A stretch of 64,000 nucleotides of DNA from Falsiroseomonas oleicola (GTDB taxonomy: Bacteria; Pseudomonadota; Alphaproteobacteria; Acetobacterales; Acetobacteraceae). The first letter of the stretch is position 1; each line of letters opens with the position of its first letter. The notes beneath the pieces were generated by a model. The model ran no database searches. It worked only from the letters and a program-made list of their open reading frames with translations, and was not told the DNA's origin. The translations under genes were made by a program, and so were the position numbers. The stretch lies in the NCBI RefSeq assembly GCF_019029495.1, contig NZ_JAERQM010000003.1, positions 367,098 to 431,097 on the forward strand, read 5' to 3'. Positions 1 through 64,000 of the stretch are shown piece by piece.

Positions 1-300
1 TTGGCGGGCGCCTTGGCCTTTGCGGCGGTCTTGGGAGCGGCCTTCGGCTTCGCGGCGGCCTTGGCGGGCGCCTTGGCCTTTGCGGCGGTCTTGGGAGCAG
101 CCTTCGGCTTCGCGGCGGCCTTGGCGGGCGCCTTGGCCTTTGCGGCGGTCTTGGGAGCGGCCTTCGGCTTCGCGGCGGCCTTGGCGGGCGCCTTCGCCTT
201 TGCGGCGGTCTTGGGAGCGGCCTTCGGCTTCGCGGCGGCCTTGGCGGGCGCCTTGGCCTTTGCGGCGGTCTTGGGAGCAGCCTTCGGCTTCGCGGCGGTC
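1..300 (-). repeat. 60-base tandem repeat, five copies, coding for a 20-residue KAP unit
   Basis: Five consecutive 60-base units start at 1, 61, 121, 181 and 241. They differ at only a few positions, for example gcg/gca near unit base 39 and ttg/ttc in the fourth unit. On the minus strand each unit encodes AAAKPKAAPKTAAKAKAPAK. A shorter version of the AAKPKAAPKT half-unit continues to about 330. The array reaches the window edge, so the copy number is a minimum. Near-identity suggests recent expansion by slippage or unequal exchange. Confidence 0.95.
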
Positions 301-452
301 TTGGGCGCAGCCTTCGGCTTCGCCGCTGGCTTGGCCGCGGCCGCGGCCGTGCGGCGCGCGGGGGCGGCGGCGCGGGCGGCCATGGCGGTCGGGCGCTGCG
401 GGGTCACGGGCTCCCCGGTCGTGGACTCGGGGGTTTTGGGCGTGCGGGGAAT
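1..452 (-). CDS. rsfS: Lys/Ala/Pro-repeat protein, 5' end only; probable N-terminal tail of ribosome silencing factor RsfS
   Basis: Read on the minus strand, the frame runs off the window at base 1 and encodes a basic, low-complexity chain of A, K and P with occasional T, like the C-terminal tails of histone H1-like proteins. No folded domain is visible. The gene lies directly downstream of nadD, and proA-nadD-rsfS is a common alphaproteobacterial order, so I infer that an RsfS domain follows outside the window. Start choice: no ATG lies near the ribosome binding site. A GAGGAGG motif stands five bases before an ATT codon at 452-450, giving (M)PRTPKTPE. The first in-frame ATG, at 383, has no good ribosome binding site. 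A stand-alone histone-like DNA-binding protein is the alternative. Confidence 0.5.
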   Translation of the reverse strand, partial: MPRTPKTPESTTGEPVTPQRPTAMAARAAAPARRTAAAAAKPAAKPKAAPKTAAKPKAAPKTAAKAKAPAKAAAKPKAAPKTAAKAKAPAKAAAKPKAAPKTAAKAKAPAKAAAKPKAAPKTAAKAKAPAKAAAKPKAAPKTAAKAKAPA

Positions 453-509
453 GGCCGCCTCCTCTTCATGGAAAATGCTGTTGCCGGCGCTGTAGCACAG
501 AAAAGCGAT

Positions 510-1118
510 TCACGCCGCGCCTGATGCGGCACGGATCGCCGTGGCGGAAGCGGCATGCTCCGTGGTGGCCACGAAACACCAGGGCGCATGCGCCACGTCG
601 CGCGCCCCCTCCGCCAGCAACGCGCCAGGCCGCCTGCGGTGCCGTGCCAAAGCATGCGCCGCCTGTCCGGCCAAGGCCTTTCGCGTCCAGCCCGGACGCG
701 GCAGCACCGCCACCGGCGTCTTCGCCACGATCCAGCGCCAGCCCTGCCAGCGCGGCAATTGCCACAGATTGTCGGCGCCGATCACGAAGACGAAACGCGC
801 GCGCGGAAAGCGTCGCCGCAGCGCCTTCAACGTGTCGATGCTGTAGCGCGTGCCCATCGCCGCCTCGATCCCCGTGGCGCGGATGCGCTGGCCATCGGCG
901 ATCGCGCGCGCCGAGGCCAGCCGCGCTGCGAAGCCCGCCATGCCGCGCGCCGGCTTCAGCGGATTGCCCGGCGAGACCATCAGCCAGACCTCATCCAGCC
1001 GCAGCGCCCGCAGCACTGCCCGCGCCACATGCAGATGCCCCGCATGGGCCGGGTTGAAGCTGCCGCCGAGCAGGCCGATGCGCCGCCGCCGGCGATCCCC
1101 CCAGGGATTGAGGGTCAC
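510..1118 (-). CDS. nadD: Nicotinate-nucleotide adenylyltransferase
   Basis: This cytoplasmic enzyme of NAD synthesis transfers AMP from ATP to nicotinate mononucleotide to give deamido-NAD. The 202-residue protein has the nucleotidyltransferase signature GGSFNPAHAGHL at about residues 18-29 and a C-terminal SATAIR segment at about 192-197, matching the family's (S/T)xxxIR ATP-binding motif. Length is normal for NadD. It starts four bases after the preceding hydratase-like gene stops and is followed by the KAP-repeat gene, so it is probably cotranscribed with both. The arginine-rich stretch at residues 9-13 is slightly unusual, so the true start could lie a few codons further in. Confidence 0.93.
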   Translation of the reverse strand: MTLNPWGDRRRRRIGLLGGSFNPAHAGHLHVARAVLRALRLDEVWLMVSPGNPLKPARGMAGFAARLASARAIADGQRIRATGIEAAMGTRYSIDTLKALRRRFPRARFVFVIGADNLWQLPRWQGWRWIVAKTPVAVLPRPGWTRKALAGQAAHALARHRRRPGALLAEGARDVAHAPWCFVATTEHAASATAIRAASGAA

Positions 1119-1122
1119 GGCC

Positions 1123-1989
1123 TCATCGCAGGCGGACGGTGACCGAGACGGGCTGCGTCAGCAGCCCCGTATAGGTCGCCGTATAGTCGCGCCCCGCCTG
1201 TGCCGGCAGCGCGGGCGAAAAACCGCCGAGCGAGACATATTCGCCCGCCCGCAGCCGCAGCCCCTGGGCGCGCAGATCCTCCACCAGCCAGGCGAGCGCC
1301 GCCAGCGGATGGCCGAGCAGGGCGCGGCCGGGGGCACGCGCCACTTCCTGCCCATCGGCGCTCAGCACCACCTGCATATCGGCCAGCGCGGCGGCGAAAG
1401 CGGGCGTCGCCTGCACCGGGATTTCATCGCCGAGAACGCCAAGCCGGGCGCCGACATTGATCGAGACCAGCAGCGGGCCGGACCAGTTGGTGCCGGCGCC
1501 ATGCACCAGGTCGGGCAGCTCGATGAAGGGAATCACCACATCCAGGTGGCGCAGCAGGGCGACGGGATCGGCGCCGGCCTCGTTCACGCCCTCATCCCGC
1601 ACCCGCACCAGCAGGTCGCTTTCCACGGCGGGGACGATGCCGAATCCGGCCGGGATCTCGGCGCCGGACCGTGCCCGCAGCGTGCCGTGGAAGATGGCGC
1701 CGGCCACCGGATGCGGCACGCCGAAACGCGCCTGCGCCGTGGCATTGGTCAGCCCCACCTTCCAGCCGGCACGGTCGCCCCAGGGCTGCGCGAGCGCCGC
1801 CACCAGCAGGTTGCGGGCGCAGACTGCCGCCGCCATGTCCAGCACCGGTGGGGCCGGCGGCGCGCGGCGGTCGAGGATGGCGGCGGCAAGGCGCGCCACC
1901 TCCGCCGGCTCCGGGCAGGTGGCGGCGGCCAAAGGGGCGGTGAGCGGGGTGGCGAGCACGGCGAGCATCGCGGCGGTGGCTTTCTTCAT
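1123..1989 (-). CDS. Secreted 2-keto-4-pentenoate hydratase-like protein (MhpD/DmpE, FAH superfamily)
   Basis: The 288-residue sequence resembles the 2-hydroxypenta-2,4-dienoate hydratase branch of the fumarylacetoacetate hydrolase superfamily. Visible motifs are GWKVGLT (about 75-81), the acidic pair in AVESDLL (E123, D125) and PFIELPD (E157); the acidic residues correspond to the family's metal ligands. Unusually, it begins with a clear Sec-type signal peptide (MKK, hydrophobic core, AAA cleavage region near 20-24), whereas characterised family members are cytoplasmic. It sits between proA and nadD, four bases upstream of nadD. Its substrate is unknown; the export signal argues against a role in meta-cleavage catabolism. 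Confidence 0.75.
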   Translation of the reverse strand: MKKATAAMLAVLATPLTAPLAAATCPEPAEVARLAAAILDRRAPPAPPVLDMAAAVCARNLLVAALAQPWGDRAGWKVGLTNATAQARFGVPHPVAGAIFHGTLRARSGAEIPAGFGIVPAVESDLLVRVRDEGVNEAGADPVALLRHLDVVIPFIELPDLVHGAGTNWSGPLLVSINVGARLGVLGDEIPVQATPAFAAALADMQVVLSADGQEVARAPGRALLGHPLAALAWLVEDLRAQGLRLRAGEYVSLGGFSPALPAQAGRDYTATYTGLLTQPVSVTVRLR

Positions 1990-2016
1990 GGCGACGTTTC
2001 CCCTTGGCGGGCGTGG

Positions 2017-3282
2017 TCAGGGACGTGTCTGCCCCGTGCCGATCACCTGGTAGCGGAAGGTGCAGAGCTGTTCCGGCCCGACCGGCCCGCGCGCATGCAG
2101 CCGGCCCGTGGCGATGCCGATCTCCGCGCCGAAGCCGAATTCGCCGCCGTCGCAGAACTGGGTGGAGGCGTTCCACATGCCGACGGCGGAGGCGATATTG
2201 TCCAGGAAGTGGCGCGCCACGGCCTCGTCCTGGGTGATGATCGCCTCGGTATGCTCGCTGCCGAAGCGGGCGATGTGGTCCAGCGCCGCTTCCACGCCAT
2301 CCACCACCTTCACGGACAGGATGGCGTCCAGCCATTCGGTGCCGAAATCCGCCTCCGTCGCCGGGGGCAGCTCGGGCAGGATGGCACGGGCGCCCGCCTC
2401 GGCGCGGAAGTCGCAGCCCAGGGCGCGCAGGTCGGCGACCAGCAGCGGCAGCAGGGTCGGCGCGATGGCGGCGTCGATCAGCAGGGTCTCGGTGGAGCCG
2501 CACACCCCCGTGCGGCGCATCTTCGCATTGGCCAGCACCTGCCGCGCCATGGCCGGGTCGGCGGCCGCATGGATATAGGTGTGGCAGAGGCCCTCGGCAT
2601 GGGCGAGCACCGGCACCCGCGCCTCCGCCTGAACCCGCGTCACCAGGCCCTTGCCGCCGCGCGGGATGATGAGGTCGATCAGCCCGGCGGCGCGCAGCAT
2701 GGCGCCGACGAAGCCGCGATCGGCGGTGGGCGCCACCTGCACGGCGGCGTCCGGCAGGCCGGCGGCGCGCAGCCCTTCCACCATGCAGCCATGGATGGCG
2801 GCGGCACTGCGCAGGGATTCCTTGCCGCCACGGAGGATCACGGCGCTGCCCGCCTTCAGGCAGAGCGCGGCGGCATCGGCACCGACATTGGGGCGGCTTT
2901 CATAGATCATGCCGATGACGCCGAGCGGCTGCGCCACGCGGCGGATCACCAGCCCATTGGGCCGTGTCCATTCGGCCAGCACGCGGCCGATGGGATCGGG
3001 CAGCGCCGCCACCTCCTCCACCGCCGCGGCCATCGCCTCCACCCGCGCGGGCGTCAGCGCCAGGCGGTCGCGGAAGGCGGGGGTGAGGTCGGGTGCGGCC
3101 GCCAGATCCTCGGCATTCGCCGCCAGCACCAGCGCTGCGCGCGCGCGGAGCGCCGCCGCCGCCGCCATCAGCGCCGCGTCCCGCTGCGGTCGCGGCGCCA
3201 CGCTCAGGCTGCGCGCGGCCTCACGGGCGGCACGGGCAGCGGTATCGAGCAGGCGGGCGGTCTCATCGGCCAGGACGGTCAT
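2017..3282 (-). CDS. proA: Gamma-glutamyl phosphate reductase
   Basis: This is the second enzyme of proline synthesis: NADPH-dependent reduction of gamma-glutamyl phosphate to glutamate semialdehyde. With the start at 3282 ([12 protein letters not shown]) it has 421 residues, close to the usual 417. The open frame continues 36 codons upstream, but a CAGGAG ribosome binding site precedes 3282 and the extension does not look like ProA. The catalytic cysteine lies in [12 protein letters not shown]. The nucleotide-binding region includes VIYESRPNV-type sequence (here [17 protein letters not shown]). The partner kinase proB is not in the window and would be expected elsewhere. Confidence 0.95.
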
Positions 3283-3522
3283 GACGGGTTTCTCCTGATG
3301 CGAGAGGTAGCGCGCGGCCGGTGGCGAGGGAAGCGCGCGCATCCTGTCGCAACAGGGGCGGGCGCAACCGTGCTCACGCGCCCGTGTCATCGCTTTCGGT
3401 GATGGCGGCGATGCGGTGTGCCGATTGGTGGTGCGAAGGGGTGCGGACTATCTCACGCTCAACGCTGAAGCGGACCGCCAATGTCGCGGAGGGCATCAGC
3501 AAGTATGACGAAGGATACGACG

Positions 3523-3882
3523 ATGAACCCCATCAACCGCATCGCCAACGCGCTGTTCGCAGCCGGAGCCCTGAGCTTCGCCGTGCCGGCCCTGGCGAAC
3601 GACGTTACTTACCCCCGCGTGGTCGGGACTGGTGAGAATGCTTCCGTGGAGTATGGCCCGGCAGCGACGCAGAACATCGTGGGCGGCGGTGCCGTGACCA
3701 TCGCGACCGGCCATGACGGTGCCTGGCGCGTCACCCACACCGATCCCAGCTTCGCCCAGCGGGCGCCTGCCGGCTTGGTCCCGGTGACCGTCGGCAGTGG
3801 CGAGAGCCAGCGCACCGCCTGGGTTCCGGCCGCCGAAAGCCTCCGCCTGCTGGCGCAGGCCGGTGGCCCCACCGGCGGCTGA
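3523..3882 (+). CDS. Small secreted protein of unknown function, copy A of a tandem pair
   Basis: I do not recognise this 119-residue protein. It has a Sec-type signal peptide (MNPINRIANALF, core, AxA-type cleavage after about residue 25, ALAND). The mature part contains YPRVVGTGENASVEYGP, NIVGGGAVT and VTVGSGESQRTAWVP, all repeated in the neighbouring copy B. The frame is open from 3481, but the ATG at 3523 has GAAGGA just upstream and gives the signal peptide. It is transcribed divergently from proA across about 240 bases and is followed 70 bases later by copy B. It is probably periplasmic or extracellular. Confidence 0.8.
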   Translation: MNPINRIANALFAAGALSFAVPALANDVTYPRVVGTGENASVEYGPAATQNIVGGGAVTIATGHDGAWRVTHTDPSFAQRAPAGLVPVTVGSGESQRTAWVPAAESLRLLAQAGGPTGG

Positions 3883-3952
3883 ACCCGCATCCCTGAACAG
3901 CGACCGGGCCGCGGCGATCCCCGCCGCGACCGCACGAAGAAGGAAGAATGAG

Positions 3953-4315
3953 ATGACCCGTTTCCATCATATCGCCGCCGCCGCCCTGGCCGCCGGCACC
4001 CTGGCCCTGGCCATCCCGGCCTCCGCCCAGACCATCGCCGAGAACAGCTACTTCCCGCAGGTGGTGGGCAGCGGCGAGAATGCCGAGGTGGTCTATGGCC
4101 CCGGCCCGGCGCGCAACATCGTCGGCGGCGGCGCCGTGACGGTGACCGAGGAGCCGAATGGCAGCGTGCATATCCGCCACACGGATAACAGCTTCGTCCA
4201 GCAGGGCCGCGAGGGCGTGCGCGCCGTGACGGTTGGCAGCGGCGAGAGCCAGCGCACCGTCTGGGTGCCGGTCGGCGCGGCGGCACAGCGCACGGATACC
4301 GGCTTCCGCGGCTGA
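3953..4315 (+). CDS. Small secreted protein of unknown function, copy B of a tandem pair
   Basis: This 120-residue paralogue of copy A has a signal peptide (MTRFHHIAAAALAAG, cleavage after ASAQ) and the same ordered motifs: YFPQVVGSGENAEVVYGP, NIVGGGAVTV, HTDNSF and VTVGSGESQRTVWVP. The ribosome binding site AAGGAAG lies about seven bases before ATG 3953. It has no cysteines in the mature part and no membrane segment. A strong hairpin terminator follows 24 bases after the stop, so copies A and B form a two-gene unit. The glycine-rich GSGES and GGGAV loops suggest a beta-rich fold, but this is only a guess. Confidence 0.82.
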   Translation: MTRFHHIAAAALAAGTLALAIPASAQTIAENSYFPQVVGSGENAEVVYGPGPARNIVGGGAVTVTEEPNGSVHIRHTDNSFVQQGREGVRAVTVGSGESQRTVWVPVGAAAQRTDTGFRG

Positions 4316-4339
4316 TCGAAGCCATCGCTTCGAAGCAAG

Positions 4340-4368
4340 GGGGCGGTCCGCAGGGACCGCCCCTTTTT
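4340..4368 (+). terminator. Rho-independent terminator after the secreted-protein pair
   Basis: A perfect 10-base stem (ggggcggtcc with ggaccgcccc) and a four-base loop (gcag) are followed directly by five T. It lies 24 bases after the stop of copy B and just before the convergent stop of the family 5 binding-protein gene. The T tract supports the plus direction. Confidence 0.9.
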
Positions 4369-4376
4369 CGTGGGCG

Positions 4377-5882
4377 CTACCTGCCCACCCGCAGCCCGGC
4401 AAAGCGGATGATGCCATCCGGGCTGGGCACGAAACCCTCCACCCCGCGCCGCATCGCCCAGAACCAGCGGTAGTGGTACAGCATCAGATAGGGCCGGTCG
4501 GCCATCCACAGCGCCGCCGCCTGGCGATACAGCGGCTGGCGCCGGGCGGTTTCCGTCACTGCGCGCGCCGCCGCGAACAGCGCATCGACCTCCGCATTCA
4601 CGTATTTGCCGCGGTTGAGGAAGCCGTTGGAGGCGACCCAGGGGGCGATATTGCCATCCGGATCGGGCCGGCCGGACCAGATGTTCACCGAGGCCTCGTA
4701 GTCCCCGCGCTGCGTCGCGGCGACCAGCGCGCCGGCCTCCATCAATTCGATGCGGATATCGAAGCCGCCTTCCGCCGCCATGGACTGGATGATCTCCGCC
4801 ACCTGCGCTTCGGTCGGCTGGTTCGGCACCTTCAGCGTGAAGGCCACCCGCTCATGCCCCGCCGCCCGCAGCAAGGCGCGCGCCGCGGCCGGGTCGCGCG
4901 GCGGCGCGGCGAGTTCGGGGAAATGATAGGCGGTGCCGGGCGGCTCCGCCTGGTTGTTGGCGGTGAAGCGGCCTTCCAGCGCCACCTGGTTGATGATGGC
5001 GCGGTCGATGCTGCGCTCGAAAGCCTCCCGCACCCGTGCATCGCTGCCGAGCGGCCCGGCGGCGAGCGGGCCATGCCCGACATTGATGCTGATGGTCTGG
5101 TAGGCGATGGAATCCCCCGCCACCAGCCGCAGCCGCTGGTCACGCTCGACGGAGGGCAGGTCCACCGGCGCCACGCGCTCGATCAGGTCGAGCTGGCCGG
5201 CGCGCAGGTTCAGCAGACGGACGTTGTTGTCGGGGATCGGCAGGAAGACCAGACGATCGGCATGGATGTTCGCGGCGTTCCAATGGCCGGCGAATTTTTC
5301 CATCTCGATCCGGTCCTGCGCCACGCGGCGCGTCAGCCGGAAGGGGCCGGAGCAGATGGGGTTCTCCCAGACCCGTTCGGCCAGCGGCAGCACGGCGGGG
5401 GACAGCATCATGCCCGCGCGATCCGCCAGCACGGAAAGCAGCGGCGCGAAGGGGGCGGAGAGCACGAGGCGCACCGTCCGCGCATCCGGCGTCTCCACCG
5501 ATGTCACCTGCTGCAACTCCGTGCGCCGACGGCTTTCGCGCGCGGTGCGGTAGCGGTCGAGATTGGCCTTCACCGCCGCCGCGTCGATCGGCGTGCCGTC
5601 CTGGAAGCGCGCGCCCTCGCGCAGCGTCAGCGTCAGTGCGCGGCCATCCGGCGCCCATTCCCAGGCGGTGGCGAGTTCCGGGCGGAACTGCAGATCCGGC
5701 CCGATATCCACCAGCTTGTCGCACATGGCGGCGAAGACCACGCGTTCGACGAAGGAACTGGATTGCGCCGGATCGAGCATGTTCGGATCGGCGCCAATGC
5801 CGATGCGCAGCGTGGTCTGCCCGAGGACAGGCGTGGCGAACAGCGGCAACAGCAGGGCGGCGAGGTGGAGGGTGCGGCGCAT
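4377..5882 (-). CDS. ABC transporter substrate-binding protein, family 5 (DppA/OppA type)
   Basis: This is a periplasmic binding protein for peptides, nickel or similar ligands. The 501-residue form starting at 5882 (MRRTLHLAALLLPLF) has a signal peptide ending near VLGQ. The mature protein begins TTLRIGIGADPNMLDPAQ, typical of SBP_bac_5 proteins, and includes the family segment LTLREGARFQDGTPIDAAAV. The frame is open 20 codons further upstream, but that extension would put residues before the signal peptide. No permease or ATPase gene adjoins it, so it is an orphan here. Specificity cannot be read from the sequence. Confidence 0.88.
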   Translation of the reverse strand: MRRTLHLAALLLPLFATPVLGQTTLRIGIGADPNMLDPAQSSSFVERVVFAAMCDKLVDIGPDLQFRPELATAWEWAPDGRALTLTLREGARFQDGTPIDAAAVKANLDRYRTARESRRRTELQQVTSVETPDARTVRLVLSAPFAPLLSVLADRAGMMLSPAVLPLAERVWENPICSGPFRLTRRVAQDRIEMEKFAGHWNAANIHADRLVFLPIPDNNVRLLNLRAGQLDLIERVAPVDLPSVERDQRLRLVAGDSIAYQTISINVGHGPLAAGPLGSDARVREAFERSIDRAIINQVALEGRFTANNQAEPPGTAYHFPELAAPPRDPAAARALLRAAGHERVAFTLKVPNQPTEAQVAEIIQSMAAEGGFDIRIELMEAGALVAATQRGDYEASVNIWSGRPDPDGNIAPWVASNGFLNRGKYVNAEVDALFAAARAVTETARRQPLYRQAAALWMADRPYLMLYHYRWFWAMRRGVEGFVPSPDGIIRFAGLRVGR

Positions 5883-5956
5883 CGGCGGGACCTTCGGCCT
5901 GGGGAGGGTGGTATCCTGCGCGCATCCCACCCCAGGCCGCAATTACGGCCGTCGCT

Positions 5957-6658
5957 TCAGCGCCAGCCCTGCGCCGTGGCGAAGGCCAGGATGCGGTCGG
6001 CGGCGCCGCGGGCCAGGGTGCCGATTTCCTGCGGGCCACGGGTCTCGCCCATCACGCCGCGGACCGCGGTGCCCGCCACCACCACCGCCGCGCCACGGCC
6101 GGCGCCGATCACGCCGCCCGGCATGCGGCCGCTATCGGCATCCAGCGCGAAGCCGTCCACCTGGCGCGGCTCGGTCGCCGGCCCGTCCTGGAAGGCCAGC
6201 ACCGCATCGCCCGCCACCCGGCTGGCGCCGAGTCCGAAGCCGACGACGGTGCGGCGGGCACGGTTGCCTTCCTGCAAGGCGGTGAAGTTGCCGCGCACCA
6301 GAAGGCGGGGCGAGGCGGTGCCAGCCTCGGCGGCCGGCACGGCGACAAAACCGCGCTCGCGCAGGGCGGCGACGAGGGCAGTCTGGAAGCCGGCGATCGC
6401 TTCATCCGCCGCCGCGCGGCGGGTGGCGGTGTCGTCGCCGCCCATCGCGCGCCGCGCCCGCAGCAGCGGTGCGCTGTCCAGGGTGACGCGGCTGGGGTCG
6501 AGCCGGAAGCGCTCCACCACGATCTGCGCCGGGGCCGGCAGGCTTGTAGCGGCCTGGCCGGCGGCGGGTGCCGGCGCGGCGGCCAGCGGTTCGACCCGCG
6601 CCTGGGCGCAGGCGCCGAGCAGCAGAAGGGCGCAGAGGGCGGGAATCGGGCGGATCAT
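5957..6658 (-). CDS. DUF4410-family lipoprotein
   Basis: The 233-residue protein has a lipoprotein signal (MIRPIPALCALLLLGAC, lipobox LGAC with Cys16), so it is probably anchored to a membrane. The middle and C-terminal parts resemble DUF4410 proteins: a long alpha/beta region with LRERGFVAVP, RLLVRGNF and a glycine-rich stretch GAGRGAAVVVAGTAVRG. Function is unknown. It is a stand-alone minus-strand gene, about 75 bases from the start of the family 5 binding protein and about 150 bases downstream of glnD. Confidence 0.7.
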   Translation of the reverse strand: MIRPIPALCALLLLGACAQARVEPLAAAPAPAAGQAATSLPAPAQIVVERFRLDPSRVTLDSAPLLRARRAMGGDDTATRRAAADEAIAGFQTALVAALRERGFVAVPAAEAGTASPRLLVRGNFTALQEGNRARRTVVGFGLGASRVAGDAVLAFQDGPATEPRQVDGFALDADSGRMPGGVIGAGRGAAVVVAGTAVRGVMGETRGPQEIGTLARGAADRILAFATAQGWR

Positions 6659-6777
6659 GGGGCATTTCCTTCGGCTGAGGCGGCTTCATGCCACCTTTCC
6701 GATAAAGAAACCTTCCCAATACGTGCCAGATTCAATCAACGGCCCTACCGCGTGACCGCGGCGCCCATTCGGACGCT

Positions 6778-6801
6778 CGGACCGGTCAAGAGACCGGTCC
6801 G
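6778..6801 (-). terminator. Hairpin just after glnD, terminator-like without a T tract
   Basis: A perfect 10-base inverted repeat (cggaccggtc / gaccggtccg) with a four-base loop lies seven bases beyond the glnD stop. No T run follows on the minus strand, so it may be a 3'-end-protecting or weak terminator structure. Confidence 0.45.
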
Positions 6802-6807
6802 CCGGGA

Positions 6808-9606
6808 TCACACGATCCGCACGGCCCCGTCATTCGGCATGTCCGGCGCGCCGAGCGCCACCAGCAGGGCGCTGCGCAGCGCCGCCAGCTTGCGTTCGTT
6901 CTCCACCTTCAGCCCGAACACGTCCTTCACATAGAAGACGTCCACCGCCCGCACGCCATAGGTGGTGATATGCGCGCTGGCGATCTGCAGCCCCTGGCCG
7001 CTGATCGCCGTCGTCACCGCATGCAGCAGCCCGGGCCGGTCGCGGCCATTCACCTCGATCACCGTGTGGGTGTTGGAGGCGTGGTTGTCGAGCACCACGC
7101 GCGGCGGAATGGTCACCGCCCGCAGCCGCGCCGGCTCGCGCCGCAGCTTGGCGATCTCCGCCTCCAGCCGCAGCCGCCCGGACAGCGCCTGTTCGATCAG
7201 TACGGAGAGCCGCGCCAGGCGATGCGGTGCGTCGAAGGCGCCGCCGGCGGCGTCCTGCACCCAGAAGGTATCCAGCGCCATGCCATTGGTCATGGTGTGG
7301 ATGCGCGCATCGACGATGGAGGCACCGGCCACGGCCAGCGCACCCGCGATGCGGCTGAACAGGCCGGGATGGTCGGAGCAGTAGACGGTGACCTCGGTGA
7401 CCGACCGGGCCTCGATGACGCGGGACCGGACCGTCAGCGGCGCATTCTCCGCCTCCGCCTCCCGGATCATCTCCGCATGGCGGGCATGGGTCTCGGGGTC
7501 GAAGGACAGCCAGTAGCCGGGATAGCCGAGGCCGAGGAAGAAGTCCGTCTCCGCCTGGGTCTGGTGCGTCAGCAGGCTGGCGGCGGCGGCGCGCGCGCGC
7601 GCCACGCGGGTGTCGCGTTCCGGCACCGAGAGACCGCCGGCCAGAACTTCTGCCACGCGCCAGTACAGCTCGCGCAGCAGGGTCGCCTTCCAGCCGTTCC
7701 AGACCTTTGGGCCGACCGCGCGCATATCGGCGACGGTCAGCACCAGCAGCAGGCGCAGCCGTTCGGGGGATTGGACGGTCTCGGCGATGTCCAGAATGGT
7801 CTTGGGGTCGTCGATGTCGCGCTTGAAGGCGGTCTGGCTGATCAGCAGGTGGTTCAGCACGAGCCAGGAGACGGTCTCCGTCTCCTCCGGCGAAAGGCCG
7901 AGGCGGGGACAGATCTCCTGCGCCACCTGAGCGCCGAGTTCCGAATGGTCGCCACCGCGGCCCTTGGCGATGTCGTGCAGCAGCACGGCGACATACAGCG
8001 CGCGGCGCGACTGGATCTGGCCGATCAGCTCCGAGGCGACGGGCGCGATCTCGTTCAGCGCGGAGCCTTCGAGCTGGGACAGCACGCCGATCGCCTCGAT
8101 CGTGTGCTCCTCCACCGTGAAGACATGGTAGGTGTCGAACTGCATCAGCCCGACGATGCGGGCCCAATCCGGCATGAAGCGGGACAGGAAGCCCACCTCG
8201 TTCAGCACCCGCATGAAGCGCGCCGGGTCGCGGCCGGTCAGCAGGTCGAGAAACAGCGCATTGGCCGGCGGGTCGTCCCGCAGCTGCACCGCATGGCGGG
8301 CGTTGCGGATCAGGGCGCGGTGGGCGAGGGGGTGGATTTCCAGGTTGCGGTCCCGCGCCGCGCGCACCAGGCGCAGCATGATGGCGGGGTCCTCGGCGAT
8401 ATTGCGCTCCGGCGCGAACAGCACCTTGCCATCGGCCAGCGCCATCCCGGCCTGGGACAGGGCGGCGTCGCCTGCCGGCAGCACGGCGGGGGGGCCGAGC
8501 GCCGCGCGCTCGATCGCCGGTTCCAGCAGGCGGGTCAGGCGCACCACGTCCCGCGCCGTCAGGAACAGGTGCTTCATGAAGCGCTCGACGCCGTCCTGCA
8601 CACCATGTCGTGTGTATCCCATGCGGGCCCCGACGACGGGTTGCAGGTCGAAGGTCAGGCGTTCCTCGGCACGGCCGGTCACGTAGTGAAGGTGGAAACG
8701 GACGGTCCAGAGAAAGTTCCAGGCGCGGCGCACCGCGCGGGCCTCCTGCGGCGTCAGCAGCCCGCCGCCGGGGCTGTTCGCCCCCACCAGTTCCGGCATG
8801 CGCTGCACGCCGAAGGCATGGCGCGCCAGCCAGTAGAGCGTCTGCAGGTCGCGCAGCCCGCCGCGGCCTTCCTTCACATGCGGCTCGACCAGGAAGGGAC
8901 TTTCGCCATAGCGGGCGTGGCGGGCCTGGCGCTCCGCGCGTTTCGCGGCCAGGAAGGGGGCGAGGCCGCTGGCCTGGCGGGCGGCGGCGAAGGCGGCCTC
9001 GAAACGCTCGAAGGTCGGGCGTTCGCCGGCCAGGAAGCGGGCATCGATCAGCGCGGTCTGGATGGTGACGTCGCCGCGCGCATCCTCCAGGCATTCGGCG
9101 AGCGTCCGGGTGGCATGCCCCACCTTCAGCCCGAGATCCCAGAGCAGGTAGAGCAGGAATTCCACGGACCGCCGCCCCTGCGGGCCGAGCGGCTGGTCCG
9201 ACAGGAACAGCAGGTCGATGTCGGAATAGGGGGCCAGGACGCCGCGGCCATAGCCCCCGGTGGCGATCAGGGCGAAGGGCGGTTCGGGCGGCGCCTCCGT
9301 CGCGCTAGTACAGCTTGCCAGCGTATAGGCGTGGATAGCGGAAACCAGCCCATCGGTCAGCGCCGCCAGCCAACGGGCGGCGCCCAGGCCGGACAGGTCA
9401 TGCGCCTCGAAGGCCCGCTGCACCCGGCCCTGGATGCGGCCCAATTGTCGGCGGAGCAGGCCGAGGGCGATGTCGCGGGCGACGGGGCGACCGGCCTCGA
9501 CCAGCCCTGCGATGAGGTCCGGAAGGACCTCGGGCGGTTCGGCGGGTAGCGCGAGTGCGGCCGCCTGGGTGGGCGGTTGGCCGAGGCTGGCGATCATTCC
9601 TGTCAC
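6808..9606 (-). CDS. glnD: [Protein-PII] uridylyltransferase / uridylyl-removing enzyme
   Basis: This is the nitrogen sensor that adds UMP to PII proteins when glutamine is low and removes it when glutamine is high. The 932-residue protein has the nucleotidyltransferase motif GGYGRGVLAPYSDIDLLFL near residue 120, an HD hydrolase motif (LLHDIAKGRGGDHSELG) near 545 and two C-terminal ACT domains (SDHPGLFSRIAGALA and RDRPGLLHAVTTAI). Domain order and length are normal. The GTG at 9606 overlaps the mutS stop (GTGA), which implies translational coupling. An ATG three codons in, at 9597, preceded by ACAGGA, is an equally good start. Confidence 0.96.
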   Translation of the reverse strand: MTGMIASLGQPPTQAAALALPAEPPEVLPDLIAGLVEAGRPVARDIALGLLRRQLGRIQGRVQRAFEAHDLSGLGAARWLAALTDGLVSAIHAYTLASCTSATEAPPEPPFALIATGGYGRGVLAPYSDIDLLFLSDQPLGPQGRRSVEFLLYLLWDLGLKVGHATRTLAECLEDARGDVTIQTALIDARFLAGERPTFERFEAAFAAARQASGLAPFLAAKRAERQARHARYGESPFLVEPHVKEGRGGLRDLQTLYWLARHAFGVQRMPELVGANSPGGGLLTPQEARAVRRAWNFLWTVRFHLHYVTGRAEERLTFDLQPVVGARMGYTRHGVQDGVERFMKHLFLTARDVVRLTRLLEPAIERAALGPPAVLPAGDAALSQAGMALADGKVLFAPERNIAEDPAIMLRLVRAARDRNLEIHPLAHRALIRNARHAVQLRDDPPANALFLDLLTGRDPARFMRVLNEVGFLSRFMPDWARIVGLMQFDTYHVFTVEEHTIEAIGVLSQLEGSALNEIAPVASELIGQIQSRRALYVAVLLHDIAKGRGGDHSELGAQVAQEICPRLGLSPEETETVSWLVLNHLLISQTAFKRDIDDPKTILDIAETVQSPERLRLLLVLTVADMRAVGPKVWNGWKATLLRELYWRVAEVLAGGLSVPERDTRVARARAAAASLLTHQTQAETDFFLGLGYPGYWLSFDPETHARHAEMIREAEAENAPLTVRSRVIEARSVTEVTVYCSDHPGLFSRIAGALAVAGASIVDARIHTMTNGMALDTFWVQDAAGGAFDAPHRLARLSVLIEQALSGRLRLEAEIAKLRREPARLRAVTIPPRVVLDNHASNTHTVIEVNGRDRPGLLHAVTTAISGQGLQIASAHITTYGVRAVDVFYVKDVFGLKVENERKLAALRSALLVALGAPDMPNDGAVRIV

Positions 9607-12326
9607 ACTACCGTGTCACCTGTCTCAGCAACAGGGTTCTCTTGCTGCGCTGCGACAACTTCCGCCGACGTATCGTCTTTTCCAGCCGCGAGCGCCTTCA
9701 GCCGGTAGAGCGCATCCTGCGCCTCTCGCGGTGAGAGCGCATCCAGGTCGATCGCGGCAAGCTCCGCGTGCAGCGGGCTGGGCGGCACGGCCTTGGCCGG
9801 GAGGGGTTGGGCGAACAGCGGCAGCTCCTCGGCCAGGGTATCGGCGCCGCCAGCCCGGGCGCGGGCCTCCAGCGCCGCCAGCACCTCCGCCGCGCGTTTC
9901 AGGACGGGGCGCGGCACGCCGGCCAGCCGCGCCACATGCACGCCCCAGCTTCGCTCGCTGGCGCCGGGGCCGACCAGGTGCTGGAACACCACCTCCCCCC
10001 GCCATTCCCGCACCTGCATCCGGGCGAGCTGCAATTCCGGCAGGCGGCCCGCGAGCGCCGTCAGTTCATGAAAATGGCTGGCAAAAATGGCGCGGCAGCG
10101 GATGCGGTCGTGCAGCGCCTCCAGCACCGACCAGGCGATGGCCAGCCCGTCCCAGGTGGCGGTGCCGCGGCCGACCTCGTCCAGCACCACCAGGGACCGG
10201 GCGGTGGCCTGGTTCAGGATGGCGGCCGTCTCCGCCATCTCCACCATGAAGGTCGATCGCCCGCCGGCGATGTCGTCGCCCCCGCCGACGCGGGAGAACA
10301 GCCGGTCCACCAGCCCCATTCTTGCGGCAGTTGCCGGCACGAAAAGCCCGGACTGCGCCAGCACCACCATCAGCGCATTCTGCCGCAGCCAGGTGGATTT
10401 GCCGGCCATGTTGGGGCCGGTCAGCAGGCACAGGCGGCGGCCGGGCGACAGGTCGCAGTCATTGGGGACGAAGGCCGGCCCCCGGGCACGCTTCTGCACC
10501 GCCTCCACCACCGGGTGCCGCCCGGCGGTGATGCAGAATTCGGCGCGCTCCGTCAGTTCGGGCCGGCACCAGCCGCCCTCGGCGGCCAGCGTCGCGGCGG
10601 CGGCGTGCAGATCCAGCTCCGCCAGGGCGCGCGCCGCTTCCGCCACCTGGCTGCCGTGCCGCAGGGCGAGGGTCTTCAGATGGGTGATGCAGGCGCGTTC
10701 GCGGGTGGTGGCGCGCTCCCCGGCCTCCGCCACCTTGCGGTCCAGCTCGGCCAGCGCGGTGCAGGTGAAGCGCATGGCATTGGCCATGGTCTGGCGATGG
10801 ATCGGCGCCATGGCGCCGCTGGCGGGCGGGGCCTGCACCAGCTTCTGGCCGGCCACCGCCGGCACCTCCGCCAGGAAGCCGAACTGCTGGTGGTGGCGGA
10901 TTTTCAGGCTGGCGACGCCCCAGGCCTGGGCGAGCTCCATCTGCAGGGCCGCCACCGCCTCCCGCGCCCCATCGCGCAGCCGGCGCAGGGCATCGAGCTC
11001 GCCGTCATAGCCGGCGGCGATCACCCCCCCATCCTCCAGCCGGGCCGGCATTTTTTCCAGGTTCAGCGCGCGGCCGAACTCTTCCGTCAGACCCGGATCG
11101 AGGCGCAGCGCCGCCTGTGCGGCCTCGATCAGCGGCGGGCCCGGCAGGGCGGCCTCGGCCAGTGCCGCCCGCACCGCCTCCGCCCGCGCAAATCCATGGG
11201 CGAGCGCGCCAAGGTCGCGCGGGAAGAAGCGATCCAGCGCCAGCCGGCCGAGGGCGCGGGCCATGTCGGGGGCGCCCTTCAGCGCCGCGCGCAGGGCGGC
11301 GCGCACCGCCTCCGCCTCCAGCAGGAAGGACACCGCGTCATGCCGCGCGCCGACCGCTTCCGCCTCCGCCAGTGGCGCCGAGAGACGTGCGGCCAGCTCG
11401 CGCGCGCCGGCGGCGGTCAGGGTGCGATCGACGGCCACGAACAATGTGGCCTCGGTGCCGCCGCGCTGATCCCGCAGAATCTCCAGGCTGCGCCGCGTCG
11501 CCGCATCCAGCGCCAGCGTGCCGGCCGCGCCGGCCTGCGGGCGCGGCGGGTCCAGGCGCGGCAGGGCGCCGGCCTGGGTTTCCCGCACATAGGACAAGGC
11601 GAGGGCGGCGGCGGCGAGCTCGGCCTCGGTGAAGCGACCAAAACCGTCCAGCGTGGCGACACCGAAAGCCTCCCGCAGCAAGCGCCCCGGGTCGCGCGGC
11701 GGGGCGCGTTCGGCGATGCGGCCGGGCAGGCGCTGGGCGAGGTCGGGCAGTTCGGCCAGTTCGCGCGGCGCGCAGGCCTCCACCGGTTCGATCCGCGCCA
11801 GCAGCGCGCCGAGTTCGTCGCGGGGCAGCGCCATGGTCTCGAAACCGCCGGTCGAGACATCGATCCAGGCGGCGGCGAAGCCCGACCCCACCTCGGCCAG
11901 GGCCAGCAGCCAGGCGGGGCGGGCGGCGTCGAGCAGCCCGTCCTCCGTCACCGTGGCCGGGGTGACCACGCGCACCACCTCCCGCCGCAGGGTCGTGGCC
12001 TTGCGCTTCTTCGCCTGTTCCGGCGTTTCCATCTGGTCGCAGATGGCGACCCGGTGGCCCTGGCGGATCAGCCGGGCGAGGTAGGATTCCCAGGCATGCA
12101 CCGGCACGCCGCACATCGGTACCGGCTCGCCACGATGCTCGCCGCGGAAGGACAGGGCGATGTCGAGCGCATCGGCGGCGATGCGGGCATCGCCGAAGAA
12201 CATCTCGAAGAAATCGCCCATGCGGAAGAAGACCAGCGCATCGGGATGCGCATTCTTCGCCACGAACCATTGGGCGAGGGCGGGGGTGGCGCCTTCGGCC
12301 AGCGGGATGTCGTCGGGGCTCGTCAC
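9603..12326 (-). CDS. mutS: DNA mismatch repair protein MutS
   Basis: This protein recognises mispaired and small-loop DNA and recruits MutL. The 907-residue sequence has the N-terminal mismatch-binding motif FFRMGDFFEMFFGDA (residues about 33-47, with the mismatch-contacting Phe-x-Glu), Walker A GPNMAGKST near 637 and Walker B LVVLDEVGRGT near 715, then the C-terminal dimerisation helices. It overlaps glnD by four bases downstream. Upstream it is separated by about 155 bases from the divergent maeB, so the mutS-glnD promoter should lie there. Confidence 0.97.
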   Translation of the reverse strand: MTSPDDIPLAEGATPALAQWFVAKNAHPDALVFFRMGDFFEMFFGDARIAADALDIALSFRGEHRGEPVPMCGVPVHAWESYLARLIRQGHRVAICDQMETPEQAKKRKATTLRREVVRVVTPATVTEDGLLDAARPAWLLALAEVGSGFAAAWIDVSTGGFETMALPRDELGALLARIEPVEACAPRELAELPDLAQRLPGRIAERAPPRDPGRLLREAFGVATLDGFGRFTEAELAAAALALSYVRETQAGALPRLDPPRPQAGAAGTLALDAATRRSLEILRDQRGGTEATLFVAVDRTLTAAGARELAARLSAPLAEAEAVGARHDAVSFLLEAEAVRAALRAALKGAPDMARALGRLALDRFFPRDLGALAHGFARAEAVRAALAEAALPGPPLIEAAQAALRLDPGLTEEFGRALNLEKMPARLEDGGVIAAGYDGELDALRRLRDGAREAVAALQMELAQAWGVASLKIRHHQQFGFLAEVPAVAGQKLVQAPPASGAMAPIHRQTMANAMRFTCTALAELDRKVAEAGERATTRERACITHLKTLALRHGSQVAEAARALAELDLHAAAATLAAEGGWCRPELTERAEFCITAGRHPVVEAVQKRARGPAFVPNDCDLSPGRRLCLLTGPNMAGKSTWLRQNALMVVLAQSGLFVPATAARMGLVDRLFSRVGGGDDIAGGRSTFMVEMAETAAILNQATARSLVVLDEVGRGTATWDGLAIAWSVLEALHDRIRCRAIFASHFHELTALAGRLPELQLARMQVREWRGEVVFQHLVGPGASERSWGVHVARLAGVPRPVLKRAAEVLAALEARARAGGADTLAEELPLFAQPLPAKAVPPSPLHAELAAIDLDALSPREAQDALYRLKALAAGKDDTSAEVVAAQQENPVAETGDTVV

Positions 12327-12481
12327 CCTGCATCCCTAGACCGCCATGCCCGCGCTGCGAAGAGTGTTGTGTGCTTACGCCGCCAAAGCCCCAGAACGCA
12401 GCTGCGAAGCGGCTGTCTTCCCAGGCCAGCCCTGGGCTGCAATGAAGGGGGGAGAGACGTGAGTTGGGGAAGACACGCACC

Positions 12482-14791
12482 ATGGATGACGCGCGCAAGG
12501 AACCGGGCGAGGCGCTGGCGGATACCCGCACCGCCCGCATCACCGACCAGGAAGCGCTGGCAATGCATGCCGAGGGCCGGCCGGGCAAGCTGGAGATCCG
12601 GCTGACCAAGCCGCTGACCACGGCGCGCGACCTGTCGCTGGCCTATAGCCCGGGCGTGGCGGCGCCCTGCCTGCACATCCACAAGGACCCCTCGCTGGCC
12701 TATGACTATACCAGCAAGGGCAATTTCGTCGCCGTCATCAGCAATGGCACGGCGGTGCTCGGCCTCGGCAATCTCGGCGCCCTGGCCAGCAAGCCGGTGA
12801 TGGAGGGCAAGGTCGCGCTGTTCAAGCGCTTCGCCGATGTCGACGGCATCGACCTCTGCCTGGACACGGAGGATGTCGACGCCTTCGTCAATTGCGTCCG
12901 CTACCTCGGCCCGTCCTTCGGCGGCATCAACCTGGAGGACATCAAGGCCCCGGAATGCTTCGTCATCGAGCAGCGGCTGCGCGAGCTGATGGACATCCCG
13001 GTGTTCCACGATGACCAGCACGGCACGGCGATCGTCGCCGCCGCCGGCCTCATCAACGCCTGCCACCTGACCGGCCGCGACCTGAAAAGCGTGAAGCTGG
13101 TGATCAACGGCGCCGGCGCGGCGGCGGTGGCCTGCGCCGAGCTGGTGAAGGCCATGGGCATCCACCCGCAGCATGTGATCCTGGCCGACACCAAGGGCGT
13201 GATCTATCGCGGCCGCACCGAAGGCATGAACCAGTGGAAGTCGGCGCATGCCGCCGACACGGCCTGCCGCACCCTGTCGCAGGCCATGGAAGGCGCCGAC
13301 TGCTTCATGGGCCTGTCCGTGAAGGGTGCCGTGACGCCGGAGATGGTGCGCAGCATGGCCGCGCATCCGATCATCTTCGCCATGGCGAATCCGGACCCCG
13401 AGATCACGCCGGATGAGGCCCGCGCGGTGCGGCCGGACTGCATCATCGCCACGGGCCGCAGCGACTATCCGAACCAGGTGAACAACGTCCTCGGCTTCCC
13501 TTTCATCTTCCGGGGCGCGCTGGATGTCCGGGCTTCCACGATCAACGACGCCATGAAGGTCGCCGCCGCCAATGCACTCGCCCTGCTGGCGCGTGAGCAT
13601 GTGCCGGAGGAAGTGGCGGGTGCCGGCGCCGGCAAGTCGCTGCGCTTCGGACCCGAATACATCATCCCCAATGCCTTCGACCCGCGCCTGATCAGCCGCA
13701 TCCCGCCCGCCGTCGCCAAGGCGGCGATGGACAGCGGCGTGGCGCGCAAACCGATCCTCGACCTGCACCGCTATGCCCGCGACCTGGCGGGGCGGATGGA
13801 TTCCACCGCCCATGCGATGGAGGCGATCGCCGAGCGGGTGCAGGCCAATCCGCGCCGCGTCGTCTTCGCCGAGGGCGAGGAGGAACGGGTGATCCGCGCC
13901 GCCATCGCCTTCCGCAATGCCGGCTACGGCACCCCGGTGCTGGTGGGGCGGGAGGACCGGGTGAATGCGGTGGTGGCCGGCCTGGGCATACCGATGCCGG
14001 AGGGGATCGAGATCCACAATGCGCGGCTGTCGCATCGCAACGGCGCCTATGCCGAATGGCTCTATGCGCGGCGGCAGCGGCAAGGCTTCCTGCTGCGCGA
14101 CTGCCAGCGCCTGGTCAATCTCGATCGCAACGTCTTCGCCGCCTGCATGGTGGCGGCCGGCGATGCGGATGCGATGGTCACGGGCGCGACCCGCAGCTAC
14201 GCCGCTGCGCTGGAAGGCGTGCTGACCGCGATCGATCCGGCGCCGGGCACGGTGCTGTTCGGGCTTACCCTGATGCTGGCGCGGCGTTCTGGCACGGTGC
14301 TGGTGGCGGATACCGCCATCCATGAACGCCCGGATGCCGCGACTCTGGCCGAGATCGCCACCCAGGCCGCCGCCGCCGCGCGGCGCCTGGGGCATGAGCC
14401 GCGCGTCGCCTTCCTCGCCTTCTCCACCTTCGGCGATCCCAAGGGCAGCATCCCCGGCAGCGTGCGCGATGCGGTGAAGCTGCTGGACCAGCGCCAGGTG
14501 GATTTCGAATATGACGGCGAAATGGCCGCCGACGTGGCGCTGGACCCGGGGCTGCGCGCCGCGCTGTATCCCTTCTGCCGCCTGACCGGTCCTGCCAATG
14601 TGCTGGTGATGCCGGGGCTTCACGCCGCGCATATCCTGACCAAGGCGGCGCCCAGGCTGACCAGCGCGCAGACCATCGGCCCGCTGCTGATGGGCCTGTC
14701 GGCACCGGTGCAGATCGTGGGGATGGAGGCCGGGGTGAACCAGATCCTCGACCTCGCCTGCCTCGCGGCGCATGCCGCCCTGCCGAAGTAG
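12482..14791 (+). CDS. maeB: NADP-dependent malic enzyme with C-terminal phosphotransacetylase-like domain
   Basis: This enzyme oxidatively decarboxylates malate to pyruvate with NADPH formation. The 769-residue protein carries the malic enzyme domain at about residues 15-430 (SLAYSPGVAAPC, FHDDQHGTAIV, nucleotide fold LVINGAGAAAVACAEL) and a Pta-like domain at about 445-769 (MVTGATRSYAAAL, VGMEAGVNQILDL). This is the usual architecture of MaeB hybrids, in which the Pta domain is regulatory and not catalytic. ATG 12482 is preferred; a TTG at 12464 is in frame upstream. It ends two bases before the DUF488 gene, which is probably cotranscribed. Confidence 0.95.
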   Translation: MDDARKEPGEALADTRTARITDQEALAMHAEGRPGKLEIRLTKPLTTARDLSLAYSPGVAAPCLHIHKDPSLAYDYTSKGNFVAVISNGTAVLGLGNLGALASKPVMEGKVALFKRFADVDGIDLCLDTEDVDAFVNCVRYLGPSFGGINLEDIKAPECFVIEQRLRELMDIPVFHDDQHGTAIVAAAGLINACHLTGRDLKSVKLVINGAGAAAVACAELVKAMGIHPQHVILADTKGVIYRGRTEGMNQWKSAHAADTACRTLSQAMEGADCFMGLSVKGAVTPEMVRSMAAHPIIFAMANPDPEITPDEARAVRPDCIIATGRSDYPNQVNNVLGFPFIFRGALDVRASTINDAMKVAAANALALLAREHVPEEVAGAGAGKSLRFGPEYIIPNAFDPRLISRIPPAVAKAAMDSGVARKPILDLHRYARDLAGRMDSTAHAMEAIAERVQANPRRVVFAEGEEERVIRAAIAFRNAGYGTPVLVGREDRVNAVVAGLGIPMPEGIEIHNARLSHRNGAYAEWLYARRQRQGFLLRDCQRLVNLDRNVFAACMVAAGDADAMVTGATRSYAAALEGVLTAIDPAPGTVLFGLTLMLARRSGTVLVADTAIHERPDAATLAEIATQAAAAARRLGHEPRVAFLAFSTFGDPKGSIPGSVRDAVKLLDQRQVDFEYDGEMAADVALDPGLRAALYPFCRLTGPANVLVMPGLHAAHILTKAAPRLTSAQTIGPLLMGLSAPVQIVGMEAGVNQILDLACLAAHAALPK

Positions 14792-14793
14792 AC

Positions 14794-15225
14794 ATGACGG
14801 GGCCGGTCTTCACCATCGGCTATGAGGAGGCGACACCGGCGCGGCTGATCGCGGCGCTGCGGGCGGCGGGCGTCACCACGCTGGTCGATGTCCGGGCGCT
14901 GGCCAACAGTCGCAAGCCCGGCTTCGCCAAGCGGGCGCTGGGCGCGGCGCTGGCGGAGGCGGGCATCGCCTATCAGCACGTGCCGGCGCTCGGCACGCCG
15001 GCGGAAGGGCGTGCGGCGGCGCGCGCCGGTCGGCCGGCGGAGATGCGGCGCATCTTCGGCGCCAGGCTCGCCGGGCTGGAAGGCCAGGCGGCGCTGGCCG
15101 CGCTCAGCGCCCAGGCAAGGGCGGAACCCGTCTGCCTGCTGTGCCTGGAGGCCGACCCGGCGCAATGCCACCGGACCCTGGTGGCGGAGGCGGTGGGGCT
15201 GCCGATCCGGCACCTGGCCCCGTGA
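14794..15225 (+). CDS. DUF488 family protein
   Basis: The 143-residue protein begins with the family hallmark FTIGYEEATPARLIAAL and LVDVRALANSRKPGF, and ends with the cysteine/histidine motif VCLLCLEADPAQCHRTLVAE. Both are typical of DUF488, a small alpha/beta family of unknown biochemical function. No signal peptide is seen. It starts two bases after the maeB stop, so translation is likely coupled to it. The CxxC-x7-CHR residues could bind a metal or act as nucleophiles, but this is untested. Confidence 0.85.
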   Translation: MTGPVFTIGYEEATPARLIAALRAAGVTTLVDVRALANSRKPGFAKRALGAALAEAGIAYQHVPALGTPAEGRAAARAGRPAEMRRIFGARLAGLEGQAALAALSAQARAEPVCLLCLEADPAQCHRTLVAEAVGLPIRHLAP

Positions 15226-15240
15226 TGCGGCGCTTCTGAT

Positions 15241-15384
15241 TCAGCGCGGCTGGCTGCGCCCACCAAGATAGCGGCGCTCCGGCCGATAGCTCAGCCAGCG
15301 GCGCAGCTTGCGCAGGAAGTCGCGTACCGGGGTGCGGGCGCGGAAGGCCCAGGTGGCAAAGGGTGTGGCGAGGGCGGCGGTCAT
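15241..15384 (-). CDS. Small basic protein, possibly DUF1127-like
   Basis: A 47-residue frame starting at ATG 15384 encodes a strongly basic peptide with the central segment FRARTPVRDFLRKLRRWLSYRPERRYLGG. The Arg/Trp-rich amphipathic pattern resembles short DUF1127 proteins of alphaproteobacteria, but the usual aLdDrlLrDIG tail is missing. It converges on the DUF488 gene. The ribosome binding site is weak (GGGAG at -14). It could be a spurious frame. Confidence 0.4.
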   Translation of the reverse strand: MTAALATPFATWAFRARTPVRDFLRKLRRWLSYRPERRYLGGRSQPR

Positions 15385-15680
15385 GGCGGAGGGCTCCCGG
15401 TCTCGGGTGCGCCGTCCTGGCGTTGCGGCCATTCGTGCCGCGCTGGTCGGCGGCAGCGGCTGCCGTTCGGACGATCATGGCATGATGACGCTTAAGGCAT
15501 GATGAGCGCGCGTGCGAAGGCACTGATGATCTGAATCATGCGACCCAAAAGTCCGAGCTGATGCGGGAACGAAGGTGAACGCGTCATGCTCTAACGGGCG
15601 GTTGAAGCCGCCGGGCTTGGCCGTCGCGGCGAGACCGCTATGGTGATCGGCGAAGACCTTGTACCGAAGGTGGCCCAAGC
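15385..15680. other. Gene-free stretch with repeated ATGAT/ATCAT motifs
   Basis: About 300 bases without a convincing gene. GC content is visibly lower than in the neighbours. A 10-base direct repeat ggcatgatga occurs at 15479-15488 and 15496-15505. Inverted pairs occur at 15474-15486 (atcat/atgat) and 15526-15539 (atgat-ctga-atcat). The segment precedes the FkbM methyltransferase and could hold its operator, or be a degraded intergenic repeat. Confidence 0.5.
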
Positions 15681-16514
15681 TTGTTCAGACGCATCTTCCC
15701 CCCCCGCAAGGTGCCGGTCCGGGCCGTGCCGGCGCAGCGCGACACTTATTGCTTCCTCGGCAATCGGGCGGTGGCGCTGACCCATTCGGGGCTGAAGATC
15801 TTCCTCGATGTGCGCGATATCGGCATGACGCCGCATATCGCCCTGTCCGGCGAGTGGGAACGCCATGTGGAGCGACTGCTGCGCCGCCTGTTGACGCCGG
15901 GCGCGCAGGTGGTCGAGGTCGGTGCCAGCATGGGCTATCACACCCTGGCGATGGCCCAGGCCGTTGGCCCTGGTGGCCATGTGCATTCCTTCGAGGCCAA
16001 TCCGCGAGTGCTGGCCCTGCTGCGCGACAGCGTCGCGGTGAATGGCTTCAATGGCCGGGTCACGGTGCATGAGGCCGCCGCGGTGGCGGAGCCGGGCCCC
16101 ATCGCCTTCGCCGTGCATCCTTCCCATATCGGCAGCGGCCATGTGGCGCTGGCGGAGAATGTGGCCGGCTATCCGGAACGCTTCGAGGCGCGGGGCGTGC
16201 GCATCGACGACGTGCTGCATGAGATGCCGGAGGCGCATCTGATGCGCCTGGATTGCGAGGGCAGCGAACCGCAGGCGCTGCGCGGGGCGGAGGCGCTGAT
16301 CCGCCGCTCCCCCGACCTGATCCTGGTGACCGAATGGGACACCCATATGATGGGTGCGCGGGAGGATGTGGGGGCCTTCGAGGCCTGGCTGCACGGCCTC
16401 GGCCTGACCCATGTGCAGGAGATCACCGGGCGGGGCCTTCGCCCGGTGGCGGCGGGCGGCCTGGTCGGGCTGACTCATGCCGACCTGCTCTTCTCCCGCC
16501 GCCCGGTCGGGTAA
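15681..16514 (+). CDS. FkbM family SAM-dependent methyltransferase
   Basis: The 277-residue protein contains the SAM-binding motif VVEVGASMGYHTLAMA near residue 75, the acidic loop HSFEANPRVLALL, and the FkbM C-terminal signature MRLDCEGSEPQALRGAE near 190. Such enzymes O-methylate sugars or other small molecules, often in polysaccharide or glycolipid synthesis. The start is a TTG (15681, MFRRIFPPRKVPV) because no ATG is available before the conserved core. It stands alone, between a gene-free stretch and a convergent Bug protein. The acceptor substrate is unknown. Confidence 0.85.
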   Translation: MFRRIFPPRKVPVRAVPAQRDTYCFLGNRAVALTHSGLKIFLDVRDIGMTPHIALSGEWERHVERLLRRLLTPGAQVVEVGASMGYHTLAMAQAVGPGGHVHSFEANPRVLALLRDSVAVNGFNGRVTVHEAAAVAEPGPIAFAVHPSHIGSGHVALAENVAGYPERFEARGVRIDDVLHEMPEAHLMRLDCEGSEPQALRGAEALIRRSPDLILVTEWDTHMMGAREDVGAFEAWLHGLGLTHVQEITGRGLRPVAAGGLVGLTHADLLFSRRPVG

Positions 16515-16522
16515 TGGTGATC

Positions 16523-17497
16523 CTAGCCGTCGAGGCGGATCCCCAACTCCCGGATCAGCGGCCGCCAGACCGCATTCTCCCGCTGCACGAATTCGCCAAA
16601 CTGCACCGGGGTCCAGGGCTGGTACTCGATGCCGAGATCGGCGAGGCGGCGGGCGATATCAGCCGAAGTCATGGCGCGCACCATCTCCTCCGCCAGCCGG
16701 GCGATGATCGGGGCGGGGGTGCCGGCGGGCACGCTCATGCCCTGCCAGCCATAGGCGGTGGTGTCGGCGAAGCCGAGCTCCACCAGGGTCGGCACCTGCG
16801 GGAACAGGGCGCTGCGCGCTTCGCTCATCACGCATAGCGCGCGCACGCGGCCGTCGCGGATGAAGGGCGTGCCGGTGGCGGTGTCGATCACCACCACATC
16901 GACATTGCCGCCCAGCAGGTCCTGCATCGCCGCAGGCCCGCCGCGATAGGGCACATGTTCCGCCGCCAGCCCGGTGCGGCGCTTGACCAGTTCCATCGCC
17001 AGGTGGTGGGGGGAGGCGACGGCCGGCGTGCCATAGGTGGGCGCGCGGGTCTTCGACGCGGTGACCAGCCCGGCGAAATCCTGGATTGGATCGCTCGCCC
17101 GCACCACGATGTACAGCGGGAAGCGCCCGATAAAGCCGACCCCGGCGAAATCCCGGTCCGGATTATAGGGTAGCCGCGAATACAGGGCCGGATTGTAGAC
17201 CAGGATGCCGTTGTCGACATGCATCCAGGTATAGCCATCGGCCGGGCTGCGGGCGACGATCTCGCTCGCCAGCACGGCGCCACCGCCCGGGCGGTTCTCC
17301 ACCAGCACATTCTGGCCGAGGCGCGGCGTCATCTGCGCCGCGATCAACCGGGCGAAGGCGTCCGAGGCGCCGCCGGGCGGATAGCCGACGACCCAGCGGA
17401 GCGGCCTTTCGGGCCAGGCGGCCTGCGCCTGCGCGCCCGATGCGGCGGTCAAACCCGCCATGCCCAAACCGGCCAGAACCTCGCGACGCCTGAACAT
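16523..17497 (-). CDS. Bug/TctC family periplasmic binding protein (1 of 7)
   Basis: This 324-residue tripartite-tricarboxylate-type binding protein starts at 17497 (MFRRREVLAGLGM) after a good GGAGG. The frame is open 91 codons further upstream, but that part is not protein-like. The signal peptide has a twin-arginine-like RRR and ends near AQAQA. Family motifs: WPERPLRWVVGYPPGGASDAF, VENRPGGGAVLASEIV and VPYRGGPAAMQDLLGG. Bug proteins bind carboxylates, aromatic acids or amides. No TctA/TctB membrane genes adjoin it. It converges on fkbM and is divergent from the amidotransferase-like gene. Confidence 0.92.
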   Translation of the reverse strand: MFRRREVLAGLGMAGLTAASGAQAQAAWPERPLRWVVGYPPGGASDAFARLIAAQMTPRLGQNVLVENRPGGGAVLASEIVARSPADGYTWMHVDNGILVYNPALYSRLPYNPDRDFAGVGFIGRFPLYIVVRASDPIQDFAGLVTASKTRAPTYGTPAVASPHHLAMELVKRRTGLAAEHVPYRGGPAAMQDLLGGNVDVVVIDTATGTPFIRDGRVRALCVMSEARSALFPQVPTLVELGFADTTAYGWQGMSVPAGTPAPIIARLAEEMVRAMTSADIARRLADLGIEYQPWTPVQFGEFVQRENAVWRPLIRELGIRLDG

Positions 17498-17714
17498 GCC
17501 CACGCCCTCCATCAGAGGGTCGCATTGTGCGGGCTGGCGTGGCGCGCGCAACAGCGACCATGGCCCGGCGAGCCTTCCCGCGCGTAATTTCGCCAGTCCT
17601 TTGGGCGCCACCCGCCGCGAAAAGTGGCAGCGAAGGTCTGCCATGCGTGCGGCGCGCCCCCATCCGGCCAAAGATTGTCTTGATCCCGCCACAGACGGGC
17701 ATGACATTTCACGC

Positions 17715-18515
17715 ATGCGCGCCATGGTCGGTATCTCCTGTTGTGTGAAAGCCTTTGGCCTGTTCGGCACGCCGAACCATGCCGCCTCGGACAGTTACGT
17801 TCGGGTCTCGCTCGGACCCATCGGCGCCGTGCCGGTGCTGCTGCCGGCGGCCGGGGAGGCGCTGGTGCCGGACATCCTGCCCCGCCTGGATGGGCTGATG
17901 CTGACCGGCAGCCGGTCCAATGTGCATCCCGACCATTATGACGGCCCCGCCCATGCCGAGGGCACGCCGGAGGATCCGCAGCGGGATTCGACCACCCTGC
18001 CGTTGATCCGCGCCGCCATCGCCGCCGGCCTGCCCGTTCTGGCGATCTGCCGCGGCTTCCAGGAACTCAACGTGGCCCTCGGCGGGTCGCTCGACCAGCG
18101 GATCCAGGACCTGCCGGGCCGGATCGACCATTCCACCCCCTCCGACCAGCAATTGCCCGGGGTGCGGACCGGCAAGGCGCATGCGGTGCGGATCGCCGCG
18201 GATGGCCAGCTCGCCCGCATCTGGGCCGCCGCCGGGCTGCGCGTGCGGCCGGAGGCGGTGCCGGTGAATTCCCTGCACAACCAGGGCGTCTGCCGCCTGG
18301 CGCCGCGCCTGGTGGCGGAGGCCTGGGCGCCCGATGGCACCGTCGAGGCGGTGCGCGTGGCCGATGCGCCGGGCTTCTGCATGGGCGTGCAATGGCACCC
18401 CGAATATGACTGGGAACAGGATGCGCGGTCCCGCGTGATCTTCGAGGCTTTTGGCGCCGCCACCGCCGCCTGGGCGGCGGGCCGACGCCCCGCTGCCGCC
18501 CAGCGTGCTGCCTGA
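17715..18515 (+). CDS. Class I glutamine amidotransferase-like gamma-glutamyl hydrolase (PuuD type)
   Basis: The 266-residue protein resembles gamma-glutamyl-gamma-aminobutyrate hydrolase, which releases GABA in putrescine breakdown. It has GLMLTGSRSNVHP early, the nucleophile segment LAICRGFQELNVALGG (Cys near residue 113) and the His of GVQWHPEYDW. ATG 17715 or 17724 (MVGISC) are both possible. The frame is open upstream to 17460 but overlaps the divergent gene. A ureohydrolase (agmatinase type) follows 200 bases downstream, which fits a polyamine or guanidino-compound role. It may instead act on other gamma-glutamyl amides. Confidence 0.82.
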   Translation: MRAMVGISCCVKAFGLFGTPNHAASDSYVRVSLGPIGAVPVLLPAAGEALVPDILPRLDGLMLTGSRSNVHPDHYDGPAHAEGTPEDPQRDSTTLPLIRAAIAAGLPVLAICRGFQELNVALGGSLDQRIQDLPGRIDHSTPSDQQLPGVRTGKAHAVRIAADGQLARIWAAAGLRVRPEAVPVNSLHNQGVCRLAPRLVAEAWAPDGTVEAVRVADAPGFCMGVQWHPEYDWEQDARSRVIFEAFGAATAAWAAGRRPAAAQRAA

Positions 18516-18524
18516 CGGGGGCGG

Positions 18525-18551
18525 GTCGCCGGGCGACTCACAAGTTTTTTT
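18525..18551 (+). terminator. Weak terminator candidate after the amidotransferase-like gene
   Basis: A short hairpin (gtcgc-cgg-gcgac, 18525-18537) is followed after seven bases by a run of seven T (18545-18551). The stem is short and the T run is not adjacent, so this is only a candidate. Confidence 0.3.
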
Positions 18552-18579
18552 GCCTATCGGCCCCTGCTCGCGCTATGAT
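18550..18579 (+). promoter_or_regulatory. Sigma-70-type promoter for the ureohydrolase
   Basis: TTGCCT (18550-18555) and TATGAT (18574-18579, five of six consensus bases) are separated by 18 bases. Transcription would start near 18586, giving a leader of about 130 bases before the start codon at 18717. Confidence 0.5.
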
Positions 18580-18666
18580 GGCCGGGCCGGCCGACTATCG
18601 CCGGCGGACGCGGCCGGTTCCCCTGCCGGCTCGCCCGACCATTCCGATCGGAAGTGATGAGCGTTG

Positions 18667-18694
18667 GCGCCCGGTCACCCCCCTGACCGGGCGC
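18667..18694 (+). promoter_or_regulatory. Leader hairpin just upstream of the ureohydrolase ribosome binding site
   Basis: A perfect 11-base stem (gcgcccggtca / tgaccgggcgc) with a six-C loop ends 11 bases before the GGGAGG ribosome binding site. TTCGCGTTT follows it, which is weakly terminator-like. Further GC-rich inverted repeats lie upstream (for example gccgg/ccggc around 18615-18635). The arrangement suggests attenuation or a riboswitch-like leader, but I match it to no known class. Confidence 0.45.
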
Positions 18695-18716
18695 TTCGCG
18701 TTTGGGAGGCGTGCGG

Positions 18717-19739
18717 ATGGATGCGGAGAGGCTGGCGGCGCTGAAGGCGCGTTTCGGCGCGGGGTCGGAGAGCGAAGACCCGCTGTTCCGCCGCATCATC
18801 GAGACCCAGTTCCAGGGCGACCGCCGCGCCTGGCCCTTTGCCGGGCTTGCCACCTTCTGCGGCGCGCCCTTCCAGGCTGACCCCTTCGACAACGCACCCG
18901 AGATCGGGCTGGTCGGCGTGCCGATGGACCTCGGCGTCACCAACCGGGCCGGTGCCAGGCTCGGCCCGCGCGCGATCCGGGGGGTGGAGCGCATCGGGCC
19001 CTATGAGCCGGCCCTGCACATGGCGCCGCTGACCGAGGCGCGGGTGGCGGATATCGGCGACGTGCCCATGGCCTCCCGCTTCTCCCTCGAATCCTGCCAT
19101 GCCGATATCGAAAGCCATTTTGGGGCGCTGCGGGCGGCGGGCATCCGGACCGTGGCGGCCGGCGGCGACCATTCCATCAGCCTGCCGATGCTGAAGGCGC
19201 TGGGCGCCGGGCGGCCGCTGGGCATGGTGCATATCGACGCCCATGCCGATACCGGCGGCGAGTATGAGGGCAGCCGCTTCCACCATGGCGGCCCGTTCCG
19301 GCAAGCCGTGCTGGAGGGCGTGCTGGACCCGGAGCGCACCATCCAGATCGGCATCCGCGGCGGCGCCGGCTACCTCTGGGAGTTTTCGACGGCCAGCGGC
19401 ATGACATTGATTCAAATGCACGAATTTGCTCAGATGGGCGTTCCGGCGGTGCTGGAGCTGGCCCGGAAGGTGGCGACGGGCCCCATCTATGTCTCCTTCG
19501 ACGTGGATGCGGTGGATCCCGGCTTCGCGCCCGGCACCGGCACGCCGGAGGTCGGCGGGCTGACGCCGCTGCAGGTGCTGCAACTGCTGCGCGGCCTGGC
19601 CGGGCTGGATGTGGTGGGCGGCGATGTGGTGGAGGTGGCGCCGCAATACGATGCCGGCACCGCCACCGCCCAGATCGGCGCCCAGGCCATGTTCCAGATC
19701 CTCTGCCTGCTGGTCCAGGCGCCTTCGTTCCGCGGATGA
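18717..19739 (+). CDS. Ureohydrolase (agmatinase / guanidino-acid hydrolase family)
   Basis: This Mn-dependent enzyme releases urea from a guanidino compound. The 340-residue protein has all family metal motifs: GGDHSISLPML near residue 150, HIDAHADTG near 175, and SFDVDAVDPGFAPGTGTPEVGG near 262. ATG 18717 is fixed by GGGAGG nine bases upstream. The sequence does not distinguish agmatinase from guanidinobutyrase or guanidinase. It has its own candidate promoter and a structured leader, and lies downstream of a PuuD-like gene, which fits arginine or polyamine catabolism. A weak hairpin follows the stop. Confidence 0.88.
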   Translation: MDAERLAALKARFGAGSESEDPLFRRIIETQFQGDRRAWPFAGLATFCGAPFQADPFDNAPEIGLVGVPMDLGVTNRAGARLGPRAIRGVERIGPYEPALHMAPLTEARVADIGDVPMASRFSLESCHADIESHFGALRAAGIRTVAAGGDHSISLPMLKALGAGRPLGMVHIDAHADTGGEYEGSRFHHGGPFRQAVLEGVLDPERTIQIGIRGGAGYLWEFSTASGMTLIQMHEFAQMGVPAVLELARKVATGPIYVSFDVDAVDPGFAPGTGTPEVGGLTPLQVLQLLRGLAGLDVVGGDVVEVAPQYDAGTATAQIGAQAMFQILCLLVQAPSFRG

Positions 19740-19748
19740 CGGTGAAAT

Positions 19749-19765
19749 GGGCCGGAGACCGGCCC
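19749..19765 (+). terminator. Short hairpin after the ureohydrolase gene
   Basis: A seven-base stem gggccgg/ccggccc with an aga loop is followed by only two T, nine bases after the stop. It may terminate transcription weakly before the dnaN promoter. Confidence 0.4.
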
Positions 19766-19794
19766 TTCAAAGCCTGATTCCAGCCTGTTAGAAT
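19766..19794 (+). promoter_or_regulatory. Sigma-70-type promoter for dnaN
   Basis: TTCAAA (19766-19771, four of six) and TAGAAT (19789-19794, five of six) are separated by 17 bases. Transcription would start near 19801, about 58 bases before the dnaN start codon. Confidence 0.5.
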
Positions 19795-19858
19795 GCCCCT
19801 CCGCGCGGTGCGGGTAAGGGTCGGCCTGTCGCCGCCAGAAATCGGGAATCCAGGTGCC

Positions 19859-20986
19859 ATGAAATTCACGGTGGACCGGGCGGTGCTGCTCAAGGCGCTC
19901 GCGCATGTGCAGAGCGTCGTGGAGCGGCGCAATACCATCCCGATCCTGGCCAATGTGCTGCTGGAAGCGCGGGAGGCCGGGCTGCGCCTGACCGCGACGG
20001 ATATGGAAATCGCGGTGGTGGAGGATGTGCCCGGCGTGACCGTGGCCCGCCCCGGCCGCACCACGGCCCCGGCCGCCACCCTGTTCGAACTGGTGCGCAA
20101 GCTGCCCGACAGCGCCAAGCTGGAACTGGACCATCCGGGTGGCGATGCGCAGATGACGCTGCGCGCCGGCCGTTTCGACGCCAAGCTGTCGGTGCTGCCG
20201 GTGGAGGATTTCCCCTCCATGACCGAGGGCAAGCTGCCGCACCGCTTCGCCTTGCCGGCCGGCCAGCTTCGGGAGCTGATCGACCGCACCAAATTCGCGA
20301 TCTCCACCGAGGAGACGCGCTACTATCTGAACGGCATCTACATCCACGCCACCGAAAGCGGCGGTGCCCCGGTGCTCCGCGCCGTGGCGACGGATGGCCA
20401 CCGCCTGGCCCGCGTCGAGGAAGCGCTGCCGGATGGGGCGGCCGGGATGCCGGGCGTGATCGTGCCGCGCAAGACGGTGAATGAGCTGCGCAAGCTGGCC
20501 GAGGAAGTGACGGATGAGATCGCCGTCGCGCTCTCCGACACCAAGATCCGCTTCACCCTGGGCGCGGTGCAGCTCACCTCCAAGCTGATCGACGGCACCT
20601 TCCCCGAATATGAGCGGGTGATTCCGCGCGGCAACGACAAGATCCTCCGGGTCCAGAAGAAGGATTTTGCGGAAGCCGTGGGGCGCGTGGCGGGTATTTC
20701 CAGCGAGCGGTCGCGGCCGGTAAAGCTCTCGATCGATCGCAACCACCTGCTGCTTTCCGCCGCCAGCGCCGAGCTGGGCCAGGCGCAGGAGGAGCTGGAT
20801 GGCGATGTGGTGAGCTACGAAAGCGGCCCGCTCGAGATCGGCTTCCAGGCCCGCTACCTGAACGACATCACCGACCAGATCGTGGAGACGGTGGAATTCC
20901 GCTTCTCCGACGGCTCCGCGCCCACCATCGTCACCGACAGCGCCAAGCCCGAGGCGCTGTATGTGCTGATGCCGATGCGCGTCTGA
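19859..20986 (+). CDS. dnaN: DNA polymerase III beta subunit (sliding clamp)
   Basis: This subunit forms the ring that tethers the replicative polymerase to DNA. The 375-residue protein begins MKFTVDRAVLLKAL and shows the three-domain clamp pattern, including RRNTIPILANVLLEA, RYYLNGIYIHA, VATDGHRLA, and the C-terminal YVLMPMRV (usual PMRL) that lines the partner-binding pocket. ATG 19859 gives the normal N-terminus; the open frame from 19793 is leader. It is not next to dnaA, which lies at 50436-52016, and recF is not adjacent; coq7 follows. Confidence 0.97.
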   Translation: MKFTVDRAVLLKALAHVQSVVERRNTIPILANVLLEAREAGLRLTATDMEIAVVEDVPGVTVARPGRTTAPAATLFELVRKLPDSAKLELDHPGGDAQMTLRAGRFDAKLSVLPVEDFPSMTEGKLPHRFALPAGQLRELIDRTKFAISTEETRYYLNGIYIHATESGGAPVLRAVATDGHRLARVEEALPDGAAGMPGVIVPRKTVNELRKLAEEVTDEIAVALSDTKIRFTLGAVQLTSKLIDGTFPEYERVIPRGNDKILRVQKKDFAEAVGRVAGISSERSRPVKLSIDRNHLLLSAASAELGQAQEELDGDVVSYESGPLEIGFQARYLNDITDQIVETVEFRFSDGSAPTIVTDSAKPEALYVLMPMRV

Positions 20987-21029
20987 CGCGGCTTGCGGTC
21001 GGCGCCGTCCGGACCATCTCCGGGCGGCC

Positions 21030-21578
21030 ATGACCCATATGCCACCGCCTGTTGCCAACGCCGACCTGCCGGACTGGCTGGTCGGCGAATTGCGTTCCGA
21101 CCATGCCGGGGAAACCGGCGCCGTGATGATCTATCGCGGCATTTTATCCGTCGCCCGCGACCCGGCCGTACGCGATTTCGCGCAGCGCCACGCCGCAACG
21201 GAACAGGGGCATCTCGACCTGCTGGAAGGCCTGCTGCCGCCGCGCCAGCGCAGCGTGCTGCTGCCGATCTGGCGGGTGGCGGGCTGGTTGACCGGCGCGC
21301 TGCCGGCACTGGCCGGCAATCGCGCCATCTACGCCACCATCGATGCGGTGGAGACCTTCGTCGACCACCACTACCAGGCGCAGATCGACCGGCTGGACGC
21401 GGAGCGCATTTTTCCGGAGATCCGCGCCCTGCTGGCGCATTGCCAGGCGGAGGAAGTGGAGCATCGGGACGAGGCGCGGGAGGCCGCCGATGCACCGCCC
21501 GGCGCATTGCTGCGCGGCTGGGCCTGGCTGGTCGGCAATGGCTCCGCCGCCGCCGTCCATGCAGCCCGGCGGATTTAG
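21030..21578 (+). CDS. coq7: Demethoxyubiquinone hydroxylase family protein (Coq7-like)
   Basis: This di-iron hydroxylase acts in ubiquinone synthesis, hydroxylating the demethoxyubiquinone ring at the membrane. The 182-residue protein has the expected iron ligands: Glu in HAGETGAVMIYRG, ExxH in ATEQGHL, Glu in AVETFVDHHY and ExxH in AEEVEHRDEA. Two copies of the di-iron helix pair are therefore intact. A hydrophobic segment around VAGWLTGALPALAG could sit in the membrane. ATG 21030 is used; ATG 21039 is also possible. It is 43 bases after dnaN. Confidence 0.9.
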   Translation: MTHMPPPVANADLPDWLVGELRSDHAGETGAVMIYRGILSVARDPAVRDFAQRHAATEQGHLDLLEGLLPPRQRSVLLPIWRVAGWLTGALPALAGNRAIYATIDAVETFVDHHYQAQIDRLDAERIFPEIRALLAHCQAEEVEHRDEAREAADAPPGALLRGWAWLVGNGSAAAVHAARRI

Positions 21579-21628
21579 CGGGGCCGGCCACCCCTGACGC
21601 CGCGCGGCGGGCGGCGTAAAGACGCTGC

Positions 21629-22903
21629 ATGGACCTTGCAGCGGATATCCTGGTCGCCGGCGGCGGCATGTCGGGCACCATGGCGGCCATCGCCGCGGCG
21701 CGCGCCGGCGCCGATGTGCTGCTGGTGGAGCGCTTCGGCTTCCTCGGCGGCGCCGCCACCGCCGCGGCGGTGGGCCAGTTCGTCGGCTGGGACACCGCGG
21801 CCGGACGCCGCGTTGTGGCGGGGCTGGCGGAGGAGGTGGTGGCGCGGCTTCAGGCGCTCGGCGCCAGCGACGGCCATTCCCACTTCACCATGTCCACCGG
21901 CCACCGCATGGACCGCGTCTGCTACGACCCGGAACTGCTGAAGCCGGTGCTGGACGCCATGGCGGCGGAAGCGGGCGTGCGGCTGCTGTTCCACACCGCC
22001 ATCCTCGGCGCGGAACGCCAGGGCCGCGCCATCGCCAGCGTCGACCTGCTGACCAAGGCGGGGGTCTGCCGCGTCACGCCACGCCTCGTCATCGATGCCA
22101 GCGGCGACCTCGACCTGCTGGCGCGGGCCGGCGCGGCGTTCCTGCCGCTGCAGCCGGGCCAGGTGATGCAGCCCGCCACCGCCATGTTCCGCTTCGGCCC
22201 GATCGACCTGCCGGCCTTCGACGCCATCCCGCCCATAACCCTGGCCGCGCTGGCGCAGCAGGGCGTGGCGGAGGGCCGGCTGGCGCGCGCCGCGCTGCAT
22301 GCCAGCCGGATCGAGGGCACGGCCGATGCCTGGTTCAATATCGGCCGCCTCGCCTTCGACGCGACGGACCCGCTGGCACTCTCCGCCGCCGAGGTGGAGG
22401 GGCGGCGCCAATCCCTCGCCGCCGCTGATTTCCTGCGCGATTTGGTGCCGGGCTGCGCGGCGGGGCGCATCCAGGCCTTCGCCCCGCAGGTCGGCGTGCG
22501 CGAAAGCCGCCGCATCCACGGCCTGCATGTGCTGGAGGAGGCGGAGCTGCGCGCCGGGGAGGCCTTCGCCGACCGCATCGCCTGGGGCGCCTATCCCATG
22601 GACATCCACCCGGCCAAGGGCGCCGGCCTGCATTTCGAGGGCTTTGGCGCCGACCACGCCTATGCGATTCCGCTGCGCGCGCTGCTGCCGCGCGGCTTCG
22701 ACAATGTGCTGGTGGCCGGGCGCGGCATCTCGGCCAGCCACAAGGCGCATGCGGCGATCCGGGTGATGCCGATCGTCATGGCGATCGGCCAGGCGGCGGG
22801 GATCGCGGCCGCCATGGCGGCAAGGGGCAATGCGGCGCCGGCGGAGATCGACGTGGCCAGCTTGCAGGACGCGCTGCGCCAGGCCGGCGCGCATCTGCCG
22901 TGA
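21629..22903 (+). CDS. FAD-dependent oxidoreductase (FAD_oxidored family)
   Basis: The 424-residue protein starts with an ADP-binding fold, ILVAGGGMSGTMAAIAAARAG and LLVERFGFLGG, and ends with a second FAD contact, FDNVLVAGRGISASHKAHAAIRVMP. This matches the PF12831-type flavoproteins. ATASGDLD-like sequence (IDASGDLDLLARAG) sits near residue 155. No signal peptide is seen. It is followed 28 bases later by a Bug binding protein and then a second flavoprotein, so the three are probably an operon handling one imported organic acid or alcohol. The substrate is unknown. Confidence 0.85.
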   Translation: MDLAADILVAGGGMSGTMAAIAAARAGADVLLVERFGFLGGAATAAAVGQFVGWDTAAGRRVVAGLAEEVVARLQALGASDGHSHFTMSTGHRMDRVCYDPELLKPVLDAMAAEAGVRLLFHTAILGAERQGRAIASVDLLTKAGVCRVTPRLVIDASGDLDLLARAGAAFLPLQPGQVMQPATAMFRFGPIDLPAFDAIPPITLAALAQQGVAEGRLARAALHASRIEGTADAWFNIGRLAFDATDPLALSAAEVEGRRQSLAAADFLRDLVPGCAAGRIQAFAPQVGVRESRRIHGLHVLEEAELRAGEAFADRIAWGAYPMDIHPAKGAGLHFEGFGADHAYAIPLRALLPRGFDNVLVAGRGISASHKAHAAIRVMPIVMAIGQAAGIAAAMAARGNAAPAEIDVASLQDALRQAGAHLP

Positions 22904-22931
22904 CGGATTTGGGTGGGGGAAAGGAAACGAC

Positions 22932-23909
22932 ATGACGAACAAGAAGCTCATCACGCGCCGGCTGGCGCTGGCCGCGGGCGGCGCGCTGCTGGCAGGCGGC
23001 GCCCAGGCGCAGGCGAATAGCTGGCCCACGCGGCCGGTTCGCATCATCGTGCCCTTCGCCGCCGGCGGCCCCGCCGATGCGCTGGCCCGCATGCTGGCCG
23101 AGATCTTTGGCCCGCAGCTCGGCCAGCCGGTGGTGGTGGAGAACCGCGCCGGCGCGGGCGGCATCCTGGGCACCCAGGCGGCGGCGCAGGCGAATGACGG
23201 GCACACGCTGCTGTTTGGCAGCGTCAGCATGACCATCGTGCCGCATCTGCAACCGCAGCCGCTGGCCTATGACGTGGTGCGGGATTTCGCGCCGCTTGGG
23301 CTGGTGGCCTCCACGCCCTTCGTGCTGGTCGTGCCCACGGCCTCGCCGCTGCGCAGCGTGGCGGATGTGGTGGCGGAGGCGCGGAAGGGCGGGATGGCGG
23401 CGGCCAATAGCGGCCATGGCACCATCTCCCACCTCACCGCCGAGATGTTCGGCGAGGCGGCGGGCGTGCGGATCGAGCCGGTGGTCTATCGCGGCGAGGG
23501 CGTGCTGATGCCGGACCTGCTGAACGGCGCGGTGCCCATGGGTTTTCTCACCTTGTCCACCGTGCTGCCGCAGATCCAGGCGGGGCGGCTGCGCGCTTTG
23601 GCCATTGCCGGCGCGGCGCGGCTGGCCGTGCTACCGGATGTGCCGAGTCTGGCCGAGCAGGGTTTTCCGGGCATCGAGGCAGATGGCTGGCAGGCGCTGT
23701 TCGCGCCACGCTCCGTGCCGGAGGCGGGAGTGCAACGCCTGGTGCCGCTGCTGCGCGATGCGGTGGCGAGTGCGGCGCTGCGCGAACGCATCACCGGCTT
23801 CGGCGCCATCCCCGGCACGCGGGATCGCGCCGAATTCGCGGCGATGTTCCCGCAGGAATACCAACGCTGGGGCGCGGTGGTGCGCGCACGCGGCATCCAG
23901 GCGCAGTAG
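22932..23909 (+). CDS. Bug/TctC family periplasmic binding protein (2 of 7)
   Basis: The 325-residue protein has a signal peptide (MTNKKLITRRLALAAGG, ending GGAQAQA) and the family motifs WPTRPVRIIVPFAAGGPADALA, VVENRAGAGGILGTQAA and YRGEGVLMPDLLNG. A GGAAAC-type ribosome binding site precedes ATG 22932. It lies between two flavoprotein genes, two bases from the second, which suggests that it delivers their substrate or reports its presence. No membrane components are present. Confidence 0.92.
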   Translation: MTNKKLITRRLALAAGGALLAGGAQAQANSWPTRPVRIIVPFAAGGPADALARMLAEIFGPQLGQPVVVENRAGAGGILGTQAAAQANDGHTLLFGSVSMTIVPHLQPQPLAYDVVRDFAPLGLVASTPFVLVVPTASPLRSVADVVAEARKGGMAAANSGHGTISHLTAEMFGEAAGVRIEPVVYRGEGVLMPDLLNGAVPMGFLTLSTVLPQIQAGRLRALAIAGAARLAVLPDVPSLAEQGFPGIEADGWQALFAPRSVPEAGVQRLVPLLRDAVASAALRERITGFGAIPGTRDRAEFAAMFPQEYQRWGAVVRARGIQAQ

Positions 23910-23911
23910 GC

Positions 23912-25522
23912 GTGGACGACACCTATGATGCGGTGGTGCTGGGCAGCGGTGCCGCCGGGCTGACGGCGGCGCTGACCGCCGCGGTGTCCGGGCTGCGGGT
24001 GCTGGTGCTGGAGAAGACGGACCGGCTCGGCGGTACCAGCGCCATGTCCGGCGCCGGCACCTGGATTCCGGCGAACCATCATGCCGAGGCGGCCGGCATC
24101 GCCGACAGCCCGGAGGAGGCACTGGACTATATCCGCGCCGCCGCGCCGGAGGGCTGGGCGGTGACGGAGGATGCGCTGTGGCAGCGGCTGGTCACCGCCT
24201 CGCCCGCCATGCTGCGCTTCGTCGAGGCGCATTCGCCTTTGCGCTTCCGGCTGACGCCGGAGGGCGACCCGCTGCGCAACCTGCCCGGCGCCAAGCCGCG
24301 CGGGCGCATGCTGTCGCCATTGCCGCTCAGCCGGTGGCGCGCGGGGCGTTTTGCGTTTCGCATCCGGCGATCGACCATCCCCGAGATCTTCACCTATCAC
24401 GAGGCGGTGGAGACGGACCTCTATCACCATCCCTATCGCACGGCGGCAAAACTCTGGCCGCGGCTGGCCTGGCGGCTGCTGGTGAACAGCCGCGGCAAGG
24501 GCACGGCGCTGGTCACCGGGCTGCTGCGCGGCTGCCTGGATGCCGGGGTGCGGATCGAACATTCGGCGCGGGCGGTCGAATTGCTGCAGGACGAGACCGG
24601 CACGGTGACTGGCGTGGTGGTGACGCAACGCGGCACGCGCCGCACCATCCAGGCGCGGCGCGGCGTGGTGATCGCGACCGGCGGTTTCGAATGGGATGCG
24701 GCGCTGCGCGAGGCGCATTTTCCGGGGAAGGTCGATTATCTCGGCAGCCCGCCGGGCAATGAAGGCGATGGCCACCGCATGGCGGAAGCCGCCGGCGCGG
24801 CGCTGGCGCATATGGACCAGGCGACGCTGACGCCGGCCGTGCCCGTGCGGCATGAGGGGCACCTCATGGCGCGCCCCGTGCCCTTCCACACCGAGCCGAA
24901 TGCGATCCTGGTGAACCGCCACGCGGTTCGCTTCGTGAACGAACTGGTCTTCAATATCGGCGAGGCGATGGATGCGCGCGACGCTTCCGGCCAGCCGATC
25001 CACCTGCCCTGCTGGGTGATCGCCGATGCGCGGCTGCTGGAGCGGCTGCCGCCGGCGCGCTGGGCGGCGAAGGATGATTCGGGCTGGATGCACCGCGCCG
25101 GCAGCCTGGCCGAGCTGGCGCAGGCCATCGGCCTCGACCCTGCCGCGCTGGAGGCGACGGTGGCGCGCTACAACGCCGCCTGCGCCGCGCAGAAGGATGG
25201 CGATTTCGGCCGCCCCTCCGCCGCCGATGCCGCCGCCAGCGGCGACAAGCGGCGGCGCGGCGGGTTGCAGGCGCTCGAAAAGGCGCCGTTCCTGGCGATG
25301 CCCTTCAACCGCTCGATCCTCGGCACTAAGGGCGGCCCGCGCACGAACGATCAGGCGGAGGTGCTGCGTCCGGATGGCAGCGTGATCGCCGGGCTTTTCG
25401 CGGCGGGGGCGTCGAGCGCCAACCCGCTCGGCACCCGCGGCGTCGGCACCGGCACCACCATCGGGCCCTATATGGCCTGGGGCCATGTGGCGGGGCTGCG
25501 GCTGGCGCAGCGGAATCCGTGA
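23912..25522 (+). CDS. FAD-binding dehydrogenase (fumarate reductase flavoprotein / ketosteroid dehydrogenase-like)
   Basis: The 536-residue protein has the N-terminal FAD motif DAVVLGSGAAGLTAALTAAVSG, then LVLEKTDRLGGTSAMSGAG, RRGVVIATGGFEWD near residue 250, and the C-terminal GLFAAGASSANPLGTRGVGTG motif typical of the FAD_binding_2 family (KstD, urocanate reductase, fumarate reductase). The start is GTG 23912, two bases after the Bug gene. No signal peptide is present, so it is cytoplasmic. The substrate is probably a 2,3-dehydrogenatable acid or ketone, but no closer call is possible. Confidence 0.87.
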   Translation: MDDTYDAVVLGSGAAGLTAALTAAVSGLRVLVLEKTDRLGGTSAMSGAGTWIPANHHAEAAGIADSPEEALDYIRAAAPEGWAVTEDALWQRLVTASPAMLRFVEAHSPLRFRLTPEGDPLRNLPGAKPRGRMLSPLPLSRWRAGRFAFRIRRSTIPEIFTYHEAVETDLYHHPYRTAAKLWPRLAWRLLVNSRGKGTALVTGLLRGCLDAGVRIEHSARAVELLQDETGTVTGVVVTQRGTRRTIQARRGVVIATGGFEWDAALREAHFPGKVDYLGSPPGNEGDGHRMAEAAGAALAHMDQATLTPAVPVRHEGHLMARPVPFHTEPNAILVNRHAVRFVNELVFNIGEAMDARDASGQPIHLPCWVIADARLLERLPPARWAAKDDSGWMHRAGSLAELAQAIGLDPAALEATVARYNAACAAQKDGDFGRPSAADAAASGDKRRRGGLQALEKAPFLAMPFNRSILGTKGGPRTNDQAEVLRPDGSVIAGLFAAGASSANPLGTRGVGTGTTIGPYMAWGHVAGLRLAQRNP

Positions 25523-25526
25523 GGGA

Positions 25527-26816
25527 TCAGCCGAAGGCCAGTGACGGCAGCCAGGTGGCGATGCCGGGAAACAGGCAGAGCAGCGCCACGCCCACCAGCA
25601 ACGCGATCCAATAGGGCAGCGCGGCCAGTGCCGCCTCGCCCAGCTTCACCTCGCCGCCGGTAATGCCGACGAGCACAAAAAGGTTCATGCCGACGGGCGG
25701 CGTCAGCATGCCGACCTCGATCATCAGCGTGACGACGACGCCGAGCCACACTGCGTCGAACCCCACGCCGGTCAACAGGGGAAAAACCAGCGGCAGGGTC
25801 ATGATCATCATCGACAGCCCGTCGAAGAACACGCCGAGCAGCAGATAGACCGCGACGACCACCGCCAGCAGCAGCCATCGTGAAAGCCCCCATTCGCCGA
25901 CGGTCGCGAGCAATTGCTGCGGCAGCCCGAGCAGGCTGATCGCCTGCGCCAGCACCAGCGCGCCGATGAACACCATGGCGATGACGGCGAAGGTCCGCAC
26001 CGTGCCCATCAGCGATGCGCCAACGCCGCGCCAGTCCAGCTCGCCCATCGTGAAGCCGAGCAGCAGCGCGGCGGCGACGCCCACCCCCGCCGCCTCGGTC
26101 GGCGTGGCGAGGCCCGCAAAAAGGCTGCCGAGCACGGCGACGATCAGCACGATCAGCGGCAGAACACCGACCAGCCCGCGCAGCGCCTGCCCCAGCGCCA
26201 CGCGCCTTTCGGCTGGTGCGAATTCCGGGTTGCGCAGGGCGGCCACCAGGATCCAGGCCATGAACAGCGCCGCCATCATCAGCCCCGGCAGCACCCCGGC
26301 CAGGAACAGCCGCCCGATCGAGGTATCGGTCAGCGCGCCATAGATCAGCAGCGACAGCGAGGGCGGAATCAGCAGCCCGAGCGTGCCGCCGGCCGCCAGC
26401 GTGCCCACCGTCTGCGCCCGGTCATAGCCGCGCGATTTCAACTCGGGATAGGCGACCGACCCCACCGCCGCGGCCACCGACATCGAACTGCCCGAGACCG
26501 CGCCGAACACCGCGCAGACCGCGATATTGGTGTGCAGCAGCCCGCCCGGCAGCCGCGCAAAAATCGGCGCCAAAGCGCGATAGACGCCCCGCGCGAGGCC
26601 GGAGGCCACCAGCAATTCGCCGAGCAGGATGAACAGCGGAATCGCCGTCAGCGTGAACTCGTTCAGCGTGTTCCAGACGGTCTGCACGCCGATGCGCGTG
26701 GAGCCGCCGGCGAAGAAATGCAGGATGGCGAAGCCCGTCAGCCCCAGCGCCGCGCCGAGCACCGCGCCAGACAGCACGGTCGCCGTGACCATGCCCAGAA
26801 GAAAAGTCCAGATCAC
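25527..26816 (-). CDS. dctM: TRAP transporter large permease (DctM type)
   Basis: This is the main transport subunit of a sodium- or proton-driven organic acid importer. The 429-residue protein is almost entirely hydrophobic, with about 12 predicted membrane segments. It contains SGSSMSVAAAVGSVAYPELKSRGY, LIPPSLSLLIYG and the C-terminal LTPPVGMNLFVL motif, all diagnostic for DctM. Its start overlaps the stop of the small permease by four bases. It converges on the flavoprotein gene, with a four-base gap. Confidence 0.93.
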   Translation of the reverse strand: MIWTFLLGMVTATVLSGAVLGAALGLTGFAILHFFAGGSTRIGVQTVWNTLNEFTLTAIPLFILLGELLVASGLARGVYRALAPIFARLPGGLLHTNIAVCAVFGAVSGSSMSVAAAVGSVAYPELKSRGYDRAQTVGTLAAGGTLGLLIPPSLSLLIYGALTDTSIGRLFLAGVLPGLMMAALFMAWILVAALRNPEFAPAERRVALGQALRGLVGVLPLIVLIVAVLGSLFAGLATPTEAAGVGVAAALLLGFTMGELDWRGVGASLMGTVRTFAVIAMVFIGALVLAQAISLLGLPQQLLATVGEWGLSRWLLLAVVVAVYLLLGVFFDGLSMMIMTLPLVFPLLTGVGFDAVWLGVVVTLMIEVGMLTPPVGMNLFVLVGITGGEVKLGEAALAALPYWIALLVGVALLCLFPGIATWLPSLAFG

Positions 26817-27307
26817 AGATGCTGCGCCTTCTCCGCCGGCAGCGGCCGCAGCGCCGCCCAGGCCGCGACCAGCCCCGTAAGGGCCATCCCCGCCGGGGCC
26901 AGCGCCACCCAGGGGGCCAGCGGCAGCCGCGCCTGTTCACTCATCAGCGACAGGCGCCATGTGAACTCGGCCAGCCCGTAGCTCTCCCAGGCGAATATCG
27001 CGCAGAAGGCCACCATGATGCCCTGCCCCAGAACCCAGGCGACACGACGCCCCAATGGCGGCAGCTTATCGGTCAACAGCGTCACCCGGATATTCGCATT
27101 GCCTGCCATGGCGAAGGGCAGCGCGAGAAAGGCCAGCGCGGAGAGCAGCAGCCCGGCCAGTTCCTCGGTGAACCAGAAGGGCGCGGCGACGGCGTAGCGC
27201 ATCACCACCGCCGCCACGACCAGCCCGAGAATGCCCGCGCAGGCCGCCGCCGAAAGGGCGAGCAGCGCGCGGGAAATCGCCAGCAAAGCGCGGTCGATCC
27301 GACCCAA
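26813..27307 (-). CDS. dctQ: TRAP transporter small permease (DctQ type)
   Basis: The 164-residue membrane protein has four hydrophobic segments, the expected DctQ topology. It contains the family-like stretch PFWFTEELAGLLLSALAFLALP, in which W/E residues before helix 2 are typical. It works with DctM to bring in the ligand delivered by DctP. It overlaps dctM by four bases and starts one base after the dctP stop, which confirms a three-gene dctP-Q-M operon on the minus strand. Confidence 0.9.
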   Translation of the reverse strand: MGRIDRALLAISRALLALSAAACAGILGLVVAAVVMRYAVAAPFWFTEELAGLLLSALAFLALPFAMAGNANIRVTLLTDKLPPLGRRVAWVLGQGIMVAFCAIFAWESYGLAEFTWRLSLMSEQARLPLAPWVALAPAGMALTGLVAAWAALRPLPAEKAQHL

Positions 27308-27308
27308 C

Positions 27309-28319
27309 TCAGTTGGCGCCGAGGGCCGACTGGATGCGGCTGCGCCAGGCGGGGCCCTGGCCGCCGGCCTCCCGCATCAGGGTCTCCCAGGTCGCCATGG
27401 CGGCGGTGCGGATCGCCTGCTGCTCGGCTTCGGAGAAGGTCGGGTAGAAGGTCACGCCCTGGCCGCGCAGACGCTCGCGGGAGGTTTCGTCATCCGCCGC
27501 ATCCTGTTCGAAGCGGGCGCTGCGCTGCTCGATGGCGGCGGCGGAGGCCTGGAGCGCCGCGCGGTTCTCGGCCGACAGCGCCCGGAAGCGCGCCTGGTTG
27601 GCCAGGAGGATGTAGGGCGTGGGCGGGAAGGCGAAGCCGGTGCTGGTGGCGTGCTTCGCCACCTCCTGCAGGCTGATGGTGTGGACGATGCGCGGCGGGT
27701 ACAGCGCGCAATCCACCACACCGGTCTGCATCGCCGCATACAACTCCTGCTGCGGCACGATCTGCGCGGCGACGCCGAGCGCGCGGAAGGTCTCCACCTG
27801 CTCCCGCGATCCGACGCGCAGCTTCACGCGCTTCAATTCCTCCAGCGTGCGGACCGGGCTGCGGCAGAAGATGGCGGCGTCCAGCAGGCCGAGCTGCATA
27901 TAGCCCACCGGCTCGATGTTCCAGCGGCGGATGCCCTGGTTCAGGCTCTCCTGAAGCGCCGGCATCACCCGGTTCAGCTCCTGCGCATTGCGGATCAGGC
28001 CGAAGACCAGGATGGAGGACATGGCGGCATCGTCGCGGCCGAGGAAGGGCGGCCAGATGAAGCTCATCTCCGGCGTCGCGCCCTGCATGGTGCGCAGCAT
28101 GTCGGCGTCCCGCAGGTTCATGGCATTGCCCTCGAAGACATTGAGGGTGAAGCGGCCATTGCTGCGCGTGCGCAGTTCCGTGGCGAGGTCGCGGACATGC
28201 TGGCTCTCGATGCGCGTCGGCGCGTAGCTGTTGTGGAAGCGCCATTCCACATTCTGCGCCTCGGCCGCACCGCCCAGGCCGAACAGGGCGGCCATCGCGC
28301 CCAGCATCCACTTCCGCAT
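27309..28319 (-). CDS. dctP: TRAP transporter periplasmic binding protein (DctP type)
   Basis: The 336-residue protein starts at 28319 (MRKWMLGAMAALFG) with a signal peptide ending EAQN. It begins the mature part with VEWRFHNSYAPTRIESQHV and has the conserved ligand-binding arginine region LKRVKLRVGSREQ, then VPQQELYAAMQTGVVDCA. The open frame upstream is an artefact of high GC. The ligand is unknown, most likely an organic acid. It is the first gene of the dctPQM operon, with the divergent M24 peptidase 86 bases away. Confidence 0.92.
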   Translation of the reverse strand: MRKWMLGAMAALFGLGGAAEAQNVEWRFHNSYAPTRIESQHVRDLATELRTRSNGRFTLNVFEGNAMNLRDADMLRTMQGATPEMSFIWPPFLGRDDAAMSSILVFGLIRNAQELNRVMPALQESLNQGIRRWNIEPVGYMQLGLLDAAIFCRSPVRTLEELKRVKLRVGSREQVETFRALGVAAQIVPQQELYAAMQTGVVDCALYPPRIVHTISLQEVAKHATSTGFAFPPTPYILLANQARFRALSAENRAALQASAAAIEQRSARFEQDAADDETSRERLRGQGVTFYPTFSEAEQQAIRTAAMATWETLMREAGGQGPAWRSRIQSALGAN

Positions 28320-28405
28320 TGTCCCCACTCCACCAAGGTTACGCGAACGATAGGGGGCGGAGGCCGGCGTTGACAATCGCCGGCCAGGGGCAACCCTATG
28401 TAACC

Positions 28406-29653
28406 ATGTCAGGACATATCGACCGGGCGCGCGCGGCGCGGCTGATGCAGGTGGCGGGGCTCGATGCGCTGGTGCTGGCCGCGCCCGAGAGCTTCCGCTG
28501 GGCCACCGGGGCGCCGGCCGGCGTGGCGGCGAATTGGCGGCGGCTGGGGGCGGCGCTGGCGGTGGTGCCGGCGGACCCGGCGCGGCCGGTGGGGGTGGTG
28601 GTGACCGACCTGTTCGCCGGGGCGGCGGAGGCGGCGGGCTGCGCGCCACTGCATCGCCACGCCATCTGGCCGGAAACCGGCGACCTCCGCCCCTTCCTGC
28701 CCTTCGCGGGCGATGCGGCGAGCCTGGTGGCGCGCGCCACCGCCGACCGGCCTCCGGGCTTCGCCCGCCCCGCCACCTTCGACCGCGCGACGGCGCTGGC
28801 CGCGTTGCGCGCCCTGCTCACCGACCAGGGCCTTTCGAACGCCCGGCTGGGTGTGGAGCTTTCGGCGGTGCCGGCGGCCGATCTGTCGGCGCTGGAGGCG
28901 GCCGTCACGCCGGCCCGGATGGTCGATGCCTCGCTGATGGTGGAACGGCTGCGCGCCCATAAATCGCCGGCCGAGATCGCGCTGCTGCGGGAGGCCGGGC
29001 TGATCACCGAGGCCGCCCTGCTCAGCCTGCTGCCCGAGATCCGCCAGGGCGCGACGCGGGATGCGCTGGGGCAGCGTTTCCTCGAACTGGTGCGGCGGGT
29101 GGCGCAGCAGCGCGGCACGCCCTCGGTGACGGCCTGGGAATATGTCGGCTTCGGCGCCTCCCCCTGGTCCAGCCCGGGCGGCATCGCGCCCGGCGATGTG
29201 GTGAAGGTGGATGTCGGTGCCGTGGTCGGCGGCTATTCGGCCGACCTCGCCCGCACCTTCACCTGCGGCGCGCCCGCCCCCCAGGCGCGGCAGGTGCATG
29301 CCGCGCTGCGCCAGGCTTTCGAGATCGGCCGGGCGATGTTCCGCCCCGGCGCGGCGTTGCGCGACATCCATGCCGCCTGCCTCGGCGCCATGCGGGATGC
29401 CGGCTTTCCCAGCTATGCGCGGGGCCATTTCGGCCATGGCCTCGGCGCCTCCATCTGGTCGGAGGAATTTCCCTATACCGCCGCCGACAGCGACGTGGTG
29501 CTGGAGGCGGGGATGGTGATGGCCTTCGAACTGCCCTGGTACCTGGACGGCCTCGGGGGCTTCATCGTCGAGGACGTGCTGCTGGTCACGGAGCAGGGGG
29601 CGGAGACCCTGGCCGGCGGCGGCCTGCCCCACGCCCTGGTGGAATTACCCTGA
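28406..29653 (+). CDS. M24 family metallopeptidase (Xaa-Pro peptidase-like)
   Basis: The 415-residue protein has an N-terminal creatinase-like domain and a C-terminal pita-bread domain. Metal ligands are visible: two Asp in VKVDVGAVVGGYSADLARTF, His in GHFGHGLGASIWSEE, Glu in MVMAFELPWYL and Glu in GGFIVEDVLLVTE. All five needed for a dinuclear site are present. ATG 28406 (MSGHIDRARAARL) gives the expected N-terminus. The gene lies between a TRAP operon and a Bug gene. It may be a dipeptidase, or a creatinase-type amidinohydrolase acting on an imported compound. Confidence 0.87.
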   Translation: MSGHIDRARAARLMQVAGLDALVLAAPESFRWATGAPAGVAANWRRLGAALAVVPADPARPVGVVVTDLFAGAAEAAGCAPLHRHAIWPETGDLRPFLPFAGDAASLVARATADRPPGFARPATFDRATALAALRALLTDQGLSNARLGVELSAVPAADLSALEAAVTPARMVDASLMVERLRAHKSPAEIALLREAGLITEAALLSLLPEIRQGATRDALGQRFLELVRRVAQQRGTPSVTAWEYVGFGASPWSSPGGIAPGDVVKVDVGAVVGGYSADLARTFTCGAPAPQARQVHAALRQAFEIGRAMFRPGAALRDIHAACLGAMRDAGFPSYARGHFGHGLGASIWSEEFPYTAADSDVVLEAGMVMAFELPWYLDGLGGFIVEDVLLVTEQGAETLAGGGLPHALVELP

Positions 29654-29742
29654 GGCGTCTTCACGCCGGTTTGTTACAGTCCAGCCTTCCTGTCGTTTTG
29701 CTGCGGTGCAATATTGGCGAAAATATACCGAAGGATGAGCTG

Positions 29743-30726
29743 ATGATGACGGCGCGTCTGGTCAGGGGGCGGCGGCCTTTGCTGCTGACGGCTGGTGCCG
29801 GGCTGCTTGCCGCGCCCGCCTTGGCCCAGGCGCCCTGGCCGCAGCGCGCGGTGCGGCTGGTGGTGCCCTTCCCGGCCGGTGGCGGCACCGATGTGGTGGC
29901 GCGGATCTACGCGGCGAAGATGGGCGCCTTGCTCGGCCAGCCGATGGTGGTGGACAATCGTGGCGGCGCCGGCGGCAATTTCGGCATCGAGCATGTGGTC
30001 CGCTCGCCGGCCGACGGCCATGCGCTGGTGCTGTCCTCCAACGGCCCGGTGGCGGTGAACCGCTACCTGTATCGCGACCTGCCCTTCGATCCGTCGCGCG
30101 ACCTGGCGCCGGTCAGCCTGACTTTCCGCATCGAACAGGCGCTGGTGGTGCGGCCCGACCTGCCGGTGGCCAGCCTGGCCGAATTCATCGCCCTGGCGCG
30201 GCGGCAGGAACTGCATTGGGGCTCCGGCGGCACCGGCAGCACGCTGCATCTGGCGGGGGAACTGTTCAACCTGCGCGCCGGGGTGAAGCTGGCGCATGTG
30301 CCCTATCGCGGCTCCGCCCCCGCAACCAACGACCTGCTTGCCGGCACGATCGATGCGATGTTCGACAGCCTGCCTTCCTGCGTGCCGCTGATCCGCGCCG
30401 GGCGCGTTCGGGTTCTGGCGCTCTGCGCCGCCCGGCGCCACCCGCTGCTGCCGGAGGTGCCGACGATGCGGGAGGCGGGGGTGGCGGATTATGCGACCGG
30501 CACCTGGGGCGCGGTCTTCGCCCCCAGCGGAACCCCCGCGCCGGTCATCGCCCGGCTGGCCGCCGCCACCCGCCAGGCGCTGGCCGATCCGGCAACGCGG
30601 GACCAGCTCGCCCGCGCCGGCGGCGATGCCGAATCCTCGACGCCGGAGGAACTGGCCGCCCTGCTGCGGACCGAGATCGCCATGTGGGGCCAGGTGGTGC
30701 GGGAGGCGGGGATCACCGCCGGCTGA
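29743..30726 (+). CDS. Bug/TctC family periplasmic binding protein (3 of 7)
   Basis: The 327-residue protein (start ATG 29743; ATG 29746 also possible) has a signal peptide ending LAQA and the family motifs WPQRAVRLVVPFPAGGGTDVVA, VVDNRGGAGGNFGIEHVV and VPYRGSAPATNDLLAG. AAGGATGAG precedes the start. It is 89 bases after the M24 peptidase and converges on a DeoR regulator. The 89-base gap has unusually AT-rich sequence (gcaatattggcgaaaatata), a likely promoter region. Confidence 0.92.
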   Translation: MMTARLVRGRRPLLLTAGAGLLAAPALAQAPWPQRAVRLVVPFPAGGGTDVVARIYAAKMGALLGQPMVVDNRGGAGGNFGIEHVVRSPADGHALVLSSNGPVAVNRYLYRDLPFDPSRDLAPVSLTFRIEQALVVRPDLPVASLAEFIALARRQELHWGSGGTGSTLHLAGELFNLRAGVKLAHVPYRGSAPATNDLLAGTIDAMFDSLPSCVPLIRAGRVRVLALCAARRHPLLPEVPTMREAGVADYATGTWGAVFAPSGTPAPVIARLAAATRQALADPATRDQLARAGGDAESSTPEELAALLRTEIAMWGQVVREAGITAG

Positions 30727-30728
30727 AC

Positions 30729-31508
30729 CTACGCCAGCAGGATCGTGACGCCCGCCTGTTCCAGCGCCCGGCCCAGCTTCGGCGGCGCCGCCGCATCGGT
30801 GACGAGGGTGGCGAAATCCCGGGCCGGGGCGATGCGGATCAGCGCGTCGCGGCCGAACTTCTCCGCATGGCACAGCAGCACCGTGCGCCGGGCGGCGGCC
30901 ATGGCGGCGCGCTTGATGGCCACCTTCTCCGGGTCGAAATCCATCGGGCTGCCGGCGGCGTCGAAGCCCGAACAGGCGAGCACCGCCACATCCAGCGACA
31001 GCGCCGCCAGCGCGCCGGCCGTCTCCGCGCCCACCAATGATCCGTCGCCGCCGCCCAGCCGCCCGGGCAGCACATGCACCGCCGGATGCTCGGCACGGGC
31101 GAAGGCCAGGGCCGCGACCATGGAGTTGGTAAAGACGCGGTCGCCACCGCGCGCTGCCAGCGCCACCGCGGCGGCTTCGACCGTGGTGCCGACATCGAGG
31201 AAGATCGACTGGCGCGGCGGCAGATGCGCGGCCAGGGCCGCGCCGATGCGGGATTTCGCCGCCGGGTCGCGTTCCCGCTTCTCCGCATAGCCGAGCCGCA
31301 CCGCGCCCACCGGCCCGGCACCGCCATGGAAGCGCTGCAACAGCCCGGCCTGGGACAGGTGGATGATATCCCGCCGCGCCGTCTGGGCGGAGATGCCGAA
31401 GCGCCGGGCCAGCGCCTCGATGGTGGCGAAACCCTGTTCGGCGACCAGGCGCAGGATGGCCTGCTGGCGGGGGTTGGGCGCGGCGTCTTGCTCGGGCGGC
31501 AGGTCCAT
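30729..31508 (-). CDS. DeoR/GlpR family transcriptional regulator
   Basis: The 259-residue protein has the DeoR N-terminal helix-turn-helix (ATIEALARRFGISAQTARRDI, then LSQAGLLQRFHGGA) and the C-terminal sugar-phosphate sensing fold (FLDVGTTVEAAAVAL, RVFTNSMVAALAFA, ACSGFDAAGSPMDFDPEKVAIKRAAM). ATG 31508 gives a normal length. It is divergent from the SLOG gene and the Ugp-type importer, with 73 bases between, so it probably represses that operon and responds to a phosphorylated sugar or glycerol derivative. Confidence 0.92.
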   Translation of the reverse strand: MDLPPEQDAAPNPRQQAILRLVAEQGFATIEALARRFGISAQTARRDIIHLSQAGLLQRFHGGAGPVGAVRLGYAEKRERDPAAKSRIGAALAAHLPPRQSIFLDVGTTVEAAAVALAARGGDRVFTNSMVAALAFARAEHPAVHVLPGRLGGGDGSLVGAETAGALAALSLDVAVLACSGFDAAGSPMDFDPEKVAIKRAAMAAARRTVLLCHAEKFGRDALIRIAPARDFATLVTDAAAPPKLGRALEQAGVTILLA

Positions 31509-31581
31509 GGAAGGTTTCTTACATTCTGTGCTTGCCTTGCGGCAAGTTCCGGTGCTGCCATCCGCCTGGGAGAGACGACCA

Positions 31582-32208
31582 ATGGACCTTCGACTGCACG
31601 AACAGGCGGGCGATGTCACCCTGCAACACGGCGCGCGGGTCTTCGACCCCTGGCGGCTGGAATGGGCCGAGGCGACGCCGCGCCCGGGCGGGGTGGAGGT
31701 GACGCCGGAAGCGGCGCTCGCGGCCCTGTCCGCCGCCCGGAAACTGCGCGGCGTGCCGGTGGCGGTGATCGGGCCGCGGGAGGCGGGGGCGGAGGAGCTG
31801 CGCCTGGCCGAGGCGGTCGGTGCCGGTCTCGCCCGCTGCGGGCTGGTGCTGCTGTGTGGCGGCAAGAATGGCGCGATGGAGGCCGCCTGCCGCGGCGCGC
31901 AGCGGCAGGGCGGGCTGACCATCGGGCTGCTGCCGGACGAGGAATGGCCGGCCGCCAATGACCATGTGATGGTGCCGCTGGCCACCGGCATCGGCCCGGC
32001 CCGCAACGCCATCCTGGCCCGCGCGGCCGTCGCGCTGATCGCCGTCGGCGGCGCCTATGGCACCATTTCCGAAATGGCCCTGGCCATGCAGTTCAACCGC
32101 CTGGTGCTGGCCTTGCCGCCGGCGCCGGAGGTTCCCGGCGTCGTCCGCTGCCCGACGCCGGAGGATGCGCTGCGCCGCGTCGCGATGCACCTGCTGCGCA
32201 TGTCATGA
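31582..32208 (+). CDS. SLOG/LOG-like Rossmann protein (TIGR00725-type)
   Basis: The 208-residue protein has a nucleotide-binding fold: VAVIGPREAGAEE, then LVLLCGGKNGAMEAACRGA and IAVGGAYGTISEMALAM. These match the SLOG superfamily branch that includes the TIGR00725 proteins and is related to lysine-decarboxylase-like LOG enzymes. The strict LOG motif PGGxGTxxE appears as VGGAYGTISE. About 50 extra N-terminal residues (MDLRLHEQAGDVTLQHGARV) precede the core. It is the first gene of a run leading into an ABC sugar importer and faces a DeoR regulator. Its biochemical role is unknown. Confidence 0.8.
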   Translation: MDLRLHEQAGDVTLQHGARVFDPWRLEWAEATPRPGGVEVTPEAALAALSAARKLRGVPVAVIGPREAGAEELRLAEAVGAGLARCGLVLLCGGKNGAMEAACRGAQRQGGLTIGLLPDEEWPAANDHVMVPLATGIGPARNAILARAAVALIAVGGAYGTISEMALAMQFNRLVLALPPAPEVPGVVRCPTPEDALRRVAMHLLRMS

Positions 32209-32268
32209 AACGATCATTCGCCAAGGTCATGGAAGTTTTCGTAAACGCGCCGCAGCAAAGGATGCCCC

Positions 32269-33423
32269 GTGCCCATTGAACGCCGCCCTCCTGCCGGTAT
32301 CACCCTGCGCGGCATCACCAAGCGCTATGGCGCGGCGACGGTGCTGGACGGGGTCTCGCTGGATATCCGGCCGGGTGAGTTCCTGACGCTGGTCGGCCCC
32401 TCCGGCTGCGGCAAATCCACCCTGCTGCGCACCATCGCCGGCTTCGAGCCGCAGGATGAAGGTGAGGTCGCGATCGGCGGCCGCGTGGTGGATGCCCTGC
32501 CGCCGGCCGCGCGCGACGTCGCCATGGTGTTCCAGTCCTATGCGCTCTACCCGCATATGACCGTCGCCGGGAACATCGCCACGCCGCTGGAGATGCGGCG
32601 CCTGTCGCTCGCCGAACGCCTGCCGCTGCTGCGCCTGCTCTCGCCCCGCCGCCCGCGCATCCGGCGGGAGATCATGGCGGAGGTGGAGGTGGTGGCCCGG
32701 CAGCTCGACATCCTGAAGCTGCTGGACCGCAAGCCGGCGCAGCTTTCGGGCGGCCAGCGTCAGCGCGTGGCACTTGGCCGCGCCATGGTGCGCGACCCGG
32801 CCGCCTTCCTGATGGATGAGCCGCTGTCGAACCTCGATGCCCGGCTGCGGGTGCAGATGCGGACGGAGCTGGCGGAACTGCACCAGCGGCTGGGCGCCAC
32901 CTTCGTCTATGTCACGCATGACCAGGTCGAGGCGATGACCATGTCCGACCGCGTGGCGCTGATGGAGGCCGGGCGGGTGCTTCAGCTCGGCACGCCGGCG
33001 CAGCTTTACGACACGCCGGCCAGCATCGCCGTGGCCCGCTTCATCGGCAGCCCGCCGATCAACCTGCTGCCCGCCACGGCCCAGGCGCATGGGGTGCTGC
33101 AAGCGGAGGGGCTGGTGCTGCAGGCCGATTCGACCGTGCCGCCGGGGCCGGTGACGCTCGGCATACGGCCGGAGGCCCTGGCCCTGGCGCCGGAGGGCGC
33201 GCCCGGAACCCTGGCCGTGCGGCTGCGGCGGGCCGAGAATCTCGGCGCCGAATGGCTGCTGCATGCCGAAACCCCGGCGGGCGTCGCGCTGACCGCGCGG
33301 GTGCCGGCGACGGAGCCGGTGCCGGAGCGTTTCGGCTTCACTGTCGATCCCGCGCGGCTGCATCTGTTCGGCGCGGAGGGCCAGCGGATCGAGACCCGGC
33401 TGGGCGCGATGGTGGCGGCATGA
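32269..33423 (+). CDS. ugpC: ABC importer ATP-binding protein (UgpC/MalK type)
   Basis: The 384-residue ATPase of the carbohydrate CUT1 class has Walker A GPSGCGKST, Q-loop VFQSYALYPHM, signature LSGGQRQRVALGRA, Walker B FLMDEPLSNLD and H-loop VTHDQ, followed by the C-terminal TOBE domain with LGIRPEAL. An insertion (about residues 110-130, LPLLRLLSPRRPRIRRE) lies between Q-loop and signature. The start is GTG 32269. Its stop overlaps the first permease (ATGA). The transported substrate is probably a sugar or glycerol phosphodiester, by analogy to Ugp only. Confidence 0.93.
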   Translation: MPIERRPPAGITLRGITKRYGAATVLDGVSLDIRPGEFLTLVGPSGCGKSTLLRTIAGFEPQDEGEVAIGGRVVDALPPAARDVAMVFQSYALYPHMTVAGNIATPLEMRRLSLAERLPLLRLLSPRRPRIRREIMAEVEVVARQLDILKLLDRKPAQLSGGQRQRVALGRAMVRDPAAFLMDEPLSNLDARLRVQMRTELAELHQRLGATFVYVTHDQVEAMTMSDRVALMEAGRVLQLGTPAQLYDTPASIAVARFIGSPPINLLPATAQAHGVLQAEGLVLQADSTVPPGPVTLGIRPEALALAPEGAPGTLAVRLRRAENLGAEWLLHAETPAGVALTARVPATEPVPERFGFTVDPARLHLFGAEGQRIETRLGAMVAA

Positions 33424-34295
33424 GCAACAGCAAGGCTATCGCGGGTGCTGCCTTCGCCGCCCCCGCCTTCGCGCTGATGCTGGCGCTGCTGATCGGGCCG
33501 CTGGTGGTGCTGCTGGCGCTGTCCGTCACCGACTATCGCCTCGGCGCCCTGGCGGTGAACCTCGTCGGCCTCGGCCATTACGCCGCGCTGTTCAGCGACG
33601 AGGTGTTCCAGCGGGCGCTGCGCAACACCTTTTTGTATGTCGGCTTCGTGCTGCCGGGCGCGGTGTTCGGCGGGCTCGGCATCGCACTGCTGGTGCATGC
33701 GCGGATCAGGACGCGCAGCTTCTATGAGGTGATCTACTTCCTGCCCGTCACCTCCACGCTGGTGGCCATGGCGACGGTTTGGCAGTTCATGCTGCATCCC
33801 TCGCTCGGCCCGGTCAGCGCGATTTTTTCCGCATTCGGGCTGGCGGGCGTCGATCTTTTGAACGATCCGGATCTGGCGCTCGGCACGCTGGCGATGATCG
33901 GGCTGTGGCAGCAGGTCGGCTTCAACATGGTGCTGTTCCTCGCCGGCTTGTCAGCCATTCCGCGCGATCTGTACGAGGCGGCGGCGCTGGATGGCGCGGG
34001 CGGCGGAGCGGATCGCTTCCTGCGCGTCACCTGGCCGCTGCTGGGGCCGACGACCATGTTCGTCACCATCACCAGCACCATCGCCGCCTTCAAGGTCTTC
34101 GACACGGTGGCGGTGCTGACCAAGGGCGGGCCGCTGGGCTCGACCGAGACGCTTCTCTACGTGCTGTATCTGGAAGGCTTCCAGTATTTCCGCACCGGCT
34201 ATGCGGCGGCGATGACCATCGTGCTGCTCGCCTTCCTCATCATCCTCTCCGTCATCCAGGCGCGGGTGATCGACCGCAAGGTGCATTACGCATGA
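33420..34295 (+). CDS. ugpA: ABC importer permease (UgpA/MalF type)
   Basis: The 291-residue membrane protein has six predicted segments and the inner-membrane coupling motif EAAALDGAGGGADRFLRVTWPLL. It starts at ATG 33420, overlapping the ATPase stop by four bases, and its own stop overlaps the second permease. It forms the channel with UgpE. Confidence 0.92.
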   Translation: MSNSKAIAGAAFAAPAFALMLALLIGPLVVLLALSVTDYRLGALAVNLVGLGHYAALFSDEVFQRALRNTFLYVGFVLPGAVFGGLGIALLVHARIRTRSFYEVIYFLPVTSTLVAMATVWQFMLHPSLGPVSAIFSAFGLAGVDLLNDPDLALGTLAMIGLWQQVGFNMVLFLAGLSAIPRDLYEAAALDGAGGGADRFLRVTWPLLGPTTMFVTITSTIAAFKVFDTVAVLTKGGPLGSTETLLYVLYLEGFQYFRTGYAAAMTIVLLAFLIILSVIQARVIDRKVHYA

Positions 34296-35122
34296 GGCGC
34301 CGCGGATTTCTGGGGGCGCTACTGTCCCACGCCGTGCTGCTGGCGGGTGCGGTGCTGATGGCCGCGCCCTTCCTCTGGATGCTGCTGACCTCCATCCGCC
34401 CGCCGGAGGAGGTGTTTGGCACGGTCTTCAACCTGATCCCGACGCGCTTCGCGGGGTTCGAGAACTACGCGGAGGCGCTGACCAGCAGCAACCTGCCGCG
34501 CGCCATGCTGAATGGCGTCATCGTCTGCGTCGGAATCCTGGCGGTGCAACTGCTGTTCGCGATTCCCTCGGCCTATGCATTGGCAAAGCTGAAGTTTCGT
34601 GGGCGGGAGTGGTTGTTCGGGCTGGTGCTGTTCGGCTTGTGCGTGCCGATCCAGGTGCCGGCGCTGCCGCTGTATCTGGGCCTCGCCCAGGCCGGGCTGC
34701 TCGATACCTTCTTCGCGCTCATGGCCCCTTTCGCACTCACCGTCTTCGGCATGTTCCTGTTCCGCCAGTTCTTCCGAGGCTATCCGGAGGAAGTGCTGGA
34801 TGCGGCGCGGCTGGACGGCATGGGTGAATTCGAGATCGTCTGGCGGCTGGCGACCCCCGCCGCGCTGCCGGCGATCGCCGCCTTCTCGATCTTCTCGATC
34901 GTGGCGCATTGGAACGACCTCTACTGGCCGCTGATCGTCGTCACCTCCGCCGAGCGGTCGGTGCCGTCACTGGCGATCCTCGCCTTTCGCGATACCGAGA
35001 CGGGCGGGAATTACGGGGCGCTGATGGCGGCGGCCGCCATCACCACCGCGCCCCTCATCCTCGGTTTCTTCGCCGCGCGCCGCGCCTTCCTGCGCGGCAT
35101 CACCATGACCGGGCCGCGTTGA
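34292..35122 (+). CDS. ugpE: ABC importer permease (UgpE/MalG type)
   Basis: The 276-residue permease has six predicted membrane segments and the EAA loop DAARLDGMGEFEIVWRLATP. It also contains the MalG-type N-terminal segment FLWMLLTSIRPPEE. It overlaps UgpA by four bases and is followed 31 bases later by the binding-protein gene. Confidence 0.92.
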   Translation: MRRRGFLGALLSHAVLLAGAVLMAAPFLWMLLTSIRPPEEVFGTVFNLIPTRFAGFENYAEALTSSNLPRAMLNGVIVCVGILAVQLLFAIPSAYALAKLKFRGREWLFGLVLFGLCVPIQVPALPLYLGLAQAGLLDTFFALMAPFALTVFGMFLFRQFFRGYPEEVLDAARLDGMGEFEIVWRLATPAALPAIAAFSIFSIVAHWNDLYWPLIVVTSAERSVPSLAILAFRDTETGGNYGALMAAAAITTAPLILGFFAARRAFLRGITMTGPR

Positions 35123-35153
35123 GGCGGCCCCAAATCCGGAGAGGACCCACCAC

Positions 35154-36431
35154 ATGACGACCCGCAGAACCCTTCTCGCCAGCGGCGCCGCATTGCTCGC
35201 CGCACCCGCCATCGGCCGCGCCCAGGGCCAGGTGACGCTGGACGTGCTCTTCGCCAACCCGTCCTTCGCGCGCTTCTTCACGCCGATCGCGGAGGCCTTC
35301 ACCCGCGCCAATCCGGGCATCCGCATCGTCTTCCGCCAGCCGGCGCCGAATTACGACGAGCAGCACCAGGCGCTGCTGCGCGGCGCGCTGACCAACCAGC
35401 TTCCGGACGTGACCTTCCCCGGCTTCAACCGCCTGCCGGAACTGGCGCGCACCCTGGCGCCGCGCAACCAGATCGCCGACCTGGCGCCGCTGATCGCGGC
35501 CGAGGGCGCCGCCTGGAAGGATGCGAGTTTCAGCGGGCGCATGCTGGCGCTGGGCCAGGTGGATGGCACGCAATACGGCATGCCCTTCAACGCCTCCTCC
35601 CCCGTCGCCTATTACAATCCGGAGCTCGTGCGCCGCGCCGGTGGCGACCCCGAGAACTTCCCGAAGGACTGGGATGGCGTCGTGGCGCTCGGCGGCCGCA
35701 TCAAGGCGGCGGTGCCGGAGGCGATGGGCGTGTCCTACTACATCAACTCCTTCGACAGCGACTGGCTGTGGCAGGCGCTGATCCAGCAGGGCGGCGGGCG
35801 CATGCTGAACGCCGATGGCAGCGTCGCCTTCGGCGGTGCGGCCGGGCAGGCGGCGATGGCGATGGCGCGGCGCTTCGTGACCGATTCCGGCATGGGGCTG
35901 ATCGGCGCCGACCAGAACCGCCAGCAATTCGGCACCGGCGGCACCGGCGTGATCTTCGACAGCCCGGCGCGCCTCGGCGTCATCACCGGCCTGGTCGGCG
36001 GCCGCTTCCCGCTGCGCACGGCGCCCTTCCCCATCACCGATGCGGCGAATGGCGGCGTGCCGACCGGCGGCAATGCCGCGGTGATCCTGACGCGCGATGC
36101 CGCCAAGCGTGAGGCCGCCTGGAAATACGTGAAGTACAGCGCGGGGCCGGAGGCGCAGAAGGTGGCGGTGGAAATGACCGGCTACCTGCCGACCAACAAG
36201 CTGGCCGAGGGCGCCGATTTCCTCGGCCCCTGGTATGCGCAGAACCCCAATGCGCGGTCCGCCGCGATGCAGGCCGACAAGTCCCTGCCCTGGGAGGATT
36301 ACGGCGCCAACGGCCCGCGCATCCACCGCATGCAGCAGGAAATCCTGACCAGCGTCATGCGCGGCGACCTGGCACCGCCGGCCGGCCTGACGCGCATGGT
36401 GCAGCAGACCACCAGCATGATGCGCGGCTGA
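35154..36431 (+). CDS. ugpB: ABC importer substrate-binding protein (family 1, UgpB-like)
   Basis: The 425-residue protein has a signal peptide (MTTRRTLLASGAALLAAPA, cleavage near GRAQ, with a twin-arginine-like RR) and the SBP_bac_1 pattern: FTRANPGIRIVFRQPAPNYDE, LPDVTFPGFNRL and GMPFNASSPVAYYNPEL. It is the last gene of the importer operon, after the permeases, and its mRNA end coincides with a 44-base palindromic repeat. The best analogy is glycerol-3-phosphate or a related polyol, but the ligand is unproven. Confidence 0.9.
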   Translation: MTTRRTLLASGAALLAAPAIGRAQGQVTLDVLFANPSFARFFTPIAEAFTRANPGIRIVFRQPAPNYDEQHQALLRGALTNQLPDVTFPGFNRLPELARTLAPRNQIADLAPLIAAEGAAWKDASFSGRMLALGQVDGTQYGMPFNASSPVAYYNPELVRRAGGDPENFPKDWDGVVALGGRIKAAVPEAMGVSYYINSFDSDWLWQALIQQGGGRMLNADGSVAFGGAAGQAAMAMARRFVTDSGMGLIGADQNRQQFGTGGTGVIFDSPARLGVITGLVGGRFPLRTAPFPITDAANGGVPTGGNAAVILTRDAAKREAAWKYVKYSAGPEAQKVAVEMTGYLPTNKLAEGADFLGPWYAQNPNARSAAMQADKSLPWEDYGANGPRIHRMQQEILTSVMRGDLAPPAGLTRMVQQTTSMMRG

Positions 36432-36443
36432 ATTTGTCAAAAA

Positions 36444-36487
36444 GCCCTCTCCCCCTGACAGGGGGAGAGGGTTGGGTGAGGGGGGCT
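36444..36487. repeat. Dispersed 44-base palindromic repeat, copy 1
   Basis: The core is the inverted repeat ccctctccccctgacagggg-gagagg followed by gttgggtgag and six G then ct. An identical 44-base copy lies at 52035-52078. Both lie between convergent genes, 13-19 bases after a plus-strand stop. The hairpin could terminate or stabilise transcripts from both sides. Confidence 0.9.
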
Positions 36488-36532
36488 CCTGAAAACAAGC
36501 GTTTCAGCGCAACGCTGAAACCCCCCGCCTCC

Positions 36533-37165
36533 TCACCCCACCCGTTCCCGCCCCATCTGCGCCAGGATCTCCGGCATCCTGTCCTGCGCCTGCTGTGACA
36601 GTGTCTCGAACAGGCTGTTGCCATGCGCGTCGATGCCGACGGTGACCGGCCCGAGCCCGTTCACCGCCAGCCGCACCAGCCGGTAATGCGCCACCAGGTC
36701 GTTCCAGGCGACTTCCTTCACCGCCGTGATGGCGGCGGAATGCAGCGGCGCGCCGCCGCCGAGGAAAGAGAAATAGACGCAGCCGACCTCGGCCATCGCC
36801 TCCCGGCACCCTGCATCCAGCCCGCCCTTGCCGCCCACCGCGGTCAGGCCGAAGTGGCGGATCAGGCGCGGCATCAGCGGGTTGAAGCGGGTGCTGGTGG
36901 TGGGGTTCATGTACAGAACCTCCAGCCCACCATCCGGCTTGTCCTGGCTGTAGCTGCCGAGATGCAGCAGTGACTGGCCCTGCAGCGGGATGGGCGGGTC
37001 GATCCCGTCCTCCACGCATTTCAGGATGCGGTGATGCGTGGGCAGGCCGGCGGTGATGGTGATCTCGCCATCCAGCAGCACCATGTCCCCGGCCCGCAGG
37101 GATCGCGCATCCTCGCGCGACAGCGGCATGGTGACGCGGCGGTAGTCGGCAAAGAGCTCGCTCAT
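36533..37165 (-). CDS. Fumarate hydratase class I / tartrate dehydratase, beta subunit
   Basis: The 210-residue protein matches the C-terminal (beta) part of class I iron-sulfur hydro-lyases: LRAGDMVLLDGEITITAG at about 26-43, NPTTSTRFNPLMPRLIRHFG and AVGGKGGL near 105-115. Together with the alpha subunit it hydrates fumarate to malate or dehydrates L-tartrate. Its start overlaps the alpha subunit stop by four bases. It converges on the Ugp-type operon across the palindromic repeat. The split two-gene form resembles TtdAB, and specificity cannot be assigned. Confidence 0.9.
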   Translation of the reverse strand: MSELFADYRRVTMPLSREDARSLRAGDMVLLDGEITITAGLPTHHRILKCVEDGIDPPIPLQGQSLLHLGSYSQDKPDGGLEVLYMNPTTSTRFNPLMPRLIRHFGLTAVGGKGGLDAGCREAMAEVGCVYFSFLGGGAPLHSAAITAVKEVAWNDLVAHYRLVRLAVNGLGPVTVGIDAHGNSLFETLSQQAQDRMPEILAQMGRERVG

Positions 37166-38031
37166 TCCATCCGCTCCACAGTTCCGTCCGCGTGGATGCG
37201 TGCGCGGGTGCGGCGGTTGATCCAGCAGTTGAAGCAGATGGCGACGGGCGTGTAGCCATGCCCCGCGCTGTAATCGACATGCACGGCCAGCGCGGTGGTG
37301 TCGCCACCCGTGCCCATCGGGCCGAAGCCGGTGGCGTTCACCGCGTGCAGCAGCCGTTCCTCCATCGCCGCCAGAACCGGTTCCGGATTCACGCTGCCGA
37401 TGGCGCGATAGGTCGCCTTGCTGGCGATCTTCGCCGCGACATCGAAGGAACCACCGATGCCGACGCCGATGATGACCGGCGGGCAGTGCTGCGACCCCGC
37501 CTGCATCACCGCCTTCATCACATAGGCCTCGATATCCGCGAGGCTGGGGAAGCTGAAGGTCTCGGCCTGCGCCCAGCGGCCGGAGCCGAGTGCCTTGGGC
37601 TGGCAGGCGATCTCGATCCAGTCGACGCCGGATTCCACCTCCCAGGTCACCAGCGGCATGTCCTTGCCCTTGTAGCCGCGCTCATTGGTCAGCGGGTTCG
37701 TGACATGCTTCAGCAAGGGCGGCTGGATGCGGCCGACAAGTTCGTCAAACCCTTCCACGATGGCGGCCTTCAGGTCGCCCTCCCAGCGCGCATTGGCGCC
37801 GAGCGTCACCCGGAACACCGGCACGCCGGCATCGGAGCAGACGAAGCGGTCGGTCTGTTCCGCCCGCAGGGCGGAACCCAGCATGATCTCCAGCACCCGC
37901 TGGGCACCCTCATGCGTTTCCGTGGCGCGGGCGCGGCGCAGGGCGTCCTTGGTGTCGTCGGGCACGCGGCGCAGCGACCAGTCGTAGAGCTGGGCGGAGA
38001 GCGTCTTCACGGCCTCCTGGGTAATCGGCAT
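37162..38031 (-). CDS. Fumarate hydratase class I / tartrate dehydratase, alpha subunit (4Fe-4S)
   Basis: The 289-residue protein (start ATG 38031, MPITQEAVKTLS; an alternative ATG at 38064 adds 11 residues) carries the catalytic iron-sulfur subunit. Cysteine positions fit three cluster ligands: VCSDAGVPVF, SQHCPPVIIGVGIGG and ICFNCW. The C-terminal region has the family-typical GFGPMGTGGDTTALAVHVDY. It is divergent from the 2-hydroxyacid dehydrogenase, with under 80 bases between, so the two promoters must be close or overlapping. Confidence 0.9.
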   Translation of the reverse strand: MPITQEAVKTLSAQLYDWSLRRVPDDTKDALRRARATETHEGAQRVLEIMLGSALRAEQTDRFVCSDAGVPVFRVTLGANARWEGDLKAAIVEGFDELVGRIQPPLLKHVTNPLTNERGYKGKDMPLVTWEVESGVDWIEIACQPKALGSGRWAQAETFSFPSLADIEAYVMKAVMQAGSQHCPPVIIGVGIGGSFDVAAKIASKATYRAIGSVNPEPVLAAMEERLLHAVNATGFGPMGTGGDTTALAVHVDYSAGHGYTPVAICFNCWINRRTRARIHADGTVERME

Positions 38032-38107
38032 GGCGGACAGGCTTTCCTTCCCCAAAAAGGTCATTACTCTGGCCTTTCTGGCATCATAGCCCCACAGGAC
38101 ACGTCCC

Positions 38108-39046
38108 ATGCAAGCCATCCAAGGCGAATCCCTTCTGGTCATGACCGCGGTCCCCGCCGATCTGCGCCAGGCGCTGGAGGCGGCGGGGCACAGCCTGGTG
38201 GACCTTTCCACGCAACCGCCGGGGCCGGTCACCGGCTTCCGCATCGGCGTGACCAGCGCCATGGCGGGCTGCGACGCGGCCATGTTCGCCCGCATCCAGG
38301 GCATGAAGCTGCTGGCCAGCACCGGCACCGGGCTGGACCGCATCGACCTGGATGCTGCGCGCGCGCAGGGCTGCGCGGTGCTGAACACGCCGGATGTGCT
38401 GACCGAGGATACGGCGGACTTCGCCATCGCCCTGCTCTATGGCATCGCCCGGCGGGTGGTCTATGCGGACCAGTTCGTCCGCTCCGGAGCCTGGGCCAAG
38501 GGTCGGCCGGAGAGCGGCACCCGGCTGTTCGGCAAAACCTGCGGCATTTTCGGGCTGGGCCGCATCGGCGCGGCGGTGGCGCGGCGGGCACAGGGCATCG
38601 GCATGAAGGTCTTGTGGTCCGGCCCGCGCCCGAAGCCGGAGGCGCCCTGGGCCTATGTGCCGACCATCGCCGAACTCGCGGAAAAGTCGGACGTGCTGGT
38701 GATGTGCTGCCCCGGCGGCAAGGAAACCGCCGGGATCGTCGATGCCGCGTTGCTGAAAAAACTCGGCCCGGCCGGCTTCCTCATCAACATCGCCCGCGGC
38801 TCTGTGGTGAATGAGGCGGCGCTGGTCGCCGCGCTGCGGGATGGGACCATCCGGGGCGCCGGCACCGATGTGTTCCAGTCGGAACCGGTGCCCGACCCGG
38901 CCATGCTGGCAGCGCCGAACCTGGTGGTGGCGCCCCACTACGCCTCCCTCACCCGGGAGACGCGGGTGGATATCATCCGGATGATTGTGGAGGGCATCGC
39001 CGCCTTCCAGGCCGGGAGGCCGCATCACGACGCGACCCGGGGATAG
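38108..39046 (+). CDS. D-2-hydroxyacid dehydrogenase (NAD(P)-dependent)
   Basis: The 312-residue protein has the family NAD motif GIFGLGRIGAAVARRAQ near residue 145, the catalytic Arg in NIARGSVVNEAALV, Glu in QSEPVPDP, and His in VAPHYASLTRET. The usual PHxGS reads PHYAS here. Such enzymes reduce hydroxypyruvate, glyoxylate or related 2-oxoacids. It is the first gene of a long plus-strand catabolic run and is divergent from the fumarase/tartrate dehydratase pair, which suggests linked hydroxyacid metabolism. Confidence 0.9.
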   Translation: MQAIQGESLLVMTAVPADLRQALEAAGHSLVDLSTQPPGPVTGFRIGVTSAMAGCDAAMFARIQGMKLLASTGTGLDRIDLDAARAQGCAVLNTPDVLTEDTADFAIALLYGIARRVVYADQFVRSGAWAKGRPESGTRLFGKTCGIFGLGRIGAAVARRAQGIGMKVLWSGPRPKPEAPWAYVPTIAELAEKSDVLVMCCPGGKETAGIVDAALLKKLGPAGFLINIARGSVVNEAALVAALRDGTIRGAGTDVFQSEPVPDPAMLAAPNLVVAPHYASLTRETRVDIIRMIVEGIAAFQAGRPHHDATRG

Positions 39047-39110
39047 ACTCGTCCTGCCGATCCGGCATAAGGTCATAGAACTGACCTAAGTCGGTTCGGA
39101 GGAAACAACC

Positions 39111-39716
39111 GTGTCCATGTTGCTGCACTGGTCGCCGCGCTCGCCTTTCGTGCGCAAGGTGATGATCTTCGCGCATGAGACCGGCCTCGCCGACCGCATC
39201 ACCACCACCCGGACGGTGGTGGCGATGAGCAAGCCGCATGCCGAGTTGATGACGGAAAACCCGCTGAGCAAGATCCCGACGCTGCGCCTGGAAGACGGCA
39301 CGGTGCTCTACGACAGCTACGTCATCTGCGAATATCTCGACACGCTGCATGGTGGCCCGCGCCTGATCCCCCGCGAAGGCCCCGCGCGCTTCCTGGAACT
39401 GCGCCGCCACGCCATGGCGACCGGCTTCCTCGACCTGCTGATCCTGCTGCGGAACGAGCGGGACAAGCCGCATCCGATGCCGGAACTGCTGGCGGCCTTC
39501 GAGGCCAAGGCCCGGGCCGCGCTGGCGGCGGTGGAGGCGGAGATCGACAGCATCCCGCGCGGCCTGGCGCAATTCACCCTGGCGGTGCTCGGCAGCTACC
39601 TGGATTTCCGCTTCGCCGATATCGACTGGCGCGCCACCTGCCCGCGCTTCGCCGCCTTCCATGCCGAATTCGAGAAGCGCCCCTCGATGCAGGCGACGCT
39701 GGTGACGGAAGGTTGA
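39111..39716 (+). CDS. Glutathione S-transferase family protein
   Basis: The 201-residue protein has an N-terminal thioredoxin-like GST domain (LLHWSPRSPFVRKVMIFAHE, then NPLSKIPTLRLEDGTVLYDSYVICEYLD with the glutathione gamma-glutamyl-binding cis-Pro and DS motif) and a helical C-terminal domain. The start is GTG 39111 after a strong GGAGG. It lies 64 bases after the dehydrogenase and ends two bases before the CoA-transferase start. In such catabolic clusters GSTs often act as maleylpyruvate-type isomerases or dehalogenases, but the exact reaction is unknown. Confidence 0.88.
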   Translation: MSMLLHWSPRSPFVRKVMIFAHETGLADRITTTRTVVAMSKPHAELMTENPLSKIPTLRLEDGTVLYDSYVICEYLDTLHGGPRLIPREGPARFLELRRHAMATGFLDLLILLRNERDKPHPMPELLAAFEAKARAALAAVEAEIDSIPRGLAQFTLAVLGSYLDFRFADIDWRATCPRFAAFHAEFEKRPSMQATLVTEG

Positions 39717-39718
39717 CC

Positions 39719-40936
39719 ATGGCATCGCAACGCACGGGTCCGCTGTCGCATCTGCGGGTTCTCGACCTCGGCCGCATCATGGCGGCGCCCTGGTCGACGC
39801 AGATCCTGGCCGATCTCGGCGCCGACGTCATCAAGATCGAGCGCCCCGGCGTCGGCGACGATACGCGCGCCTGGGGTCCGCCCTTCCTGAAGGATGCGGC
39901 TGGCCATCCGACCAAGGAGGCCGGCTACTTCCTGGCGGTGAACCGCGGAAAGCGCTCCGTCACCATCGACATCACCAGGCCCGAGGGCCAGGCGGTGGTG
40001 CGCAGGATCGCGCAGACCGCCGATATCGTGGTGGAGAATTTCAAGGCCGGCGCGCTGGCCAAATACGGCCTGGATGCCGCCAGCCTGCGCGCCCTGAAGC
40101 CGAGCCTGATCTGCTGTTCCGTCACCGGCTTCGGCCAGGACGGGCCGCGCGCCGACCAGGCTGCCTATGACTTCATGATCCAGGCGATGGGCGGGCTGAT
40201 GAGCGTGACCGGCGCGCCGGAAACGCCGCCCCAGAAGGTGGGCGTGCCGATCGTCGACCTGATGACCGGCATGTATGCCACCGTCGCCATCCTGGCCGCC
40301 GTGGCGCGGCGGGCGGAGACAGGGCAGGGCGAGACCATCGACCTCGCCATGCTCGACGTGCAGGCGGCCTTTCTGGCCAATCAGGCGATGAACCATTTTG
40401 TCGGTGGCCGCGTGCCCGCCCGCGCCGGCAACCGGCATCCGAATATCCAGCCGCAGGATGTTTTTCCGGTGGCGGATGGCTTCATCGTGCTGGCGGTCGG
40501 CAATGACGGGCAATTTTCGAAGTTGTGCGAGGCGATCGGGCGCGCGGACTGGGCGAAGGATGCGCGCTTCATCCGCAACGCCGACCGCGTGAAGAACGAA
40601 TCCCTGCTGACGCCATTGCTGACTGAACGGTTCGCCGATTTCACCCGAACGGAACTGACGACGCTGCTGGATGCCGCCGGCGTGCCCTGCGGCCCGATCA
40701 ACACCGTGCCGGATGTCTTCGCCGATCCGCAGATCCAGCACCGCCAGATGCTGCGGCACCTGCCGCATCCGCATGGCAGCGTGCCGCAGGTGGTCAGCCC
40801 GATCCGCCTGACCGACGCCCCCCTCAGCTACGACCGGCCGCCGCCTTTGCTCGGCCAACATACGGAGGAAGTGCTTGCCGAACTGGGATTGGACGACGCC
40901 GCCCGTGCCGCCCTCGCCGAGGGAGGCGTGACATGA
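39719..40936 (+). CDS. Class III CoA-transferase (CaiB/BaiF family)
   Basis: The 405-residue enzyme moves CoA between acyl groups through an aspartyl thioester. It has the N-terminal CoA-binding region LRVLDLGRIMAAPWSTQILADLGADVIKIE and the catalytic Asp in VGVPIVDLMTGMYATVAIL near residue 178. A GGAAGG ribosome binding site fixes ATG 39719; a TTG two codons upstream is less likely. It overlaps the next gene by four bases. With two crotonase-like proteins nearby, it points to CoA-activated degradation of an organic acid. Confidence 0.92.
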   Translation: MASQRTGPLSHLRVLDLGRIMAAPWSTQILADLGADVIKIERPGVGDDTRAWGPPFLKDAAGHPTKEAGYFLAVNRGKRSVTIDITRPEGQAVVRRIAQTADIVVENFKAGALAKYGLDAASLRALKPSLICCSVTGFGQDGPRADQAAYDFMIQAMGGLMSVTGAPETPPQKVGVPIVDLMTGMYATVAILAAVARRAETGQGETIDLAMLDVQAAFLANQAMNHFVGGRVPARAGNRHPNIQPQDVFPVADGFIVLAVGNDGQFSKLCEAIGRADWAKDARFIRNADRVKNESLLTPLLTERFADFTRTELTTLLDAAGVPCGPINTVPDVFADPQIQHRQMLRHLPHPHGSVPQVVSPIRLTDAPLSYDRPPPLLGQHTEEVLAELGLDDAARAALAEGGVT

Positions 40937-41529
40937 CCACCCCCCGCATTCCCCTGCCGAACCGCGAGGATCTGGACGAAGCGCAGCTCGCCGTCTGGGA
41001 CAAGGTGGTCTCCGGCCCACGCGGCCAGGTCATCGGCCCGTTGCGCGCCGCCATCCACAATGCGGAGCTGGCCGGACGCTGGTCCGCGCTCGGCGAGTCC
41101 CTGCGCTTTTCCACCAGCCTGCCGAAGCGGCTTTCGGAACTGGCGATCTGCGTGACGGGCCGGCGCTGGAGCGCGCAGGTGGAGTGGTTCGTCCATGCCC
41201 GCACCGCCGAGCAGAACGGCATTTCCGCGAGCATTCTCGACGCCATGCGCGAAGGCCGCCCGCCGGTCTTCGACAAGGCGGACGAGAAGCTGGTCTATGA
41301 ATTCGCCCGCGCCCTGCAGCAGGAAGGCCGCGTGCCGGATGCGATCTATGCCGCCGGCGTCGAGGCCTTCGGTGTGCGCGGCGTGGTCGAGCTGACGGCG
41401 CTGGTGGGCTACTACACCATGGTTTCGATGACGCTGAACGCGCATGGGATTCCGCTGCCGGAGGGAGAGGTGCCGCCGCTGACGGCGCCGGAGCAGGGGC
41501 TGTTCACCCTGCCGGAAGCGGCGGCATGA
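40933..41529 (+). CDS. Carboxymuconolactone decarboxylase family protein
   Basis: The 198-residue protein has the AhpD/CMD fold motif LAICVTGRRWSAQVEWFVHARTAEQNGIS near residue 75. It lacks the CxxC pair of AhpD peroxidases, so it fits the CMD branch without redox cysteines. A second conserved stretch is FGVRGVVELTALVGYYTMVSMTLNAHGIP. It overlaps its neighbours by four bases on both sides, which shows tight coupling with the CoA-transferase and the amidohydrolase. Its reaction is unknown. Confidence 0.85.
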   Translation: MTTPRIPLPNREDLDEAQLAVWDKVVSGPRGQVIGPLRAAIHNAELAGRWSALGESLRFSTSLPKRLSELAICVTGRRWSAQVEWFVHARTAEQNGISASILDAMREGRPPVFDKADEKLVYEFARALQQEGRVPDAIYAAGVEAFGVRGVVELTALVGYYTMVSMTLNAHGIPLPEGEVPPLTAPEQGLFTLPEAAA

Positions 41530-42377
41530 CCGTCGCGGCGCCTTCCGTCTCCGGGCCAAAGCATCCCGTGCCGGCGGGCGCCTGCGACACGCATACCCAT
41601 GTCTTCGACACGCGCTTCGCCGCCGGCCCCGCGCCCTATGCGCTGCCGCGCGCCGACCTCGCCACCCATGCGGCGATGCGGGCCACACTCGGCACGCCGC
41701 GCGCGGTGCTGGTGCAGCCGGCGCCCTATGGCCGTGATCCATCCTGCCTGCTGGATGCGCTGGCGCGCAGCGGCGGCACGCTGCGGGGCGTGATGATCGC
41801 GGATGCGAGCGTGACCGACGAGACCCTGCAGGCCTGGCACGCGGCCGGCGTGCGGGCGCTGCGCTTCGTGGAGATGCAGGCGCCGAATGGCAGTGGCCGC
41901 TATCCCGGCAGCATCGGCGTGGACGCGCTGCGCGCGCTGGCGCCACGTCTGCGCGCCCTGGGCTGGCAGGCGCATCTCTGGGCCAGCGCCACGCAATTTT
42001 CCGAATTGCTGCCGGCGCTGGTGCCGCTCGGCGTGCCGCTGGTGCTGGACCACCTGGCCATGCCCGATGGCGTGGCGGACCCGGCCTTCGGCGGCGTGCT
42101 GCGCCATCTGCGGGATGGCGATGTCTGGGTGAAGATCACCCTGTGCCGCGTGACGCGCGGCGCGGCGGCGGAGGCGTTGCGACCTTTGCAGGACGCTTTG
42201 GTCGCGGCCAATCCGGACCGGCTGCTCTGGGGCTCCGACTGGCCCTATGTCCGCATGGAACCGGCGCCGGATGCCGGTGCGATGCTGGACCTGTTTCTCG
42301 ACTGGCTGGGCGACGATGCGCTCGCCCGCCGCATCCTGGTGGACAATCCGCGGGAGCTGTTTGCCTTCGACGACTGA
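41526..42377 (+). CDS. Amidohydrolase, 2-pyrone-4,6-dicarboxylate lactonase-like
   Basis: The 283-residue protein is a TIM-barrel metal-dependent hydrolase of the amidohydrolase_2 family: DTHTHVFD at the N-terminus, then LVLDHLAMPDGV and LLWGSDWPYVRMEPAP with the catalytic Asp. This arrangement resembles LigI, which opens a pyrone lactone in aromatic ring degradation. It is followed 31 bases later by three tandem Bug genes. Lactone hydrolysis together with CoA transfer and CMD chemistry fits breakdown of an aromatic acid, but this is inference. Confidence 0.82.
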   Translation: MTVAAPSVSGPKHPVPAGACDTHTHVFDTRFAAGPAPYALPRADLATHAAMRATLGTPRAVLVQPAPYGRDPSCLLDALARSGGTLRGVMIADASVTDETLQAWHAAGVRALRFVEMQAPNGSGRYPGSIGVDALRALAPRLRALGWQAHLWASATQFSELLPALVPLGVPLVLDHLAMPDGVADPAFGGVLRHLRDGDVWVKITLCRVTRGAAAEALRPLQDALVAANPDRLLWGSDWPYVRMEPAPDAGAMLDLFLDWLGDDALARRILVDNPRELFAFDD

Positions 42378-42408
42378 CCGCCAAGACCAACACAAGGAGG
42401 AATCAAGA

Positions 42409-43395
42409 ATGAACATCACCCGCCGTTCCAGCATGGGCGCCGCATTCGGTGCCCTCGGCTTCGCCGCCCTGCCGGGCCTCGCCCGCGCCCAGGCCGCCTT
42501 CCCGGACCAGCCGATCCGCATGATCGTGCCCTTCGCCGCGGGCGGCCCCGCGGACCTCATCGCGCGTGTCACCGCGCGGGTGATGTCCGAACGCCTCGGC
42601 AAGCCCATCGTGGTGGAGGCGCGTGCCGGCGCCGGTGGGGCCATCGGCGTCGATGCGGCGGCGAAGTCGCGGCCGGATGGGCACACCATCGTCATGGCAA
42701 GCTCCGGCGCCATCGTCATCCTGCCGCATCTCCAGGCCAGCATGCCCTATGACGTGCAAAGGGACCTGGCGCCGATCACCCAGGTGCTGGCCGTGCCGCA
42801 GATCATCGCCATCGCGCCGGGCCTCGGCCCCAAGAACCTGGCGGAGCTGGTGGCGATGGCCAAGGCGCGGCCCGGGGCGCTGTCCTTCGGTTCCGCCGGC
42901 GTCGGCTCCTCGCTGCATATGGCGGGCGAGTTGCTGAAGATCCGCGCCGGCATCGACATCGTCCACATTCCCTATCGCGGCGCCGCCCCGGCGGTGACGG
43001 ACCTGCTGGCGGGCCGCATCCAGGTGCTGGCGGCCGACGTGCCGGCGCTGCTGCCGCATGTGCGGGCGGGCAGCGTGCCGGCGCTGGCCGTCACCTCCGC
43101 CGAGCGGCTCAGCATTCTGCCCGACCTGCCCACCGCCATCGAGGCCGGCGTGCCGGACATGATCAGCGAGACCTGGTACGGGCTGCTCGGCCCGTCCGGC
43201 ATTCCGGCCGATCGCCTGGCGACCCTGGCGCGCGCGGCGCAGGAGGCCCTGCGCGATCCGCAGACACGGGACGCGCTGATCGCCCAGGGCGGCCGCGTGG
43301 TCGGCAGCAATCCGGACGATTTCGCCGGCTTCATCCGCCAGACCTCCGCCACCTGGCGCGATGTCGTGCGCACCAACAACATCAAGCTGGATTGA
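42409..43395 (+). CDS. Bug/TctC family periplasmic binding protein (4 of 7)
   Basis: The 328-residue protein (ATG 42409 after a strong AAGGAGG) has a signal peptide ending ARAQA and motifs FPDQPIRMIVPFAAGGPADLIA, VVEARAGAGGAIGVDAA and IPYRGAAPAVTDLLAG. It is the first of three consecutive Bug genes. Confidence 0.93.
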   Translation: MNITRRSSMGAAFGALGFAALPGLARAQAAFPDQPIRMIVPFAAGGPADLIARVTARVMSERLGKPIVVEARAGAGGAIGVDAAAKSRPDGHTIVMASSGAIVILPHLQASMPYDVQRDLAPITQVLAVPQIIAIAPGLGPKNLAELVAMAKARPGALSFGSAGVGSSLHMAGELLKIRAGIDIVHIPYRGAAPAVTDLLAGRIQVLAADVPALLPHVRAGSVPALAVTSAERLSILPDLPTAIEAGVPDMISETWYGLLGPSGIPADRLATLARAAQEALRDPQTRDALIAQGGRVVGSNPDDFAGFIRQTSATWRDVVRTNNIKLD

Positions 43396-43400
43396 GCGCC

Positions 43401-44366
43401 ATGCAACGACGCACCCTTCTTCTCGCCGGGGCAGGCCTGGTCGCCTCCTCCGCCGCGCGGGCGCAGTCCTGGGCGCCCTCGCGCCCGATGCGCATGGTCG
43501 TGCCCTTCGCGCCCGGTGGCGCGGCGGACACGGTGGGCCGCCTGCTGGCGGAGCCGCTGGGCACCAGCCTCGGCCAGCCGGTGACGGTGGAAAACCGCCC
43601 CGGCGGCGGCACCACCATCGGCGCGCTGGCGGTGGCGCGGGCGGCGCCGGACGGGCTGACCCTGCTCTACGCCACGCCGAATGTGCAGATCCTGAACCCG
43701 CATCTGATGCGCAACCTCAGCTACGATCCGCAGGCGGACTTCACGCCGGTCATCGCCATCCTGCGCGCGCCGAAGCTGCTGGTGGTGCGCCCGGACTTCC
43801 CGGCGCAGGACGTGGCGGGGCTGATCGCGCTGGGCAAGCGCCAGGCCAATGGCCTGACCTATGCCAGTGCGGGCGTTGCCTCCTCCGGCCATCTGGCCTC
43901 GGCGATGTTCGGGCAGATGGCGGGGCTGGAGCTGCTGCACATCCCCTTCCGCGGCACCGCGCCCGCGACGCAGGATGTGATGGCGGGACGCGTCGATTTC
44001 ATGATGGACAATATCGCGACGCTGCTGCCGCTGGTGCGGGATGGGCAGTTGCGCGCGCTCGGCGTCAGCACCGCCGATCCGGCCGTGGCCGCGCCCGAAT
44101 TGCCGCCCATCGGCCGCACCCTGCCGGGCTTCCACGATGCCAGCTTCAACTACCTGCTGGCGCCCGCGCGCACCCCGCCGGAGATCACCGGCCGGCTGAA
44201 TGCCGCGCTGAACGAGATCCTGGAATCCGACGCCCTGACCCGCCGCTTCGCGCTGATGGGCATCGAGAAGCTGGGCGGCACGCCGCAGGCGCTGGAGGCC
44301 ATGGTGAAGGAGGAATACGACCGCTGGGGCCCGGTGATCGAGCGCGGCGGGATCCGGCTGCAATGA
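43401..44366 (+). CDS. Bug/TctC family periplasmic binding protein (5 of 7)
   Basis: The 321-residue protein (ATG 43401, MQRRTLLLAGAGL) has a signal peptide ending ARAQ and the motifs PMRMVVPFAPGGAADTVG, VENRPGGGTTIGALAV and IPFRGTAPATQDVMAG. It lies five bases after copy 4 and overlaps copy 6 by four. Sequence differences from its neighbours are spread across the ligand-contacting loops, so it probably binds a different but related compound. Confidence 0.93.
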   Translation: MQRRTLLLAGAGLVASSAARAQSWAPSRPMRMVVPFAPGGAADTVGRLLAEPLGTSLGQPVTVENRPGGGTTIGALAVARAAPDGLTLLYATPNVQILNPHLMRNLSYDPQADFTPVIAILRAPKLLVVRPDFPAQDVAGLIALGKRQANGLTYASAGVASSGHLASAMFGQMAGLELLHIPFRGTAPATQDVMAGRVDFMMDNIATLLPLVRDGQLRALGVSTADPAVAAPELPPIGRTLPGFHDASFNYLLAPARTPPEITGRLNAALNEILESDALTRRFALMGIEKLGGTPQALEAMVKEEYDRWGPVIERGGIRLQ

Positions 44367-45331
44367 GCCCGGTCCTCACCCGCCGCACCGTCCTCGCGGC
44401 CAGCCTCGCCGTGCCATCCCTGGCCCGGGCGCAGGCCTTCCCCAGCCGTCCGCTGCGGCTGATCGTTCCCTATGCGGCGGGCGGTTCCGCCGATGCTTCC
44501 GCGCGCCAATTGGCGGAGGCGATGGCGGGGCCGCTCGGCCAGCCGGTGGTGGTGGAGAACCGCCCGGGCGGCGCCGCCACCATCGGCGCGCAGGCGGTGG
44601 CGCGCGCGGCGCCGGATGGGCACACGCTGCTCTACGGCACCCCGGCGCCGCAGATCATCAGCCCGCATCTGATGCGCAGCGTGCCCTATGACCCGATCAA
44701 GGATTTCGCGCCGGTCTCCGGCTACAAGCGCGCGCCGAACCTGTTGGTGGTGCATCCCTCCGTCCCGGCGCAGAACCTGGCGGAGCTGATCGCGCTGGCC
44801 AAGGCGCGGCCGGGTACGCTGACCTTCGCCTCCTCCGGCGTCGGCTCCTCCTCCCACCTGGCGGGGGAGTTGCTGAAGTACATGGCGCGGATCGACATCA
44901 CCCATGTGCCCTATCGCGGTACCTCCGCCGCGCTGACGGACCTGCTGGGCGGCACCGTCTCCATGGCGCTGGATACGCTGTCCGTGCTGCTGCCGCAGGC
45001 GCGCGACGGCAAGCTGCGCGCGCTCGGCGTCACCATGCCCGCGCGTTCGAAGCAGGCGCCCGATGTGCCGGCCATCGCCGAGACCCTGCCGGGCTTCGAC
45101 GCGGCACCCTTCAACTACATCGCGGCCACCGGCGGCACGCCCGCGCCGGTGGTGGCGAAGCTCAACGAAGTCATCGTCGCCATCCTGCGCCGCCCGGACT
45201 ACCTGGCGCGGATGGAAGAGCTGGGCGAGGAGGCGACACCCTCCACCCCCGAGGCGCTGGCGGAGACCATCCGGGCGGAAAGCGCGCGGTGGAAACAGGT
45301 GATCGAGGCGGCAGGGATACGCGTGGAATGA
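44363..45331 (+). CDS. Bug/TctC family periplasmic binding protein (6 of 7)
   Basis: The 322-residue protein (ATG 44363) has a signal peptide ending LARAQA and motifs FPSRPLRLIVPYAAGGSADASA, VVENRPGGAATIGAQAV and VPYRGTSAALTDLLGG. Its start overlaps copy 5 and its stop overlaps the following crotonase gene, so it is translated as part of the same operon. Confidence 0.93.
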   Translation: MSPVLTRRTVLAASLAVPSLARAQAFPSRPLRLIVPYAAGGSADASARQLAEAMAGPLGQPVVVENRPGGAATIGAQAVARAAPDGHTLLYGTPAPQIISPHLMRSVPYDPIKDFAPVSGYKRAPNLLVVHPSVPAQNLAELIALAKARPGTLTFASSGVGSSSHLAGELLKYMARIDITHVPYRGTSAALTDLLGGTVSMALDTLSVLLPQARDGKLRALGVTMPARSKQAPDVPAIAETLPGFDAAPFNYIAATGGTPAPVVAKLNEVIVAILRRPDYLARMEELGEEATPSTPEALAETIRAESARWKQVIEAAGIRVE

Positions 45332-46098
45332 GTTTTTCGACTTTGCGCCTGGACGTGGCGGATTTCGTCGCGACGGTGACCATCGACCGGGCGCCGGTGA
45401 ATGCGCAGAACGGCGCATTCCGGGAGGAGATTGTTCGCGTTTTCGACGAGCTGCACGACCGCGACGATGTGCGCGCGATCGTGCTGACCGGCGCGGGCAA
45501 GACCTTCTCGGCCGGTGCGGACCTGAAGGACCGGCCGGACCGCAGCGCGCCGGGCGCCTTCCCGCGCCACAACCGCCTGGTGCGCGCCGGCTTCGACTGC
45601 GTGCTGGAATGCGAGAAGCCGGTGATCGCCGCGGTGAACGGCGCGGCCATCGGCGCCGGCTGCGTGCTGGCGCTGTGCTGCGACATATTGGTGGTCGCCG
45701 AGGAATCCTTCCTGTCGATGACCGAGGTCGATGTGGGGCTGGCCGGCGGCGTGAAGCATGTGCGCCGGCACCTCGGCGAATCCGATGCGCGGCTGATGAT
45801 CTACACCGCGCGCCGCATCACCGGGCCGGAGCTGTACCGGATGAACGCCGCGTCGGTCTGTGTGCCGCGCGAGAAAGTGCTGGAAGCGGCGCAGGGCATC
45901 GCGGCGGAGATCGCCCAGAAGGTGCCGCTGGCGGTGCGGGCGGCGAAGCGGAGCTTCCAGGTGACGGAAGACCTGCCGCTGCATGAAGGCTATCGCTACG
46001 AGCAGTCGCAGACCGTGGCGCTGGCCGCGACGGAAGACACGCAGGAGGCGCTGCGCGCCTTTGCCGAGAAGCGGAAGCCGGTGTTCAAGGGGCGGTAG
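45328..46098 (+). CDS. Enoyl-CoA hydratase/isomerase family protein with altered catalytic site
   Basis: The 256-residue crotonase-fold protein has the CoA and oxyanion motifs TFSAGADLKDR and NGAAIGAGCVLALCCD. In classical enoyl-CoA hydratases the first catalytic Glu is in the [11 protein letters not shown] segment. Here that position is Val (GAGCVLALCCD). The second Glu is present (SMTEVDVG). An isomerase, hydrolase or retro-aldol-type reaction is therefore more likely than simple hydration. It overlaps the upstream Bug gene by four bases and precedes another after 23 bases. Confidence 0.85.
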   Translation: MSFSTLRLDVADFVATVTIDRAPVNAQNGAFREEIVRVFDELHDRDDVRAIVLTGAGKTFSAGADLKDRPDRSAPGAFPRHNRLVRAGFDCVLECEKPVIAAVNGAAIGAGCVLALCCDILVVAEESFLSMTEVDVGLAGGVKHVRRHLGESDARLMIYTARRITGPELYRMNAASVCVPREKVLEAAQGIAAEIAQKVPLAVRAAKRSFQVTEDLPLHEGYRYEQSQTVALAATEDTQEALRAFAEKRKPVFKGR

Positions 46099-46121
46099 CC
46101 CTGTCTGGGGAGGAAACGACA

Positions 46122-47090
46122 ATGCCGATCACCAAGCGCGGGCTGCTTTCCGTGGCACTGACCGCGCCCTTCGTGGCCCAGGCGCAGGAGGCCTGGCCAC
46201 AGCGCCCCGTGGTGCTGGTGGTGCCCTTCGCGCCCGGCGGGCCGGTGGACAATGTGGCGCGGCCAGTGGCGGAGGGGCTGCGCCGGCAACTCGGCCAGAC
46301 CGTGGTGGTGGAGAACCGGGCCGGCGGCGGCGGGCTGGTCGGCACCCGCGTGGTCGCGGCGGCGCGGCCGGATGGCTATACGATGCTGATCGGCTCCCCC
46401 GGCCCGCTGGTGATCGCCCCGGCCGCCGGCGCGGCGGATGCGCCGGACCCGCTGCGGGCGCTGGCGCCGGTGGCGCTGATCGCGGACAGCCCGCAGATCC
46501 TGGCGGTGACGAGCGACCTTCCGGCGCGGAACCTCGCGGAATTCGTGGCCCTGGCCAAGGCGCGGCCGGGCGCATTGAACATGGGCTCCGCCGGCATCGG
46601 CACCACGCCGCATCTGGCGTCCGAATTGCTGGGCCAGCTCGCGGATATCCGCACGGAACATGTGCCCTATCGGGGCACCGGCGCGGCGCTGCCGGACCTG
46701 ATCGGCGGAAAGATCGAGGCGCTGTTCGGCGATATCTCCGCCCTGTTGCCCCTGGTGGAGACCGGGCGGGTGCGGGCGCTGGCGATCACCGCCGGCCAGC
46801 GCTCACCCCTGGCGCCCGCCATCCCCACCACGGCGGAGCTGGGTTTTCCGGCGCTGGTGGTGCGCAATTTCCAGGCGCTGCTGGCCCCGGCCGGCACCCC
46901 GCCCGCCGTGCTGACCCGCATGGCGGCCGCGTTGCGGGAGGCGCTGGGCGATGCCCAGGTGCGCGCCGCCCTGGACCGTATCGGCGCCTTGCCGGCGACC
47001 AGCGGCCCGGACCACCTTGCCGCCTATCTGGCGGAGGAACGCGCGACCTGGGAGCCGGTGATCCGCCGCATCGGGCTGCGGCTGGATTGA
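46122..47090 (+). CDS. Bug/TctC family periplasmic binding protein (7 of 7)
   Basis: The 322-residue protein has a short signal peptide (MPITKRGLLSVALTAPFVAQAQE) and motifs WPQRPVVLVVPFAPGGPVDNVA, VVENRAGGGGLVGTRVV and VPYRGTGAALPDLIGG. A GGAGGAAAC ribosome binding site precedes ATG 46122. It is the last gene of the catabolic run and converges on ubiE with 19 bases between. Confidence 0.93.
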   Translation: MPITKRGLLSVALTAPFVAQAQEAWPQRPVVLVVPFAPGGPVDNVARPVAEGLRRQLGQTVVVENRAGGGGLVGTRVVAAARPDGYTMLIGSPGPLVIAPAAGAADAPDPLRALAPVALIADSPQILAVTSDLPARNLAEFVALAKARPGALNMGSAGIGTTPHLASELLGQLADIRTEHVPYRGTGAALPDLIGGKIEALFGDISALLPLVETGRVRALAITAGQRSPLAPAIPTTAELGFPALVVRNFQALLAPAGTPPAVLTRMAAALREALGDAQVRAALDRIGALPATSGPDHLAAYLAEERATWEPVIRRIGLRLD

Positions 47091-47109
47091 GCTTGGCGCT
47101 GGCCGGGGC

Positions 47110-47847
47110 CTACAGCCGCCAGCCGGAATGGATGGCCACGATGCCGCCCGAGAGGTTGCGGTGCGCCACCCGTTCCAGCCCGGCCTCGCGCATCATGCCT
47201 TCCAACGTCTCCTGGTCCGGGAAGCGGCGGATGGACTCGGCCAGGTATTCGTAGCTGTCGCGGTCCTTGGCGACGCGGGCGCCGATCTCCGGCAGGACCT
47301 TGAAGGACCAGATGTCGTAGACCTTGGCCAATGGCTCCACCGCGACCTTGGAGAATTCCAGGCAGTGGAAGCGGCCGCCTGGGCGCAGCACGCGGCGGGC
47401 TTCCCGCAGCACGGCGGATTTGTCCGTGCAGTTGCGCAGGCCGAAGGCGATGGAGACCTTTTCCACGGACCGGTCGGGCAGCGGGATGTGCTCGGCATCC
47501 ACCACGGCGAAGTCGAGGCCGGTGGTGATGCCGCGGTCCAGCGCCCGCTTCTGCGCGACCTCCAGCATGGCCGGGTTCACATCGGTCAGGATGACCCGCT
47601 TCGCCCCGCGCGCCAGCGCCCCGAAGGCGATGTCCCCGGTCCCACCCGCGAGATCCAGAAGCGTTTCCCGCGGCGAGGCCGCGATGGCATTCACAAAAAT
47701 GCGCTTCCAGATGCGGTGGATGCCCAGCGACATCAGGTCGTTCATCAGGTCGTAGCGGGGGGCGACGCTTTCGAACACCTCCCGCACCAGGGAGGCTTTC
47801 TGGGTGCGTGGCACCTCGCGGAAGCCGAAATCGGTTGTGTCGCTCAT
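47110..47847 (-). CDS. ubiE: Ubiquinone/menaquinone biosynthesis C-methyltransferase
   Basis: This enzyme C-methylates the quinone ring using SAM. The 245-residue form starting at 47847 ([13 protein letters not shown]) has the Ubie_methyltran signature [21 protein letters not shown] motif [16 protein letters not shown] near residue 67, and the C-terminal [12 protein letters not shown]. The open frame upstream into mutM territory is a shadow. It is divergent from mutM over 127 bases. The ubiB gene that often follows ubiE in alphaproteobacteria is absent; the catabolic cluster converges instead. Confidence 0.95.
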
Positions 47848-47974
47848 CGCCTCACTTTGCCCCTTTGGCGCCCGCCTTGCCAGTGCCACGCCCCGGCACG
47901 ACAACAGATGGTACCGCCCCCCGCCCAGCCCAGCGCCCCGCTGTGCCACCGGACCGCGGCAGCACGAGAAAAAA

Positions 47975-48874
47975 ATGCCGGAATTGCCGGAGGTGGAGAC
48001 GGTGATGCGGGGGCTTCGGGCGGTGCTCGAGGGGCGGCGCATCGCGCGGGCGGCAACGATGCGGGAGGGGCTGCGCTGGCCGTTTCCGGAGGGGTTGGCG
48101 CGGCGGCTGACCGGGGCGACGGTCCTGGGGTTCCGGCGGCGGGGCAAGTACATGCTGGTGCGGCTGGATACGGGCGAAAGCCTGCTGATCCATCTCGGCA
48201 TGTCGGGACGCATGGTGGCGCGACCCTTGGCAGGGGCGGCGATATCCTGGATGGGGCCGAATGGTGTGTTTTCCGATGCGCGGGGCCATAACCAGCCGCC
48301 GGAGGCGCATGAGCACCTGGTGATGGAGACCGAGGACGGCACGCGCGTCGGCTTCGTCGATCCGCGCCGCTTCGGCAGCGTCGACCTGCTGCCGACGGCG
48401 GTGGAGGATGCGCACAAGCTGCTGGCCGGGATGGGGCCGGAGCCGCTGGAGGATGGATTCACCGTCGCCAGCCTGTCCGGTGCCCTGGCGGGCAAGGCCA
48501 CGCCGATCAAGGCGGCGCTGCTGGACCAGCGGGTGGTGGCGGGTCTCGGCAATATCTATGTGGCGGAGGCGCTGTTCCGGGCGCGGATCTCGCCCCGGCG
48601 GCTGGCCGGGACCATTCCCGGCGCGCGAGCGGTGCGGCTGGTGCCGGCGGTGAAGGCGGTGCTGGAGGAGGCGATCGGCGCCGGCGGGTCCAGCCTGCGG
48701 GATTATGTGCGGGCGGATGGCGAGCTGGGGCGGTTCCAGGACCGTTTCTCGGTGTACGACCGGGAGGGGCAGCCCTGCCCGTTGTGTCCTGGGCCTGGCA
48801 GCGGCTGCGCGGGCGTGTCCCGGATTGTGCAGTCGGGGCGCAGCACCTTCTATTGCGCGCGCACGCAGCGTTGA
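47975..48874 (+). CDS. mutM: Formamidopyrimidine-DNA glycosylase
   Basis: This enzyme excises oxidised guanine and cleaves the strand. The 299-residue protein starts [14 protein letters not shown], so catalytic Pro2 and Glu3 are in place once Met is removed, and the beta-hairpin Lys is in [11 protein letters not shown]. The helix-two-turn-helix region [20 protein letters not shown] is intact. The C-terminal zinc finger is unusual: CPLC is followed by SGC and then FYCARTQR, where the fourth canonical Cys is Thr. An ATG at 47975 gives the required N-terminus. Confidence 0.95.
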
Positions 48875-48927
48875 GGTGACGCGGCCACTGCGCTACCGCT
48901 TGCACCGCAAGCGAGGGGAGTCGGCGC

Positions 48928-49704
48928 ATGGCCTACGAAATGATCCTGGTCGAGACCGAGGGCCGGGTCGGTGTCATCACCCTGAACCGCCCCAAGGCAC
49001 TGAACGCGCTGTGCGACCAGTTGATGACCGAGCTGGGGGAGGCGCTGCGGGCCTTCGACGCGGACCCGGCCGTGGGCGCCATCGTGCTGACGGGGTCCGA
49101 AAAGGCCTTCGCGGCCGGCGCCGACATCAAGGAGATGAAGGACCGCGACTTCCCCGCGATCTATTTCGACGACTTCATCGGCAAGCGGTGGGAGGATGTG
49201 CTGCGCATCCAGAAGCCGGTGATCGCCGCGGTGGCCGGCTTCGCGCTGGGCGGTGGCTGTGAGCTGGCCATGATGTGCGACCTGATCCTGGCCGCCGACA
49301 ATGCGAAATTCGGCCAGCCGGAGATCAACCTGGGCGTCATCCCCGGCGCCGGCGGCAGCCAGCGCCTGACGCGCGCCATCGGCAAGTCCAAGGCCATGGA
49401 GATGATCCTGACCGCCCGGATGATGGATGCGGCGGAGGCGGAGCGCGCCAACCTGGTGGCCCGCGTGGTGCCGCTGGCGGATTTGCGGGCGGAGGCGCTG
49501 AAAATGGGCGAGAAGATCGCCAGCCTGTCCGCCCCCTCCGTCGCCATGGCGAAGGAGGCGGTGAACGCCGCCTTCGAGACGACGCTGCGGGAGGGGGTTC
49601 GTCTCGAAAGGCGGTTGTTCCAATCTCTTTTTGGGACCGAGGACCAGAAGGAAGGCATGTCCGCCTTTGCCGAGAAGCGGAAGCCCGATTTCCGCCATCG
49701 GTGA
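48928..49704 (+). CDS. Enoyl-CoA hydratase
   Basis: The 258-residue crotonase has both catalytic glutamates, in [11 protein letters not shown] and FGQPEINLG, and the oxyanion segment [12 protein letters not shown]. It should hydrate 2-trans-enoyl-CoA in beta-oxidation. GGGGAG lies close to ATG 48928. It is 53 bases after mutM and upstream of rpsT, an arrangement also common in other alphaproteobacteria. A rpsT promoter candidate lies just after its stop. Confidence 0.93.
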
Positions 49705-49725
49705 CAGTCCCGCGAAAGCCGCGCA

Positions 49726-49755
49726 TTGACTCCCGGACGCGCCAAAGGGTAGTAA
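49726..49755 (+). promoter_or_regulatory. Possible promoter for rpsT
   Basis: TTGACT (49726-49731, five of six consensus bases) is followed after 18 bases by TAGTAA (49750-49755). The -10 is a poor match; the -35 is good. Transcription would start near 49762, about 60 bases before rpsT. Confidence 0.4.
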
Positions 49756-49822
49756 CCCGGCCTTCGCCGATGGGTCACACCACCGGCCCCCGAAACTTTT
49801 GACTGGTCAGATAAAGAACGCC

Positions 49823-50101
49823 ATGGCGAACACGGCTTCCGCGCGCAAGCGCATCCGGCAGACCGAGAAGCGCACCGAGCGCAACCGCGCGCGCCGTTCC
49901 CGCGTGCGCAGCTTCCTCCGCAAGGTGGAGCAGGCGATTTCGGGTGGCGACAAGGTCGTGGCACAGGAAGCCTTCAAGGCCGCGCAGCCTGAGATGCAGC
50001 GCGCCGCCGACAAGGGCGTGTTCCACGACAACACCGTGGCCCGCAAGCTGTCCCGGCTTTCGGCGCGGATCAAGGCCCTGGGCGCCACCGCCCAGGCCTG
50101 A
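49823..50101 (+). CDS. rpsT: 30S ribosomal protein S20
   Basis: The 92-residue basic protein starts [21 protein letters not shown] and has the helical S20 pattern ending [16 protein letters not shown]. It binds 16S rRNA early in 30S assembly. The ribosome binding site is weak (AAAGAACG). It is the usual upstream neighbour of dnaA in alphaproteobacteria, with 334 bases between. Confidence 0.96.
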
Positions 50102-50435
50102 CCGCCAGTCGCGCCTGGCTGATCCAGGCGCCTGCTGAGTAACGGCACTTTCCGATTTCGCCATTGCTTTGAAGCAGCCTGCCGCAAGGTGGGCGGCTTC
50201 ATGCTGCTTTGGAGTAGTCGGTGAATGTTGCTGTGGTGACTACTTTATTCAGCATCGTCACGATTTCCGAATCCCAGAGTAATCATTTGCGCCGGCCCAG
50301 CGCCTCGCGGTAGCCTTGGCTCAGTCGCGCTCATCCCCCAGGAGCCGCGCGCCTGTCCTTCGCGGCCGGATCCTCCGCTGCAGATCGGTCAAATGCATCG
50401 CCCGCAAGGGCCCACGAGGTTGGCAGGTGCATCAT
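50102..50435 (+). promoter_or_regulatory. rpsT-dnaA intergenic region, presumed dnaA promoter
   Basis: About 334 bases with no gene. They hold a terminator-like hairpin after rpsT, a palindrome agtagtc/gactact (50213-50246), a 7-base aagcagc/gctgctt pair, and a GANTC methylation site (gaatc, 50269-50273). In Caulobacter, GANTC sites in the dnaA promoter couple it to replication. GC content is lower than in the flanking genes. I see no match to the DnaA box TTATCCACA, so I do not call an origin here. Confidence 0.55.
50111..50131 (+). terminator. Hairpin after rpsT
   Basis: An 8-base stem gcgcctgg/ccaggcgc with a five-base loop begins nine bases after the rpsT stop. No T run follows. It could terminate the message in part or protect its 3' end. 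Confidence 0.45.
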
Positions 50436-52016
50436 ATGGAGAATGCGGTCGGCCCGTCGTCTTCGTCTTCCCCCACCCAGTTGGCGGAGGTCTGGGCGCG
50501 AATCCGTGGCAGGCTGAAGGAAGAGGTCGGAGAGGTCGAATACCGGACCTGGCTGCGGCAGATGACCCTTGCCTCCGTGCAGGGGGAAGAAGTCACCGTC
50601 CTTCTGCCAACCCGCTTCCTGCGCGACTGGGTGCGTGGCCATTACGGCGACCGCCTGCGCGCGCTGTGGCAGGCGGAGTTGCAGACGATCCGCCGGCTGG
50701 AATTCCGGGTGGCGCCGGAGGGCCGCGCCACCGATTCCCGTGCACAGTCCCTGGCGGAGCCGCGCATGTCGGCGGTCATGGAGCCTGCCGCCGCTCCGGA
50801 GCCGGAGCACAGGTCGCGACCCAACCGCATCGCCCCCCGTGTGCTGGCCGCGGAGCCCGCGGAAGCGCAGGGGCTGGCGGAGCCGCTCGGCCGACCCGCG
50901 GAGGCCCGGTCTGCTGACGCCCGGTCTGCTGAGGCCCGGTCTGCTGAGCCGCGCCCCGGCGATGCGCGCGGCGACTGGACCGCACCGCTGGACCCGCGCT
51001 TCACCTTCGACAGCTTCGTCGTCGGCAAGCCGAATGAATTCGCCTATGCCTGCGCCCGCCGCGTGTCGGAACAGCCGGCCAGCCAGGGCTTCAACCCGCT
51101 GTTCCTGTATGGCGGCGTCGGCCTGGGCAAGACCCATCTGATGCATGCCTGCGCCTGGGCGATCCGCGACCATGGCACCGCCGATGGCCGGCCGCCGCTG
51201 ACCGTCGCCTATATGTCCGCCGAGAAGTTCATGTACCGCTTCATCGCGGCGCTGCGCAGCCAGAGCACGATGGAGTTCAAGGAAAGCCTGCGCAGCGTCG
51301 ATGTGCTGCTGATCGACGACCTTCAGTTCCTGATCGGCAAGGACAACACCCAGGAAGAATTCTTCCACACCTTCAATGCCCTGGTGGATGCCGGCAAGCA
51401 GATCATCGTCTCCTCCGACAAGTCGCCCTCCGACCTGTCGGGCATCGAGGATCGGCTGCGCACCCGACTGGGCTGCGGCATGGTGGCTGACCTGCATGCC
51501 ACCACCTACGAACTCCGCATCTCCATCCTGCAGGCCAAGGCGCAGAGCCAGGGCGTGCCGGTGCCGGCCAAGGTGATGGAATTCCTGGCCCACAAGATCA
51601 CCTCCAACGTGCGGGAGCTGGAGGGCGCGCTGAACCGGCTGATCGCCCATGCCAATCTGTTCGGTCGCCCGGTGACGCTGGAAAACGCGCAGGAGGTGCT
51701 GCACGACATCCTGCGCGCCCATGACCGCCGGGTGACGATCGAGGAAATCCAGAAGCGTGTGGCGGAGCATTACAACATCCGCCTGACCGACATGTCCTCC
51801 CCCCGCCGTGCACGCGCCGTGGCGCGGCCGCGGCAGGTGGCGATGTATCTGGCGAAGCAGCTCACCAGCCGGTCCCTGCCCGAGATCGGCCGCCGCTTCG
51901 GTGGCCGCGACCACACCACGGTGATGCACGCGGTCAGCCGCGTGGCGGAGCTGATGCAGGCCGACAGCGCCTTTGCCGAGGATGTCGAGCTGCTGCGCCG
52001 GATGCTGGAGACTTAA
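50436..52016 (+). CDS. dnaA: Chromosomal replication initiator protein
   Basis: This AAA+ protein opens the origin. The 526-residue form starting at 50436 (MENAVGPSSSSS) has domain I (VWARIRGRLKEEVGEVEYRTWL), a long variable linker (residues about 95-180), Walker A GGVGLGKTHLMHA near 225, Walker B DVLLIDDLQFL, and the domain IV signature GGRDHTTVMHAVSRV near the C-terminus. The linker contains a tandem 15-base repeat coding for RSADA/RSAEA units. It is longer than the typical DnaA of about 460-490 residues because of this linker. The stop lies 19 bases before a 44-base palindromic repeat. Confidence 0.97.
   Translation: MENAVGPSSSSSPTQLAEVWARIRGRLKEEVGEVEYRTWLRQMTLASVQGEEVTVLLPTRFLRDWVRGHYGDRLRALWQAELQTIRRLEFRVAPEGRATDSRAQSLAEPRMSAVMEPAAAPEPEHRSRPNRIAPRVLAAEPAEAQGLAEPLGRPAEARSADARSAEARSAEPRPGDARGDWTAPLDPRFTFDSFVVGKPNEFAYACARRVSEQPASQGFNPLFLYGGVGLGKTHLMHACAWAIRDHGTADGRPPLTVAYMSAEKFMYRFIAALRSQSTMEFKESLRSVDVLLIDDLQFLIGKDNTQEEFFHTFNALVDAGKQIIVSSDKSPSDLSGIEDRLRTRLGCGMVADLHATTYELRISILQAKAQSQGVPVPAKVMEFLAHKITSNVRELEGALNRLIAHANLFGRPVTLENAQEVLHDILRAHDRRVTIEEIQKRVAEHYNIRLTDMSSPRRARAVARPRQVAMYLAKQLTSRSLPEIGRRFGGRDHTTVMHAVSRVAELMQADSAFAEDVELLRRMLET
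50904..50948 (+). repeat. 15-base tandem repeat in the DnaA linker
   Basis: Three copies of gcccggtctgctga start at 50904, 50919 and 50934 with a 15-base period, so the frame is kept. They encode the A-R-S-A-(D/E) units of the unstructured domain II. Such repeats are prone to copy-number variation between strains. Confidence 0.85.
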
Positions 52017-52034
52017 TCAGACCTCAAGGACCGA

Positions 52035-52078
52035 GCCCTCTCCCCCTGACAGGGGGAGAGGGTTGGGTGAGGGGGGCT
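52035..52078. repeat. Dispersed 44-base palindromic repeat, copy 2
   Basis: Identical over all 44 bases to 36444-36487. It is placed between the dnaA stop and the convergent ArcS-like gene stop. The inverted arms (ctctccccct / agggggagag) would form a hairpin in RNA from either strand. Confidence 0.9.
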
Positions 52079-52086
52079 GCGCCGGG

Positions 52087-53115
52087 CTACGCGGCCTTCG
52101 CAACCTTCGTCGGCAGCACCGCCGCCAGCAGATCCTCCAGCAATTCCGGCAGGGCCAGCGGCGTCGCATCGCCGCCGCCCCGTCCAAAATGCCCGGCCGC
52201 CTCCGCCGGCGTGCGGCCCAGGCGCTTTGCCAGGCGCAGCAGCGCCTCCGCGCATTGCGGCCGCGTCGGCAAAGCGGTGAGGGCGAGGTCCGGCGGCAGC
52301 AGGTCGTTCGCGCCGGTCAGGGCCAGCCGTTCCGCCCCCACCTGCCGCGTCGCCACGATGCCATGCGCCGGGCGCTCCGCCTTCGCCACGACGAAGCTGC
52401 GATGCGTCAGCCCGGGCGCAACCCAGGAGATGCGGCGCGCATAGAGATGGCCGAAGCGGCCCAGCGCCTCCGCCACCGCGCGTGCCATGGCGTTGTGCAT
52501 TTCGACATGGGCACGCTTCTCGTTGGGCCCCCATTTCCAGCGTGAGGCGGAAACGCGCACCGCCGTGGAATCCGCGCGCCAGGGGGAAACGGCATTGCCG
52601 CGATCCTCGAACAGGCCGGGATCGTCATAGAGCACGGCAGGCGACGTGCCGCCCGGCCAGGTCAGCATATGCTCATAGGGCACCAGGCCGAGCGGCTCGC
52701 TGATGACCGCGCGATGCACCACCACGCCGCTGGGATGGGCCAGCGGCGCCAAGCTGAACAGCGCCTCCGGCTCCTCCTCGGCGCGGAAGGCCAGCAGCAC
52801 CGGGTCGGCCGGCGCGCTGGGCACGAAGCCCGCGGCGATCAGCGCGGCGTTGATGCGGCGATGCTCGGTCGAGAGGATATAGGGCTTTGTTCGCGTGCAA
52901 GGCAGCAGCAGCAGCACATGCTCACGCGCATCCGGCAGCTTCGGCGTGTAGTCGCGGCCGACGAAATCCATCCAGGCGGCGATGCGCGGATGCTTCAGCG
53001 AATCCACATTGTCCTGCGGCGAATACAGCGCCAGTGACGGGTCCAGCGTGAAGGGCGCGCGGAATTTCGCGGCGGATTCGATCAGCCGCTGGGCGCGGTC
53101 ATCGGTGGTGACCAT
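52087..53115 (-). CDS. ArcS-signature (DUF5591-like) protein
   Basis: The 342-residue protein has the segment PCTRTKPYILSTEH at residues 72-85, an exact fit to the archaeosine synthase signature PC-x3-KPY-x2-S-x2-H. It is followed by SEPLGLVPYE near 140, which resembles the ArcS core (DUF5591) where a similar PLGLVP segment occurs. The protein has no tRNA-guanine transglycosylase or PUA domain and no signal peptide. In archaea ArcS adds lysine to the nitrile of preQ0 in tRNA. Here the gene ends a catabolic operon, three bases from a dihydroxyphthalate-decarboxylase-like gene. Function in this bacterium is unknown. Start ATG 53115 has a GGAG ribosome binding site within the upstream gene. Confidence 0.65.
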   Translation of the reverse strand: MVTTDDRAQRLIESAAKFRAPFTLDPSLALYSPQDNVDSLKHPRIAAWMDFVGRDYTPKLPDAREHVLLLLPCTRTKPYILSTEHRRINAALIAAGFVPSAPADPVLLAFRAEEEPEALFSLAPLAHPSGVVVHRAVISEPLGLVPYEHMLTWPGGTSPAVLYDDPGLFEDRGNAVSPWRADSTAVRVSASRWKWGPNEKRAHVEMHNAMARAVAEALGRFGHLYARRISWVAPGLTHRSFVVAKAERPAHGIVATRQVGAERLALTGANDLLPPDLALTALPTRPQCAEALLRLAKRLGRTPAEAAGHFGRGGGDATPLALPELLEDLLAAVLPTKVAKAA

Positions 53116-53118
53116 GGG

Positions 53119-54096
53119 TCAGGTCTCCAGCAGGGAGGCGGGGAAGAGATCCTCCGGCGTCAGGTCGCGCGTCAGCAGGCCCTCCGCGCGGATGTAGCGG
53201 ATGAGAGTGGCGAACATGTCGCGATTGGCGGCGAAGCCGGTGGACCAGAAGGCGGGGCCGAGCAGGCGCTCCGTTTCCTCCAGTTGCTGGGCCAGGAAGG
53301 GCAGGCCGACGGCGAGCGTCGCGCTGTCATGCAGCCGCAGCCGCGCCAGGCGCTGGGATTCCGTGAAGGCGTCGTACAGCGCGCGTGGCAGTCCCGGATT
53401 TTCGTCCACGAAGCGGCGCTTCACCGCGATCAGGTGCATCGGCGGGAATATTTTCGTGCGGGCGAAATAATCCAGTTCGGCCGCCATGGGGTCGGCGAAA
53501 AGGCGTCCCACCTTGTCGGGCGCGGTGAAAAAGCTGTCGGGCGCGCGGGCAGTGTAGAGGGCGTCGATCTCGCCCGCTTCCAGCATCTCCGACAGGCTGC
53601 GATCGGTGACGTGTTCGATGGCCACCCCGTCCGGGTATTGCTGCGGATGATCCTCGCCGGCGCGCGCCTCGTTCAGCCCGGCATTGACGTAGATCGGGGA
53701 TCGCCACGGCAGGTCGTAATGTTCATCGAAAATGCCACGCAGCCAGACGGCGGCGGCCATGTCCCAGACCATGGTGCCGATGCGCCGGCCCACGAGATCG
53801 GCCGGCTTCGTCAGCCCCTTCGCCTTGTTCACGAAGACGCAGGAGAAGCGGAAATGGCGCGAGGGAAACACGGGAATGCCGACATAATCCTGTTGCGGCC
53901 TGTCAAAGTGCCGCAGCCAGGTGGCGATGGGGAATTCGCAGCAATCGAAGCGGTGATGCGTCATCTGCAGATTGAACAGCGGCTGCAGCGGCATGACGGT
54001 GGTCTCCGCCGCCACGCCGGCGATCGGCACGCGGCCTTCCGCCAAGGCGCGGGCGCGATCGCAGTCGGAGACACCGATGGTGAGGCGCAAGGTCAT
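53119..54096 (-). CDS. 4,5-dihydroxyphthalate decarboxylase-like / NMT1-type protein
   Basis: The 325-residue protein begins LRLTIGVSDCDRARALAEGRV and contains IPVFPSRHFRFSCVFVNKAKG and ADLVGRRIGTMVWDMAAAVWLRGI. These are typical of the family containing 4,5-dihydroxyphthalate decarboxylase, whose fold is a periplasmic-binding-protein fold. There is no signal peptide, which favours a cytoplasmic enzyme over a binding protein. ATG 54096 overlaps the amidase stop by four bases. A decarboxylase role is possible, but many family members have no assigned reaction. Confidence 0.75.
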   Translation of the reverse strand: MTLRLTIGVSDCDRARALAEGRVPIAGVAAETTVMPLQPLFNLQMTHHRFDCCEFPIATWLRHFDRPQQDYVGIPVFPSRHFRFSCVFVNKAKGLTKPADLVGRRIGTMVWDMAAAVWLRGIFDEHYDLPWRSPIYVNAGLNEARAGEDHPQQYPDGVAIEHVTDRSLSEMLEAGEIDALYTARAPDSFFTAPDKVGRLFADPMAAELDYFARTKIFPPMHLIAVKRRFVDENPGLPRALYDAFTESQRLARLRLHDSATLAVGLPFLAQQLEETERLLGPAFWSTGFAANRDMFATLIRYIRAEGLLTRDLTPEDLFPASLLET

Positions 54097-55262
54097 GCGA
54101 GGCGAGCTCCGAGCGTTTCGGCGGCGGCCAGCAGCGCCGCATCCTGATAGGGGGCGCCGACCAGCGACAGGCCGATGGGAATGCCATCGAGCGTGCCGGC
54201 GGGGATGTTCACCTGCGGCAGGCGGCACAGGCTGGCGACGCAGGTCAGTGCGAGTGTCCTGTCGCGGAAGGCGACCTGCGCGGAAACCGGCGCATCGCGC
54301 AACGGCGGCAGGTCATGCGCCGTGGGGATCACCAGGATGCCATCCCTGCCCAGCAGCGCATGCAGCCGCGCGGTCAGCCTTTCGCGTTCGCGCCAGGCCA
54401 AGGCGATGGCATCCGGCGTGACGGTGGCGGCGAGCTCGATGCGATCCGCCACGGCGGGGCTGAGCTTGCGGCCGGGCTCGCGCGCCCAGGTGCCGTGCGT
54501 GGTCCAGAGCTCGCCCAATTGCAGCGGTCGGAAGGTGTCGAGCCAATGCGCGGCGCCTTCCGCATATAGCGTGATGCCTTGGGCCGGCCCGAGGTTTTGG
54601 GCCGCATCGCGCAGGGCTGCGCCGAGCGTGGGCAGCGGAATTTCGAAGGCGTCCTCGGCGATCAGCAGGCGCGGCGTGATGTCGGGCGCGGGGCCGAAGA
54701 AGACCTCGCCGATGCGGCGCAGCAGCGCGGCATCACGGGCGAACCAGCCCACCGTGTCGATGCTCGGCGCCATCGGCATCACGCCGGCGACGGAAACGCG
54801 ACCATGCGTGGTGCGGATGCCGTAGAGGCCGCAGAAGGAGGACGGCACGCGGACGGAGCCGCCGGTATCCGTGCCGAAGGCGAAGTCGCAGAGTCCGGCG
54901 GCGACCGCGGCGGCGGAGCCGGAGGAAGAACCGCCCGGCACGCGGTCCGGCGCGCGCGGATTGATTGGCGCGCCGTAATGCGGGTTCTCACCGAACAGCC
55001 CACTGGCGATCTCATCCGTATGCGTCTTGCCGATCAGCGTCGCGCCGGCATCGAGCACCGGCAGCAAGGCGGAGGCGGTGGTGAGCGAGACGGGCGCATC
55101 CCGCAGCCGGTCCGGATTGCCCCAGCCGCTGCGCGTGCCCGCCACATCGAACAGGTCTTTCACCGCGAAGGTCAGGCCGGCGAGCGGGCCGGTGGCGGCG
55201 CCTTCGATGCGGATGTCGCCATGCGCCACGAAGGCGCTGGCGCGGATCTCTTCCAGATTCAT
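54093..55262 (-). CDS. Amidase signature family protein
   Basis: The 389-residue enzyme has the Ser-cisSer-Lys triad regions: TFAVKDLFDVAGT (Lys near 34), PGGSSSGSAAAVAAG and GTDTGGSVRVPSSFCG. It should hydrolyse an amide to a carboxylate and ammonia or an amine. Length is shorter than the family average of about 450, but the triad is intact. It overlaps both hpaB-like and decarboxylase-like genes by four bases, which indicates translational coupling. The substrate is unknown. Confidence 0.92.
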   Translation of the reverse strand: MNLEEIRASAFVAHGDIRIEGAATGPLAGLTFAVKDLFDVAGTRSGWGNPDRLRDAPVSLTTASALLPVLDAGATLIGKTHTDEIASGLFGENPHYGAPINPRAPDRVPGGSSSGSAAAVAAGLCDFAFGTDTGGSVRVPSSFCGLYGIRTTHGRVSVAGVMPMAPSIDTVGWFARDAALLRRIGEVFFGPAPDITPRLLIAEDAFEIPLPTLGAALRDAAQNLGPAQGITLYAEGAAHWLDTFRPLQLGELWTTHGTWAREPGRKLSPAVADRIELAATVTPDAIALAWRERERLTARLHALLGRDGILVIPTAHDLPPLRDAPVSAQVAFRDRTLALTCVASLCRLPQVNIPAGTLDGIPIGLSLVGAPYQDAALLAAAETLGARLA

Positions 55263-56719
55263 TCGGCGGCATCCCTGTGTGCGGGTCGATCGAGGCCGTA
55301 GCTGCCCATGAAGCCCTCGACAAAGGCCTTCTCCCGCGCCCAGTCGTGGAAGCGGTAGCTGTTGCCGCGCGTGACGAAGGGCGCACCGGAATAGAACATC
55401 TCGTATTGCAGATGGCGCGATCCGAATTCGGAACCGATGGCATCCCAGACCAGCTTCATCAGTTTTACGCGCCCTTCGCTATCCGTGACGGGCGAGCGTT
55501 GCGCGGCGTGGATGAGGCCCTCGATCTCGCCACCGTCGAAATCGGCGGCGGAGGACGGCACCATGATGACGCCACCGCCAGCAAGGCCGCGGATGGCTTC
55601 GATGAATTCGGGGTAGGTGGTCTGGGCGATGACCTGGGCGGTGACCAGCATCGGGCGGTTGGGCACGAAGTAGCCGTGGAATTCTTCGCCCGCCGCTTCC
55701 ATGGCGACGACCAGCGCCTCGATATTACTCGACTTCGCCGCCAACAAGCCGAGCGTTTCGCGCGTCTGCGGAAACCCCAGAATGCCGTTCACCTCGGCCA
55801 CCTTGTGCGCGAGGCCCAGAAGAAAACGCAGCTTCACCATCAGCCGCACGATGCACTGGTAGTTCTGCATCACATGCGCCCGCGTCTCATGCCACTGCGC
55901 CTGGGCCATGCGCAGGTCCTTATGGACGAAGACGCGGTCCCAGGGGATTTTCACATCGTCGAAGAACACAACGGCATCGTTCTCATCGAAGCGTGATGAG
56001 AGCGGGTAGTCGAAGGTGGAGGTGGCGGCGGCTTCGTAGCTGCGGCGGGAATGCAGCTTCACGCCTCTGGTCGCCATCGGCGTGACGGCGGTGAACGCAA
56101 AAGCCTCATCGCCGGCGCCGAGGGCGGCGAAGCCGGAAACCATCAGGTCATTCGCCATGATACCGCTGGTCGCCAGCATCTTGGCGCCGCGGATGGTGAT
56201 GCCGTGGCTGTCCTCATCCACCACGCTGGCGACCAGCCCACCACCTGGCTGGTCCTTCGCGGACTTCGATTTGTCCGCCTGCGGATTGACGATGACGTAG
56301 GACAGGAAGCGGTCGGCATCGCGCGCCTGCCGGAAGTAGTCGGCCAGCGCTGCGGCGCGTGCAGGTTCGTAGGCGTGCAGGCCCATCATGAAACCCGCAA
56401 AAGTGGAGGCGACATGGTCCGGTGAGCGGCCGATCATGCCGCAGCTCTGTTCCGCCCAGCGTTCCATGGCGCGGCGGCGCGTGACCAGCTCGGCATGGTT
56501 GCGCGGCAACGACCAGGCGAGGTTGGCCTGCGCCCCCGTCTCCGTCGTGAATGTCATGTCGGCGGGGTGCCGCGCCTGGTAGTCGTACAGCGCGGCGGCG
56601 GAGGCGACGGCGCCGGCGAAGGCGGGATCGGTGGTGACATCCTGCACGCGCCGGCCATCGATGAAGATGGTGCGGTCATCCCGCAGGCTGCGCAGATGGG
56701 CGGCGCCATCCTTGACCAT
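55259..56719 (-). CDS. HpaB-like flavin-dependent monooxygenase (4-hydroxyphenylacetate 3-hydroxylase family)
   Basis: The 486-residue protein has the HpaB N-terminal pattern (YLRSLRDDR-like HLRSLRDDRTIFIDGRRV), FMMGLHAYEP, SGIMANDLMVSGF, the flavin-site FDENDAVVFFDDVKIPWDRVFVH and the C-terminal GGGVIMVPSS region. These oxygenases use free FADH2 from a separate reductase (HpaC), and no hpaC is in the window. ATG 56719 is chosen; the open frame upstream overlaps the next gene. It probably hydroxylates or oxidatively opens a ring of the pathway's substrate. Confidence 0.88.
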   Translation of the reverse strand: MVKDGAAHLRSLRDDRTIFIDGRRVQDVTTDPAFAGAVASAAALYDYQARHPADMTFTTETGAQANLAWSLPRNHAELVTRRRAMERWAEQSCGMIGRSPDHVASTFAGFMMGLHAYEPARAAALADYFRQARDADRFLSYVIVNPQADKSKSAKDQPGGGLVASVVDEDSHGITIRGAKMLATSGIMANDLMVSGFAALGAGDEAFAFTAVTPMATRGVKLHSRRSYEAAATSTFDYPLSSRFDENDAVVFFDDVKIPWDRVFVHKDLRMAQAQWHETRAHVMQNYQCIVRLMVKLRFLLGLAHKVAEVNGILGFPQTRETLGLLAAKSSNIEALVVAMEAAGEEFHGYFVPNRPMLVTAQVIAQTTYPEFIEAIRGLAGGGVIMVPSSAADFDGGEIEGLIHAAQRSPVTDSEGRVKLMKLVWDAIGSEFGSRHLQYEMFYSGAPFVTRGNSYRFHDWAREKAFVEGFMGSYGLDRPAHRDAAE

Positions 56720-56720
56720 G

Positions 56721-58172
56721 TCAGACTCCCATTCGATCCGAGGCGAGGGTGAGGTCCACAAGCTCCGCCTCGTCATAGGCGAGCAGCGAGTCGTAATCCG
56801 CGTCCGCCTGTTCGCGGAACAGGTCCCGGGCAATGCCGCGCGCGATGCGTTCCACCGTCGGGCGCAGCGTCGAGATGCCGGCGGAGGAGGCGGTGGAGGG
56901 CATGGCGGCGAAGGAGGAGGACCGCAGCCGCGCCAACCAGGGCGCGGCACCGGGGCTGCGTTCCGTGAAAGCAAAACTGTCGGTGAGGTAGGGGTAGGCG
57001 CCGAGCAGTCTGTCTTCCACGGCCGGCGCAAAGCGGTCGCGCCACAGCGCGATGTCACTGGCAACCGCCGAAAATTCGGGACGCAGCGAAAGGTCCACCA
57101 CCAGCCCGGTGCCGACGATCAGGAAGTCGGCCTCCAGCGTCGCCCGCGGCGTCTCCAAGCGGATCGCCTCGCCCGCCATGCCCAGCCCCGTCAGCGGCGC
57201 GCCCAGATGCAGGAAGAAGCGGTCATGCGCGGCGCATCTCGAAAACGTCTCCTGCGGCGGCGGCTGGTTGAGCGCGAACAGCGTCCGCATGAACCGCCAC
57301 TTCTGGGAATCCGGCAGATCGACGAAATGGTGCAGGAATCCGAAGAACTCCATCCAGCGATTGGGGTTTACGGAAGGCAGCACCGGCCGCCGCGCCAGAA
57401 GATCGACGCGCGCCGCCCCGGCTTCCAGCGCTGTCGCGGCATTGTCGAAGGCGGAGGCGCCGGCGCCCAGAACGGCGACGCGCTTGCCTGCCAGTGCGGC
57501 AAAATCCACCGCCTGCGCGGTATGGGCGTAGTGGGTGGTGGGCAGCGCCTGCGCGATCATCGCCGGCACCTGCCAGCCGCCATTGCCGTCCAGCCCCGTG
57601 GCCAGCACCACCTGCCGTGCCAGCAGGCGCCGCGCCGTGCCATCCGCATGCACGGCCTGCACGGCCAGCAGCGTGTCCCCTTCGGGCGCGATGCCGGTCA
57701 CGCGCCAGCCATGCCGCACCGGCAGGACCAGCACGCGTTGCAGCCAGGTGAGATAGGCGTGCCAGTCCTCCCGCCCGATCTTGTGCAGCGCGTCCCAGGC
57801 GGCCTGCCCATGCCGCGCCTCATACCAGGCGCGCACGGAAAGCGAGGGCAGGCCGAGCTCCGGCCCCGTGACGTGCTTCGGCGTGCGCAGCGTGTGCATG
57901 CGGGCGAAGCGGGTCCAGACGCCCGCCTTGCCCTCCCGCTCGGCCTCCAGCACCGCGATGTTCTCGATGCGCGCGCGCTTCAGGGCGAAGGCCGTGGCCA
58001 AGCCGCATTGCCCGCCACCGACCACCAGCACGTCCAGCACCGGCCCTTCCGGATGCGCCACCGGCCGCACCCAGGGCCGCGCAGGATAGGCCAGCGTTGC
58101 CAGTTCCCAGGCCACGCGCGATTCCAGTCGCGTGAACGCGTCGTCCAGATACGGAGGTGTGAGGCTGTCCAT
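56721..58172 (-). CDS. Flavin-containing monooxygenase-like FAD/NAD(P) oxidoreductase
   Basis: The 483-residue form starting at 58172 (MDSLTPPYLDDAFTRLES) has two dinucleotide-binding motifs, VLVVGGGQCGLATAFALKRA and RVAVLGAGASAFDNAATAL, as in flavin monooxygenases and related enzymes. An aromatic-rich segment YEARHGQAAWDALHKIGREDW lies between them. The frame continues to 58259, so a longer form is possible. It starts 132 bases after the preceding binding-protein stop, the largest gap in the cluster, so a second promoter may exist here. Substrate unknown. Confidence 0.85.
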   Translation of the reverse strand: MDSLTPPYLDDAFTRLESRVAWELATLAYPARPWVRPVAHPEGPVLDVLVVGGGQCGLATAFALKRARIENIAVLEAEREGKAGVWTRFARMHTLRTPKHVTGPELGLPSLSVRAWYEARHGQAAWDALHKIGREDWHAYLTWLQRVLVLPVRHGWRVTGIAPEGDTLLAVQAVHADGTARRLLARQVVLATGLDGNGGWQVPAMIAQALPTTHYAHTAQAVDFAALAGKRVAVLGAGASAFDNAATALEAGAARVDLLARRPVLPSVNPNRWMEFFGFLHHFVDLPDSQKWRFMRTLFALNQPPPQETFSRCAAHDRFFLHLGAPLTGLGMAGEAIRLETPRATLEADFLIVGTGLVVDLSLRPEFSAVASDIALWRDRFAPAVEDRLLGAYPYLTDSFAFTERSPGAAPWLARLRSSSFAAMPSTASSAGISTLRPTVERIARGIARDLFREQADADYDSLLAYDEAELVDLTLASDRMGV

Positions 58173-58304
58173 GGTGGCACGGAATCCTGGCGACGATGAT
58201 GCGTGTTCCCCAAAGGGGTTCCGCCATTTCATGTCGCCCAGGCCCGAATCTACGGCCAACCGGGGCGACAGCAGTCTAGCATGGCGCGATGCCGCGTAAA
58301 TGCC

Positions 58305-59090
58305 TCAGCCGGCGGGCGCGAACCATTTCGCATCGAGCGCGGCGAGAAAGCCATCGCCCTGCATGGCGGCGAGATGCCGGTTGATCTCCGCCATCAGGGA
58401 GGCGTCTTCCTTGCGCGTGTTGATGCCCACATCCCGTGCATCCCAGACCGGGGAGACACCAAGCCGCACGCGGCTGTTGCGGGCGATGTTCCAGCGCAGC
58501 ACGGGCTGGGTGTTCACCACGCATTCCACGCGGCCGATCACCAGATCCTGCAGGGCCAGCGGGAACTCGTTATAGACGCGAATCTCCTTCACGGCCGTGC
58601 CGTGATTGTCGCGCACATAGCGCTCGCCGGAGGTGCCGACCTGAACGCCGACGATGCGCCCGGCCAGATCCTCCGGCCGGTCGATCACCAGGTTGGGGCG
58701 GTAGCCCGCGGCGATGCCGGTCTTGTAGTAGGGGGTGGAGAAGGCGATGCGGTCGGCGCGGTCCTGAGTCCAGGTCATCGCGGTGATGAGGGTATCGACG
58801 CGGCCGGAGGTCAGCGCCGCGATCAACCCGGCGAAGGAAATCACCTGCCACTGGATGCGCAGCCCCATGCGCTTGCCGAGTTCCTCGCCGAGATCGACGT
58901 CAAAGCCCGTCAGCGTGCCGGCCTGCATGAATTCGAATGGCGGAAAGGCGCCGCCATTGCCGACATTCAACACGCCCGCGGCGCGCACCCGCGCCAGCGT
59001 GTCGCCAGTCTGTGCCGTGGCGAGGGAGGGTGCGGCGAGGCTCGCGGCCAGCACCGCGCGGCGGGTGACGATCATGCTTGTGTCCTTCAT
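58305..59090 (-). CDS. Amino-acid-type ABC transporter binding protein (SBP family 3)
   Basis: The 261-residue protein has a signal peptide ([19 protein letters not shown], cleavage near ATAQ) and family 3 motifs: [46 protein letters not shown] and [13 protein letters not shown]. Such proteins bind amino acids, opines or other polar nitrogen compounds. Its ATG overlaps the ATPase stop by four bases. The ATPase and permease are in the same operon, so the importer is complete. Confidence 0.92.
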
Positions 59091-59869
59091 GCGGAGATTG
59101 AATCGGGCCGCAGGACGCGGCCCAGGAAGGCGCGGGTGCGCGGCTCGCGCGGGTTGCCGAGCACCTCGGCCGGCGAGCCCTGTTCCACCACCAGCCCGCC
59201 ATCCATGAAGACGACGCGGTCGGCGACATCGCGGGCAAAGCCCATCTCGTGGGTGACGACCAGCATGGTCATCCCCTCCTCCGCCAGCTTGCGCATCACG
59301 GCCAGCACCTCGCCGACCAGTTCGGGATCGAGGGCGGAGGTCACCTCGTCGAACAGCATCACCGCGGGCTGCATGGCCAGTGCCCGGGCGATGGCGACGC
59401 GCTGCTGCTGGCCGCCGGACAGGTCTGCCGGATAGGCCAGCATCTTGTGCCCCAGGCCAACGCGATCCAGCAGCGCGCGGGCCGTCGCCTCCGCCTCGGC
59501 GCGCGGGCGCCGCAACACCTGGACCGGCGCTTCCATGACGTTGCCGAGGGCGGTCATGTGCGGGAACAGGTTGAAGGCCTGGAAGACGATGCCGATGCGC
59601 CGCCGCGCCAGGGTCATCGCGCGTTCCGGCACGCGCAGCCGCGCGCCACCGCGTTCGGGACCCCAGCCGATATGCTGGCCATCGACGATCACCTCGCCGG
59701 ATTCGAACGGCTCCAGCCCGTTCAGGCAGGCGAGCAGCGTGGACTTGCCGCTGCCGGAGGGGCCGATGACGCAGACCACCTCGCCCGGCGCGACATCAAG
59801 GTCCACGCCGCGCAGCACGGGCGTGGCGCCGTAGGATTTGTGCAGGTTGCGGATGCGGATGGTGCTCAT
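59087..59869 (-). CDS. Amino-acid-type ABC transporter ATP-binding protein (GlnQ type)
   Basis: The 260-residue ATPase of the polar amino acid class has Walker [11 protein letters not shown]-loop [10 protein letters not shown], signature [15 protein letters not shown], Walker [13 protein letters not shown] and H-loop VVTHEMGF. A small insertion ([12 protein letters not shown]) lies before the Q-loop. Start 59869 overlaps the amidohydrolase stop by four bases, and the upstream frame to 60112 is shadow. Confidence 0.94.
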
Positions 59870-61122
59870 CGCAGATGCGCCAGGGCGGGCGGCATCAGCG
59901 CACCGTCGCGCATCAGGAAGGCGCCATCGGCCAGCACATGCTTCAGGTCCCGCGGCCGGGCGGCCATCAGCAGGCGGGGCACGATTTCCTCCGGCTTCGC
60001 ATCGGTGAAGGCGGCGGCGCGCAGGTCGAAGGCCAGAAGGTCCGCGCGGGCGCCCGTCGCCAAGCTCGCGCCATCGGTGGCGATGGTCATGATCTGCGCG
60101 GGCGTCGGCCATTCCGCATCGGGCCGGCCAGCACGCGGCAGCAGCAGCGCGAATTTCGCGGCCTCCAGCATGTCCTGCGTGTCGTTGCTGCCGGGGCCAT
60201 CGGAACCGATGCCGAGCCGCACGCCGCGTGCGATGGCGCGCGCCACCGGCGCGATGCCGCTGCCGAGACGCAGATTGGCCAGCGGGTTGTGCGCCATCCG
60301 GGTGCCGGCGGCTGCCAACAGGTCAAGCTCCGCATCCGTCAGATGCACGCAATGGGCATAGTCCACATGCGGCCCAGCGAGACCGAGCCGTTCCAGATGC
60401 GTCACCGGGTCCGTGCCGAAACGCGCGCGGCAATCGGCGGCGTCCTTTGTCGTCTCGCACAGATGCAGATGCACGAAGGCGCCATGCTCGCGCGCCAGCG
60501 CGCCGATCCCCGACAGAAGCGCATCCGTGCAGCGCTGCGGGGCGGAGGGGCCGAGGCCGATCTCGGCGCCCTTCGGCGGCGCCTTCACCAGCGCAGCCGC
60601 CACGGCCAGCGCCGCCTCCGTGCTCGGCGGCGTGAAGCTGGCGGAGGGGGAGGGCAGGTCGCGCAGCATCATCGCGACGCGGGCGCGGATGCCGCCCTCG
60701 GCCCAGGCGGCGGCGGCGATGGCAACCGACTCCACATTCGGCGGGATCTGCCGGAAATGGTCCGTCACGCGCACGGCGCCGCCGCGAATCGCCTCGGCCG
60801 CCGAGATCAGGATGGCCTGGCGGATGCGCGCCTCCGGCAGGGCGTCCTGGCCATCGGCATATTCGGCGGCGAGCCATTCATCCAGCCGCGCCATGGGCGC
60901 ACGGCCGCGCGCCAGGCTTTCGGGTGAATGGGTATGGGCATTGACGAAGGCGGGCAGCAGCAACAGGTGGCCGGCCTCGACAATCTCCGCATCAGTGACA
61001 TCCAGCGAGGCGCCGGTATCGGCGACACAGCCATCGCGCAGCAGCACGTCCACGCCGAAGCGCGGTGCCCAGTCCCCGCCACCTGCCAGCAACGTGGCGC
61101 CGCGGAACAGCAACGGCCTCAT
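59866..61122 (-). CDS. TRZ/ATZ-type amidohydrolase or deaminase
   Basis: The 418-residue metal-dependent hydrolase has the family motifs [19 protein letters not shown] (two His), [21 protein letters not shown] and [15 protein letters not shown] (Asp). This subgroup includes atrazine/triazine hydrolases, guanine and S-adenosylhomocysteine deaminases, acting on nitrogen heterocycles. It sits inside the ABC operon, between permease and ATPase genes, overlapping both, so its substrate is very likely the imported compound. The exact reaction is not determined. Confidence 0.87.
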
Positions 61123-61772
61123 GCGACCCTCCAGCGGGATTCCAGCCGTGCCACCAGCCAGACCAGCGGCAGCGTCATCGCCAGATACATCAGCGCCACG
61201 CCCGCGAAGGGGCTGAAGGTATTGGCCTGCCAGGTCATGATATCGGTCCCCGCGCGCAAAAGGTCGGGGATGGCGATGACGGAGACCAGGGCTGTGTTCT
61301 TCAGCAGCGTGATCGCCTCATTGCCGATCGGCGGCAGCACGCGGCGCAGTGCCTGCGGCAACACGATGCGTCGCATCGCCAGCCCCCAGCCCATGCCGAG
61401 CGATCGCGCCGCGCGCATCTGCCCGCGATCGATGGATTGGATGCCGGCGCGGATGATCTCGGTGACATAGGCGCCATTGGTCAGCGAAAGCGCCAGGATG
61501 GCCACCGCCTTCGCCTCCAGCAGCAGGCCCAGCGAGGGCAGGCCGTAATAGAGGAACAGCATCGTCACCAGCAGCGGCACGCCGCGCAGCAGCGTCACAT
61601 AGAACAGCGCCACGCCATTCAGCGCCGCAAGGCCCGAAACCCGCGCCAGCCCACCCACCAAGCCGATGAGCAGCCCGATGATGATGGAGACGATGGCGAG
61701 CTGCGCCGTGGTGACGGCGCCGGCGGCCAGCGTCGGCAGGGATTCGACAAAGAGGTCCCATTCGAAATCCAT
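61119..61772 (-). CDS. Amino-acid-type ABC transporter permease (HisM/GlnP type)
   Basis: The 217-residue permease has about five membrane segments and the EAA-like loop AARSLGMGWGLAMRRIVLPQALR. N-terminal residues FVESLPTLAAGAVTTAQLA match the HEQRO-type start of this family. One permease gene is seen; it may work as a homodimer. It overlaps the amidohydrolase by four bases and starts three bases after the deacetylase stop. Confidence 0.93.
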   Translation of the reverse strand: MDFEWDLFVESLPTLAAGAVTTAQLAIVSIIIGLLIGLVGGLARVSGLAALNGVALFYVTLLRGVPLLVTMLFLYYGLPSLGLLLEAKAVAILALSLTNGAYVTEIIRAGIQSIDRGQMRAARSLGMGWGLAMRRIVLPQALRRVLPPIGNEAITLLKNTALVSVIAIPDLLRAGTDIMTWQANTFSPFAGVALMYLAMTLPLVWLVARLESRWRVA

Positions 61773-61775
61773 GGG

Positions 61776-62642
61776 CTACAGAACCTTGCGGGCATGCGCC
61801 GCGATCTCACCGGGCCGGCATAGCCATATGCGCGGCCGGGCGGCGGCGATATGGGCCAGCACGCGGCGCAGATGCAGCAGGCGGAAGGGGTGGCCGACGA
61901 GGAAGGGATGCAGCGACAGGTTGAACACCAGCGGCCACTTTTGCGAAAGGCGAAGCTGTTCCTCGAACTGGTCGATCAGGATGTCGGCCCAGACGGAGGG
62001 CGGCCACTTCGCCGCATGCAGGGCCGGAATGTCGTTGGTCGGGCGGGAATAGGGCACGGTAACCAGCGTACCGGCGCGCGTTGTCAGCAGCGTCGGTTGG
62101 TCATCATGCGTCCAGTCCATGCTGTAGTCGAAGCCGGCCTCCGCCAGCAGGTCCGGCGTCACATGCGTCTGCGCCACCCAGGGGCCCATCCAGCCGCGCG
62201 GCGCGCTGCCTTCCTCCGTCGCGATGCGGTCGCGGCATTGCGCGATCATTTCGCGCTCCTCCGCTTCGTTCATCTCGGACTGACGTTCGGCATTGGTGCG
62301 CCCATGGCCCACGATTTCGTCGCCACGCGCGCGAAAGGCGGCGGCGACCTCCGGGCACAGATCGTAGATCGCGGTGTTCAGCAGCGCCGCCGCCGGAATC
62401 GCAAGCTCGTCCAGCGCGTCGAGCAGGTTCCAGACACCGACGCGGTTGCCCCAATCCCGAAAACCGTAGTTCTGGACATCCGGCTCCGGTGATGGATTCA
62501 CCAGCGGAATCCCCATGCCTTCCGCGAAGGGGAAGGCCTCCAGGTTCACCGCGACATGCACGGCCAGCCGCGCCCCGCCTGGCCAGTCCCAGGCCGGGCG
62601 GTTCGTGATGGCGGAATAGGCGTAGCGGCCGTGCTGGCGCAT
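61776..62642 (-). CDS. Polysaccharide deacetylase-fold protein, allantoinase (PuuE)-like
   Basis: The 288-residue protein has the NodB-like barrel pattern: RLAVHVAVNLEAFPF at the start, NYGFRDWGNRVGVWNLLDAL, GHGRTNAERQSEM and a later MDWTHDDQPTLL. The sequence resembles the cofactor-independent allantoinase PuuE group and peptidoglycan deacetylase relatives more than sugar deacetylases. A C-terminal FNLSLHPFLVGHPFR may add ligands. No signal peptide is seen, which supports a ureide role. It overlaps the NMT1-type gene by one base. Confidence 0.78.
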   Translation of the reverse strand: MRQHGRYAYSAITNRPAWDWPGGARLAVHVAVNLEAFPFAEGMGIPLVNPSPEPDVQNYGFRDWGNRVGVWNLLDALDELAIPAAALLNTAIYDLCPEVAAAFRARGDEIVGHGRTNAERQSEMNEAEEREMIAQCRDRIATEEGSAPRGWMGPWVAQTHVTPDLLAEAGFDYSMDWTHDDQPTLLTTRAGTLVTVPYSRPTNDIPALHAAKWPPSVWADILIDQFEEQLRLSQKWPLVFNLSLHPFLVGHPFRLLHLRRVLAHIAAARPRIWLCRPGEIAAHARKVL

Positions 62643-63661
62643 CAGGCACCCATCGGCGGCAACATGCGGTCGGCTGCCGGCGGCAGGAACTGAGTCAGCA
62701 TGAAGCTTTCGGCGGAAGGTGGGGTGGCGACGCCAAAGGCCTCGGCCATCGCCGTCACCATGGCAGCGGCGCGGGCGGGATCGACATGGCCCACGCCCTT
62801 CTCCCGCGCTGTCGGCGTCAGCACGGCTTCGCGCATGATGAAGCGCATGCGCTCCGTCTCCAGCGGCACATCGGCCAGAGGCTCCCGCGCCCGCACCGCG
62901 GCGATGGCGGCGGTGGGGTCGGTCAGCGCCTCCTTCAGCCCGGCGAGGGTGGCGCGCACGAAGCCGCGCACCATCTCCGGCTCTTTCGTCGCCAATTCTG
63001 CCGGCAGCAGCAGCGCATTGCCGAACACGTCCACGCCGTAGTCGTTGAAGCGGAACATGCGGATGTCCTGCTCCCTCTGCCCCAGGGCGCGTAGGTTGAA
63101 GAAGGCGCCGGAGACGAAGGCGGTGATGGCATCGGCCTCGCCCCGGTGCAGCATCGGCTCCCGCAACGGCGGCGCCACGGTGATCCAGGTGACATCGTCG
63201 GGCGCCAACCCGTTTGCCTTGGCGAAGACCGGGAACAGCACGCGACCGCTATCGCCCGCCGGCGCCGCGATGCGCTTGCCGCGCAGATCGGCCGGCGTCT
63301 CGATGCCCCGCCCCGCCACGGTGATGACGCTGGCCAGGGTGCGATCGAAATACTGGAACACATTGACCACGGTGCGGGCGGGGTGGTCGGCATTGTGCTT
63401 CACCACGGCGCCGGGATCGCCAAAGCCGATCTCCGCCGCGCCGGCCGCCAGCTTGGTGACGACATCGCCCGATCCGAAGCCGCGCTGAATGGTGACGTTC
63501 AGCCCCTCCCGCGCGAAATGGCCGCGCTCGGCGGCGAGGAACCAGGCGGCGTGGTAGCCCTGCGGCGTCCAGTCCAGCATCAGCCGCAGCGCGCGCGGCT
63601 GGGCCAGTGCGGGTGTTGCGAGCAGCGCGCCTGTGGCGGCCAGGAAGCTACGGCGTTGCAT
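62642..63661 (-). CDS. NMT1/THI5-like ABC transporter binding protein
   Basis: The 339-residue protein has a signal peptide (MQRRSFLAATGALLATPALAQ) and the family features LRLMLDWTPQGYHAAWFLAAERGHFAREGLNV and GSGDVVTKLAAGAAEIGFGDPG. NMT1-like proteins bind pyrimidines, aliphatic sulfonates or related compounds. No matching permease/ATPase pair is adjacent, other than the amino-acid-type system in the operon. It starts 11 bases after the ureidoglycolate lyase-like gene. Confidence 0.88.
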   Translation of the reverse strand: MQRRSFLAATGALLATPALAQPRALRLMLDWTPQGYHAAWFLAAERGHFAREGLNVTIQRGFGSGDVVTKLAAGAAEIGFGDPGAVVKHNADHPARTVVNVFQYFDRTLASVITVAGRGIETPADLRGKRIAAPAGDSGRVLFPVFAKANGLAPDDVTWITVAPPLREPMLHRGEADAITAFVSGAFFNLRALGQREQDIRMFRFNDYGVDVFGNALLLPAELATKEPEMVRGFVRATLAGLKEALTDPTAAIAAVRAREPLADVPLETERMRFIMREAVLTPTAREKGVGHVDPARAAAMVTAMAEAFGVATPPSAESFMLTQFLPPAADRMLPPMGA

Positions 63662-63672
63662 CTGCTTTCTCC

Positions 63673-64000
63673 TCAGGCGGCGATGGAGAGGGCGACACCG
63701 AATTGCGTGTCGATGCGCACGGTGTCGTGGTCGGTCTCGTTGGTGTCCGACAGTTCAAGGTTGAAGAAGTCCTGGCGCGTCGCGGTGAAGAAGGGCCCGG
63801 CATGCCAGGTGCCGCGATGCAGGCACAGCGCGGTGCCGCCGGGGATGCGGAAGCAGGTGATGCCCTCCGCCGTCAGCGGCACCTCCGCCGGCGCAAGGCC
63901 GATGAACCAGTCGGCGCCATCGGTGGAGGCCAGGCACTGCGTCACGCGCAGATGCCGCGTGATGCCGCGGATCAGCAGCGGCCGGTGCGGCAGGCGCATG
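63673..64000 (-). CDS. Ureidoglycolate lyase-like protein, 3' part
   Basis: The C-terminal 108 residues visible here contain FRIPGGTALCLHRGTWHAGPFF and DFFNLELSDTNETDHDTV, matching the AllA-type cupin, with the His of GTWH and a downstream TNETDHD. The 5' end lies beyond base 64000; the ATG at 63999 is too far in for a full-length enzyme. Ureidoglycolate lyase releases urea from ureidoglycolate in allantoin breakdown. It is the first visible gene of the twelve-gene minus-strand run. Confidence 0.8.
   Translation of the reverse strand, partial: MRLPHRPLLIRGITRHLRVTQCLASTDGADWFIGLAPAEVPLTAEGITCFRIPGGTALCLHRGTWHAGPFFTATRQDFFNLELSDTNETDHDTVRIDTQFGVALSIAA

What the first reader, a model, noticed from the sequence alone, without database searches (positions are those of the whole stretch)
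52861..52902. Exact archaeosine synthase signature in a bacterial catabolic operon
The 342-residue protein at 52087-53115 contains PCTRTKPYILSTEH, a full match to the ArcS signature PC-x3-KPY-x2-S-x2-H known from archaeal tRNA modification, plus an ArcS-like PLGLVP segment. ArcS moves lysine onto the nitrile of preQ0. Here it lacks the transglycosylase and PUA domains and sits at the end of a catabolic operon. A possible role is condensing or cleaving a nitrile, amidine or deazapurine-like compound. The signature is recalled knowledge; the function is a guess.
Basis: partly seen in the sequence, partly recalled or inferred. Interest (0 to 1): 0.82.

Follow-up and report, generated by a model that had tools for sequence, protein, structure and literature searches.

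The report
ArcS-like enzyme in bacterial purine-type catabolism
A bacterial protein really is a distant cousin of the archaeal enzyme that helps make the tRNA base archaeosine, but it stands alone in operons that look built to break down purine-like compounds, so it may belong to an undescribed pathway that eats 7-deazaguanine-type bases.

Summary
The 342-aa protein (52087-53115, minus strand) passes the Pfam DUF5591 cut-off (32.3 vs 26 bits), as a family does: all 48 aligned members match that domain. Its AlphaFold model (pLDDT 92.9) retrieves DUF5591-type proteins, AF0587 and the phage nt-1 ArcS homolog, as top hits of two structure libraries. It is not ArcS proper: it scores over 400 bits below the ArcS cut-offs and no other domain was found. 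The family is sparse and, in the scan made, bacterial. Its neighbourhoods are catabolic and purine-flavoured: a guanine/8-oxoguanine-deaminase-type amidohydrolase within 10 kb in 37 of 48 loci; two alternative gene sets, seen in 34 and 10 of 48 loci and never together; and in one genome the urate/allantoin pathway itself. A 4,5-dihydroxyphthalate-decarboxylase relative is adjacent in 9 of 9 carrier genomes of the order draw. Best reading: an ArcS-type nitrile/amidine enzyme recruited to break down a purine-like base, most likely a 7-deazaguanine. Homology is shown, the purine-type pathway is supported by context, substrate and reaction are inferred.

The parts
52087..53115 (-). stand-alone ArcS-core (DUF5591) protein, 342 aa
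   Evidence: Pfam PF17884 E 1e-7; AF2 model top hits AF0587 and nt-1 DUF5591
52861..52902 (-). signature PC-x3-KPY-x2-S-x2-H, residues 72-85; its seven fixed residues invariant in 48 aligned members
   Evidence: the model puts it between strand 65-72 and helix 83-94
53119..54096 (-). 4,5-dihydroxyphthalate-decarboxylase-type protein (325 aa), 3 bp upstream of the ArcS-like gene
   Evidence: start; no NCBIfam match; the Kaistia relative matches PDB 9jp7 at E 8.6e-58; ortholog adjacent in 9 of 9 ArcS-like genomes of the order draw
54093..55262 (-). amidase (PRK08310, 461.2 bits against cut-off 391)
   Evidence: overlaps its neighbours by 4 bp on each side
55259..56719 (-). HpaB-type flavin-dependent monooxygenase (280.6 bits, below the equivalog cut-off 480.2)
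   Evidence: a Bradyrhizobium relative matches solved HpaB structures
56721..58172 (-). flavoprotein monooxygenase-like protein (best Pfam match Pyr_redox_3, 62.4 bits; Lys/Orn N-monooxygenase domain PF13434, 49.5 bits)
   Evidence: start (the ORF opens at 58259)
58305..59090 (-). polar-amino-acid-type ABC substrate-binding protein
59087..59869 (-). ABC transporter ATPase
   Evidence: read from the translation (Walker A and ABC signature), not scanned; start
59866..61122 (-). guanine/8-oxoguanine-deaminase-type amidohydrolase (best 192.7 bits; no equivalog cut-off passed)
61119..61772 (-). polar-amino-acid-type ABC permease
61776..62642 (-). PuuE-allantoinase-like protein (99.3 bits, below cut-off 424.6)
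62642..63661 (-). SsuA/NMT1-type ABC substrate-binding protein

Best explanation
It is a free-standing ArcS-core enzyme recruited into a catabolic pathway for a purine-type N-heterocycle, most likely a 7-deazaguanine (preQ0, or a base that yields it). Proposed steps: uptake by the ABC system; the ArcS-like enzyme uses its conserved Cys (C73) and the KPY/S/H and SEP/VPY motifs to attack the C7 nitrile and turns it into an amide or amidine; amidase gives the 7-carboxylate; the dihydroxyphthalate-decarboxylase relative removes it; the guanine-deaminase-type amidohydrolase removes the 2-amino group; flavin monooxygenases open the pyrrole ring; allantoinase- or hydantoinase-like enzymes finish the ureide ring. 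SHOWN by computation: ArcS-core homology and fold, operon layout, recurrent linkage to base-deaminase and ureide enzymes, two alternative gene sets. INFERRED: substrate, reaction, catalytic residues, order of steps.
For: Homology: DUF5591 over cut-off, 48 of 48 members match, Foldseek top hits AF0587 (prob 0.98) and phage nt-1 DUF5591 (prob 1.00). Catabolic linkage: deaminase-type amidohydrolase within 10 kb in 37 of 48 loci, 17 of 25 after dereplication at 75% identity, against 52 such matches in about 41 Mb of eight carrier genomes, i.e. about 0.03 expected per 21 kb. In the Kaistia locus one deaminase passes the 8-oxoguanine deaminase cut-off (615.7 of 532 bits); a relative of it at 60% identity or more lies in 15 of 48 loci. 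In L046 a different fold may do the same job: a PF00383 deaminase, weakly related to guanine deaminases (E about 1e-5), 208 bp upstream on the same strand. L079: the gene lies among xanthine permease, urate oxidase, hydroxyisourate hydrolase, PuuE-UraD, allantoicase and ureidoglycolate lyase, with an AtzD ring-opening amidohydrolase and a xanthine-dehydrogenase-type Mo enzyme; L048 also has such a Mo enzyme beside it. Carboxyl removal: 9 of 9 co-occurrence and adjacency of the decarboxylase relative; the Kaistia relative's only PDB match at E up to 0.01 is 4,5-dihydroxyphthalate decarboxylase. The own genome shows one TGT and one QueC, 2 kb apart on another contig, so no extra base-inserting partner was seen.
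Against: No call tests a nitrile substrate or any reaction. The significant sequence match covers about 45 residues; Foldseek E-values are 0.014 and 0.0032 (none at 0.001 or better), with TM-scores 0.29/0.35 (AF0587) and 0.38/0.55 (nt-1); the profile comparison with the nt-1 protein gives probability 16.5. No queuosine or preQ0 gene was identified beside any member, though not every neighbour was scanned. 10 of 48 loci carry genes of the second set and none of the amidase or decarboxylase that the nitrile-to-acid scheme needs, and 4 of 48 carry neither set. 8 of 48 loci (L031, L034, L037, L041, L046, L048, L052, L067) show no deaminase-, PuuE-, hydantoinase- or RutB-like gene by tblastn. In the window's own clade the amidohydrolase and PuuE-like genes are weak matches (about 30% identity). 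Pterins or unusual purines would fit the neighbours about as well.
Confidence: 0.42

Rival explanations
1. The ArcS core was recruited for purine-type or pteridine catabolism but performs another C-N bond reaction (ring opening, amidine or guanidine hydrolysis) on an ordinary or substituted purine, pterin or related cyclic ureide, with no nitrile involved.
For: The neighbours are general purine/ureide enzymes, including a urate pathway in L079 and an 8-oxoguanine deaminase; loci of the second gene set have no amidase or decarboxylase of the first.
Against: All seven residues of the ArcS signature are invariant in 48 members, which suggests that the ArcS chemistry was kept; ordinary urate catabolism has no missing step for it (recalled knowledge).
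Confidence: 0.33
2. It is a nucleoside hydrolase or base-releasing enzyme: the ArcS core fold (recalled to be grouped with uracil-DNA-glycosylase-like folds) cleaves the glycosidic bond of an imported purine-like nucleoside.
For: BMP-type ABC transporter genes (annotation recalled from the sequence, not scanned) lie in 5 of 48 loci; a nucleosidase would fit ahead of a base deaminase; acidic residues E84, E140, D164, D165 and E199 are invariant.
Against: ArcS itself is not described as a glycosylase (recalled); NMT1-type binding proteins (12 of 48) suggest bases or other heterocycles at least as often as nucleosides; no glycosylase was among the 50 of 137 fold hits listed.
Confidence: 0.12
3. 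It is a tRNA or DNA modification enzyme, as in archaea and phages.
For: Homology to ArcS and to the phage nt-1 protein; phage ArcS homologs are linked to dG+ (PMC6884629, passages seen).
Against: No PUA or transglycosylase domain found; only one TGT match in the genome, near QueC on another contig; the gene is sparse (9 of 395 order genomes) and mostly lies in catabolic operons.
Confidence: 0.05
4. The pathway degrades an aromatic or phenolic compound (the HpaB and dihydroxyphthalate-decarboxylase theme) and the purine-type neighbours only handle released nitrogen or are by-standers.
For: HpaB and the decarboxylase relative are the most recognisable enzymes of the first set; a Rieske ring hydroxylase lies beside the gene in L037.
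Against: Deaminase or ureide enzymes persist where HpaB and the decarboxylase were not found (second gene set, L046, L079).
Confidence: 0.08

Closest known systems
Archaeosine synthase ArcS (NF040592, NF053620; Pfam DUF5591 PF17884)
   Same: DUF5591 core with signature PC-x3-KPY-x2-S-x2-H followed by a PLG-VP segment; significant profile match
   Different: 33.2 of 440 and 26.1 of 600 bits; no other domain found; bacterial; in catabolic operons; further conserved motifs YDDPGLF, W-x-WG-x2-E, LTHRSF, not compared with archaeal sequences
AF0587 (PDB 2q07), archaeal protein of unknown function
   Same: top PDB hit by fold (prob 0.98) and only PDB hit by profile (E 0.0022); PCTxxKPYxxSxxH shared
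   Different: TM-score only 0.29/0.35, 13% identity
Vibrio phage nt-1 ArcS homolog (R9TEI9), 226-aa free-standing core
   Same: top BFVD hit (prob 1.00); no longer than the core; C-x3-RPY-x2-S
   Different: only 43 columns align in a profile comparison, probability 16.5; shorter; found in a phage that encodes preQ0-synthesis genes and carries 7-deazaguanines in its DNA (PMC6884629, passages seen)
8-oxoguanine deaminase, guanine deaminase and N2,N2-dimethylguanine hydrolase family (neighbour gene)
   Same: Kaistia neighbour passes the 8-oxoguanine deaminase cut-off
   Different: family members differ in the purine accepted (PMC13054789, abstract, outline and passages seen); substrate here untested

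Membership tests
ArcS (archaeosine synthase) | DUF5591 core domain over the curated cut-off | tested here: met
   32.3 bits against 26 for the window protein; all 48 members match at E up to 0.1
ArcS (archaeosine synthase) | signature PC-x3-KPY-x2-S-x2-H (signature recalled) | tested here: met
   residues 72-85; its seven fixed residues invariant in 48 members
ArcS (archaeosine synthase) | ArcS equivalog model cut-offs | tested here: not met
   33.2 of 440 and 26.1 of 600 bits
ArcS (archaeosine synthase) | TGT-like and PUA domains (recalled) | tested here: not met
   Pfam finds DUF5591 only, E up to 1
ArcS (archaeosine synthase) | partner base-inserting transglycosylase of archaeal/Dpd type in the genome | tested here: inconclusive
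   one TGT match, 2 kb from QueC on another contig; its type was not examined and DpdA was not searched for by itself
ArcS (archaeosine synthase) | lysine transfer to preQ0 in RNA | not testable with these tools
   needs biochemistry
DUF5591 fold family (works like) | closest solved and viral structures are DUF5591-type proteins | tested here: met
   AF0587 top of PDB; nt-1 DUF5591 top of BFVD; both with E above 0.001
Purine-type catabolic pathway enzyme | recurrent linkage to purine/ureide catabolic genes | tested here: met
   40 of 48 loci with a deaminase-, PuuE-, hydantoinase- or RutB/biuret-hydrolase-like gene; urate pathway in L079
7-deazaguanine catabolism | turnover of a 7-deazaguanine | not testable with these tools
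   no assay; no deazaguanine-specific gene identified beside the loci

The most novel reading that the evidence does not exclude
These operons encode the first known pathway that degrades 7-deazaguanines (preQ0, preQ1, queuine or archaeosine bases) as nutrients, and the archaeal archaeosine synthase core is its key nitrile/amidine step, reused from tRNA modification across at least three bacterial phyla (by record labels).
Probability: 0.32. Interest if true: 0.88.

Novelty: new variant of a known kind. Interest (0 to 1): 0.72.

Why it matters
7-deazaguanines are made by many bacteria and archaea for tRNA and by some phages for DNA (recalled; the phage part also in passages of PMC6884629). None of the papers listed by my searches is, by title and abstract start, about a pathway that breaks them down (5 of 6 listed, 20 of 1,200 listed, 10 of 11 listed); the search for this gene combination listed one paper, which does not hold the deaminase or decarboxylase terms, and none holds the name DUF5591. 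A stand-alone, well-conserved bacterial ArcS core in named isolates (such as Kaistia soli DSM 19436, Falsiroseomonas stagni DSM 19981 and Martelella alba) makes the question testable by a growth assay and one purified protein. Even if the substrate is another purine-like compound, the ArcS core would have a metabolic role outside nucleic-acid modification.

Tried and rejected
Rejected: chance motif (profile and fold evidence). Disfavoured: tRNA/DNA modification. Led nowhere: viral-contig scans with A1 and with the nt-1 ArcS core found no relative; the phage collection gave only matches at E 3 or worse over 14% of the query; a Pfam scan of 398 phylum genomes found only the window's own copy, but those genomes are another draw, so this says little about sensitivity. 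No archaeal ArcS sequence was obtained, so the comparison with archaeal ArcS rests on the profiles and on AF0587. The single nt-1 comparison is weak. The HDAC-like, aminotransferase and aldehyde dehydrogenase genes (11, 14 and 17 of 48 loci) suggest an amine arm; a lysine-adduct role is only a thought. Rows left out: L060 was left out of the 48-member alignment and of all counts out of 48 because its ArcS-like gene is frameshifted; L069 and L079 were found later and are not in the 48. The set of 48 is not independent: L021, L022, L027, L028, L031-L034 and L037 lie on contigs of the same length as those of nine of the G genomes fetched there; L078 is the same genome as L046.

Full report
WHAT IS THERE. 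The motif PCTRTKPYILSTEH is residues 72-85 and occupies exactly 52902-52861. Pfam gives one family, DUF5591 (PF17884), E 1e-7, 32.3 bits against a gathering score of 26. The two NCBIfam ArcS models also match (E 2.2e-8 and 2.7e-6) but at 33.2 and 26.1 bits against cut-offs of 440 and 600. The significant match covers only profile positions 4-44 of 150. The control genomes that ring for DUF5591 are three archaea out of 14 named genomes.

THE FAMILY. A protein search of 395 genomes of the same order found 9 with the gene, 2 of 84 genera. A draw of 150 from the same family had 2, a draw of 385 from the same class, searched with the alignment, had 3, and a draw of 398 from the phylum, searched with Pfam DUF5591, had 1. 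These counts include the window's own genome. A scan of GTDB contigs with a 10-member alignment (A1) returned 48 loci; it works from two peptide patterns of the family, so more distant members are missed. 38 of the 48 records are labelled as Alphaproteobacteria or a genus of them (among them Falsiroseomonas, Roseomonas, Rhodovarius, Kaistia, Parvibaculum, Bradyrhizobium, Mesorhizobium, Ciceribacter, Martelella, Pseudooceanicola, Maritimibacter, Actibacterium); the others are MAGs labelled Actinomycetota, Acidimicrobiia, Solirubrobacteraceae, Ilumatobacter, Chloroflexi or just bacterium. L052, labelled Ilumatobacter, is 56% identical to the window and may be a mis-binned contig. One of 72,556 plasmid records, pRACO34Ac of Rhizobium sp. 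ACO-34A, carries the gene and its cluster. I aligned 48 sequences (A2: window plus 47 of the 48 loci; L060 left out for a frameshift). Across 40-90% identity to the window, P72, C73, K77, P78, Y79, S82 and H85 never vary, nor do S139-P141, V145-Y147, YDDPGLF (163-169), R180, W193, W195, G196, E199, H207-N208, P234 and LTHRSF (236-241). All 48 match DUF5591 at E up to 0.1.

FOLD. The AlphaFold2 model has mean pLDDT 92.9 and pTM 0.91. Against the PDB the best hit is AF0587 (2q07), probability 0.98, E 0.014, TM 0.29/0.35; every other one of the 50 listed hits has probability 0.20 or less. Against viral models the best is the DUF5591 protein of Vibrio phage nt-1, probability 1.00, E 0.0032, TM 0.38/0.55; the next best listed probability is 0.35. 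No hit in either library has E of 0.001 or better. A sequence profile of the family finds only AF0587 in the PDB (E 0.0022); the single window sequence finds it at E 0.5. A profile comparison with the nt-1 protein aligns 43 columns around the signature at probability 16.5. In the model the signature lies between strand 65-72 and helix 83-94, the SEP-VPY motif follows strand 131-139, and LTHRSF follows strand 227-231. I infer, but could not measure, that these three loops meet at one edge of the sheet and form the active site. The arrangement resembles uracil-DNA-glycosylase-like folds (recalled, not tested).

OPERON IN THE WINDOW. At least eleven minus-strand genes run from 63661 to 52087 (a further minus-strand ORF at 63673-63999 reaches the window's end): NMT1-type binding protein, PuuE-like protein, ABC permease, guanine-deaminase-type amidohydrolase, ABC ATPase, binding protein, flavoprotein monooxygenase-like protein with a Lys/Orn N-monooxygenase domain match, HpaB-type monooxygenase, amidase, 4,5-dihydroxyphthalate-decarboxylase relative, ArcS-like. 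Most neighbours overlap or lie within a few bases; the widest gap, 132 bp or less depending on the start used, is before the flavoprotein. The last five are the tightest (gap 1 bp, overlaps of 4 bp and 4 bp, gap 3 bp). The operon converges with dnaA (50316-52016; gene name recalled from the translation).

NEIGHBOURHOODS. Counts are within about 10 kb where the contig allows, by tblastn of representative neighbours at E 1e-12 (n = 48): any guanine/8-oxoguanine-deaminase-type amidohydrolase 37, decarboxylase relative 34, flavoprotein monooxygenase 33, HpaB 32, amidase 32, PuuE-like 24, aldehyde dehydrogenase 17, class III aminotransferase 14, NMT1-type binding protein 12, HDAC-like deacetylase 11. 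After dereplication at 75% identity of the ArcS-like protein the deaminase is present in 17 of 25. The same kind of amidohydrolase occurs 2-9 times per genome (52 matches in about 41 Mb over eight carrier genomes, those in the operons included), so about 0.03 is expected in a 21-kb stretch by chance. Two caveats: related loci are not independent, and the background search used one query where the neighbourhood search used several. Counting a gene set as present when at least one of its genes is found, loci fall into two exclusive kinds: a first set (monooxygenase, HpaB, amidase, decarboxylase relative) in 34 of 48 and a second set (hydantoinase-type, RutB/biuret-hydrolase-type, DUF1989, AA_synth, class II aldolase, another amidohydrolase) in 10 of 48, two of these with one gene only; none has both and 4 have neither. 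L055 carries all six genes of the second set although its ArcS-like protein groups with the alphaproteobacterial ones in a quick FastTree. The ArcS-like gene and the base deaminase are the usual common elements, which suggests that they act on the part of the substrate shared by both routes.

THE STRONGEST CONTEXT. In L079, a genome found after the main set, the ArcS-like gene lies among xanthine permease (427.9 of 414 bits), urate oxidase (Pfam Urate_ox_N, 449 bits), hydroxyisourate hydrolase, PuuE allantoinase fused to the OHCU decarboxylase domain, allantoicase and ureidoglycolate lyase on one side, and a xanthine-dehydrogenase-type molybdenum enzyme, an AtzD-type ring-opening amidohydrolase (547.6 of 360 bits), a RutB/biuret-hydrolase-like protein and an allantoinase/dihydroorotase-like protein on the other. 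In L048 a molybdenum hydroxylase is also adjacent. In L046 a cytidine-deaminase-fold protein weakly related to guanine deaminases (PDB 1wkq, 1tiy at E about 1e-5) stands 208 bp upstream on the same strand. In Kaistia soli one deaminase passes the 8-oxoguanine deaminase cut-off, 615.7 of 532 bits. In L061, whose held flanks lacked a deaminase, further sequence of the same contig shows one beyond the 10-kb limit; it is not counted. Against this: 8 of 48 loci have no deaminase-, PuuE-, hydantoinase- or RutB-like gene by tblastn (L031, L034, L037, L041, L046, L048, L052, L067), of which L031, L037, L048 and L067 are short or near a contig end; and in the window's own clade the deaminase and PuuE-like genes are only about 30% identical to the Kaistia ones.

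CO-OCCURRENCE. In the 395-genome order set the decarboxylase relative has an ortholog at 75-100% identity in exactly the 9 genomes with the ArcS-like gene, in each case with match ends within about 10 bp of it; the next best match listed is 39% identical. More distant paralogs are common (117 of 395 genomes at E 1e-20). The Kaistia member's only PDB match (E up to 0.01) is 4,5-dihydroxyphthalate decarboxylase, E 8.6e-58. The two proteins form a tight functional pair in this order; beyond it the pairing holds in part (34 of 48 loci).

MECHANISM. ArcS of Thermococcus transfers lysine to preQ0 in RNA (PMC11298593, start of abstract and passages seen; that the nitrile is the site is recalled), and phage ArcS homologs are tied to 7-deazaguanine DNA bases, with an amidohydrolase reaction proposed for some (PMC6884629, passages seen). 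If the chemistry is kept, the scheme nitrile to amide or amidine, to acid (amidase), to decarboxylated base, to deaminated base (guanine-deaminase-type), to ring cleavage (flavin monooxygenases and ureide enzymes) would use nearly all genes of the first set. preQ0 is the natural purine-like nitrile that I can recall. This is inference: no call shows the substrate, and the second set lacks the amidase and decarboxylase. I put the purine-type catabolic role at about 0.8 and the specific 7-deazaguanine reading at 0.3-0.4. The own genome has one TGT and one QueC match about 2 kb apart on contig C1, away from this operon, so a nucleic-acid modification role is unlikely.

NOVELTY. No paper in the held library names DUF5591; searches for deazaguanine or queuine catabolism (one search listed 20 of 1,200) and for the gene combination listed none that, by title and abstract start, describes this cluster or such a pathway. 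The held library lacks most subscription journals, so this is not proof of absence. I call it a new variant of a known kind: a known domain in a new, probably catabolic, role.

Noticed in passing
50316-52016 and 49799-50101: The ArcS-like operon abuts dnaA and a short basic ORF that looks like ribosomal protein S20 (names recalled, not scanned). In five other Falsiroseomonas/Roseomonas-type loci (L021, L023-L026) the gene also sits beside this region, but not in L022 or L027-L034.
   Followed up: partly
42247-47090: Several Bug-type (tripartite tricarboxylate) binding-protein ORFs close together (42247-43395, 43392-44366, 46122-47090); names are recalled from the translations.
   Followed up: no
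L052: MAG labelled Ilumatobacter (Actinomycetota) carries an ArcS-like gene 56% identical to the window's, without the shared neighbours next to it; transfer or mis-binning.
   Followed up: no
L036:17082-18422 and G817:C9:515380-518208: The Kaistia genome holds three close 8-oxoguanine-deaminase paralogs (68-100% identical), two in tandem away from the ArcS-like operon; what the tandem pair serves is unknown.
   Followed up: no
L063-L066, L068 and L081: These loci of Actinomycetota type or labelled just bacterium add an amine-oxidase-like flavoprotein and/or an O-methyltransferase beside the ArcS-like cluster; role unexplained.
   Followed up: partly
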